39,913 nt of DNA from Deltaproteobacteria bacterium (GTDB lineage: Bacteria; Desulfobacterota; Binatia; Binatales; Binataceae). A model generated the notes under the pieces. That model saw nothing but the letters and a program-made list of their open reading frames with translations, did no database searches and had not been told where the DNA came from. Shown in pieces: positions 1-39,913 of this stretch (the stretch's first letter is position 1; every line of letters begins with the position of its first letter). The position numbers were made by a program, and so were the translations under genes. The DNA is taken from positions 1 through 39,913 of the forward strand of contig JAJXZF010000011.1 of assembly GCA_021780225.1 (NCBI GenBank), written 5' to 3'.

Positions 1-789
1 AGACACCACCCGGATCGCCGACCGCCAGATGTTATTCTTCGTTCCAGAGAGCAGCAGGAGCAACTCCGCCTGCGCGCGGTTCGTGTCCTGAAATTCATCA
101 ACTACGACCGCATCAAAGCAAAAGGCGGCGGCTTTTCGGCGATTTGTTTTAAGCCAAACCAGCACGTCCCGCGTGAGCGACTGGTAGTCGACCAATCGGC
201 GGCTCTCCAGCATCGCGAGATAGTAGTTTAGCGAAGCCTCAAAGCGTTCGCGTGGCGGTGGCCCGGAGAGAAAATGCCAATCGCGCTTGAAATGATCATA
301 CCGCTCCTCCGAGATCTCTCCGGCCGAGGTTGACCGTTTCAAAAATTCGACTACCCGTGGCCAAATTCGCCGGTAGATGAACGGACTATTGAACAGACTT
401 GGGTATATGAGCCCATTGGCGCCGGCGCTATGCATCAGAAGTAGAGTTTGTTCGGCCTCGCCAATTAGGGTCCTATGAGGAAGCAGACCTTCACGCGCTA
501 GCTCTTGCGCCAAGTCGAGCGCCACGGCGTCGATCGTGGAGATGTGGATTTGTTGCGCATCGCCGCCAAGGCGCGAGCGCAATCGGCCGTAGATCTCCGC
601 GGTGGCCTTCCGCGTAAAGGTCGTGACGAGAATGCGGTCGCAAGGCAATTTCCGCTCTTGGACGAGGAAGACCACTCGCTCGACCAGCGCGGTCGTTTTG
701 CCGGTGCCGGCGCCTGCGATGACACAGGCAGGTCCGCGGCGGTGGCGCACTGCTTTTCGCTGGTCACTCGTTAGGTCAATCTCTGACAT
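1..789 (-). CDS. UvrD/Rep-family ATP-dependent DNA helicase, N-terminal part (cut by window edge)
   Basis: The minus strand encodes 263 residues of a superfamily 1A helicase and runs off the left edge. It opens with a Q-motif-like LTSDQRKAV. Walker A follows as AGAGTGKT (about residues 24-31), then motif Ia as FTRKA and the DExQ-box as DEFQDTN from residue 231. These helicases use ATP to move along single-stranded DNA in repair or recombination. The spacing from Walker A to the DExQ box is normal for UvrD/PcrA/Rep relatives, which usually have 650-750 residues, so the C-terminal two thirds lie outside the window. ATG at 789 is the first start before LTSDQ and has no strong ribosome binding site. 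In the last 12 codons before the edge the expected motif III appears in another frame, so a frameshift there is possible. The family call is sure; the exact member is not. Confidence 0.85.
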   Translation of the reverse strand, partial: MSEIDLTSDQRKAVRHRRGPACVIAGAGTGKTTALVERVVFLVQERKLPCDRILVTTFTRKATAEIYGRLRSRLGGDAQQIHISTIDAVALDLAQELAREGLLPHRTLIGEAEQTLLLMHSAGANGLIYPSLFNSPFIYRRIWPRVVEFLKRSTSAGEISEERYDHFKRDWHFLSGPPPRERFEASLNYYLAMLESRRLVDYQSLTRDVLVWLKTNRRKAAAFCFDAVVVDEFQDTNRAQAELLLLLSGTKNNIWRSAIRVVS

Positions 790-859
790 TCCGATATGCC
801 CCCGAACATGAGGATGACATGCTGTCGGTCAGCATGTGAAACTCCCCACATAGTGAGCA

Positions 860-1095
860 TCTGAAATTTTCCTCCTATTGAGACCCGCATATTGTAGTGA
901 CAAATCGGCTGCCGCCAGAAGGATTGGATAAGTGGCGGGCGCCGGCGCATGCGGCGCGGCGCGCGGTGGCCTGGTAGCTAAGCTGGGTGAAATCGCGCGG
1001 GCAGAAGTTGGGCAGTTATGCTGTTTCCAATATTCCCAGAGGTGCTCGGCCGTATTGAGTTCCGGGACGTAGCCCAGCAACCACGCGATCGCGCC
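860..1095 (-). pseudogene. IS630-family transposase remnant, frameshifted
   Basis: Reading the minus strand gives a C-terminal IS630-type DDE transposase signature in pieces. The first piece, near 1090-1020, reads WLLGYVPELNTAEHLWEYWKQHN and matches the usual LPPYxPELNPxExLWxxLKQ block containing the last catalytic Glu. A one-base shift then gives LPNFCPRDFTQLSYQATARR, and a second shift gives RMRRRPPLIQSFWRQ, the typical end of these proteins. At least two frameshifts and the missing N-terminal two thirds show a dead copy. It lies just upstream of the helicase start. The family assignment rests on motif recognition. Confidence 0.7.
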
Positions 1096-1165
1096 TGAGC
1101 CGCTTGGGGGGCGGGGAGCTTGTCCGCTCCTCGCCGCTCGGGCGCGCCGGCGATTCACGGCCGGT

Positions 1166-1537
1166 TCAGTCGTTCAGGTACGGGCGCAGCCAGAAGCGGC
1201 GGTCTTGCACCACCGGGCGGCGGCTTTTCAGCAAATCGTAAGCCTCGTCGAGCGTCATCTCGCGGCGGCGGCTCAGATACCATGCGACCGCCAGCGGCGC
1301 GCGTTCGCTGCCTGCCCCACAATGCACCAAAACCGCACGGCCGCCCGCAAGCGCCTGTTCGATAATTTCGGCGGTGATTTCGAGGCTGCGCAAGCCTTCC
1401 GCAAGAAACGGAACCCACGTGGCGTTGGCCGGCTCGTCGAAGGGTTTCTCTTCGAGTACGCAGACAATCAGGCCGTCGAAACCCGATTTGGCGTCAACCA
1501 TATCGCCGACGAACAGATTCGCGACGATCTCGGTCAT
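1166..1537 (-). CDS. Dual-specificity/tyrosine phosphatase-like protein
   Basis: A 123-residue protein with a CX5R phosphatase loop: V-H-C73-G-A-G-S-E-R79. Cys73 would be the nucleophile and Arg79 the phosphate-binding residue. The surrounding AVLVHC and the helix after it (PLAVAWYLSRR) match small DSP-like phosphatases. The C-terminal LDEAYDLLKSRRPVV is also typical of the DSP fold, which ends with a helix that packs on the loop. No signal peptide or membrane segment is visible, so it should be cytoplasmic. The substrate cannot be told; bacterial members act on protein phospho-residues or on small phosphates. A transposase remnant lies downstream and the divergent SnoaL-like gene upstream. 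Confidence 0.75.
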   Translation of the reverse strand: MTEIVANLFVGDMVDAKSGFDGLIVCVLEEKPFDEPANATWVPFLAEGLRSLEITAEIIEQALAGGRAVLVHCGAGSERAPLAVAWYLSRRREMTLDEAYDLLKSRRPVVQDRRFWLRPYLND

Positions 1538-1694
1538 TTTTCATTTCTCACAGGATGCGCCGCCGATTTTCAGGTTCAGCCGATTCACGCCAGCCTATTC
1601 GAGGCGGCGGCGCAAGTGAATCGCGCCGGGTGGTGGGCGAGGACAAATTGCGCTAGCTAAAAAGTCAAATCCGCGATTGGAGGAAGACTCACCG

Positions 1695-2096
1695 ATGAGC
1701 GCAGAAGCCAACGCGCAGCTCGTGACGGCCGCGTGGAAAGAACTGATCGGAGGAAAACTCGACTCCTTTCTGGCGCATCTCTCCGACGAAATTAGCTGGG
1801 TGATTCCGGGCGACCTGCAAGGAATTTCCGGCTTGCTGCGCGGCAAAGACGCCGTGCGCAAGTTCGCCGCCGGTATCGGCAAGTCATTTCCGAACGGCCT
1901 CAACTGCGACGTGCGCAAGGTGCACGCCGCCGGCGACAACGTCGTCGTGATGGAGACTGTCAATACCGGCAAGGCATGGAACGGAAAAGACTATAAGAAC
2001 GAGTACTGTTTCGTCTTCGAGATCGAAGGCGGCAAGATTCGGCGGATCCGCGAATACGTCGATATGCTGACGGTGAAAGAGACGCTGCTGTCGTAA
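1695..2096 (+). CDS. SnoaL-like / NTF2-fold nuclear-transport-factor-2 family protein
   Basis: 133 residues from ATG 1695, which follows a GGAGGAA ribosome binding site about ten bases upstream; a TTG further upstream is less likely. The pattern is that of SnoaL-like NTF2 folds: an N-terminal helix (AQLVTAAWKELIGGKLDSFLAHLSDE), a strand with VIPGD, the segment GLLRGKDAVRKFAAG, then paired strands ending in YCFVFEIEGGKIRRIREYVDM. Relatives act as small cyclases, isomerases or ketosteroid-type enzymes, or bind ligands with no known reaction. No partner is apparent nearby, so the role is unknown. Confidence 0.75.
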   Translation: MSAEANAQLVTAAWKELIGGKLDSFLAHLSDEISWVIPGDLQGISGLLRGKDAVRKFAAGIGKSFPNGLNCDVRKVHAAGDNVVVMETVNTGKAWNGKDYKNEYCFVFEIEGGKIRRIREYVDMLTVKETLLS

Positions 2097-2112
2097 GCCG
2101 CGAAGTCGCGTA

Positions 2113-3555
2113 TCAGGACGCGCGGCGGCGCGATGCGCGTGTGGTTCCGCGCCGTCCCCAGCGCATCCGCGACCAGTAGATCGGCAATCCGCTCAACGCG
2201 ATCAGCAAGCCCGGCCAGGTATAGGCGGGCTTGACGCGCAATAGGTCTCCCATCAGGGCCAGTGCGGCGGCGATATATGCGAATGGAACGAGCGGATAGC
2301 CATACGCCCGATAGGGCCGGGGCGCGTCGGGCCGCCGCCAGCGCATCACGAACACCGCCGCGACCGTGAGTACGTAGAACAGCAATTGCGCGAAAATTAC
2401 GTAGTCAAGCAGTTCCGAATAGGTGCCGGAAAGGGTCAATAGCGCCGCCCATCCGCCTTGCATCAGCAGCGCTTTGGCCGGAACGGCGTTGGCGTTGAGC
2501 TCGCCCGCCGAGGAAAAAAAGACGCCGTCGCGCGCCATCGCGTACACCACGCGGGCGCCCGTCAGAATCAAGCCGTTGGCGCATCCGAAGGTCGAGACCA
2601 TCACCAGCAGCGCCGTGAGCGCGGCGCCCTTGGCGCCCCAAACCGCCTGCATCATGGCCGACGCCACCCGATCGTTCTGTGCGTGCGCGATCCCGCGGCC
2701 GAAAACGCCGGCCGCATCCGCCGCGCCATTGACGGGCAGGACGCGCAAATAGGCGATATTCACCAACAGATAAAGAATGACGACCGTCCCGGCGCCAAGC
2801 GCGAGCGCGCGCGGCAGGTTGCGATGGGGATCGCGAACCTCGGCGGCGGCAAAGGTGATGCCCGCCCAGGCGTCGGCCGAGAAGAGTCCGCCGACCATCG
2901 CGGCGCCGAACGAGGCCATCAGCGGCCACGACATCGAGCGCACGCCGAAGATCCGGTTGCCTTCAAAGTTGAGCTTGATCGCCAGCACATTCGGCGCAAG
3001 CCAGCATCCCGCGACGATGATCAGAAGAAGCGCGCCAATCTTGGCGACGGTGAATGAATTCTGCACGCGCCGGCCGAGATCGAGACCCTGCAGATTGACC
3101 GCGGTCAGCGCCACGATTACCGCGATCGCCCCCAGCCGCTCGCCCGACAGGCCGACGCCGCCATAGCCGAGCCACACGCGCGAGCCGAGCGCCGGCCAGA
3201 ATACGCCGCCAAAGCGCGCAAACGCGACCGCGACGGCGGCGATCGTGCCGGTTTGGATGACCAGCAGCATCGTCCAGCCGTAGGCGAAGGCCGGTGCGCC
3301 GCCGTAGGCTTCACGGATAAATACGTATTGGCCGCCGGCCTGCGGCATCATCGCGGCAAGCTCGCCATAGGCCAGCGCGCCCGCAATCGTCATCAAGCCG
3401 CTGAGGAGCCACACGGCGAGCAAGCCGAACGGCGATTCAAGCTGGCGCGCGATATCCGCCGAAACGATAAAGATGCCCGAGCCGACCATCGACCCGGCGA
3501 CGATCGCGGCGGAGTCGAAGAGCCGAAGGCGCGGCTGGAACTGCGTGGATTCCAT
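2113..3555 (-). CDS. APC-superfamily amino-acid permease
   Basis: 480 residues with about twelve hydrophobic segments, a cytoplasmic-membrane transporter of the amino acid-polyamine-organocation superfamily. The first helix carries the unwound GSGIF motif that binds the substrate backbone. The segment GELAAMMPQAGGQYVFIREAYG is characteristic of APC members of the LAT/SteT type. Substrate is probably a neutral or aromatic amino acid, but the sequence does not decide it. ATG 3555 is preferred over the adjacent GTG at 3558. The gene is convergent with the SnoaL-like gene, 16 bases away, and appears monocistronic. Confidence 0.85.
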   Translation of the reverse strand: MESTQFQPRLRLFDSAAIVAGSMVGSGIFIVSADIARQLESPFGLLAVWLLSGLMTIAGALAYGELAAMMPQAGGQYVFIREAYGGAPAFAYGWTMLLVIQTGTIAAVAVAFARFGGVFWPALGSRVWLGYGGVGLSGERLGAIAVIVALTAVNLQGLDLGRRVQNSFTVAKIGALLLIIVAGCWLAPNVLAIKLNFEGNRIFGVRSMSWPLMASFGAAMVGGLFSADAWAGITFAAAEVRDPHRNLPRALALGAGTVVILYLLVNIAYLRVLPVNGAADAAGVFGRGIAHAQNDRVASAMMQAVWGAKGAALTALLVMVSTFGCANGLILTGARVVYAMARDGVFFSSAGELNANAVPAKALLMQGGWAALLTLSGTYSELLDYVIFAQLLFYVLTVAAVFVMRWRRPDAPRPYRAYGYPLVPFAYIAAALALMGDLLRVKPAYTWPGLLIALSGLPIYWSRMRWGRRGTTRASRRRAS

Positions 3556-3723
3556 CACCGCTTACTCGACTCGCCGCATGCGTCGCGGGCGCTCGCGAGA
3601 CGGCGTCGATCCAATTCCGGCGCGGTTGGCCGCGGCGTCGATCTTCCTCAAAAGCAAAACGGAAAGCGGACCTTTGGGGATTTCTGACGAGGCCTGAAAT
3701 TGCGGAAGGGAATGGCTTAAGGC

Positions 3724-3768
3724 GACGTGGCGCGCGCGCCGGAGCGACCGGCGCGCTAACGCCACGTC
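3724..3768. repeat. Nested perfect palindrome between the permease and the small lipoprotein
   Basis: Outer arms GACGTGGCG (3724-3732) and CGCCACGTC (3760-3768) pair perfectly. Inside them CGCGCCGG (3735-3742) pairs with CCGGCGCG (3748-3755) around a five-base loop. The result is a very stable extended hairpin in the 230-bp gap downstream of the minus-strand lipoprotein gene. No T-run follows on either strand, so it may be a processing, REP-like or termination element without a U-tract. Nothing else is seen in the gap. Confidence 0.6.
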
Positions 3769-3787
3769 ATAAATCCGCCGCCGAAGT

Positions 3788-3997
3788 TTAGGAACCAGCC
3801 GGCGAAGCCATTGGCGACGCCATCGGCGAAGCGCTTTCGGCAGGACTGGCCGCAGTGCTCGCTTCCGGCGACATGGCCGGACTCGCCTCTTCCGAGGCCG
3901 CCGGCGAAGACGCGGGCGCCGGAGTTTCTTCGGTCTTGGTGCAAGCGGCGGTCGCAAACATCATCGAGAGCAGGGCAAGAAACAGGACTTTTCGCAT
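3788..3997 (-). CDS. Small Ala/Ser/Pro-rich lipoprotein
   Basis: 69 residues. A basic start and hydrophobic stretch lead to a lipobox ATAAC with Cys19 as the lipidated residue. The rest is a low-complexity tail rich in Ala, Ser, Pro, Glu and Met with repeated ASP and SPMASPM units, probably unstructured and periplasmic. A GGAGGAAG ribosome binding site stands just before ATG 3997. The composition resembles linker-like envelope lipoproteins with no assigned function. Codon use matches the surroundings. Confidence 0.7.
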   Translation of the reverse strand: MRKVLFLALLSMMFATAACTKTEETPAPASSPAASEEASPAMSPEASTAASPAESASPMASPMASPAGS

Positions 3998-4228
3998 CGC
4001 TTCCTCCTTCGCTCAACGTTCCGCGCAGGCGTTTCGCACGGACATTTGTTCAAGGCAACAATACTTTAGCTGGCGCGTCAACACAAGTTTGAAATGCGGT
4101 GCGCGAAGGCTCGTCGGGAGCGGTTGTTTGCCGTTTAATCCGCGGATGCCGGCGAATTTTGCGCGATGCTCACTTTTAGTGTACGCTTGCTAACTAATTG
4201 GTAAATCCTGGCGGGGAGGATTGCTGAA

Positions 4229-4456
4229 GTGGGGTTGATGAGCGGATGGATGCGGGGGCGGTCCAACGGGCGCGGCAGAATCATCGATCATGAACTGGAC
4301 ATGCTAAGAATGCCGCCCGGAAAATCGATTACGCCGAACAGTCTCATGCGGATGCTGCGCGGACTCAAGCCGAGCGGGGCTTTGGTGGGTGCGCCGATGC
4401 GCTCGGTCGATCGCGATCTGGAAGATCGCTGGCCGTCCGGAAATCGTCAGACCTGA
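4229..4456 (+). CDS. Hypothetical small protein
   Basis: 75 residues from a GTG at 4229 with a good ribosome binding site, GGGGAGGA, eight bases upstream. The protein is basic and has no domain I recognise. The stretch ITPNSLMRMLRGLKPSGALVGAP looks protein-like rather than random. It reads in the same direction as the RidA gene, 54 bases before it, so the two could be co-transcribed. An alternative is that this is leader sequence for ridA. Weakly supported. Confidence 0.35.
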   Translation: MGLMSGWMRGRSNGRGRIIDHELDMLRMPPGKSITPNSLMRMLRGLKPSGALVGAPMRSVDRDLEDRWPSGNRQT

Positions 4457-4510
4457 AGTCCGTGCCTGCGGATTCGGCGTTGCGCCAAGCCCTCGGAGAG
4501 TGGAGCGCGG

Positions 4511-5002
4511 ATGAATAACGAAATCAGCCGCTTCGCCAGCGGTGCGCCATGGGAGCCGATCTTCGGTTATTCGCGCGCGGTGCGGGCGGGCGGATGGCTC
4601 GCTGTGTCGGGCACGACGTCTTTCGACGAGCGCGGCCTGATCGTCGGACAGGGCCAGATGTACGTGCAGGCGCGCCAGGCGATCGCGAACATCGCGTCGG
4701 CGCTGGAACGCGCTGGCATGTCGCTCGCCAACGTGGTGCGCACGCGGATGTTCGTCACCGATGTTGCGCGATTCGCGGAAGTGGCGCGGGCGCATCGCGA
4801 AGCGTTCAGCGCGAATCCGCCGGCGGCGACGATCGTCGAGGTGACCCGGCTAATCCATCCGGACATGCTGATTGAGATCGAAGCCGACGCCTATGCTGAC
4901 GCGCCGAGCGCGGAGGCGGCGCCGGCCGGTCGAACGAGGTCCGCGGCTCAAGCGCGGCGCAATCCGGTTGCATCCGGCAAGCGCGCGGGCGGCGCCAGCT
5001 AG
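4511..5002 (+). CDS. RidA/YjgF/UK114-family protein
   Basis: 163 residues. Family landmarks are present: the opening Y-S-R-A-V-R-A-G-G-W-L-A-V-S-G-T, the helix QARQAIANIASALERAGMSL, then VVRTRMFVTDV with the conserved Arg, and PAATIVEVTRLIHPDMLIEIEADAYA with the Glu that closes the trimer-interface pocket. RidA enzymes hydrolyse reactive enamines/imines made by PLP enzymes; some subfamilies serve catabolic or structural roles. The family is normally about 125-135 residues. Here about 30 Ala/Arg-rich residues follow the core and look disordered. Cytoplasmic. Confidence 0.88.
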   Translation: MNNEISRFASGAPWEPIFGYSRAVRAGGWLAVSGTTSFDERGLIVGQGQMYVQARQAIANIASALERAGMSLANVVRTRMFVTDVARFAEVARAHREAFSANPPAATIVEVTRLIHPDMLIEIEADAYADAPSAEAAPAGRTRSAAQARRNPVASGKRAGGAS

Positions 5003-5027
5003 CGCCGCATTTTTTAGCGGGACAGGT

Positions 5028-6524
5028 CTAACGAAGGGCGGCCACCCGCGTCGCGGAACGGCCAACGGCCGACGCGTAAGCGGAGTTGGCGGCGGCCAGC
5101 CAAGGCTGCGGAAAGAGGCCGACGAGCACCGTACCGGCGACCGCGACGATCACGCTCACGAGCAGGCCGGGGCGGGCGGCCAGGCGCGGCGCCGGCGCGG
5201 CCTCTTCCTGCGCGTACATCACGACGATCACCCGCGCGTAGTAGTAAACCGAAACGGCGCTGTTGAGCGCGGCGATTATCACCAGCCACACGAGATGCGC
5301 CGAGAGCGCGGCTGAGAAGACGTAGAACTTGCCGACGAAGCCGGCCAGCGGCGGCACGCCCATCAGGGAGAGCATGAACAGCGTCATCGCGAGCGCAAAG
5401 CCTGGCCGCGAACGCGAGAGTCCGCGGAAATCGTTCAGCATCGCGCCGCCAGCGCCCTTGCGCTCCAGCGCAATCACGATCGCGAAGGCGCCGAGATTCG
5501 TGAAAGCATAGCCAATCAGGTAGTAGAGCATCGCGCCGCCCGCCATGCCCCGCGGCGCCGCGGCCATCGCGACCAGCAGATAGCCGGCGTGCGCGATCGC
5601 CGAATACGCGAGCATCCGCTTGAGGCTCTGCTGCACGAGCGCGGCGAAATTTCCGACCGTCATGGTGAGCGCCGCGATCGTCCAAAGCACCATCGTCCAC
5701 TGTGCGCTGACCGGGCCGAGATTCACCATGAAGACGCGCATGAAGCCGGCGAAAGCGGCCAGCTTCACGCCGACCGCCATGAACGCGGTGACGGGAGTGG
5801 GCGCGCCTTCGTAAGCGTCGGGCGTCCACATATGGAAGGGGACGGCGGCGACCTTGAAGCCGAACCCGATCAGCATCATGCCCAGCCCGAGCAGCAGCAG
5901 CGGGTTTGCGGCGGCGGTGTTATTCAGCGCGGCGCGAATCGGTTGAAGGCCGATCGTCCCCGTGGCGCCGTAGATCAACGCGATTCCGTATAGCAGAAAG
6001 CCGGTGGAAAACGCGCCGAGGACGAAATACTTGAGCGCGGCTTCGTTGGAGCGCGGATCGCGGCGCAGAAAGCCGGCGAGCGCATAGACGGCCAGCGACA
6101 TGGTTTCGAGGCCGATGAAGATAATGATCAGGTCGCCCGCCGCGGCCATCAGCATCATCCCGAACGCGGCGAACAGGATCAGCGAATAGTATTCGGCGCC
6201 GGCCATGCCCTCGTCGGCGACGTAATCGAGCGACATCGCGACCGTCAGCGCGGTCGCGATCAGGATGACGATCTCGAAGAACGCGGCGTAATCGTCGGTG
6301 GCGAGCGAGCCGCCGAAGGCCAGCGAATTTTCGCCGAGCGTAAAGATCGTAAAGACGAACGCGGCGAGCAGCGTAATCAGCGCGAGGACGCCGAGGCTGG
6401 CGCTGTCCTCGTCATCGACTCCGGCGCCGATCAGCATTATGGCCATCGCGCCCGCCGCGACGGTGGCGAGCGGCAGAATCGGCAGCCAGGAGAAATTAAT
6501 AGCGCTCAGGGTGAGGTGGCTCAT
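5028..6524 (-). CDS. nuoN: NADH-quinone oxidoreductase subunit N
   Basis: 498 residues with about fourteen hydrophobic helices, one of three antiporter-like proton-channel subunits of complex I in the cytoplasmic membrane. Diagnostic stretches include the central GLGMMLIGFGFKVAAVPFHMWTPDAYEGAP, with channel Lys and His residues, and the later SLKRMLAYSAIAHAGYLLVA. This is the last gene of the operon: its ATG overlaps the nuoM stop by four bases (ATGA), implying translational coupling. Length is normal for the family. The upstream end of the gene shows no other plausible start. Confidence 0.95.
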   Translation of the reverse strand: MSHLTLSAINFSWLPILPLATVAAGAMAIMLIGAGVDDEDSASLGVLALITLLAAFVFTIFTLGENSLAFGGSLATDDYAAFFEIVILIATALTVAMSLDYVADEGMAGAEYYSLILFAAFGMMLMAAAGDLIIIFIGLETMSLAVYALAGFLRRDPRSNEAALKYFVLGAFSTGFLLYGIALIYGATGTIGLQPIRAALNNTAAANPLLLLGLGMMLIGFGFKVAAVPFHMWTPDAYEGAPTPVTAFMAVGVKLAAFAGFMRVFMVNLGPVSAQWTMVLWTIAALTMTVGNFAALVQQSLKRMLAYSAIAHAGYLLVAMAAAPRGMAGGAMLYYLIGYAFTNLGAFAIVIALERKGAGGAMLNDFRGLSRSRPGFALAMTLFMLSLMGVPPLAGFVGKFYVFSAALSAHLVWLVIIAALNSAVSVYYYARVIVVMYAQEEAAPAPRLAARPGLLVSVIVAVAGTVLVGLFPQPWLAAANSAYASAVGRSATRVAALR

Positions 6525-8080
6525 TGGATCCGGCCAGAACGCGCTTGCGATGCGAGCGCGGCTACGGTGCTATATCGCGGACGATCAAGGCGAACCTGCG
6601 CGGCGGCGACGCGATTGAGCAGCAGATTCACCGACGGCTCCATCCGGTCGAGGAGCGGCCGCGGGTAGAGGCCCATCAGCAGCATCAGCGCGATCAACGG
6701 GACCATCACCGCGATTTCCCGCGCGGTCAGGTCTTTCAGCGTCGAGTTAATCGATTTCGTGATCGGCCCCCACATCACGCGCTCATAAGTCCACAGCATG
6801 TAGAGCGCGCCCAGCACGACTCCGGTGACGGCGACCCACGCGGCGCGCTCCGAATGGAGGTACGTGCCAAGCAGAATCAGGAATTCGCCGACGAAGCCGT
6901 TGAGTCCGGGCAGTCCGATCGACGAGAGCATCACCACCATGAAGACGGCGCCATAGATCGGGATGCTTTTCCACAGGCCGCCGAATTCCGAGATATCGAA
7001 GGTATGGCGCCGGACGTAGATCATCCCTACCAGGAGGAACAGCGCGCCGGTCGAGACGCCGTGGTTGAGCATCTGGTAGATCGCGCCCTGCAAGCCCTGC
7101 GGATCGAAGGCGAAGACGCCAAGCATCACGAAACCCAGATGGCTGACGGAGGAATAGGCGATAAGCCGCTTGAGGTTCGGCTGCGCCATCGCGACCAGCG
7201 CGCCGTACACGATGCCGACCACGGCGAGCGCGAGGAACAGCGGCGCGGCCTCGATCGCGACGGTCGGAAAGAGCGGAATCGCGAAGCGCACAAAGCCGTA
7301 GGCGCCCATCTTGAGCATGATGCCGGCCAATATCACGGAACCGGCGGTGGGCGCTTCGGTATGGGCGTCGGGAAGCCAGGTATGCACCGGCCACATCGGC
7401 ACTTTAATCGCGAAGGCGAGCGCGAAGCCGGCGAACAGCCAGCGCGACTCGGCGGGCGAGAGCGATACGCGGTAAAGATCCGGCAGGTCGAAGGTCAGAT
7501 GGCCGAGCTGGGCGCGGGCGGCGCCGGCGAGATAAAGAATCGCGACCAGCATCAGCAGCGACCCCAGCATCGTGAAGAGCACGAATTTGAAGGTCGCGTA
7601 AATTTTGCGCCCGTGGCCCCAGATGCCGATCAACAGGTACATCGGCACCAGCATCACTTCCCAGAAAACATAGAAGAGGAAAAGATCCACCGCGAGCAGC
7701 GCGCCGAGCAGGCCGGTTTCAAGGATCAGCATCATGAAGCAGAATTCGCGCGGCCGCATCTCGATATCGCCGCCGCCCGAATAGAGGATCGAGAGGGTGG
7801 TCAGCAGGGTCGTGAGAATCACCAGGAACAGGCTGATCCCGTCCACGCCGAGGTGGTACGAGATGCCGAACTGGGGTATCCACGCGTAGCGCTCGACGAA
7901 CTGGTAGCCGGCCTGCGACGGATCGAAGATCGCGAACAGATAGAGGCTGATCGCCAGCGGTATAAGCGAATAGATAAACGCCGGAAGCCAGACGGAATCG
8001 TCGTCGCTCTGCAAAAGGACGCCGAGCGCGCCGAGCGCCGGCACGAAGATCAACGCGGTCAGCCAGAACCCGCCCATCAA
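6521..8080 (-). CDS. nuoM: NADH-quinone oxidoreductase subunit M
   Basis: 519 residues, about fourteen transmembrane helices. Landmarks are LETGLLGALLAVDLFLFYVFWEVMLVPMYLLIGIWG with the conserved channel Glu, AFAIKVPMWPVHTWLPDAHTEAPTAGSVILAGIMLKMG, and NLKRLIAYSSVSHLGFVMLG. It is an antiporter-like proton-translocating subunit of the complex I membrane arm. It overlaps nuoL upstream and nuoN downstream by four bases each, so L-M-N form a coupled unit. Length is normal. Confidence 0.95.
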   Translation of the reverse strand: MMGGFWLTALIFVPALGALGVLLQSDDDSVWLPAFIYSLIPLAISLYLFAIFDPSQAGYQFVERYAWIPQFGISYHLGVDGISLFLVILTTLLTTLSILYSGGGDIEMRPREFCFMMLILETGLLGALLAVDLFLFYVFWEVMLVPMYLLIGIWGHGRKIYATFKFVLFTMLGSLLMLVAILYLAGAARAQLGHLTFDLPDLYRVSLSPAESRWLFAGFALAFAIKVPMWPVHTWLPDAHTEAPTAGSVILAGIMLKMGAYGFVRFAIPLFPTVAIEAAPLFLALAVVGIVYGALVAMAQPNLKRLIAYSSVSHLGFVMLGVFAFDPQGLQGAIYQMLNHGVSTGALFLLVGMIYVRRHTFDISEFGGLWKSIPIYGAVFMVVMLSSIGLPGLNGFVGEFLILLGTYLHSERAAWVAVTGVVLGALYMLWTYERVMWGPITKSINSTLKDLTAREIAVMVPLIALMLLMGLYPRPLLDRMEPSVNLLLNRVAAAQVRLDRPRYSTVAALASQARSGRIQ

Positions 8081-10026
8081 CGCATCACCCGGTACAGGTA
8101 GTAGGCGACGATCGCGAGCGCGCCCAGCAGGTAGACGAAGGCGTAAAGCTGGACGTTGCCGGATTCAGCTTTGCTGACCGCTTCGCCGCCCTCCTCGACC
8201 GTGAGGCCGGTCCCGTCAACCATCGCGTCAATCACGCCGCGATCGACGCCGCGATTCAGCAGCACCGCGGAGATCCAGAACAGCGGGCGCGAAACAAGAA
8301 CATCGTAGATTTCGTCGATATAGTATTTGCGCCAGAGCAACTCGTAGAGCGACGAGAGGCTCGCCGAGATCTGATCGGCCAGGCCGGGATTGCGGCGATA
8401 CAGCAACCACGCCGTCAGAATTCCGAGCAGCGCCGCGGACAGCGAGACCGCGCCGAGCAGCGCCGAGGCCGCGCCGGATTCGACTTCCAGCGCGGGCGGC
8501 GCGACCACGCCGGCGATCGGATGATTCACGATCGGCGCAAGGAAACGGCCGAAGGCGTTGCCCCATGCGATTCCCTTCGGCAGGGCGACGAATCCGCCGA
8601 CCGACGACAGGGCCGCGAGCGCGATCAGCGGCGCGGTCATCACGCGCGGCGATTCGTGCAGATGATGCGCGCGTTCGGGTTCGACCCGCGAATCGCCGTA
8701 AAAGGTCATGAAGATCAGGCGAAACATGTAGAAGCTGGTGAGTCCCGCCGTAACGACGCCGAGCAGCCAAAGCCAGACGTGGCCGGAGCCGAACGCCCCG
8801 TCAAGAATCTGATCTTTCGAGAAAAAGCCGGCGAAAGGCGGAATCGCGCTGATCGCGAGCGTCGCGATCAGCATCGTGGCGAACGTAATCGGCAGTTTTT
8901 TCCTGAGCCCGCCCATCTTGTTCATGTCCTGCTCGCCATGCAGGGCGTGAATCACGGAGCCTGAGCACAGGAAGAGCAGGCCCTTGAAGAAGGCGTGCGT
9001 CATCAGATGGAAAACGCCGGCCGAGAACGCGCCGACGCCCACGCCGAGCATCATGTAGCCGATCTGGCTGATGGTCGAGTAGGCGAGAACGCGCTTGATA
9101 TCGGCCTGGACGATCGCGATCGTCGCGGCGAAGAACGCGGTCACGGCGCCGGCCACGGCCACCACTTCCATCGCTTCCGGCGACATCAGGTAGAGGAAAT
9201 TCAGCCGCGCGATCATATAGACGCCGGCCGTGACCATCGTCGCCGCGTGGATCAGGGCGCTGACCGGGGTCGGACCGACCATCGCGTCGGGCAGCCAGAC
9301 ATAAAGCGGAATCTGCGCGGATTTGCCGGTGGCCCCGAAGAACAGGAGCAGCGCGGCGAGCGTCGCGACCGGCGCGAGCAGCGCGGCGTGATCGCGCATC
9401 GCGGCGAAGTCGAGCGTCCATACGTTATGCCGGGCAAGGGCGCCGACCAGCGTCAGAATTCCGAGCAGGAAGCCGAGATCGCCGATCCGGTTGACGATGA
9501 AGGCCTTGCGGCCGTTGTACGCGTATTGCGGGTTGTCGAACCAGAAGGCGATCAGCAGATAGGAACAAAGGCCCACGCCCTCCCATCCGATAAACATCTG
9601 GAGCAGGTTGTCGGCCAGCACCAGCACCAGCATCGAGAGCGCGAACAGGTTGAGATAGGTGAAGTAGCGGGCGTAGTCGTCGTCCTCCGCCATGTAGCCG
9701 GCGGAATAGATGTGAATCAGGGCGCCGACCCCGGTGACGACCAGCGTCATCACAGCGCTCAGAGCGTCGAAACGGAGGCCCAAATCGGCGTGAAACGGGC
9801 CGGCGGCGATCCAGGGCCAGAGCGAGCAGGTCAAGGCCGCACCCGGCGGCATCCTGAGCAGCGCGACGAAGGCCGAGACCGCGACGGCGAAGGCCAGCAC
9901 GATAACGGCGGGGCCGGCGAAGTTGACCGCGCCGCGTCCGGCGCGTCCGCCGTAGAACAGATTGAACAGCACCCCGATCGCGGGAAACAGCAGGATAAGC
10001 GCGAGGGCCGGGAAATTCTGCGTCAT
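8077..10026 (-). CDS. nuoL: NADH-quinone oxidoreductase subunit L
   Basis: 649 residues. The distal antiporter-like subunit of complex I, recognised by YFTYLNLFALSMLVLVLADNLLQMFIGWEGVGLCSYLLI and by GKSAQIPLYVWLPDAMVGPTPVSALIHAATMVTAGVYMI. A C-terminal amphipathic piece and last helix (YAFVYLLGALAIVAYYLYRVM) would form the lateral helix that runs along the membrane arm. ATG at 10026 lies 25 bases after nuoK. Size is typical of the family. Confidence 0.95.
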   Translation of the reverse strand: MTQNFPALALILLFPAIGVLFNLFYGGRAGRGAVNFAGPAVIVLAFAVAVSAFVALLRMPPGAALTCSLWPWIAAGPFHADLGLRFDALSAVMTLVVTGVGALIHIYSAGYMAEDDDYARYFTYLNLFALSMLVLVLADNLLQMFIGWEGVGLCSYLLIAFWFDNPQYAYNGRKAFIVNRIGDLGFLLGILTLVGALARHNVWTLDFAAMRDHAALLAPVATLAALLLFFGATGKSAQIPLYVWLPDAMVGPTPVSALIHAATMVTAGVYMIARLNFLYLMSPEAMEVVAVAGAVTAFFAATIAIVQADIKRVLAYSTISQIGYMMLGVGVGAFSAGVFHLMTHAFFKGLLFLCSGSVIHALHGEQDMNKMGGLRKKLPITFATMLIATLAISAIPPFAGFFSKDQILDGAFGSGHVWLWLLGVVTAGLTSFYMFRLIFMTFYGDSRVEPERAHHLHESPRVMTAPLIALAALSSVGGFVALPKGIAWGNAFGRFLAPIVNHPIAGVVAPPALEVESGAASALLGAVSLSAALLGILTAWLLYRRNPGLADQISASLSSLYELLWRKYYIDEIYDVLVSRPLFWISAVLLNRGVDRGVIDAMVDGTGLTVEEGGEAVSKAESGNVQLYAFVYLLGALAIVAYYLYRVMR

Positions 10027-10051
10027 GAGCTTAGTAGCGATAGACTGCGGT

Positions 10052-10354
10052 TCACCAGCGCAGCAGGTTGAGTTCGTCGGCGTTGACGGTCTCGCGATTG
10101 CGGAACATCGAGATAATGATCGCCAGGCCGACAGCGGCTTCGGCGGCGGCCACGGTCATCACGAAAAACACGATCACCTGGCCGTCCATCGATCCGATTC
10201 TGCGGCCGAGCGCGACGAAAGCGAGATTGACCGCGTTCAGCATCAGCTCGATCGCGAGGAACATCACGATCACGTTGCGGCGAATCAGAACGCCAATCAC
10301 GCCGATCGCGAACAGAACCGCGCTGAGCGCCATGTAATCGATAATCGGCGTCAC
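10052..10354 (-). CDS. nuoK: NADH-quinone oxidoreductase subunit K
   Basis: 100 residues starting at GTG 10354, which sits two bases after the nuoJ stop and about ten bases after a GGAGG ribosome binding site inside nuoJ. Three hydrophobic helices carry the conserved membrane Glu residues ([17 protein letters not shown] and [12 protein letters not shown]). These are the proton-path residues of NuoK/ND4L. An in-frame reading continues far upstream through nuoJ in another frame, but only this part has NuoK character. Size is exactly that of the family. Confidence 0.93.
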
Positions 10355-10356
10355 GT

Positions 10357-10932
10357 TCAGGCGACCTCCCGGCGCGCTTCGGCCGCCCGTGCGCTGGACC
10401 GCGGCGGCAGCGCGGCGATCGCGGCGGACTGGCCGGCGAGACGGCGCGCCAGCGCGACCGCACCCACGATCGAGGCGAGCAGCAGCAGCGAGGTGGTTTC
10501 GAAGGCGATCAGGTAGCGCGAGAACAGCACGTGGGCGAGCGTCGCGACCGAGCCGAAAGAGGGCGCGATCGTGCGCACCTCGCGCAACTTCGGCGCGTGA
10601 GAAAAAATCACGAACAGTTCCGCGGCCAACGCCGCCGCCGCGATCGCGCCGAGCAGCTTGAGGCCGAGGCTGGCGCCGCCGCGGACGCCGGTGTCCGCCT
10701 GGACATTCAGCAGCCAGATCACGAACAGAAAGAGCACCATGATCGCGCCGACATAAACGATTATCTGCAGAAAGCCGACGGTCACGGCCCCGAGGCCCAT
10801 GAAAAGCACGCCCAGATCGATCAGCACCAGCGCAAAGCCGAGCACGCAATGAATCAGGTTGCGTTGCAAAATCGTTCCCAGCGCGCCGATAATCGCCAGC
10901 GCGGCCAGAAACGCGAACAGCCACTGCGGCAT
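10357..10932 (-). CDS. nuoJ: NADH-quinone oxidoreductase subunit J
   Basis: 191 residues with five hydrophobic helices. The segment [31 protein letters not shown] contains the conserved [12 protein letters not shown] helix of NuoJ/ND6, with the pi-bulge tyrosine thought to couple quinone reduction to proton movement. It starts three bases after the nuoH stop and ends two bases before nuoK. The last about 25 residues are Ala/Arg-rich and probably extend into the cytoplasm. Confidence 0.93.
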
Positions 10933-10935
10933 TTT

Positions 10936-12048
10936 CTATTTTCCTCCCGCTGCGACGACCACGAACGCCGTCGCCACCAGGTTGAGCAGTCCGAGCGGCA
11001 CCAGACCCTTCCAACCCAGCCGCATCAGTTGATCATAGCGCAGCCGCGGCAGCGTCCAGCGAATCAGAATCTGCAGGCAACTGAAGATGATCACTTTGAT
11101 CCAGAAGGCGGCGAACTGCAGAATCGCGATCGCGAGATTCGGCAGCGGCCAGCTCGCGCCGCCGGGAAAATGAAAACCGTCGCGATAGAGCCACGGCGCC
11201 TGCCATCCGCCGAAGAAAAAGACCGTGATCAGCACGGCGACCAGCAGCACCTCGGCGAAGTCGGTCATCATGAAGACCGCCTGTTTGCCGCCGGAATATT
11301 CGGTGAAATAGCCCGCGACCAGCTCCGATTCGCTTTCGGGCAGATCGAACGGCACGCGTTTGGATTCGGCCATTCCGGAAATCAGCAGGAGCAGGAATGA
11401 GACCGGTTGCAGCAGGATTCCCCAGCGCGGCAGAAAACCGAACCACACGCCGCCCTGCGCGCGGCACATCTGCTGCAAATCGAGCGTGCCGTAGGTCACG
11501 ACCACCGCGATAATCGCGAGGCTCATCGCGATTTCATAAGAGATCATCTGCGCGCTGGCGCGGATTCCGCCCAGCAGCGCCCAGCGGTTGTTCGAGGCCC
11601 ATCCGCCCAGCGCGACTCCGTAAACGCCGATTCCGATGGTCGCCAGCACGTAGAGCGCGGCGACGTCGAGATTCGCCGGCTGGAGGTCGATCTCGTATTT
11701 GCCGATGCGCAGGATATCGCCCATCGGCGCGACCGCGAAGGTGATGATTATCGGGAACAGCGCCAGAAACGGCGCCAGTCCGTGGAGGAAGCGGTCCGCG
11801 CCGTCCGGCACGAAATCCTCCTTGGTGAACATTTTGATCGGGTCGGCGAGGACGGTGTTGATCACTCCGAAATTCGGCAATCCGAACCGTTTGCCGAGGC
11901 CGAGCACGTCGGCGCGGTTGGCGCCGATTCGATCCTGAATCAGCGCGCTGCCCTTGCGTTCGAACCACAGCATCAGCGTGGTCAGTCCCAACACCAGCAG
12001 GACAATAACCACCGCCTTGATCGCCCCAATCACCAGTTCAATCGTCAC
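10936..12048 (-). CDS. nuoH: NADH-quinone oxidoreductase subunit H
   Basis: 370 residues from GTG 12048. A TTG at 12105 in the same frame would add 19 basic residues that do not resemble the family. NuoH/ND1 anchors the peripheral arm and forms the quinone channel. Characteristic parts are [33 protein letters not shown] and [35 protein letters not shown], the acidic loop lining the quinone site. It is the first gene of the operon. Neither nuoA-G nor nuoI is adjacent, so the peripheral-arm genes must lie elsewhere. Confidence 0.93.
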
Positions 12049-12539
12049 GCCAGAATCGCTCGCCAGCAGGCTTTGGGTATGCGCGCGCCGCCGTATCGGC
12101 CGCAAGCGCGGTTAATCTCGCGAACGGCCCGCGTATCGCCCGCACCTTCCCGAGCGCTTGCTTGAATCGTTTCGGGAAGCCGCGTCCAGCGATTCCGCCG
12201 AGCCACAAAATCCTTAGTTAGGTAGCTTAATTTCGAGACCCGCGCCAGTCTTTGCGGCAATTCCGATCGAACTCGCGTCAAACTTGCGGCGCGGAAGCCG
12301 ACTAAGTTATCGTCCGCCGGGCCGCTTGGGCGCGCCGTTCGGGTTGAGGTAGATATTAGAAGGGCTGTTCGCCGGTGGATGGTTGTCCGGACGCATACGC
12401 CGTCCGGTCCATCCCAGGGAGCGGCTTAAGAGCGCGTAGATGAAAATTACGATTTGATGAACGCCATTTGTCATAGCCGTTCCGCGAGACGATCGGCGGG
12501 TTCGCGGATTGCACGACCGATGCGCCGCGAGTGGTTGCG
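12049..12539. other. Intergenic region between nuoH (-) and rsmD (+)
   Basis: About 490 bases between divergent genes. It must hold the promoters of the nuo operon and of rsmD-coaD, but no clear -10/-35 pair stands out on either strand. A 55-codon minus-strand frame (12307-12474) is open but has no convincing ribosome binding site or recognisable product. Nothing else is supported. Confidence 0.4.
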
Positions 12540-13109
12540 ATGCGCGTAATTTCGGGAGCGGCGCACGGACGCCGAATCGCGGCGCCGCGGGGATTGACGA
12601 CCCGCCCGGCGACCGCCCGCGTGCGATCGTCGATATTTTCGCGGCTCGCGGCGCGCATCGATCTCGAAGGGGCGCGGGTGCTTGATCTCTTCGCGGGCAG
12701 CGGCTCGCTGGGGCTCGAGGCGCTTTCGCGCGGCGCCCGGTCGGTCGTCTTTGTCGATTCGGCGCGGGCCGCCGCCGCCGCGATCGAGCGCAATCTCGAA
12801 ACATTCGGCTTCGCCGCGCGCGCGCGGATACTGGCGATGGAAACGCCGCGGGCAATCGAGCGGATGGCCGGCGAGCGCAATCAATTCGACCTGGTTTTTA
12901 TCGACGCGCCCTACGCCAACGACACCAGCGCGAGCGTGCTCGCCGCGCTGACCGCATCGAATTTATTTGCCGCGGGCGGTATCGCCGTCGTGCGGCAGGA
13001 CAAGCGGGCGCCGGCGCTCGCGCCATCGCATCTGGAACTGGTCAATCAAGCAACGGTCGGCGATCATCGCATCGCCCTTTACCGGCGTCCTCAGGCGTCG
13101 CCGAATTAA
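12540..13109 (+). CDS. rsmD: RsmD-family 16S rRNA (guanine966-N2)-methyltransferase
   Basis: 189 residues from ATG 12540 (MRVISG, the usual RsmD start). RsmD methylates N2 of G966 in 16S rRNA in the assembling 30S subunit, using S-adenosylmethionine. Visible are the N-terminal RNA-binding pattern GxxxGRRIxxPRGLTTRPATxRVRSSIF, motif I LDLFAGSGSLGLEALSRGA (residues 48-66) and the acidic VVFVD strand. The catalytic loop reads D122-A-P-Y125 where the family has DPPY/F. rsmD followed by coaD is a common bacterial pair, here 15 bases apart. Confidence 0.88.
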   Translation: MRVISGAAHGRRIAAPRGLTTRPATARVRSSIFSRLAARIDLEGARVLDLFAGSGSLGLEALSRGARSVVFVDSARAAAAAIERNLETFGFAARARILAMETPRAIERMAGERNQFDLVFIDAPYANDTSASVLAALTASNLFAAGGIAVVRQDKRAPALAPSHLELVNQATVGDHRIALYRRPQASPN

Positions 13110-13124
13110 GCCCGATGGTCTGGC

Positions 13125-13640
13125 ATGTATAACAAACCCAGGGAGCACACGCAGTCAATCGCCATTTACCCCGGCAGCTTCGATCCGATCCATAACGGTC
13201 ATATCGACGTTATCCGGCGCGCGGTCAACTTTTTCGATGAGGTTATCGTCGCCGTCGCGTACAATCCGCACAAGGACGCGGCGCTCTTCACCCCCGACGA
13301 ACGAGTCGAGATGATCCGCGAGACGATTCGCGACCTCGACCCGCGCGCGCGCGTCGACAAGTTCAGCGGCCTGTCGGTCGATTATGCCGAGCGCATCGGC
13401 GCCAACGTGATCATCCGAAGCCTGCGCGCCGTCACCGACTTCGATTACGAGCTGCAGATGGCGCAGATGAACCGGCAGATGAAGCCGAACGTCGAAACGG
13501 TTTTTCTGTTCGCGAATCCGAAGTTGTTCTTCACCGCGTCGCGGCTGATCAAGGAAGTCGTCGGCTACGGCAAACGGCTGCCCGAACTCGTGCCCGACAG
13601 CGTGATGGCGCGGCTCCGGCAGAAGCTGAAGCTCGACTAA
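13125..13640 (+). CDS. coaD: Phosphopantetheine adenylyltransferase
   Basis: 171 residues. CoaD transfers AMP from ATP to 4'-phosphopantetheine, the penultimate step of coenzyme A synthesis. The nucleotidyltransferase signature YPGSFDPIHNGHIDVIRRA carries the HxGH-type catalytic histidines. Next come the substrate loop around AYNPHKDALF-like residues, VIIRSLRAVTDFDYELQMAQMN, and the C-terminal ATP-binding FTASRLIKEVVGYG. It has about ten extra N-terminal residues compared with typical CoaD; a start nearer the strand is not obvious. It is followed by a strong terminator. Confidence 0.95.
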   Translation: MYNKPREHTQSIAIYPGSFDPIHNGHIDVIRRAVNFFDEVIVAVAYNPHKDAALFTPDERVEMIRETIRDLDPRARVDKFSGLSVDYAERIGANVIIRSLRAVTDFDYELQMAQMNRQMKPNVETVFLFANPKLFFTASRLIKEVVGYGKRLPELVPDSVMARLRQKLKLD

Positions 13641-13656
13641 TCCCGCCCAAATTGCG

Positions 13657-13690
13657 CCGCGCCGGACCTTTTCGCGTCCGGCGCGGTTTC
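13657..13690 (+). terminator. Rho-independent-type hairpin after coaD
   Basis: A perfect 11-base stem, CCGCGCCGGAC (13657-13667) with GTCCGGCGCGG (13676-13686), encloses an eight-base loop and is followed by a short TTTC. It begins 17 bases after the coaD stop and separates rsmD-coaD from the aminotransferase gene. The T-run is short, so termination strength is uncertain. Confidence 0.65.
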
Positions 13691-13763
13691 GCCGCCGGGT
13701 TGCGACCGGTAGAATTGAATTCCGCGCCCGACTGCCAATTCCGGCGCCAACGAATCGTTACAG

Positions 13764-14963
13764 ATGATCAAGCTCAATCGACGAATCGCCGCGCTCAAAC
13801 CGTCCGCCACGATGGCGGCGGAAACTCGCGCCACCGAACTCAAGGCCGCCGGAGTGGACGTTATTTCGCTCGCCGCCGGCGAGCCTGACTTCGACACGCC
13901 CGAACGAATCAAGGACGCCGCCCGGCGCGCTTTGGCCGAAGGCCGCACCAAGTACACGCCGGTGGCCGGGATGCGCGAGCTGAAGGAGGCGATCCAGCTC
14001 AAGCTCAAGCGCGACAACGGCCTCGACTACGACATTGCGGAAATCATGGCCTCGGCCGGCGGCAAGCAGGCCGAAGCCAACATTATCGCGGCGCTGTTCG
14101 ACGAGGGCGACGAGGTGATTATCCCGACGCCGGCGTGGGTGAGTTTCGTCGCGATGGTGAATCTGTCGGGCGCGTCCGCGACGCTGGCCGATTGTCCGGA
14201 GGGAAACGGTTTTTTCCTCGACCCGGATCGGCTGCGCCGCGCCATCACGCCGCGCACCCGCGGCATCATTCTGAATTCTCCGTCGAATCCGACCGGCGCC
14301 GTTTATAGCGCCAGCCAACTCGGCGAACTCGCCAAAATCCTGCTTGAAGCGGAGCTGTGGGTGCTCTCCGACGACGTCTACGAGCACATCATTTACGACG
14401 GCGGCGCGCCGCACATCTTCCAGATCGAGCCGCGCCTGAAAGCCAAAGGCTTCGCGCTGAATTCGCTCTCGAAAGCCTATGCGATGACCGGATGGCGGAT
14501 CGGATTCGCCGCCGGACCGCGCGAGGCGATCGCGGCCGCCTCGCGCCTGCAGGGCCAGAACAGCGGCAATCCCAATTCGATCACTCAGATCGCCGCGATC
14601 GAGGCGTTGACCGGACCGCAGGGCGAGACGCGCGCGATGATGGAAGAATTCCGCCGCCGCCGCCAATTGGTGGTTGAGCGCGTGCGCAAAATCCCCGGCT
14701 TCAGCCTGCCCAACGTTCCCGGCGGCGCATTCTACGTTTTTCCGAACATCGCCGAGCTGATCGGGATGAATCTCGACGGCCGCGCAATCTCCGACGGCAA
14801 TTCGTTCGCCGACTTGCTCCTCGACGCGGCGCACGTCGCGACGGTGGGCGGCAACGATTTCGGCGCGCCCCATCATGTGCGCCTCTCCTACGCGACGTCG
14901 ATCGAGAATCTCAACGCGGCCTTTGATCGAATCGAGAGCGTTGTCGCCCGGCTCAAGCGCTGA
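13764..14963 (+). CDS. Class I/II PLP-dependent aminotransferase (aspartate aminotransferase-like, type Ib)
   Basis: 399 residues, a cytoplasmic transaminase of the type Ib aspartate aminotransferase group. The PLP lysine is Lys237 in SLSKAYAMTGWRIGF. Other landmarks are the N-terminal SLAAGEPDFDTPERIKDAA, YTPVAGMRELKEAI, ILNSPSNPTGAVYS with the cofactor Asn, LSDDVYEHIIYDG with the Asp/Tyr pair, and the C-terminal HHVRLSYATSIENL, whose Arg binds the substrate carboxylate. Such enzymes transfer the amino group of aspartate to 2-oxoglutarate or prephenate. The glycine-rich phosphate loop reads SAGGKQA where NGGKQA is common. ATG 13764 fits the family's N-terminus. Confidence 0.9.
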   Translation: MIKLNRRIAALKPSATMAAETRATELKAAGVDVISLAAGEPDFDTPERIKDAARRALAEGRTKYTPVAGMRELKEAIQLKLKRDNGLDYDIAEIMASAGGKQAEANIIAALFDEGDEVIIPTPAWVSFVAMVNLSGASATLADCPEGNGFFLDPDRLRRAITPRTRGIILNSPSNPTGAVYSASQLGELAKILLEAELWVLSDDVYEHIIYDGGAPHIFQIEPRLKAKGFALNSLSKAYAMTGWRIGFAAGPREAIAAASRLQGQNSGNPNSITQIAAIEALTGPQGETRAMMEEFRRRRQLVVERVRKIPGFSLPNVPGGAFYVFPNIAELIGMNLDGRAISDGNSFADLLLDAAHVATVGGNDFGAPHHVRLSYATSIENLNAAFDRIESVVARLKR

Positions 14964-14989
14964 TTCGCCGCCGCGGTCTTCCCGCCGCT

Positions 14990-15044
14990 GGAAAAAAGAA
15001 ACGCCGCGTCCAGCATTCCCGGCCGCGGCGTTTCAGTTTTTATT
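14990..15044. terminator. Bidirectional terminator between convergent genes
   Basis: GAAACGCCGCG (14998-15008) pairs perfectly with CGCGGCGTTTC (15024-15034) around a 15-base loop. An A-rich tract (GAAAAAAGAA) precedes it and a TTTTTATT tract follows, so it can stop transcription from both sides. It lies between the aminotransferase (+) and the lipoprotein gene (-). Confidence 0.8.
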
Positions 15045-15060
15045 GCGGTTGTAATCCGGC

Positions 15061-15807
15061 TCAGTCGTTCTGGCCGCTTTCCGATTTCGGCGGCGTATAG
15101 GCCTTGTCGCGCAACAGCCACCACGCTCCGGTCAGCGGTCCGCGCAAGCCAACGGTATCCGACGGTTTGAGCTCGGCGACATATTGCTGGCTGGTCTCGA
15201 TCGTGGCGCCGGCGCTTTTCATCGCATTGATCGCGGCGTCGCGCTGCTCGTCGCTGCCGGCCGCAAGCGCGTCGCTGATCACGGTGACCTTGTAGCCGCG
15301 TTTGATCGCGGTGCGCACGGTCGCTTCCACCGCATGGTTGGCGTTGGCGCCGCCGATCACGAGGCTGCCGATATTCTGCTCGTCCAGCCAGGTCTGGAGC
15401 TTATCGTTGCAGAAAGCGTCCCTCCCGCTTTTGTTGAAATAGGGGCCGGCGTAGGCGTCCACGCGCGGATCGATCTGCGAGCCGCCCCACAGCCGCGGTG
15501 TGGCGTAATTGCGGTCATGATTGCTGATGAATTGGAAGGGGCTTGCTTCGTCACGCACGTAAAACACCAGCGTGGTGTTGGCGCGCGCCGCCGCGATCAT
15601 CGCATTGGCCGCCTGAATCAGCGGATCGACTTCATCTTGCGCCACCGGCTTGCGCCCGTCGGCTTGCAGATAATCCCGCTGCAGGCCAATCAACATCAAA
15701 GCGGCGCCGTTGCCCCGGCCATCGACCGGATGCCATTCGCAGCCGCCGATCGCCACCATCGCGGCTAACGTCGCGCAGAGCGCAGTCCAATTCCAAGCAC
15801 GCTTCAT
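15061..15807 (-). CDS. Isochorismatase-fold lipoprotein lacking catalytic residues
   Basis: 248 residues. The N-terminus is a lipoprotein signal with lipobox AIGGC (Cys23), so the protein should be anchored in the envelope. The rest matches the cysteine-hydrolase/isochorismatase fold: the strand ALMLIGLQRDYL, a middle part with FNKSGRDAF, and VIGGANANHAVEATVRTAIKRGYKVTVISDALAA. In active members the catalytic triad is Asp, Lys and Cys. Here the Asp position is Gly41, Lys126 is kept, and the Cys position before V-E-A-T is Ala159. I read both substitutions directly from the codons. It is therefore probably a non-catalytic binding protein. The Nudix gene lies 75 bases upstream on the same strand and may be in the same transcript. 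Confidence 0.8.
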   Translation of the reverse strand: MKRAWNWTALCATLAAMVAIGGCEWHPVDGRGNGAALMLIGLQRDYLQADGRKPVAQDEVDPLIQAANAMIAAARANTTLVFYVRDEASPFQFISNHDRNYATPRLWGGSQIDPRVDAYAGPYFNKSGRDAFCNDKLQTWLDEQNIGSLVIGGANANHAVEATVRTAIKRGYKVTVISDALAAGSDEQRDAAINAMKSAGATIETSQQYVAELKPSDTVGLRGPLTGAWWLLRDKAYTPPKSESGQND

Positions 15808-15882
15808 CTCAGGACTTTAACCTCCGGAACTCGCGGTCGATTAGTTTCGCTCATATTTGCGACGGCGGCAAGGATCGCGCGG

Positions 15883-16311
15883 CTACTTTCGCCAAGGCGT
15901 TGGAAACAGGCCGGTTTCCAGCCACTGGCGATAGTCGGCGAGCACTTCGGCATGATCGAAGGCGAGAGGCGCCGGCGGTTGCTCAGGACGAAACAGCGCG
16001 AGCGCCTTGGCGTCGTCGCGCGCGCGCGGCGCGCCCGTGCCGCGCCCGACATAGACCACCGTGACCGTCTGCCCGCGCGGATCGCGGTCGGGACGCGAAT
16101 AGACCCCCAACAGCGCGCGCAGTTCGACCGCAAGCGAAGTTTCTTCCCATGCCTCGCGCATCGCGGCGCTTTCGACGGTCTCGCCGAATTCGACAAAACC
16201 GCCCGGCAGCGCCCATCCCGGCGGAAAATTCTTGCGCTCGATCAATACGATTCGGTCGCCAACTTCGGCGATTACATCCGCCGCGATCGGCGGACATTGC
16301 GGACGCGCCAT
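15883..16311 (-). CDS. Nudix hydrolase
   Basis: 142 residues. The Nudix box is present at residues 38-60: G38-x5-E44-x7-R52-E53-A-W-E56-E57-T-S-L60, with the usual Gly before the last residue replaced by Ser59. The glutamates bind the metal that cleaves a nucleoside diphosphate linked to another group. The N-terminal CPPIAADVIAEV and the WALPGGFVEFGE strand are typical of ADP-ribose or nucleotide-sugar pyrophosphatases, but the substrate is not decided. Cytoplasmic. The next gene on the strand is the isochorismatase-fold lipoprotein. Confidence 0.88.
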   Translation of the reverse strand: MARPQCPPIAADVIAEVGDRIVLIERKNFPPGWALPGGFVEFGETVESAAMREAWEETSLAVELRALLGVYSRPDRDPRGQTVTVVYVGRGTGAPRARDDAKALALFRPEQPPAPLAFDHAEVLADYRQWLETGLFPTPWRK

Positions 16312-16415
16312 CCGCCGACCTTACCATTCATTTCGCCGCCGCGCATCCGGGCGGCGCGCCGCGGCCCCGCCGCTCGTTGACTTCCGCGGCGCGGCTCCCC
16401 AAAGTTCTTGGCATC

Positions 16416-17435
16416 ATGATGCGAGTCGCGCGTCTTTACGATTTTGGCGATATCCGCGTGGAACAATCGGCCCGTCCGGAAATCGGGCCGGACGAGATGC
16501 TGGTGCGGGCCCGCGCCTGCGGCATCTGTTCCGGCGATATCATGCCTTGGTATATCCGGCGCAAGGCGCCGCTGGTGCTTGGCCACGAGCCGGTCGGCGT
16601 GATCGAAGAGGTCGGGGCCGCGGTCGGCGATTTCCGGCCGGGCGAACGCGTCTTCGTCCATCATCATGCGCCATGCTTTCAATGCGCCGCCTGTCGGCGC
16701 GGCGAATACGTCCAGTGTGCGACCTGGCGCGCGACCAATCTCAAGCCGGGCGGGATGGCCGAGTATTTTCTGGTCGGCGCCGCCAACCGGCGCGACACGC
16801 TCAAGCTGCCCGACGACGTGAGCGATCTCGACGGCGTGTTGATCGAGCCCGCCGCCTGCGTGGTCAAATCGCTGCGCCGTTCCGGACTGCGGCCCGGCGA
16901 ATCGATCCTGATTATCGGACTGGGCATTATGGGCATGATGCACGTGCGGATCGCGCGCTTTCTGGGCGCCGCGACCGTTATCGGCGCGGATCTTTTCCAA
17001 AACCGGGCGGCGCGAGCGTGCGACCTCGGCGCGGACCACGGCTTGACCGTATCGGGCGACGATTTGGTCGAAAAAGTCCGCGAAGCGACCAATGGCGCGA
17101 TGGCCGATGTGGTTATCGTCGGGCCGGGCAACGCTCGCGCATTGACCACTGGAATTGCCGCGGCCGGCAAGGGCGCCACCGTCGTGCAATTCACCGCGAC
17201 GCCGCCGGACGAGGAGATGCTGGTGCGGCCGCACGACCTTTATTTCAACGAAATCCGGCTGATTCCGAGTTATTCATGCGGTCCCGACGATACCCGCGAG
17301 GCGCTCGATCTGGTGCGCAGAGGCGTGATTGACGCCCGCGAGTTGGTTACGCACAGCTTTCCGCTGGCCGAGGTGACCGAAGCCTATGCTCAGGCGCAGC
17401 GGCCGGACTCGCTCAAGGTAGTGGTGACATTTTAA
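16416..17435 (+). CDS. Zinc-dependent medium-chain alcohol dehydrogenase
   Basis: 339 residues from ATG 16416 (an adjacent ATG at 16419 is equally possible); the frame is open upstream but that part overlaps the Nudix gene and is not conserved. Catalytic zinc ligands are visible in CGICSGD and GHEPVGVIEEVG. The structural zinc site is C-FQ-C-AA-C-RRGEYVQ-C, and the NAD(P)-binding turn is GLGIMG. The arrangement is that of threonine, sorbitol or formaldehyde-type dehydrogenases. The substrate is unknown. Transcription is divergent from the Nudix gene. Confidence 0.9.
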   Translation: MMRVARLYDFGDIRVEQSARPEIGPDEMLVRARACGICSGDIMPWYIRRKAPLVLGHEPVGVIEEVGAAVGDFRPGERVFVHHHAPCFQCAACRRGEYVQCATWRATNLKPGGMAEYFLVGAANRRDTLKLPDDVSDLDGVLIEPAACVVKSLRRSGLRPGESILIIGLGIMGMMHVRIARFLGAATVIGADLFQNRAARACDLGADHGLTVSGDDLVEKVREATNGAMADVVIVGPGNARALTTGIAAAGKGATVVQFTATPPDEEMLVRPHDLYFNEIRLIPSYSCGPDDTREALDLVRRGVIDARELVTHSFPLAEVTEAYAQAQRPDSLKVVVTF

Positions 17436-17525
17436 GCGCCGGCGCTTTCGCGGCATCGACGCCGACTCGATTTCGGCGGCGCGATGAAAGCTTGCGCGAA
17501 CTTGAGTTTTCAGCCTATCGCTAAT

Positions 17526-17733
17526 CTAGTGTGGCGTCCCGCAAATAAGTTCGCGCTCCGCGTCTGTCTTGCGCTCGGCGTGGATGCCCGGATCAAGTCC
17601 GGGCATGGCCAACTCTGTTCATCATTGCCGGTCTCAGACCCGGCAATCCATCTCTTGCCGCCCCGCGGTGGGCGACCTGCGCGCCGGGCTGATAAGGCGT
17701 CAGGTGGAAGTTATTTGTGAGACATCACACTAG
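17526..17733 (+). mobile_element. MITE-like inverted-repeat element, copy 1
   Basis: A 208-bp element bounded by imperfect 26-base inverted repeats. The left end starts CTAGTGTGGCGTCCCGC and continues AAATAAGTT; the right end is its complement with five mismatches. It also contains two inner palindromes, 17584-17606 (ATGCCCGGA/TCCGGGCAT) and 17624-17647 (ATTGCCGG/CCGGCAAT). There is no coding capacity. Copies 2 and 3 lie at 21500-21727 (same direction) and 39388-39595 (reversed). Both ends contain TA one base in, as expected if TA was the duplicated target, which is the habit of IS630/Tc1-type elements. The rest of the 17436-17842 gap shows nothing else. Confidence 0.75.
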
Positions 17734-17842
17734 TTCGCGCAAGAATAGCATATCGCGGCGGCACAGAAAGTTAAGTTGCGGCGATGAGAACAGGATATTG
17801 CTATCTGAGGTTGTAGAGATTACTTCAGGCAAGCATTGGTAA

Positions 17843-17876
17843 TAAAAAAGGGCATCCACGTATGGATGCCCTTTTT
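17843..17876 (-). terminator. Strong terminator after the His-rich lipoprotein gene
   Basis: GGGCATCCA pairs with TGGATGCCC around a four-base CGTA loop (17850-17871). An A-run precedes it and TTTTT follows, so it works in either direction. It lies about 30 bases past the stop of the minus-strand lipoprotein gene. Confidence 0.88.
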
Positions 17877-17904
17877 GGTTCCGCCTGAATACGCGATTAA
17901 GCGA

Positions 17905-18306
17905 TCAGGACCCAGCGGGAGCCGGCGCCGGAGCAGCCGCGCTGGGCGCCGCCGCATGATGCACGTGATGGACGACGTGATGATGAACGTGGTGATGCCA
18001 CACGTGCCGATGACGCATACCGCCGCCGCCGACCTTGGCCGCAATCGCCTCAGCGCGATCCGCATCCGCTTTTGCTTGAGCAGCGGACTGTTCGACCTTG
18101 CTCGCGGAAGCTTGCGCGGACGCCGCGGCTTGCTGAGCCGTCTGGCTGGCGGCTTCAGCGCGCTGAGCCGCGGAATCGGCCTGCTGCGCCGCAGCCTGCG
18201 CCTGCTGGACATCCTGGTTCGGACCGCAGCCCGCCAGCAGCGAAAGGGCCAACACCGCCCCCGCAAGTCCCAGCCATTTAGAAGATTTTGTGATTAGCCC
18301 TTCCAT
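17905..18306 (-). CDS. Coiled-coil lipoprotein with a histidine-rich tail
   Basis: 133 residues from ATG 18306, preceded by AGGAGGAA; the frame is open upstream, but this site decides the start. A signal segment ends in the lipobox LLAGC. Residues up to about 95 form an Ala/Gln/Ser-rich heptad-like region (repeats of AQAAAQQADSAAQRAEAA type) that resembles the trimeric alanine-zipper of Lpp/OprI murein lipoproteins. Next is a short stretch with 12 His in about 20 residues (HHH and HH groups separated by Val), then an Ala/Pro tail. The likely place is the periplasmic face of the outer membrane. Metal binding by the His cluster is inferred. A shorter relative lies at 20895-21173, on the other side of groEL. 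Confidence 0.8.
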   Translation of the reverse strand: MEGLITKSSKWLGLAGAVLALSLLAGCGPNQDVQQAQAAAQQADSAAQRAEAASQTAQQAAASAQASASKVEQSAAQAKADADRAEAIAAKVGGGGMRHRHVWHHHVHHHVVHHVHHAAAPSAAAPAPAPAGS

Positions 18307-18521
18307 CCCGTTCCTCCTTGATATTATCGGGCAAACAGCGAATCCGCTAATGATACCTAACATTTATTCGTCAATCCAACGTTCTGTCACGGACTCTATT
18401 CGGCTTGCAAGCATATCGTAGCGCACGTCACGCCGCAATTATCGAGCAATGCTCTGTGCATGCTTGATTGAACGCCTCAGTGCGAACCGTGAGCCACGCC
18501 TTTTTCGTCCGCCGCGGCGCC

Positions 18522-20231
<1,710 letters not shown>

Positions 20232-20408
20232 CGAGTCGTTTCTCCATCTCTTGTCGTAGTGTCGTTTGGCTCAAATTGGACGCAACCCCGCGCTCGGCGC
20301 GGATGCGACCGCTTTCAAATTAAGCATCCCGCGCGCGGTTGCAAGCCGTTGCCGCTCTTTTCGCGCGATCCTCAAGCTGTCAGGATTGACCTTACAGGGT
20401 TTATAGTC

Positions 20409-20816
20409 GTGCCGAACAGGTTTGCAAATCATTTTCGCCGCGCTTTCGTCGGCGCGGCCGGAGCGGCGCTGATCGCCATTGCCGGGCGCGGCGCCGGCGC
20501 CTCCGCGATCGCGCCGCCGACTCTTCTCCACCCGGCGAACGGGACGCGCATCTCCGCGCCACATCGGTTGCGCCGATGGGCGCAGGATGACGCCGACGGC
20601 GGCGCGGGCAGCGTCGCGCCTGACGAAGTCGAAAAGTACGTCGCGGTGTACGTCTCGATGCAACGCGATCGATCGTTGTCGATTCAGCGCGCGGCGGCCC
20701 GTCAAGGACTTACGCTCGATCAATTCCGCGCGCTCGAAAGCAAGATCGAGCGCGACGACGCCGCACGCGAGCAGGCGCGCCGGGAATTGCGGTCGGCCGC
20801 GATCAAAAACCATTGA
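20409..20816 (+). CDS. Small secreted/periplasmic protein of unknown function
   Basis: 135 residues from GTG 20409. After a basic start (NRFANHFRR) comes a hydrophobic stretch ending in an Ala-Gly-Ala-Ser-Ala sequence typical of signal-peptidase I cleavage. The C-terminal half, from about residue 70, is predicted helical: EVEKYVAVYVSMQRDRSLSIQRAAARQGLTLDQFRALESKIERDDAAREQARREL. The pattern is that of a periplasmic two-helix protein, and I do not recognise a named family. The frame is open much further upstream, but only as the antisense of groEL. It is divergent from groEL and convergent with the lipoprotein gene. Confidence 0.55.
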   Translation: MPNRFANHFRRAFVGAAGAALIAIAGRGAGASAIAPPTLLHPANGTRISAPHRLRRWAQDDADGGAGSVAPDEVEKYVAVYVSMQRDRSLSIQRAAARQGLTLDQFRALESKIERDDAAREQARRELRSAAIKNH

Positions 20817-20832
20817 ATCGCATTAGCTGAAT

Positions 20833-20872
20833 AAAAAAGCGCGGCGGAACGCTCGAGGCCATTCCGCCGCGC
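20833..20872 (-). terminator. Rho-independent terminator after the alanine-zipper lipoprotein
   Basis: GCGCGGCGGAA (20839-20849) pairs with TTCCGCCGCGC (20862-20872). On the minus strand the stem is followed by six T residues. It serves the gene ending at 20895 and may also stop readthrough from the opposite gene. Confidence 0.85.
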
Positions 20873-20894
20873 CGACTCAGCGTTGTGCGCTGGT

Positions 20895-21173
20895 TTACTT
20901 CGTAACCGAGCTGGAGAAGGCCGCTTCCAGACGGGCGACCGCATCATCCGCACGCCGCGCCGAATCGGCCGCCTGGGCCGCGCCCGCGTCCGCCTGCTGC
21001 GCAGCCGCCTGCGCCTGTTGGGCCGCGGTTTCGGCGCTCGTGGCGGCGCTGTTGGCGCTGCTGGCGTCCGATTGCGCCTTCTGTTTGGCTGCTGCAATCT
21101 CCGCGCTGTTCGAGCATCCGGCGGCAAAAGCAACCACCAAGCCGATCGCGACATATTTCGCCAATTTCTTCAT
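20895..21173 (-). CDS. Alanine-zipper (Lpp/OprI-like) lipoprotein
   Basis: 92 residues. The start MKKLAKYVAIGLVVAFAAGC carries a clear lipobox with Cys20. The mature part is an almost uninterrupted Ala/Gln/Asp/Ser heptad region (SAETAAQQAQAAAQQAD type) and ends with VARLEAAFSSSVTK. This composition is that of small outer-membrane lipoproteins that form trimeric coiled coils and link or space the outer membrane and peptidoglycan. The C-terminal Lys invites comparison with Lpp, whose last Lys is attached to peptidoglycan, but this is inference. A clear terminator follows. Upstream, 21174-21499 contains only AT-richer sequence likely to hold its promoter. Confidence 0.8.
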   Translation of the reverse strand: MKKLAKYVAIGLVVAFAAGCSNSAEIAAAKQKAQSDASSANSAATSAETAAQQAQAAAQQADAGAAQAADSARRADDAVARLEAAFSSSVTK

Positions 21174-21499
21174 CCTAACGCACCTCCTCGCTCGCCGATC
21201 AGATGATCGGCTGCCGCTGCGATAAAATTAAATCCGATATCAAGTCTCACCAAATAAACGCCAGAATAGTGGCAAATCAATCCCTTTGAAGCAAGCAACT
21301 GCCCGCGCTCACGGGATTGTCCGGCCGCCCGCACGGGCTATTGAAGTATATTTCGCAAGCGCCTGACAAGTTGAATCCGGAAGTGCGCCGCCGCATCGAT
21401 CGGAAGCGGAACGCCATCTTCGCCATAGCGCTAGTTTGGCTATTTCCACCGCTACACAGCCAAGCTTTGCATAGCGCTCCGATTATTCGCCGCGTTTTT
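21174..21499. other. Intergenic region upstream of the lipoprotein gene
   Basis: About 325 bases. The part next to the lipoprotein start (21215-21290) is AT-richer than the surroundings and probably holds its promoter, but no clear box pair was found. A plus-strand open frame (21317-21520) runs into the inverted-repeat element and is not supported as a gene. Confidence 0.35.
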
Positions 21500-21727
21500 C
21501 GTGTGACGTCGCGCAAATAAGTTTGCACTCCGCGTCTGTCTTGCGCTCCGCGTGGATGCCCGGATCAAGTCCGGGCATGACGCCAACACTGTGCGTCATT
21601 GCCAGGCTCAGACCCGGCAATCCATCTCTTGTCGCCCCGCGCTGGCTCTTGTCGCCCCGCGCTGGGCTACCTGAGCGCCGAGCTGGCAAGGCCTCAGGCG
21701 GAAGTTATTTGCGGGACGCCACATTAG
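21500..21727 (+). mobile_element. MITE-like inverted-repeat element, copy 2
   Basis: The same element as at 17526-17733, in the same direction. The left end reads GTGTGACGTCGCGC then AAATAAGTT; the right end reads AAGTTATTTGCGGGACGCC then ACATTAG. The left terminal TA is lost. The GCCCGGATCAAGTCCGGGC and CAGACCCGGCAAT palindromes are kept. About 20 extra bases come from a tandem duplication of the segment CTCTTGTCGCCCCGCGCTGG. The 21728-21968 stretch after it holds only a 36-codon unsupported frame and the region before rimI. Confidence 0.75.
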
Positions 21728-21968
21728 CAGAACGTGAAATTTTCCGGATGTATCGACTGGCGGGGGCCTGGTCCGGCGTGGGCGAAATGATGCGCCCGGT
21801 ATGTTAACATTGATCGCGCGGATTGCGGCGCGAACCATGACGCTTATCGAACTTCGCGGGCCGAGCAGCGCTCGCTTCACTCGAAAGCCCGACCGGCCAG
21901 TCGGAAGATTCGCGGCGCGGCTGGCGCGCAGCCGCAATCGCGCCTGAGCCGCCGGCCTGAAAGCAAAC

Positions 21969-22463
21969 GTGGCGATTTCCCGTCAGACTTCGAGTAACGC
22001 GCGCAGCCATTCGCCTTCGTTGACGATTAAGCCGGCGACGGCGCGCGACTTGCCCGCGATATTCGAGATTGAGCAGCTTGCCTTTGACCATCCGTGGAGT
22101 TTCGATTCGTTCGTCCGCGAGCTGTCGTTGGCGTTTTCGCTGACGCTGGCCGCGTTCACCGGACCGTCCGCGCGGCCGGCGCTGAGCGGCTACCTCTGTC
22201 GATGGCTGGTCGCTGACGAGTGCCATATCCTGAACGTTGCGGTTCATCCGCGGCATCGGCGGCAGGGCATCGCGGAGCGGATGATGGAGGAAGCGATCAC
22301 TGAAGCGGTGACCAAAAAGGCGTCGGTGGCGACGCTGGAGGTGCGGCGGACAAATCTTGCGGCGCGCGGTCTTTATCGCAAATTCAAATTTGAAGAACGG
22401 CGTTTGCGAAAGAATTATTACGGACCAGGCGAGGACGCGATCGTGATGGAATTGAAGCTCTGA
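21969..22463 (+). CDS. rimI: GNAT-family ribosomal-protein-alanine N-acetyltransferase
   Basis: 164 residues from GTG 21969. RimI acetylates the N-terminal Ala of ribosomal protein S18 using acetyl-CoA. The core shows the usual order: TIKPATARDLPAIFEIEQLAFDHPWS, the strand ECHILNVAVHP, the pyrophosphate loop RHRRQGIAERMM (residues 96-106), and EVRRTNLAARGLYRKFKFEERRLRKNYYGPGEDAIVMEL, the RimI-type ending with the catalytic-region Asn and Tyr. About 18 residues precede the family start and look unstructured. No tsaB, its frequent neighbour, is next to it. Confidence 0.88.
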   Translation: MAISRQTSSNARSHSPSLTIKPATARDLPAIFEIEQLAFDHPWSFDSFVRELSLAFSLTLAAFTGPSARPALSGYLCRWLVADECHILNVAVHPRHRRQGIAERMMEEAITEAVTKKASVATLEVRRTNLAARGLYRKFKFEERRLRKNYYGPGEDAIVMELKL

Positions 22464-22635
22464 GACGATCCCCAAAAGGTCCATCAAACAACGTTTGATT
22501 ATATCTGGATTAAGCGGGGGTTACTTAACCGGCAATTTTGTGCAATAATCATGCGAGCGTTCAGGCGAATCGGAAGCTCCTTGGTCTGCCGCCGGCCGAT
22601 GCCGCTCCGAAATCGGATGCCTCGCGCAATCAGAG

Positions 22636-23130
22636 ATGAATTTGACGTTCAAGAAGGGTGAAAAAGTCGTTTACCCTGCGCATGGTGTCGCCGTTATCGA
22701 GGATATTCAGAGCCGGGTAATCTCCGGCACCGAGCGCCGTTTTTACATGCTGCGCATCCTTGGCGCCGAAAAGATGACTATCATGATTCCGACCGAAAAC
22801 GTGGAAGCGGTCGGACTGCGGCGAGTGATCGGAAAAGACACGGTCACCAAAATTTACAAAATCCTCCGCGAGCGCAAAGTCGAAGGCGACTCCCAGACCT
22901 GGAATCGGCGTTATCGCGAATATACCGAAAAAATCAAGACCGGTTCTCCGCTCGAAATCGCGAGAGTGCTGCGCGATTTGCTGGTGCTCAAGGGCGACAA
23001 GGAGCTTTCCTTCGGCGAACGCAAGATGCTTGACACCGCGCGCAGCCTATTGGTGAAGGAACTCTCGATCGCCAAGGCCCATCCGGAAGAAAAAATCATG
23101 GAAGAACTGAAGACGATCTTCGCCAATTAA
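22636..23130 (+). CDS. CarD/CdnL-family RNA polymerase-binding transcription regulator
   Basis: 164 residues. The N-terminal Tudor-like RNA-polymerase-interacting domain (FKKGEKVVYPAHGVAVIEDIQSRVISGTERRFYMLRI) binds the beta subunit. The helical C-terminal domain (LEIARVLRDLLVLKGDKELSFGERKMLDTARSLLVKELSIA) touches promoter DNA and stabilises open complexes. Members regulate rRNA and housekeeping promoters in myxobacteria, mycobacteria and many other groups. Position next to ispD is common in Deltaproteobacteria and Firmicutes. The 172-base leader after rimI presumably carries its promoter. Confidence 0.92.
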   Translation: MNLTFKKGEKVVYPAHGVAVIEDIQSRVISGTERRFYMLRILGAEKMTIMIPTENVEAVGLRRVIGKDTVTKIYKILRERKVEGDSQTWNRRYREYTEKIKTGSPLEIARVLRDLLVLKGDKELSFGERKMLDTARSLLVKELSIAKAHPEEKIMEELKTIFAN

Positions 23131-23170
23131 GCGATAGGCCCGTTTAGTTCGATTCCCTCCGCATTCGCAT

Positions 23171-23200
23171 AAGGGATCGGCGCAAGCGCCGGTCCCTTTT
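23171..23200 (+). terminator. Terminator after carD
   Basis: GGGATCGGCG and CGCCGGTCCC (with one G-T pair) form a ten-base stem around a CAAG tetraloop, followed by TTTT. It lies about 40 bases after the carD stop, so carD and ispD are probably separate transcripts or only partly linked. Confidence 0.75.
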
Positions 23201-23301
23201 GGTTGCCGAAAATCGCTGGGAGCCGAGGCGTGGCGGCGCCGCCGCTATGGGTTGGAATCGGTATCGCCAGCGTCTAAGTTGAGAAGCGGTTTGAGTTTGA
23301 A

Positions 23302-24018
23302 ATGAAGGCGTCGGCAATCATCGTTGCGGCGGGCAGCGGCGTCCGTCTCGGACATTCGACGCCAAAGGCCTTCGTGCCGCTCGGTGGCGCGCCGCTGCTG
23401 AGCTATTCGCTTGAAGCGCTCGCCCACGTCGATGGAATCGGCGAGGCGATCATTACGCTTCCATCGGGGATGGAAAGCGCGGCGCGAACTGAAATTCGCC
23501 GGGCCGGCCTCGATTTGCCGGTGAAACTGACGCCCGGCGGCGCGGAACGTCAGGATTCCGTGCGAATCGCACTCGCGCTCACTAGCGCGCTCGCGGAAAT
23601 TGTGGTGGTTCACGACGCGGCGCGGCCGTTCGCCACATCGGCCAATTTCGCCGGCGTGATTGCGGCCGCGGCGCGCGCCGGCGCGGCGATCGCGGCGATT
23701 CCGCTAGCTGACACGCTTAAACAGGTAAGCGAGCCGAATCTAATTGTCGGGACCGTGCCGCGGGCCGGCTTATGGCTGGCGCAGACGCCGCAGGCCTTCA
23801 GGCGCGATCTGCTGATTGAGGCGCATCGGCGGGCGCTCGCGGCCGGAATCGTCGCGACCGACGACGCCGACCTTGTGCAACGGCTCGGTGCGACCGTGGA
23901 AGTTGTGGCGGGCGCCACGTTGAACTTCAAGATCACCACGGCCGACGATCTGGCGGTGGCCGCCGCGATTGTCGCGGCGCGCGCGGATCGCTCAGCGCCG
24001 TCGAGTTCGAACCGCTAA
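23302..24018 (+). CDS. ispD: 2-C-methyl-D-erythritol 4-phosphate cytidylyltransferase
   Basis: 238 residues. IspD couples CTP to methylerythritol phosphate in the MEP pathway for isoprenoid precursors. The CTP-binding start AIIVAAGSGVRLGHSTPKAFVPLGG has the conserved Gly loop, Arg and Lys. Further motifs are GGAERQDSVRIAL, VVVHDAARPF, TPQAFRRDLL, ATDDADLVQRLGATVEVVAG and the closing NFKITTADDL. No ispF follows. The short poorly conserved C-terminus is Ser/Arg-rich. This is the only upstream isoprenoid-precursor gene in the window and would feed the polyprenyl synthase at 35994 only in the general sense of sharing a pathway. Confidence 0.93.
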   Translation: MKASAIIVAAGSGVRLGHSTPKAFVPLGGAPLLSYSLEALAHVDGIGEAIITLPSGMESAARTEIRRAGLDLPVKLTPGGAERQDSVRIALALTSALAEIVVVHDAARPFATSANFAGVIAAAARAGAAIAAIPLADTLKQVSEPNLIVGTVPRAGLWLAQTPQAFRRDLLIEAHRRALAAGIVATDDADLVQRLGATVEVVAGATLNFKITTADDLAVAAAIVAARADRSAPSSSNR

Positions 24019-24058
24019 TCGCGCTCGCGAATCGAGCGTGGCGGCCAACCGTCCGCAA

Positions 24059-24226
24059 CTAACGATTCAGCGGCATCTGGTCGTCGATCCATTCCTCGGC
24101 ATCGGCTTGGCTGGCGAAATCCTGGTTGATTTTCTTGTCCTTCCAGAAGACTTCCCAGCGGCCGCTCGCGGCATTGCGCCGGATTGTATAGCCGTAAAGA
24201 TTTCCTGCCGATTGAGCGTCATCCAT
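24059..24226 (-). CDS. Small hypothetical protein
   Basis: 55 residues from ATG 24226, eight bases after an AGGAG ribosome binding site; an upstream start in the same frame lacks one. The protein (GYTIRRNAASGRWEVFWKDKKINQDFASQADAEEWIDDQM) looks like a single compact domain: paired beta strands around a W-E-V-F-W core and a terminal acidic helix. I do not recognise the family. It is convergent with ispD. Confidence 0.6.
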   Translation of the reverse strand: MDDAQSAGNLYGYTIRRNAASGRWEVFWKDKKINQDFASQADAEEWIDDQMPLNR

Positions 24227-24880
24227 CAAAACAACTCCTGCCGCGCGAAGGCCGGATGCGGCGGTCACGCATCGCCACGATATCGTGCGCTTCGCCCAGA
24301 TTGAACGATCCGGGCGCGGCGCGAATCGGCAAGCGTTTCGCGTCAGAGCGGTACGGCCCGCGGGCCGGACGAAGAAATCAGGAAACCTGCCGAATCAACG
24401 ATCCATATCTTCGGTCCGGCTCGAAGCTTTTCGTTTTCGATTAAGATTCGCCTCAAGGCGGAATTGTTCCTGAGTTCAGGATGATCGGGTCGTCAAGAAT
24501 CAAATTCGGCCAGCGTAGCGGATAATTTCAAATATCCGGCAAATGCAACAAAATTTCTTCATTTCCAGCTTAATAGATGCTAAAAATTCTCATCATATCA
24601 TCCACAAGACTCTTTGCATGCTGAAAACCAATTATATCTTAAATTTTCTTGCGAAAAAATTTCTATTTTATAAATAACAAGTAATCGAAAATAATTGACT
24701 AATATAGTTAATAATACAGATAAATAATCAAAAATATTATGTTATAACATGATGAAATTGGATTTGCGGCTTGAAATTCCGTGGAGAACCATAAGCATCC
24801 GCCGGAGTCGGGCGTCGATTAAGCTGGCAGTTTCGAGAATCCGGCAGGCCGCAGGCAGCGATGACAAAGAACCTTGGGCG
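24227..24880. other. Long intergenic region with an AT-rich block
   Basis: About 650 bases without a supported gene. From about 24520 to 24760 the composition changes sharply: in 24541-24720 I count 44 G+C in 180 bases, about 24 percent, inside a strongly GC-rich window. The block leads directly into the signalling genes and so probably holds their promoter. It could also be a remnant of transferred DNA or a site for a nucleoid protein. Confidence 0.75.
24695..24724 (+). promoter_or_regulatory. Candidate promoter and overlapping inverted repeat upstream of the signalling genes
   Basis: TTGACT (24695-24700) and GATAAA (24719-24724) are 18 bases apart, a plausible sigma-70-type pair. The -35 box overlaps a near-perfect inverted repeat, TTGACTA-ATA-TAGTTAA (24695-24711, one mismatch), suitable as an operator. 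The setting is very AT-rich, so chance matches are likely; support is modest. Confidence 0.35.
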
Positions 24881-25282
24881 ATGAATCCTCGCGCGTTGAT
24901 TATCGATGATAACCCCGTCATCAGGCGGGCCTTGAAGCTTCATCTGGAGGCGCGGGGGTGGGCGGTGCTCGAAGCCGCAGACGCATTCGATGGGCTGGCG
25001 GTATTTCGCGGCGAGCGCCCGACGCTGGTGATTCTGGATTTGCTGATGCCAATCAACCGAGGCATCGACGCGATGCGGTTGGCGACGCTGATCGACGACG
25101 AAGATTCCGAGACGGTGTTGCTGGTGCTCAGCTCGTTCGCATCGCGCGAGGACGTCCGCGAATTTTTCGCAGCGCGACGGATCAAAGTTTACGAAAAACC
25201 GAGCGCCGGCAATCCGTCTTTCGGCGAATTGCTGTCGCGCGTCGACGGAATTTTCCGGGAGCTGAGCATCACGTTCCATTGA
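24881..25282 (+). CDS. Single-domain response regulator (receiver only)
   Basis: 133 residues from ATG 24881. An earlier ATG at 24749 would add 44 residues unlike any receiver. All receiver landmarks are present: the acidic pair D9-D10 in ALIIDDN, the phosphorylation site Asp53 in VILDLLMP, Ser in VLSSF, and Lys in VYEKPS. There is no output domain, so it acts by protein contact, as CheY- or Spo0F-type receivers do. The next gene, 61 bases on, is an AAA+ activator that lacks the receiver usually fused to its family. Acting in trans on it is therefore plausible. Confidence 0.85.
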   Translation: MNPRALIIDDNPVIRRALKLHLEARGWAVLEAADAFDGLAVFRGERPTLVILDLLMPINRGIDAMRLATLIDDEDSETVLLVLSSFASREDVREFFAARRIKVYEKPSAGNPSFGELLSRVDGIFRELSITFH

Positions 25283-25343
25283 GCTTCGGCGATGTATCCG
25301 AAGTCGCGGGAGTTTTGGGCTGAAAGAGGAAAGGCATTTTGAG

Positions 25344-26510
25344 ATGGACGAAACCGACACGCCGCAATCGCACTGCTTCGAATCGGAGTCCGGAGAATCC
25401 GGCGCGACGATTGCGGTGGCCGCCATGTTGGCTGGCGCTCAGGTTTTCGCCGGCATGCTCGTGGACTCGCCCGGATTGAGCAAAGTCATCGATAGCGTGC
25501 GGCGGGTCGCGCCGTTTCGCGTGCCGGTCCTTATCCAGGGCGAATCCGGCACCGGCAAGGAGTTGCTGGCGCGCGCGGTGCATTTGTACGGTCCGGCCTC
25601 CGGCGGGCCGTTCGTCAGCCTGAATTGTTCCAACCTGGTCGAGTCGCTTGCCGACGCGCAACTCTTCGGCCACGTTCGCGGCGCATATACGGACGCGCGG
25701 GAGGAGTCGCTCGGTTATTTCCGCTCCGCCGACGGCGGCACGTTATTCCTGGACGAAATCGGCGAGATGCCGCCGGCGGTGCAGCCGAAACTGCTGCGCG
25801 TGCTCGAATCCGGAGAGTTGCAGCCGGTTGGCTCGCCGCGGACTTTCAAAACCAATGTTCGTCTGGTCGCCGCGACGAATCGCGACCTTGCCGCGATGGT
25901 CAAGCAAGGAGGATTCAGGGCCGACCTGTATTATCGGCTGGCCGCCACCAGCGTGACAATTCCGCCGCTGCGCGCGCGCCGCGATAATATCGCCGCGCTG
26001 GTGGGCTACCTGATCGAGCGGCTCAACGAGCTGCATGGACGGCGGATCAATTCGATTTCGTCGGCGGCGCTCAGGCTGATCGAAGCGCACGCGTGGCCCG
26101 GCAACGTGCGCGAGCTTTTCAACGCCTTGCGCACGGCGATGCTGCTCGCCGACGGCGATTGCCTCTGCGTGACGCACTTCGCCGATTTGCAATTCCGCGC
26201 CGCCGGCGAAGCCGCGGCCGATGAGGATGCGTTCGTGGGCTTCGACGGCATGCCTCATATCGGCGACGAGCAGTCGTTGCCTGGCGGCGGCGTGACGAAT
26301 TCCACTGAGCGCGCCGGCGGAAACGTTCGTACGCTCCGACAGGCGACCGAAGAGGCGATGAAGCAGGCGATTTTGTCGGCGATGCGCGAGGCGGGCGGGA
26401 ACGCGGTTCGCGCGGCCATCACGCTGGGCGTGTCGCGTTACACGGTTTATCGGTTGGCGAAACGTTACGGGCTTAACAAAAAGATGAACAACGTCATCAA
26501 ATTGAGATAG
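25344..26510 (+). CDS. NtrC-type AAA+ transcription regulator with altered GAFTGA loop
   Basis: 388 residues from ATG 25344, nine bases after AAAGG. Domains: about 40 unrecognised N-terminal residues, the AAA+ domain (about 40-285), and a Fis-type helix-turn-helix at the end (AVRAAITLGVSRYTVYRLAKRYGL). Walker A is GESGTGKE (66-73) and Walker B GGTLFLDEIGE (131-141). Sensor I is VRLVAATNRDL, the arginine finger lies near FRADLYYRL, and WPGNVRELFNA carries sensor II. Known family members remodel sigma-54 polymerase through a GAFTGA loop; here the loop is GAYTDA (113-118). No receiver is fused. Function may therefore differ from classical sigma-54 activation. Confidence 0.88.
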   Translation: MDETDTPQSHCFESESGESGATIAVAAMLAGAQVFAGMLVDSPGLSKVIDSVRRVAPFRVPVLIQGESGTGKELLARAVHLYGPASGGPFVSLNCSNLVESLADAQLFGHVRGAYTDAREESLGYFRSADGGTLFLDEIGEMPPAVQPKLLRVLESGELQPVGSPRTFKTNVRLVAATNRDLAAMVKQGGFRADLYYRLAATSVTIPPLRARRDNIAALVGYLIERLNELHGRRINSISSAALRLIEAHAWPGNVRELFNALRTAMLLADGDCLCVTHFADLQFRAAGEAAADEDAFVGFDGMPHIGDEQSLPGGGVTNSTERAGGNVRTLRQATEEAMKQAILSAMREAGGNAVRAAITLGVSRYTVYRLAKRYGLNKKMNNVIKLR

Positions 26511-26584
26511 CGGCGGAGCGGGCCGGCGAAGGCAATTGCCGTCAAGGGCTCCATTTTCGCGAATCATGGCCAACCGATGAGCGC

Positions 26585-26641
26585 ATGGCCACAATCGAAG
26601 TTGAAAATATGAAGGACTCCGATCGCGCTTGCCTCGGATGA
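26585..26641 (+). CDS. Possible 18-residue leader ORF coupled to the receiver-HPt gene
   Basis: ATG 26585 opens an 18-codon frame (MATIEVENMKDSDRACLG) whose stop TGA overlaps the ATG of the next gene as ATGA. The next gene has no good ribosome binding site of its own, so translation could be handed over from this short frame. The overlap could be chance. No function is claimed for the peptide. Confidence 0.25.
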   Translation: MATIEVENMKDSDRACLG

Positions 26642-27429
26642 GTCATCCATTAAAAGTGCTGGTCGTCGACGATGACGCGGCGAACCAGATTCTGACCTGC
26701 AAACAGTTGACTGTGCTGGGATGCCGCGCCGAAGCCGTTGGCGATGCGGAGCGGGCGCTCGACGCCGTCGCCCGGCGGAAATTCGATATCCTGCTGCTGG
26801 ATTGTCAGTTGCCGGGCATGGGCGGCCCCGAGCTGGCGGCTGAGATTCGCCGGCGTGGAAGGTCCGGCCCGCGCCCGCTCGTAATCGGGATTTGCGGCGG
26901 CCCCAGCGAGGCGCATCGCGCGCGATGCCTCGCAGCCGGGATGGACGAATTTTGGAGCAAGCCGATGTCGATCGCGGCGATGGGGGATCGGCTCATGGCG
27001 CTGACCGGCCGCGACCTCCGGGATGAGGCGGAGGCCGGGTGTGGCGATTCTGCCGCCGTGAAAGACCGCTCCGAAGACGATCGGCTCGATCCCGCGGCGC
27101 TGGCCGCGTTGGACCGGCTTGCCGGGGCCGCCGGCGAAAATGTCCGGCGCCAGGTAATCGAACCATTTCTGGATGATCTTGCGACGCGAATTAAAGCGAT
27201 CGAGCGCGCGCTCGACGCCGGCGACCTTTCAGCGCTCGCCGATCTGACGCATCCGTTGATCAGCGCGTCGGCGATCGTCGGCGCCTCGGGGATTTCAACA
27301 TTGTGCGCGGCGATCGAAGCCCGCGCTCGCGCATCCGAAGAACATTCCGCCGTCGAATTGGCGCGAACCCTGCTCGAGCGTTCGCGGCTCATCGCGATCA
27401 CGCTGCACAACGCGATCCGCGATCGCTAG
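26638..27429 (+). CDS. Response regulator with C-terminal HPt-like domain
   Basis: 263 residues from ATG 26638. The N-terminal receiver has the acidic triad (VLVVDDD, 11-13), phosphorylation site Asp55 in LLLDCQLPG, and a terminal Lys in FWSKP. The usual Thr/Ser after beta-4 is replaced in VIGICGG. After a linker, residues about 150-263 form a helical domain like histidine phosphotransfer domains, with DLTHPLISASAIVGA and His205 as candidate phospho-site. The canonical HxLKGSS is degenerate there. The order receiver-HPt suggests a relay step between the kinase at 27721 and the lone receiver. No output domain is present. Confidence 0.8.
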   Translation: MSHPLKVLVVDDDAANQILTCKQLTVLGCRAEAVGDAERALDAVARRKFDILLLDCQLPGMGGPELAAEIRRRGRSGPRPLVIGICGGPSEAHRARCLAAGMDEFWSKPMSIAAMGDRLMALTGRDLRDEAEAGCGDSAAVKDRSEDDRLDPAALAALDRLAGAAGENVRRQVIEPFLDDLATRIKAIERALDAGDLSALADLTHPLISASAIVGASGISTLCAAIEARARASEEHSAVELARTLLERSRLIAITLHNAIRDR

Positions 27430-27720
27430 AAATCGGATTCTCGCGCCGCATCGCGCTGGGCGCGCTCCGTCAACTCCGTTCGAGATGTTCAAATCGCGCG
27501 TCAGCGGCGATTTGAAGCGCCGGCTCGTCAGATTCATTCTTGCGCAAAATCGTAAATTAAGATAACCAATTGACGGTTCTGCCTAAAAAAGCATGACTAA
27601 ACAAATCATTGTTGAGGTTTGCTAGATTTTGTATTGCGTTGTGGCGAATTGCGTGCCCTAAAATCAAATCTCGGCGATGCGCCGATTGCGGTTCAGCCGA
27701 ACGTTTTGGTTCCGTGCGGA

Positions 27721-28581
27721 ATGTTCATGGATTCAGCGCTCAAACCGGGTACCGGTACCGACACATCCACGCTGGACGAAGCGGCGCCGGAACCGGCCGG
27801 CCCGGAGACGCCGGCGGAGATTTCCCGCGTCAATCATGAATTAGCCAGCGCCCAGCGCGATCTGGCGCGCAAGAGCGCCGAATTGGAAACGGCCTTGCGC
27901 GAGCTGAATCATCTGCTCGGGATGATCGCGCACGATCTGCGTAATCCGCTGGGCGTCATTCTGGGTTTTGCCGAGTTGCTGAACGTTGAACTGGCCGCTT
28001 CGATCAGTCTGGAACAGCGCGGTTTTCTCGAGCAGATCAAGCGTTCAGCGGAATCGATGTTGCGCGCGATCGACGAACTCCTCGATTTTTCGCGGATTGA
28101 ATCTGGCCGTCTCGAGCTCGATCGGAAGTCAACCGATCTTGCGGCTTTGGTGCGGCAAAATCTTGAGACGAACGCCGTGCTTGCCCGCCGCAAGAACATC
28201 GGACTGGAAGGCAGGATCGAGGGGGCCGAACGGCGGGTCGCGCTCGATGCGCGGCTAATCGAACAGGTGCTGAACAACCTGATCGGCAACGCGATCAAAT
28301 TCTCCTATCCGGGCGGCGTAGTGAAGGTGACGCTGGCGTTCGGAGCAAACGCCATCATGATCGAAGTCGCCGATCGCGGCATGGGGATTCCGGACGAGCA
28401 GTTGGAGCGCCTGTTCACTCCGGTTGCCGGCAAAGGGAGGCGCGGCACCGCCAATGAGCCGAGCACCGGTCTGGGGCTGGCGATTTGCCGCCGGATAGTC
28501 GAGGCTCATCGCGGAACGATTAGCGCCGAGAGCGCGGAGGGCGCCGGCGCGAAGTTTATGGTGACGATTCCGTCCGCCTGA
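27721..28581 (+). CDS. Soluble sensor histidine kinase
   Basis: 286 residues from ATG 27721 (ATG 27727 or an upstream TTG at 27619 are alternatives). There is no membrane segment or named sensor domain. Residues about 30-65 form a coiled coil (RVNHELASAQRDLARKSAELETALRELNHLL) leading into the H-box MIAHDLRNPLGVILGFAELL with His71. The ATPase part has N box NNLIGNAIKFS, G1 ADRGMGIP and G2 STGLGLAI. The protein should be cytoplasmic and could receive its signal through a partner. About 290 AT-richer bases separate it from the receiver-HPt gene, so it may have its own promoter. Confidence 0.88.
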   Translation: MFMDSALKPGTGTDTSTLDEAAPEPAGPETPAEISRVNHELASAQRDLARKSAELETALRELNHLLGMIAHDLRNPLGVILGFAELLNVELAASISLEQRGFLEQIKRSAESMLRAIDELLDFSRIESGRLELDRKSTDLAALVRQNLETNAVLARRKNIGLEGRIEGAERRVALDARLIEQVLNNLIGNAIKFSYPGGVVKVTLAFGANAIMIEVADRGMGIPDEQLERLFTPVAGKGRRGTANEPSTGLGLAICRRIVEAHRGTISAESAEGAGAKFMVTIPSA

Positions 28582-28805
28582 CTAGCGGCGTGAACGATGC
28601 ACGCGCGCCGCGCGCCGGGCCGCCGCTGCCGCGCGCAAATAATCTCCAAATTCGTAAGTGTCCGAATCGGCCGGCCTTCTTGAGCAGTCGGTTTTCTCCC
28701 CGCCCGCATGATGCGAGCGGATGGATTGCGAAGCGTCCGCGGATGGCGAAGGAGACGGACGGCGCGGAGCCAAGAGCGTTGCGCAACTCCGCGCCGGATT
28801 GGGTT

Positions 28806-29477
28806 TCAGAAGTTGTACATCAGCCTGAGCAACGCGTTCTGCGATCCGTAGCCCGGACTCAATTTGACGTTCTTCAGACCGGCGGTGTTGCCGGTGATTC
28901 CGGGGCTGATCGTCGCGAAATAGCGGTACTCCGCCGCGACGCTCCAGTGTTCGTTGATTGCATACGCGACGCCGCCGATCGCCTGGTATGCGAAAGTCGC
29001 CGTGTCGCCGCCGAAATCTCCGCCTGGCGCGTTGGGATGGAGATTGTTCAGCGCGACCACCGCCTCACCGGCGCCGCCGCCGATATACGGCGTGAAGCGC
29101 GTGCGGTTATGCCAGCGGTAATAGCCATTCATCATCATGGCGTAGCTGTGCGCGTCGCCGCCGGTGAAGATATTCTCTCCCCCGTAATTCATGTTGTTCA
29201 GATGGTTCTGGCGAAACGTGAATTCGCCCTCGAGCGCGAGACCGATCGGCCATTCGTAACCGCCCGAGGCGCCGGCCAGCCAGCCAGTGTCGGTATTGGT
29301 CTTCGCCTGCGCGGTGGGGCCGTCCGGAATCGCCACATGGGTGGTGATGCCGTCGAGCAGCGTCGCTCCGCCTTGCACTCCAACGTAAAAGCCCGAGGCG
29401 AAGGCGCTGCCGCCGATGGTCAGAACGAGCGCGCCCGCAAACGCGAGCGCACGGGTGAAAATAGCGTATCTCTCCAT
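28806..29477 (-). CDS. Outer-membrane beta-barrel protein
   Basis: 223 residues from ATG 29477, preceded by GGAGGT. A signal peptide ends near GSAFA. The mature part starts SGFYVGVQGGATLL and alternates polar and hydrophobic residues with Gly/Tyr-rich strands, for example FTPYIGGGAGEAVVAL and WSVAAEYRYFATIS. It ends in LLRLMYNF, with the C-terminal Phe that the BAM complex recognises. Length and pattern fit small eight-strand OmpA/OmpW-like barrels; no ligand can be named. The gap of 225 bases to the kinase gene shows no terminator. Confidence 0.8.
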   Translation of the reverse strand: MERYAIFTRALAFAGALVLTIGGSAFASGFYVGVQGGATLLDGITTHVAIPDGPTAQAKTNTDTGWLAGASGGYEWPIGLALEGEFTFRQNHLNNMNYGGENIFTGGDAHSYAMMMNGYYRWHNRTRFTPYIGGGAGEAVVALNNLHPNAPGGDFGGDTATFAYQAIGGVAYAINEHWSVAAEYRYFATISPGITGNTAGLKNVKLSPGYGSQNALLRLMYNF

Positions 29478-29526
29478 TACAACCTCCAAAGAGATAAGCG
29501 GGGGCCGTCAAACTTGCGCGATCGAT

Positions 29527-29550
29527 CGAACGGCACGGCCTTGCCGTTCG
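29527..29550. promoter_or_regulatory. Hairpin in the leader of the beta-barrel gene
   Basis: CGAACGGCA (29527-29535) and TGCCGTTCG (29542-29550) form a perfect nine-base stem with a six-base loop, about 50 bases upstream of the beta-barrel start. With no T-run it is more likely an mRNA leader structure or a repeat than a terminator. Confidence 0.4.
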
Positions 29551-29933
29551 CGCGCGTGAGAATTATTCAGTTGATTTGAGACTGACTACTGATGTGACTG
29601 TACATAGAACCGATCCGCGAGCGACAGCACTTTGCTCCTCCACCCACCACACGCCAACACTGCGCCACCGTCTTCGATCGAGACGTTCGGATAACGGCTA
29701 ACGGAAATTTCTGATGCGCTCAAGCCGGTCCGGCGTAGCTGGCGACCACAGCCGACTTCACGCAATTGTGACTCGATTCGGAGACATCAGGGCGAAATGA
29801 CTTGAACAGGGAACGCGTGGAATCGATTTGGATTAATTGGTCGTCGCCGGGCGCATCGCCTGCGGAGGCGAGTTTGGCGACGCCGGCGCCTTGCGCGCGA
29901 TCTTGAAGGCCATCCGCCGATTGCGGTCGGCGC
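29551..29933. other. Intergenic region between the beta-barrel gene and the amidohydrolase
   Basis: About 380 bases. No supported gene is present on either strand. It probably holds the promoter of the minus-strand beta-barrel gene; no clear boxes could be assigned. Confidence 0.35.
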
Positions 29934-29975
29934 AAAAAAAACGGCCGCGGACGTTTCGATCCACGTCCGCGGCCG
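29934..29975 (-). terminator. Rho-independent terminator after the amidohydrolase
   Basis: CGGCCGCGGACGT pairs with ACGTCCGCGGCCG (13 bases, 29942-29975). On the minus strand the stem is followed by eight T residues. It begins 25 bases after the amidohydrolase stop. Confidence 0.92.
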
Positions 29976-29999
29976 CTGGATGCGCCGACTCGGAAGTAA

Positions 30000-31733
30000 T
30001 CAGGCGTGACCGTTGCGCAGCAGTTTGCCCGGAGTCGCTCCGGTCGCTTTGCCTTCCTCGAAAGTGATCCCGCCATTCACCACGATCGCGCGATAGCCGC
30101 GGGCGCGCTGCACGCGCCGCCACTCGCCGCCCGGAAAGTCGTGAACGATTTCGCCCACCCAGTCGGGTTCGACGTCGAGGCCTTTGAGGTCGTAAACAAC
30201 CACGTCGGCCCATGCGCCTTCGCGCAGCATCCCGCGATCCTTGAAGCCCGCCGCGTGGGCCGGCAGCGCGGACAGCCGGTAATGCGCCTCTTCGAGCGTC
30301 ATCTTCTGCTCGTCGCGCACCAGCCATCGCAGCAGGTCCGTGGTGAACGCGCCGCCGGTGAAGAATTTGGTGTGCGCGCCGCCGTCGGAAACGCCGGGGA
30401 AGGTATAGGGCGAGGCCGTAATCATCTCGGCCATGAATTCGGAGTTGAAGCCGCGGTTCGGACCGAGGAATTCGGCCTTCAGTCCGGTCGCGATCGAAAG
30501 ATCGAGCATCACGTCGATCGGATGCTTGTTCTCTTCGTGGGCGATCTGGCCGAGCGACTTGCCAACGTAATGCTCGATTTCGGGCTGGTCGTTGACCCAC
30601 TGAACGATCAGATGCTGCGGCGCGCCGCCGACGCCCGCCTGGATCGCGCGCAGCTTGCGGTCGGCCGCGTCGGTCTCGCGCTTCACCGCTTCGCGCAACG
30701 CCGGGTCCTGCATCTTGCGGATCTTCTCCTCGGTCGTGCCAGTCGTGATCGCGCGCCACGCGTTGCTCGCATCGTACAGGTTCCAATGCTCCAGCGTGAA
30801 GGCGAAGCCGCTGCGCACGGTCGCGGTCTGGCCGAAAATCGGCAGGCCCTTGGCGCGGCATCGCTCCAGCCAGCGCAGGCTGCGGCGATGGATTTCCGGA
30901 TCTTTGCGGGTCGGCACGATCGCGTTGTGAAGAATCGGACGCTGCGCCTCGGCCGCGAGCAGTTCGAGGAAATTCAGATCGTCTTTGATATGTCCGGTCG
31001 CCTGCGTGATCTGGATGAAGCCGTCGTCGCGCTTGCGCAGCACGCGCGCGAGGTTGAGGATGTCCTCATCCACCATCGTATCGGTGACCATCGGCGAGCC
31101 GTCGAAATCGGCCTGCGTCGAATTGCGCCCGAGCCGCTGAATCGAGAAGCCGGAAAGACCGGCGTCCATGCCCTCGTCGAGCAGCCGGGCCATTTCCTCG
31201 CGCTCTTTGCCGGTCGCCGGACGGGTTTTGGCCGCCTCCAGACCCATCACGTAGGTCATCAGCGATGCGGTCGGCATGTACTGGATGCAGTTGACGCCTT
31301 TGGGCGAGCGATCGAGCGAATCAAGGTACTCGGGAATCGTTTCCCAATCCCACTTCATTCCGACCTTCATCGCGTCGTATGGGATCGCTTCCGTGCGCGT
31401 CATCGTGAGCATCGAGCGCTCGCGGAAATCAGGTTTCACGGGCGCGAAGCCGAAGCCGCAATTGCCCAGCACGACCGACGTCACGCCGTGCCATCCCGAG
31501 ATCGTGCACCAGGGATCCCAGCGGATTTGCGCGTCGTAATGGGTATGCAAGTCGATGAAGCCCGGCGCGACGATCAGGCCGTCGGCGTCGATGGTGCGCT
31601 TGGCGAAGCCGGGCGCGCGCCCGCCGATCTGCGCGATGCGTCCGTCGCGAATCCAGACGTCGCCGCGAAATTTCGGCACGCGCGTACCGTCGACGACCGT
31701 GCCGCCTTTAATATGAAGATCGTAATCGGCCAT
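30000..31733 (-). CDS. Amidohydrolase family 3 protein, N-acyl-D-amino-acid deacylase-like
   Basis: 577 residues from ATG 31733, after a GGAGGG site. The metal-dependent TIM-barrel fold is shown by GFIDLHTHYDAQ (His63 and His65), GNCGFG with Cys92, the position of a metal-binding Cys in D-aminoacylases, and SDGGAHTKFF with the catalytic-region Asp. The N- and C-terminal beta-sandwich is represented by IKGGTVVDGTRVPKFRGDVWIRDGRI and GAWADVVVYDLKGL. Such enzymes remove acyl groups from D-amino acids or open related cyclic amides; the group is large and the substrate here is unknown. Cytoplasmic. The VOC gene lies 167 bases upstream on the same strand. Confidence 0.87.
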   Translation of the reverse strand: MADYDLHIKGGTVVDGTRVPKFRGDVWIRDGRIAQIGGRAPGFAKRTIDADGLIVAPGFIDLHTHYDAQIRWDPWCTISGWHGVTSVVLGNCGFGFAPVKPDFRERSMLTMTRTEAIPYDAMKVGMKWDWETIPEYLDSLDRSPKGVNCIQYMPTASLMTYVMGLEAAKTRPATGKEREEMARLLDEGMDAGLSGFSIQRLGRNSTQADFDGSPMVTDTMVDEDILNLARVLRKRDDGFIQITQATGHIKDDLNFLELLAAEAQRPILHNAIVPTRKDPEIHRRSLRWLERCRAKGLPIFGQTATVRSGFAFTLEHWNLYDASNAWRAITTGTTEEKIRKMQDPALREAVKRETDAADRKLRAIQAGVGGAPQHLIVQWVNDQPEIEHYVGKSLGQIAHEENKHPIDVMLDLSIATGLKAEFLGPNRGFNSEFMAEMITASPYTFPGVSDGGAHTKFFTGGAFTTDLLRWLVRDEQKMTLEEAHYRLSALPAHAAGFKDRGMLREGAWADVVVYDLKGLDVEPDWVGEIVHDFPGGEWRRVQRARGYRAIVVNGGITFEEGKATGATPGKLLRNGHA

Positions 31734-31900
31734 TAAAGCGTTCCCTCCTGAATGGTAGAGACACCGGCAAACTTATGCGCCGCGATGGTCTCGCTAATGC
31801 TGTTTCATTTGTTGGTATAGCATCGGCGCGCCGAAACACAAGCGTAAACGGCCCCCTGAACATCGCCGTCCGGAGTCGCCGATGCGCGCGCGCCGGCATG

Positions 31901-32674
31901 CTACGCCACGTAAAATCGTGTGCCGCAAAGCTTGATTTCGTCGTCGCCGACCGCGCATCCGCGCTGCCGCGCCGCCGCCATCAGGCGCGCCTTGTCCGCC
32001 GCGACGATATCGATTCCGCCGAGACCTTCGCCGCGCCCGTCGATCATTTCGACGAAACGCACGGCGGCGTTGTCGAGCGGCATCTCGAAGCGGCCGCGCG
32101 CGTCTTTGCGCAACGGAATCTCGGCGATCGAGCTCCAGCGTTCGGCCAATCCTTTCGGGTCGGCCGATTGCAATTCGACGGCGGCATAGGCTTTCACCAC
32201 GTCGGTTCGTCGCGCCGGCGTCCATCCCGCCCCGCCCGCCGGCATCCAGTTGCCCTCCGGCTCGCCTTTGGCGTCCCAATCGATCTCGAAAAACGCGCCG
32301 CCAGTGTCGGCCGGATGGAGCTGCATCGCGTGGAACGCTTTCGCTTCGTGCTCCCACGCCACACGGATATTCAGCGCCTTCGCCCGCTCCTTGCGTCCGA
32401 GCTGCACGGCGTGGCTGTCGCACTGGCAGATGACCATGTAGCCGCCGTCGCCGTTGCGCCGCTTGAGATAGCGGCCGGCGGCGGTGTCGTCCTTCACGGG
32501 AGCCACCACTTCAATGAAATTCGATCCCACCGGCATCAACGAGTTCTCCAATCCGAACACCGCGACCTCGGGATCCTTGAAGCAAACCTCGAGGCCCATC
32601 ACGGCCTTGAAATCTTCGATCACCGGGGCGAGCTGGTTGGCGACCAGACAAATCTGGCGAAGCCGTATCGACAT
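31901..32674 (-). CDS. VOC-superfamily (glyoxalase-like) protein
   Basis: 257 residues from ATG 32674, after a GGAGGA site. The beta-alpha-beta-beta-beta units of the vicinal-oxygen-chelate fold are visible, starting with RLRQICLVANQLAPVIEDFKAVMGLEVCF and VGSNFIEVVAPVKDDTAAGRYLKRRNGDGGYMVICQC. The second half repeats a similar unit with DVVKAYAAVELQSADPKGLAERWSSI. Glu in FIEVV, and His/Glu residues later, could bind metal. Members include glyoxalases, dioxygenases and isomerases; no reaction can be assigned. Likely co-transcribed with the downstream amidohydrolase and divergent from the isoprenoid-type cluster, across 258 bases. Confidence 0.8.
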   Translation of the reverse strand: MSIRLRQICLVANQLAPVIEDFKAVMGLEVCFKDPEVAVFGLENSLMPVGSNFIEVVAPVKDDTAAGRYLKRRNGDGGYMVICQCDSHAVQLGRKERAKALNIRVAWEHEAKAFHAMQLHPADTGGAFFEIDWDAKGEPEGNWMPAGGAGWTPARRTDVVKAYAAVELQSADPKGLAERWSSIAEIPLRKDARGRFEMPLDNAAVRFVEMIDGRGEGLGGIDIVAADKARLMAAARQRGCAVGDDEIKLCGTRFYVA

Positions 32675-32932
32675 GGCGTCCTCCGGATGCGGCGCAATTT
32701 ATCGCGCGCCGCATGCTGTTGGTCGGGACTGTTCGCGCCAAGAATAGGACGAGTCGCGGTCACAGCGCCAACCGGCCAGCCGAACGCGGCCTGACGATGA
32801 GACTGCCGTCGCGATCGCGCGACCGCTTGCAATTTGCGCGATGAATCGTAAAGCAAATGGGCTTGACCGGTGGAGTCGAATGGCTCATTTTATGACGCGA
32901 AATTGCGTAACAGCGGCTTTAATTAAGATATC

Positions 32933-35131
32933 GTGAGCAAGGACGGGCCGGTAAAAATCGCTATCGTCGGTGGCGGATGCGCCGCGATGGCGGCGGCGTT
33001 CGAGCTGACCCGTCCTGAACATCGAGGCCGGTTTCAGGTAACCGTCTATCAACTCGGATGGCGGCTCGGCGGCAAAGGCGCTTCGGGCCGCGGTCCGGCC
33101 GATCGGATCGAAGAGCACGGCCTCCATATCTGGATGGGCTTTTACGAAAACGCGTTTCGCCTGCTGCGCGAGTGTTATGCGGAATTGTCCGACCAGCCGG
33201 GCCGGCGTTTCGCCGACTGGCGCGACGCCTTTTCGATCGAACCGGGCGTTGGCGTGATGGCGCGCAAGACGCCGGACGGATGGGAGCCGTGGACGGCCGC
33301 GTTCGCGCCGCGCGCGGGGATGCCCGGCGATCCGTTGCCGGGGCGTCATAGCTTCACGATCGCCGGCTACCTCGTCGAGATCGCCGGGATGCTGCAGGCG
33401 GCGCTTGCGAATCTTCAATTCGGCGCGTCGTCGGAACCGGACAACGCCGCCCGGCCCTTCGATTTTAATTCGAACGAAGAGCTTGCGGCCGCGATCGCGA
33501 AGGTCTTCAAATTCGGCCTGCTCGCGACATTCGCCGGCGCCTTGCAGGCGCTGGCGCTGCTGGAAGCGGCGTTTCGCGCCGCCGCGCCGGATTGGTCGGG
33601 CGCTCTCCGCGATCTGACGGAAGCGGCGGCCGGAGCGATCCGGCGGCTGGCGGAGCCGCTCGCCGATCGCGATTCCGACTCGCGACGGCTGTGGGACGTC
33701 ATCGATCTGAACCTGGCCGTGATGACCGGAATAATCCGGTTCGGACTTGCGGCCGATCCGCGCGGATTCGACGCGCTCGACAATTATGAGTTGCGCGACT
33801 GGCTGAAACTCAACGGGGCCGGCGCGCGCGCGCTCGATTCGCCTTTGATGCACGGCGTGTACGATCTCGCCTTCGCCTACGCCGGCGCCGATCCGGCGCG
33901 GCCGCGGCAGGCCGCGAGTGTGGCGCTGCGCGGCACGCTCAGGATGTTCTTCACCTGGCGCGGCGCCTTTTTCTGGCGGATGCACGCCGGCATGGGCGAC
34001 GTTGTATTCGCCCCGTTTTACCAGGCGCTCAAGCGCCGCGGCGTAAGGTTTTGTTTTTTCCATCGCCTCGAAAACCTCCGGCTGGCCGATCCTGCGACGC
34101 TTGCGCCGGGCGAACGTTCCTACGTCGCCGCGCTCGACTTCGACGTACAGGCGGACGTCGCGAACGGCGGCGAATATCAGCCCTTAATCGATGTGCGCGG
34201 CTTGCCGTGCTGGCCGTCGGCGCCCGATTTCAGTCAGCTTGCCGACGGCGCGCGGATGGCGCAGGAAGGCCGCGAGTTCGAATCGTTCGCGGATCGCCGC
34301 CGCGTGCATTCGCTCACTTTGCGCGCCGGAACCGATTTCGACGCCGTCGTGCTGGCGGTGGGATTGGGCGCGCTTCCGCAAGTGGCGCGCGAGTTGATCG
34401 CGCGCGACCGGCGCTGGCGCGAGATGGTCGAAAATCTTCCGACCGTGGCCACGCAGGCGTTTCAAATCTGGCTGCGCGAGGATTTCGCATCGCTCGGATG
34501 GACCGAGCCGCGCGCCGTCGTCTCCGGCTTTATCCATCCGTTCGACACTTTCGCCGACATGGGCCATCTGCTTCCGCAGGAAAGTTGGACGATGCGGCCG
34601 CGCGCGCTGGGCTATTTTTGCAGCGCCCTGCCCGATCCGCCGCCGGCGCGGGATGCGAATCCGGTCGAGCGCGCGCATGGACCGTCGTTCGCTTCCGATC
34701 CGGACTATGCGCATCGCCGGCGGCGAGAGGTGCGCGAGAGCGCGGTCGGTTTTCTCGATCGCGACGCCGCCGCGCTCTGGCCGCGCGCAGTCGCTCCGTC
34801 GGGCGGTTTCCGCTGGGAACTGCTCGCCGATCCGTCCGGTAATTGGGACGCGAATGGCTCCGGCGCCACCGCCGCATGCTTCGACTCGCAGTTCTGGACC
34901 GCCAACGTCAATCCCTCCGACCGCTATGTGCAATCGCCGCCGGGTTCGACCCGTTATCGGATTTCGCCGCTCGACAACACCTACGACAATCTGACGATCG
35001 CGGGCGATTGGACCGCGTGCGGTTTGAACGTCGGATGCGTCGAAGCGGCCGTGATCTCGGGCCAGCTTGCGGCGCACGCCCTGAGCGGCGCTCCAAAGCT
35101 GGAAGAGATCGTTGGCTATGACCATCCATGA
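32933..35131 (+). CDS. Large FAD-dependent oxidoreductase, phytoene-desaturase/amine-oxidase-like
   Basis: 732 residues from GTG 32933; no strong ribosome binding site is visible. The N-terminal dinucleotide fold reads VKIAIVGGGCAAMAAAFELT and continues into VTVYQLGWRLGGKGASGR, the second FAD contact. The EEHGLHIWMGFYENAF block matches the EHGFHxFxxxYxN segment of carotenoid desaturases and hydroxysqualene-type oxidoreductases. The C-terminus LTIAGDWTACGLNVGCVEAAVISGQLAAHAL is the usual closing FAD motif. At 732 residues it exceeds typical desaturases (about 450-520). The extra length lies in the middle (about 140-300), which has hydrophobic helices that could attach it to membrane. It begins the plus-strand cluster and is probably its first transcribed gene. 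Confidence 0.85.
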   Translation: MSKDGPVKIAIVGGGCAAMAAAFELTRPEHRGRFQVTVYQLGWRLGGKGASGRGPADRIEEHGLHIWMGFYENAFRLLRECYAELSDQPGRRFADWRDAFSIEPGVGVMARKTPDGWEPWTAAFAPRAGMPGDPLPGRHSFTIAGYLVEIAGMLQAALANLQFGASSEPDNAARPFDFNSNEELAAAIAKVFKFGLLATFAGALQALALLEAAFRAAAPDWSGALRDLTEAAAGAIRRLAEPLADRDSDSRRLWDVIDLNLAVMTGIIRFGLAADPRGFDALDNYELRDWLKLNGAGARALDSPLMHGVYDLAFAYAGADPARPRQAASVALRGTLRMFFTWRGAFFWRMHAGMGDVVFAPFYQALKRRGVRFCFFHRLENLRLADPATLAPGERSYVAALDFDVQADVANGGEYQPLIDVRGLPCWPSAPDFSQLADGARMAQEGREFESFADRRRVHSLTLRAGTDFDAVVLAVGLGALPQVARELIARDRRWREMVENLPTVATQAFQIWLREDFASLGWTEPRAVVSGFIHPFDTFADMGHLLPQESWTMRPRALGYFCSALPDPPPARDANPVERAHGPSFASDPDYAHRRRREVRESAVGFLDRDAAALWPRAVAPSGGFRWELLADPSGNWDANGSGATAACFDSQFWTANVNPSDRYVQSPPGSTRYRISPLDNTYDNLTIAGDWTACGLNVGCVEAAVISGQLAAHALSGAPKLEEIVGYDHP

Positions 35132-35180
35132 TTGGGAGAAAAGGGCTGTCAGGCGCTGAATCAACGGCTATTTGAAGACC

Positions 35181-35984
35181 ATGAGCGCAAACGATCGCTT
35201 TCGACGCCCGGACCCGGTTCGCATCGCGCCGTTGCGCGCGTGGTCGGCTTTGGTCCGTCCGGGAAGCGCCCCGGAATCTCCGCACGACGATTCCGGAAAC
35301 GGCTGTGGCGCGATGGACGCATCGCCGGGCGGCGCGGGAGCTTCCGAAGCCGCTGCTCCAGACACCGAGATCGCGGATGCGGTCGCCACGGCCTATCGCG
35401 TGGTCGAGCGCCATCTGTCGGCCGGCCGCGAGGCCGCGCGCTTGCTTGGCCGGGGATCGGCCGGCGCCGATCGCGCGGCGGAGGAGGCCGCCGATCGCGC
35501 CGGCAACGCCGGCTTCGCGATCATCGGGACGGGGCTTGAAGAGCTGATCGGCGAGGCGGCGCGCGCGTTTGCCGGGATGATGCCGGCGTTCTCCGCGATG
35601 CTGGAGGCGCTCGGACGACCGCCTTACATGGGACTCGCCGCCGCAAACGGCTGGGATGGAGCTTCAGCGCCGCGCGGGAATCCGGACGCGGCGCCGGGAC
35701 CGAATTTCGCGATCGAGGTCGCGTCGATGCGGCCCGCTCGAGTTGCGCTCGACCTTGCGCCTGGAGCCGATCCCGCGACTCTTGCCGTTGCCGGATTGCA
35801 TGCGATTGAAGCGGGTCGGCCGCCAATCGCCGAGGTCGCGTTCATCGTGGGCGGTGCGGGCGAGCGGCCGGTGCTGAGTATCCGCGTGCCGGCGGCGGCC
35901 GCACCCGGAATATACGCCGGCGCGATCGTCGATCGCGGGAATGGCGAGCCGCGGGGAACGATTTCAGTGAAGGTGGGCGAATAG
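35181..35984 (+). CDS. Uncharacterised two-part protein of the isoprenoid-type cluster
   Basis: 267 residues from ATG 35181 (TTG 35172 is possible). I do not recognise a named domain. Residues about 1-60 are low-complexity. Residues 60-150 are strongly helical and Ala/Glu/Arg-rich (EIADAVATAYRVVERHLSAGREAARLL), somewhat like phasin or other surface-coating helices. Residues about 180-267 look like a small beta-sandwich that ends RVPAAAAPGIYAGAIVDRGNGEPRGTISVKVGE. No signal peptide or membrane helix is seen. It starts 49 bases after the FAD gene and ends nine bases before the polyprenyl synthase, so it is surely part of the same operon. A granule- or surface-binding role is only a guess. Confidence 0.7.
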   Translation: MSANDRFRRPDPVRIAPLRAWSALVRPGSAPESPHDDSGNGCGAMDASPGGAGASEAAAPDTEIADAVATAYRVVERHLSAGREAARLLGRGSAGADRAAEEAADRAGNAGFAIIGTGLEELIGEAARAFAGMMPAFSAMLEALGRPPYMGLAAANGWDGASAPRGNPDAAPGPNFAIEVASMRPARVALDLAPGADPATLAVAGLHAIEAGRPPIAEVAFIVGGAGERPVLSIRVPAAAAPGIYAGAIVDRGNGEPRGTISVKVGE

Positions 35985-35993
35985 GCGGCCGCG

Positions 35994-37049
35994 ATGAACG
36001 GAGCGGAAGCGATCGCCGTCCAGGGAGATTCCGCGCATCTGGCGCCGGCATTGATGGCCGAGTATGGCGGGCTTGCGCGCGCCGCGCTCGACCGATATCT
36101 CGACCGGCGCGAAAGCTGCGATTTTCTGCGCGAGTTGGCTTCGGATTATCCACGGCGCGGCGGGCGGATGATGCGCCCGGCGATATGTATCGCGGCGGCG
36201 CGCGCCTTCGGCGCCCATCCCGAAGACGCCGTGGCGACGGCCGCGGCGATCGAACTGCTGCACAACGCGCTGCTGGTTCACGACGATATCGAGGACGCGA
36301 GCCTCGAACGGCGCGGCCGCCCGACGCTCCATCGGTTGCATGGCGTGCCGCTCGCGCTCAACGCCGGCGACGCGCTCGCGTTGATGAGCCTCGCGCCGCT
36401 GCTCGAAAATCGCGCCCGGCTCGGCATGGCGCTGACGATGCGCCTGCTTGAAGAGACGGCGCGGACGGCGGCCGAATGCGCCGACGGGCAGGCGCTGGAA
36501 TTGGGCTGGCGCGATCGCAACGTGCTCGACCTCGCGCCGGCCGACTATCTTGAGATGGCGCTCAAGAAGACCTGCTGGCTCGCGGTCATCCATCCCCTGC
36601 GCGCGGGCGTGTTGATTGCGACGCGCGGCGCCGTCGATCCCGACGCATACGTGCGTTTCGGCTTCTTGGTTGGCGCGGCGTTCCAGATTCAGGACGACCT
36701 GCTCAACCTGGTTGGGAACGACAGTTACGGGAAAGAGCGCGACGGCGATTTGTGGGAAGGCAAACGCACGCTTATTCTCATTCGCCTGCTCGCGTCGGCC
36801 GCGGCGGCGGAGCGGGAGCGGATCGCGGCGATTCTCGCCTCCAGCCGCGAGCGCCGGTCGGAGTCCGACGTCCGCTGGATGCGCGGTTTGATCGATCGTT
36901 ACGGATGTATCGAGTACGCGCGCCGGATGGCGCACGGTCTTGCCGGAGCGGCGCTGCATGAATTTTCCCGGCATTTCGCGGAGCTGCCGGATTCCCGCGA
37001 CAAGCGGTTTCTTGAGGAACTGCCGACATGGGTAATCGAACGCGCCTGA
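35994..37049 (+). CDS. E-type polyprenyl diphosphate synthase
   Basis: 351 residues. The family condenses isopentenyl diphosphate onto allylic diphosphates. The first aspartate-rich motif is D97-D98-I-E-D101, followed by RRGRPTLH. The second motif reads D234-D235-L-L-N238 within FQIQDDLLNLVGN, with Asn in place of the usual last Asp. The N-terminal diphosphate-binding GGRMMRP and the later GKERDGDLWEGKRTLI are kept. Residues four and five before the first motif are Leu93 and Ala92, not aromatic, which in this family allows chains longer than C15 (inference: C20 or more). It is translated almost directly after the previous gene. Confidence 0.9.
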   Translation: MNGAEAIAVQGDSAHLAPALMAEYGGLARAALDRYLDRRESCDFLRELASDYPRRGGRMMRPAICIAAARAFGAHPEDAVATAAAIELLHNALLVHDDIEDASLERRGRPTLHRLHGVPLALNAGDALALMSLAPLLENRARLGMALTMRLLEETARTAAECADGQALELGWRDRNVLDLAPADYLEMALKKTCWLAVIHPLRAGVLIATRGAVDPDAYVRFGFLVGAAFQIQDDLLNLVGNDSYGKERDGDLWEGKRTLILIRLLASAAAAERERIAAILASSRERRSESDVRWMRGLIDRYGCIEYARRMAHGLAGAALHEFSRHFAELPDSRDKRFLEELPTWVIERA

Positions 37050-37156
37050 TGCGCGGCGGATGAAAGGCGCGATCGCGGAAATAGTTCCATTCATCGCCGC
37101 AACGATACGCGGAAGCTTGGACAACGGTTGTCGCAACCTGCGAGGAGACTCGAAAC

Positions 37157-39391
37157 ATGGCCGAATCCCGATTGCCGGAATACAACGCAAGCATCGCGAA
37201 CCTGCTTGATTGGCCGACCACCGACGTCAAGATGTATTTCCCCAAGGTGGGGATGCGCTTTTATCCGCTGCGGGCCGATCTCGGCCGGCTGCAGGCGCTG
37301 CTCGACTCCTACCTGAATTTCGCCGGCGATCGCGTGAACCAGCCCCCTTATATGTTCAAGGCGGCCGCGCCTTTCGTGCTGCTCCAGACCGTCAATTACG
37401 ACCGGCTCGAAATCGACGCCGGCGCCGGCGCTCAACCGCGCAAGCCGCTCGCGTGGCTCAAGCAGCACGAGGCGATCTTCAGCATCCCGATCGAATGGTA
37501 CGAATGGAAAGGCTCGGAGTGGCGCTTCGTGGATTGGGCGATGACCTATCCGTTCATCTACCTGGATCATCCGATTTCAATCTGGATCGGCCGCGAGATG
37601 TACGGATGGCCGAAGATGCCGATGCGCGTTCCGAAGCTGTTTCCGCTGGTGAATCCCCCGGATCCGAAGGGCCGCGTGGAGTTCTGGCTCGGCGGCCGTT
37701 CGGCGCGGAATCCGGAGCGTCCGGAACCATACCGGCCGTTTATCGAAATCGACGAGGCGGCATCCGGCTTCTATCCTCTCGCAAGCTGGGGAGAGTGGTT
37801 GACGCGATGGCCGAAAATGGCGTCGGACGCGCTGTCCACGATGGCGGCGTTGACCGATATCGCGCGCGGCGCCGGGGTGGCGCAATGGCTCGCGGGCTGG
37901 GGCCGATCCGAACCCTTTCCGGCCGCCGCGCGGGAGAGCCTTAAGTACGCCAGCCAGTGGGGACCGCAGCTCCTCAACATGTTCGGCTCGGTCAAAACCG
38001 GCGAAACGCATCAATTCACGCCTTCGCCGTTTATGAAAAACAATATAGTGCTCAAGCAATTCCGCGACGCGCATGATTTCAAATCGGCCTGCTATCAGGC
38101 GCTGGTCAAATCCGAACTGGCGGTCCAGGGCGTGCATGGCGGCGGGTTTCTGTTCAACCCGATGCTCGGCGACCCGGCCGGCGGCGTCACGATCAAGCTT
38201 CATCATTTCGACCAGGAGCCGGTGATCGAAGCGCTCGGGCTGAATCACGAAGCCACGACGATCGCCGGCCCGTCCGGCGAGCAGCGCAAGGTTTATGAGT
38301 TCCGGCCGTTCTTTCCATTCTGGTGGGACCTCGACCTGACGTATGGGAAAGCCGAACAGCTATGCTGGCGCGCAAAGACGACCAAATGGTCGACCACCGA
38401 CGATCCCGGCGAGCGGCGCCCGATCGCGGACGATTACGTGACGTCGGGCGGAGGCGCGATCGCCGAGATCGGCGGAGCCGTGAAGTTTCCGAATTTCGAG
38501 ATGCTGGTGATGCCGCTGCCGGCCGCTCGCACGACTCTCGATAGCCTCTGTGCAACCTGTCTGAATCACGAGAATTATAAATTTCGGACCAGCTCCGATT
38601 ACGTGCTCGCGATCGCCAATCAATTTCGAGCCGCGTCGGCCGCGACCGACCCGCTTGAACGATTGGCCGACAGCGAATTTGTTTTCGCCGTCGCCGGCGA
38701 ATATCGCGATGAATCGAATCCGTCCGCGGGCTGGCGGCCAGTCGTGATGCCGATGATCGGCTTCACCGGCGCGGAATGGGATTCGATCTCGGATCGCGAA
38801 GTATTCGGACGCTTTAGTCTGGCTTCAAAATTCATTCCGGCGAATTCTCCGCTGCTGGGAGACTTTTCCACGCGCGAACCGCACATCGGTTTCTATCTTC
38901 AGACCTCGCTCTGCCACGAGCTCAACGACGACGAGCAGGCGAGGCTTTGGACCTTGCTTGGCGTCGGCAGTGCGGGAGCGACGACGGCGCCGCTGCCTGA
39001 AATCAAAGCATGGCTGAGTAAGCTTGGACTCGGGTCAATCTCCGCCGCAGCGGGTTTCGAGACGGTCGGACTGAAGCAATTCCGCGACGCCTGCCTCGCG
39101 AACAAGGCCTGTTATCAGGCGCTGGTGAGCGAGCGCCGTGTTTTTGACCAAAATCTCAAAATCGATTTTTTGCCTGAATCGATTCGAATCGACATTCACA
39201 AATTCGACACGATGGATCTGGTCGCAACGTTCGGCATCACGGGCGGCAGCGAAGAAGCTCAAGGCCGTTTTCGGCGCCCATGCTATTCAGTCGATGCGGT
39301 GAATCCGTTCAGGGTGTCGGGCGGAATGCGGCAATCGCCGCCCGAAAATTTATGCTGGCGGGCGGGCGCGATGGCCTGGCAAAGGGGTTAG
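37157..39391 (+). CDS. Acetoacetate-decarboxylase-like protein with two tandem domains; 3' end shaped by a MITE insertion
   Basis: 744 residues from ATG 37157, nine bases after GGAG. The first half (about 1-370) resembles acetoacetate decarboxylase-superfamily proteins: PFIYLDHPISIWIGREMYGWPKMPMRVPKLFP carries the GxPK segment with a Lys. The second half repeats the fold (PVVMPMIGFTGAEWDSISDREVFGRFSLASKFIP) but lacks that Lys. Repeat pairs are obvious: LKQFRDA at residues 299 and 639, each followed by ACYQALV, and EQLCWRA against ENLCWRA. The last codons lie next to a MITE whose first bases (39388-39391) make the TAG stop. No signal peptide is seen. It ends the plus-strand cluster. Confidence 0.8.
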   Translation: MAESRLPEYNASIANLLDWPTTDVKMYFPKVGMRFYPLRADLGRLQALLDSYLNFAGDRVNQPPYMFKAAAPFVLLQTVNYDRLEIDAGAGAQPRKPLAWLKQHEAIFSIPIEWYEWKGSEWRFVDWAMTYPFIYLDHPISIWIGREMYGWPKMPMRVPKLFPLVNPPDPKGRVEFWLGGRSARNPERPEPYRPFIEIDEAASGFYPLASWGEWLTRWPKMASDALSTMAALTDIARGAGVAQWLAGWGRSEPFPAAARESLKYASQWGPQLLNMFGSVKTGETHQFTPSPFMKNNIVLKQFRDAHDFKSACYQALVKSELAVQGVHGGGFLFNPMLGDPAGGVTIKLHHFDQEPVIEALGLNHEATTIAGPSGEQRKVYEFRPFFPFWWDLDLTYGKAEQLCWRAKTTKWSTTDDPGERRPIADDYVTSGGGAIAEIGGAVKFPNFEMLVMPLPAARTTLDSLCATCLNHENYKFRTSSDYVLAIANQFRAASAATDPLERLADSEFVFAVAGEYRDESNPSAGWRPVVMPMIGFTGAEWDSISDREVFGRFSLASKFIPANSPLLGDFSTREPHIGFYLQTSLCHELNDDEQARLWTLLGVGSAGATTAPLPEIKAWLSKLGLGSISAAAGFETVGLKQFRDACLANKACYQALVSERRVFDQNLKIDFLPESIRIDIHKFDTMDLVATFGITGGSEEAQGRFRRPCYSVDAVNPFRVSGGMRQSPPENLCWRAGAMAWQRG

Positions 39392-39595
39392 TGAAGTGTC
39401 CCGCAAATAACTTCGACCTGATGCCTTATCGGCTCGGCGCGCAGGTCGCCCAGCGCGGGGCGACCTGGGATGGATTGCCGGGTCTGGGCCCGGCAATGAC
39501 GAACAGCGTTGGTCATGCCCTGACTTGATCCGGGCATCCACGCCGAGCGCAAGATCGACGCTGAGCGCAAACTTATCCAGGGGACGCCACACTAG
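39388..39595 (-). mobile_element. MITE-like inverted-repeat element, copy 3 (reversed)
   Basis: 208 bp, in the opposite direction to copies 1 and 2. Left end TTAGTGAAGTGTCCCGC then AAATAACTT; right end AACTTATCCAGGGGACGCC then ACACTAG. The GCCGGG/CCCGGC and GCCCTGACTTGATCCGGGC palindromes are retained. Its left edge supplies the stop codon of the decarboxylase-like gene. Its right edge supplies the stop of the transposase remnant that follows. Confidence 0.75.
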
Positions 39596-39746
39596 TGCTT
39601 CGACCCAGGGTTAGCGATTGTTTTGTAGTGAAAGACACGGCGTGCGTCTGCGGTGGAGAAGCGCCAGTCGATTTTGATTTTGGAGCGATTGGCCCATCGG
39701 TTCCAAGCACTGGTGCGCCGGCGCAGTTCGATCAGGCTCGCCACCC
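39592..39746 (-). pseudogene. IS630-family transposase remnant, C-terminal fragment
   Basis: On the minus strand the reading RVASLIELRRRTSAWNRWANRSKIKIDWRFSTADARRVFHYKT matches the C-terminus of IS630-type transposases, whose ends have W-x-N-R-x-x-x-IDW-x-F-x-x-x-DAR. It runs into the MITE, which supplies a TAG, and on the other side meets the start of an IS3-type element. Only about 50 residues remain. It may have been cut by both neighbours. Confidence 0.6.
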
Positions 39747-39800
39747 TGGAGTTGACCCGGTTTCGTGGAGTGTGTTTGGCGGAGATGCAAGGAGGAACAG
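39747..39800 (+). other. Putative left end of an IS3-family element
   Basis: The sequence TGGAGTTGACCCGG then TTTCGTGGAG stands just before the orfA start and resembles the terminal sequence that precedes orfA in many IS3-type elements. The boundary with the transposase remnant is inferred. The other end lies beyond the window. Confidence 0.35.
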
Positions 39801-39913
39801 ATGCCGAAATCACATCCGCCATACCCGGCCGAATATCGGCGGCGGATGGTCGAACGGGTGCGCGCGGGACGGTCGCTGAAAGAGTTGGCGCGTGAGTTCG
39901 AACCGTCGGTCGA
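39801..39913 (+). CDS. IS3-family transposase OrfA, N-terminal part (cut by window edge)
   Basis: ATG 39801 follows AAGGAGGAACAG. The 37 residues read MPKSHPPYPAEYRRRMVERV, then RAGRSLKELAREFEPSV. This is the N-terminal helix-turn-helix start of IS3/IS911-type OrfA, which binds the element ends. OrfB, normally made by frameshifting, would lie beyond the window edge. Confidence 0.75.
   Translation, partial: MPKSHPPYPAEYRRRMVERVRAGRSLKELAREFEPSV

Follow-up and report, generated by a model that had tools for sequence, protein, structure and literature searches.

A conserved gene neighborhood of Binataceae that may make and tailor a long isoprenoid

The analyzed window, a stretch of 39,913 nucleotides from a Binataceae genome of 3.8 Mb (G000), comprises the whole of contig C10 and carries four adjacent genes from a conserved neighborhood. 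Our best explanation, which we favor tentatively, is a locus in which six genes, four of them in the window, would build a long isoprenoid (C20 or longer) and then modify it. The features discussed below are as follows; the coordinates of P1, P3, and P4 are those of the list of open reading frames (ORFs).

32933-35131, plus strand: P1, predicted FAD oxidoreductase, GTG start, 732 amino acids
35181-35984, plus strand: P2, 267 amino acids from the ATG at 35181; the ORF from a TTG spans 35172-35984
35994-37049, plus strand: P3, predicted trans-polyprenyl diphosphate synthase, 351 amino acids
37157-39391, plus strand: P4, predicted double acetoacetate decarboxylase (ADC) protein, 744 amino acids
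37175-38389, plus strand: predicted first ADC domain of P4, residues ~7-411; 3c8w, Z 20.9, rmsd 3.1, 235 aligned
38420-39388, plus strand: predicted second ADC domain of P4, residues ~422-744; 3bh2, Z 17.7, rmsd 3.8, 233 aligned
39396-39746, no strand given: repeat and fragment of a DDE transposase element, 94.6% identical to C78:2650-3000 (L122)

The genes are separated by 49 (35132-35180), 9 (35985-35993), and 107 (37050-37156) bases, and the ORF coordinates agree with a preliminary description of four plus-strand genes with these gaps. Its assignment of the enzymes to carotenoid-type FAD oxidoreductases, E-type prenyl synthases, and the ADC superfamily is matched by profile and fold comparisons, and the combination of families is real and unusual. 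Against the same-genus relative G011 (locus L035), dN/dS is 0.136 for P1, 0.468 for P2, 0.144 for P3, and 0.205 for P4. Thus, all four evolve as genes, with P2 the fastest.

The main evidence comes from the gene neighborhood. A scan of genome contigs with a P1 alignment confirmed at least 554 relatives, and the best 80, chosen by P1 only, were kept. The closest 52 are referred to as inner loci (L035-L086) and the other 28 as outer loci (L087-L114); their genes were picked with a codon-GC score. The record titles name Myxococcota, Acidobacteria, Cyanobacteria, Gemmatimonadota, Planctomycetota, Proteobacteria, Actinobacteria, and others; many of the relatives are MAGs, and isolated odd placements may be binning errors. 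Among the 52 inner loci, P1 is accompanied by P2 in 49, by P3 in 49, by P4 or another ADC in 41, by an SDR or a second reductase in 40, and by a signaling cyclase in 31. When both flanks extend for at least 7 kb (n = 24), the respective counts are 24, 24, 20, 22, and 20. The one-strand order P1-P2-P3 is found in 43 of the 52, with P4 next in 28; the nine remaining inner loci deviate in arrangement, strand, or the genes present, or are truncated at contig ends. The full set of P2, P3, ADC, cyclase, and SDR or reductase is present in 20/52 inner loci and in 14/24 of those with full flanks. The conserved association for which the preliminary description looked to other genomes is thus present in these P1-selected loci. 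Its four-gene cluster was correct as to the four genes and incomplete as to the locus: relatives have at least six, adding the SDR and the cyclase.

Several further comparisons point in the same direction. Distances of P1 and P3 correlate at 0.887 over 58 of the best 80 loci, those where both proteins are long enough; the best of 999 permutations reached 0.154. Of 41 genomes from the family of the window, 13 have a strong P1 match (E up to 1e-60). P3 at the same threshold occurs in 11 genomes, ten of them among these 13, and P4 in ten, nine of them among the 13. The exceptions are G028, with P3 and no strong P1, and G004, with a partial P4 on a cyclase contig and no P1. The cyclase lies near P1 in 53 of the best 80 loci (36/44 of those with both flanks of at least 7 kb), and its chance density is ~0.02 per 22 kb, a figure that rests on 135 matches (E up to 1e-50, counting fragments) in the 41 genomes (~157 Mb), summed from a rounded table; the comparison is rough because scoring and genomes differ. 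Within the family, the cyclase is found within 10 kb of P1 in 10/14 places (E up to 1e-60). The remaining places are in G000, G013, and G038, where P1 sits at a contig end, and in G033, where the cyclase is genuinely absent from the vicinity.

The outer loci are less uniform, with P2 in 12/28, P3 in 13/28, an ADC in 10/28, the cyclase in 22/28, and an SDR or reductase in 8/28, and no ADC was found in the 12 mycobacterial loci (L090, L092, L093, L096, L098, L102, L104, L106-L109, L112). Hence the P1 family must also work without an ADC or without P2 and P3. The frequent lack of P2, P3, and ADC in outer relatives counts against our explanation, in that the isoprenoid and ADC steps are not obligatory for P1-type proteins.

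Gene fusions pair P1 with ADC and P2 with P3. The P1-ADC fusion of Qingshengfaniella (L018) has a C-terminal ADC (PF06314, 31.3 bits, above the cut-off of 29.8), and L091, L111, and L113 have an N-terminal ADC with the lysine motif described below. The P2-P3 fusion is in L088, an Actinobacteria MAG, where residues 83-197 match a mycobacterial P2 profile (1.7e-8) and residues 240-484 form the P3 domain. By these fusions, P2 is tied to P3 in one relative, and the ADC to P1 in four. Among plasmid relatives of P1, for which four of 11 records were inspected, an ADC gene adjoins P1 in Catenovulum and Azospirillum; in Rufibacter, neither Pfam nor our own profile identifies the gene that follows P1 as an ADC. 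A tblastn search of plasmids with P4 gave no match.

Individual loci contain additional genes. All 12 mycobacterial loci encode a protein of ~470-530 aa in the vicinity of the cyclase and P1 (e.g., L090:4871-6298, plus strand), with no Pfam match for the two members scanned and no NCBIfam match for the one scanned. In some of these loci, a small protein before the cyclase (L096:6285-6800, plus strand) looks by eye like a second P2-type protein, helical with a beta-sandwich. Methyltransferases of one family are encoded near P1 in 5/52 inner loci (L040:5338-6108, L041, L045, L051, L083), a hint that some products are methylated. ADC-type genes similar to the C-terminal domain of L018 are present at L043:17792-19339, L052:18113-18916, L056:8107-8892, L061:16869-17843, and L097:13052-14068, in three of the five loci alongside P4 or a gene of its type. 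On a plasmid of Azospirillum sp. TSH58 (L020:9953-16667), two P1-type FAD genes flank genes for an outer membrane transport protein and an ADC, and a gene for a large AAA protein adjoins the group.

The two genes missing from the window are found elsewhere in its genome. In L035, P4 stops three bases short of the end of an opposite-strand gene for an HpnA/3beta-HSD-like SDR, which is followed by a gene for a zinc-ribbon/class III cyclase/AAA_16/TPR protein. Both are present on contig C78 of the window's genome, the SDR with 86% and the cyclase with 85% identity to L035, and both are under purifying selection (dN/dS 0.149 and 0.163, respectively, against L035). The window matches L035 up to position 16446 of the latter, and C78 matches it from 16449. 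At the repeat that matches the window end, C78 has a transposase ORF whose domains are DDE_3 and HTH_32. Most simply, one six-gene locus would have been split by an insertion, or its assembly broken at a repeat; we infer that the SDR and cyclase are linked to the window across the contig break, and left of the element C78 carries other genes. The C78 SDR scores 127.8 bits to HpnA (TIGR03466) and its L035 ortholog 137.3, both below the cut-off of 367.65. The C78 cyclase scores 454.4 bits to the TOMM kinase/cyclase model (TIGR03903), below its cut-off of 705.75, matching from model position 259 on.

Judged by its sequence, P1 belongs to the CrtP/CrtQ/HpnE superfamily of FAD oxidoreductases (plant-type carotene desaturases) and carries a long insertion in its central part. 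It matches Pfam NAD_binding_8 (8.1e-10) and HpnE (TIGR03467; 5.5e-18, best stretch residues 9-89), the latter with 65.5 bits against a cut-off of 283.05; its NCBIfam matches to zeta-carotene desaturase and phytoene desaturase are also below the cut-offs. A PDB sequence search with P1 alone gave no match. The best solved sequence match of a profile of nine P1 relatives is the plant-type phytoene desaturase of rice (5mog), aligned at both the N- and C-terminal FAD motifs. However, the E-value is only 6.1e-6, P1 has 732 residues with its long insertion, and no phytoene synthase was seen among the conserved neighbor families scanned around P1, namely the cyclase, the SDR, the second reductase, the methyltransferase, and a mycobacterial protein with no family match. 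The same families contain no terpene cyclase, squalene synthase, or P450, in line with the absence of these enzymes noted in the preliminary description.

P3 is assigned by its motifs and homology to the trans-polyprenyl diphosphate synthases. It matches polyprenyl_synt (PF00348) with 170.8 bits (4.1e-50; cut-off 27) and has both Asp-rich motifs, DDIED, the first, and FQIQDDLLN. Its closest solved homolog is the Thermus GGPP synthase 1wmw (216.5 bits over residues 29-346). In this family, chain length depends on the residue five positions before the first DDxxD motif, and alanine there permits C20 or more. P3 has Ala at this position, as do 67/75 P3-type ORFs, a set that includes duplicate contigs and three ORFs with no readable motif. 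As 1wmw has Trp in place of this Ala, a longer product of P3 is possible. The Ala makes the C20 or longer product of the preliminary description plausible. As a family 2 encapsulin cargo polyprenyl transferase (NF041169), P3 was rejected at 169.5 bits against a cut-off of 450.

P2 is probably a partner or scaffold of P3. The window protein has no Pfam or NCBIfam match. Its structural model (mean pLDDT 73.1) has a disordered N-terminus, a helical hairpin (residues ~60-145), and a well-predicted Ig-like beta sandwich (~175-265). The fold search returned generic Ig folds only, none at E up to 0.001. An iterated P2 profile found 73 matching ORFs, 25 of which were aligned with the window P2 (alignment A2); a Pfam scan of 26 P2 homologs gave three families, with one member each.

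P4 is modeled as two ADC folds in one chain (AlphaFold, pLDDT 80.0, pTM 0.83). The strong fold matches are ADC structures only, the best non-ADC row having Z 4.4. By sequence the likeness is remote: Pfam PF06314 scores 17.8 bits (E 0.0025), below the cut-off of 29.8, and a PDB sequence search with P4 alone gave no match. In alignment A3, which comprises the window P4 and 19 of 72 P4 matches, Lys153 of the first domain (motif GREMYGWPK) is kept in 20/20 rows, and the second domain has no lysine at the matching column in 20/20 rows. The P4 profile aligns Lys153 with the first PKK lysine of 4zbo, a Streptomyces enzyme, at an E-value of only 0.056. We take Lys153 to be the Schiff-base residue of the ADC superfamily, so that P4 has both the fold of the superfamily (Z 20.9 to 3c8w) and its lysine. 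Both halves of P4 share the fold of the acetoacetate decarboxylase 3c8w and the ADC-like aldolase-dehydratases 4zbo/4zbt. Unlike 3c8w and 4zbo, P4 has two domains per chain, the second with no lysine, and a Pfam score below the cut-off.

Six sphingomonad loci have two single ADC genes in place of P4, one with the lysine pattern and the other with a different residue, which suggests that P4 is a fused pair of a catalytic and a non-catalytic ADC. Among 68 ADC relatives (four duplicate contigs removed), 52 have the strict lysine pattern. The 16 misses include the six sphingomonad second ADCs and five proteins (L043, L048, L051:7629, L052, L066) that retain the lysine behind a variant motif seen in A3; the other five (L050, L057, L061, L062:10199, L079) carry no assignment as lysine-keeping or lysine-less.

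From the observed families, conserved neighborhood, fusions, and retained catalytic residues, we infer the following chemistry and product. P3, helped by P2 as a scaffold or lipid tether, would make an all-trans polyprenyl diphosphate. P1 with FAD would then change the position of a C=C or C-O bond in the chain by desaturation, isomerization, or reductive dehydroxylation, similar to CrtP, CrtQ, and HpnE, and the HpnA/3beta-HSD-like SDR would interconvert alcohol and ketone. Lys153 in the first ADC domain of P4 could form a Schiff base with the carbonyl, leading to a double-bond shift, decarboxylation, or a (retro-)aldol step, and the lysine-less second domain may be structural or substrate-binding. 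The class III cyclase/AAA/TPR protein may sense a cue and set the activity via a cyclic nucleotide.

Such a scheme would transfer the logic of CLA-HY (a FAD hydratase), CLA-DH (an SDR), and CLA-DC (an ADC-family isomerase) from a fatty acid to an isoprenoid. According to two reports, CLA-DC of lactobacilli isomerizes the keto-lipid that CLA-HY and CLA-DH produce, and cla-dh is on a common transcript with cla-dc (PMC11719350, PMC9241672). In the CLA-HY/CLA-DH/CLA-DC/CLA-ER system of Lactiplantibacillus plantarum, a lipid double bond is processed sequentially by a FAD enzyme, an SDR, and a protein of the ADC family. The likeness is one of function only: oleate hydratase (PF06100, MCRA) is absent from the six Pfam families matched by P1 at E up to 1, so P1 falls outside the CLA-HY family. 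The outer relative L100 has a sub-threshold PF06100 match (16.3 of 23 bits). The cited passages on the CLA system describe nothing that corresponds to P2, P3, or the cyclase (PMC11719350, PMC9241672), and the CLA substrate is a fatty acid, whereas that of the cluster is probably an isoprenoid. Neither an enone reductase nor a prenyl-accepting enzyme was recognized with the cluster by a search set that did not include a CLA-ER model. We count this against our explanation, along with the sub-cut-off Pfam score of P4, the lack of a PF06100 match for P1, and the contig break between the window and the SDR and cyclase genes.

A bolder and rather doubtful proposition is that the locus represents an undescribed class of bacterial isoprenoid pathways, with a P2-partnered polyprenyl synthesis, oxidation by an HpnE/CrtP-like enzyme and an SDR, lysine-dependent carbonyl remodeling by a double ADC, gating by a cyclase/ATPase, and inheritance as a unit across many phyla. 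Searches of an open-access library of 5.39 million papers, with subscription papers and cluster databases outside their scope, gave no paper on this gene combination, and a description may exist elsewhere. If the isoprenoid reading is right, Myxococcota, Acidobacteria, Cyanobacteria, Proteobacteria, mycobacteria, and uncultured soil lineages (by record titles) would share a common isoprenoid pathway, and an unnamed branch of the carotene desaturase/HpnE proteins, the doubled ADC proteins, and a family of cyclase/ATPase regulators would acquire a function. The presence of named strains among the relatives, such as the cluster carriers Novosphingobium sediminis, Rhodopila globiformis, and Synechococcus sp. 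BO 8801, means that the product can be sought directly.

The substrate of P1 could also be of another kind. We consider it unlikely that P1 and the ADC modify a fatty acid or hydrocarbon by hydration, isomerization, or saturation under control of the cyclase, with P2 and P3 recruited in part of the family and their prenyl group anchoring or decorating the product and not serving as the substrate of P1. This would fit the P1-ADC pairs that lack P2 and P3 in distant relatives (L019, L020, L087, L091, L094, L095, L103, L110, L111, L113, L114), the FadL-type transport protein encoded between the FAD gene and the ADC in Azospirillum, the patatin-like phospholipase near P1 in Rufibacter, and the fatty acid substrate of the CLA precedent. 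However, the nearest named relatives of P1 act on isoprenoids, P2 and P3 are its most constant partners in the inner clade (24/24 loci with full flanks), and the correlation of P1 and P3 distances is high (0.887).

A divergent carotenoid or hopanoid branch would keep the isoprenoid substrate and change the role of P3, which would only feed the pathway, with P1 desaturating or dehydroxylating a C30/C40 head-to-head product made elsewhere. The scores of P1 to HpnE and to the zeta-carotene and phytoene desaturases, that of the cluster SDR to HpnA, and two SQS_PSY genes on contig C9 of the window's genome agree with such a branch. The Binatota genome paper reports crtB, crtP, and crtQ in the phylum, and some of these might be P1-type genes; the words squalene, desaturase, decarboxylase, and adenylate cyclase do not occur in the main text of the paper (PMC8262859). 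We nevertheless regard this branch as quite unlikely. The scores of P1 and the SDR all lie far below the cut-offs, and contig C9 has, in a row, the two SQS_PSY genes and the genome's own HpnE (416.8 bits) and HpnA (457.1 bits), both over the cut-offs; given this true pair, P1 and the cluster SDR are distant cousins, and not members, of the HpnE and HpnA of hopanoid loci. The conserved neighbors scanned include no SQS_PSY. To our knowledge, neither the ADC nor the cyclase has a role in carotenoid or hopanoid pathways, which we count against this branch. An ordinary hopanoid or carotenoid locus was dropped as a candidate on the same scores and C9 genes.

A signaling or defense module, in which a cyclase/AAA/TPR sensor would respond to stress or phage attack by switching P1 and the ADC to produce or break down a lipid, is very improbable. 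In its favor, outer relatives keep the cyclase more often than any other partner (22/28), and the catalytic domain of the cyclase matches PycC models of the Pycsar system (PycC plus effector) with up to 60.4 bits, for which PADLOC shows no cut-off, but these matches cover the general class III cyclase domain only, and gene order and purifying selection look metabolic. The PADLOC scan took in the cyclase, P1-P4, and the SDR; P1-P4 and the SDR gave no match, and a defense system was dropped as a candidate.

Other parts of the window contain further features. Dispersed repeats of ~220-250 bases lie at 17491-17743, 21502-21723, and 39396-39600. The first two end in imperfect inverted repeats (17 and 22 nt) and resemble small non-autonomous relatives of the C78 transposase element. 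At 39801-39913, the start of an ORF with a weak HTH_Tnp_1 match (17.3 bits, cut-off 24.1) is cut by the contig end. A 257-aa minus-strand ORF at 31901-32674, with no Pfam match at E up to 1e-5, has relatives beside P1 in five other loci. At 18468-20816, a 782-aa ORF, also with no Pfam match at E up to 1e-5, lies opposite a 569-aa ORF, and the stretch is 85% conserved in L035. Genes for NADH dehydrogenase/antiporter-type membrane subunits occupy the minus strand at 5028-12105.
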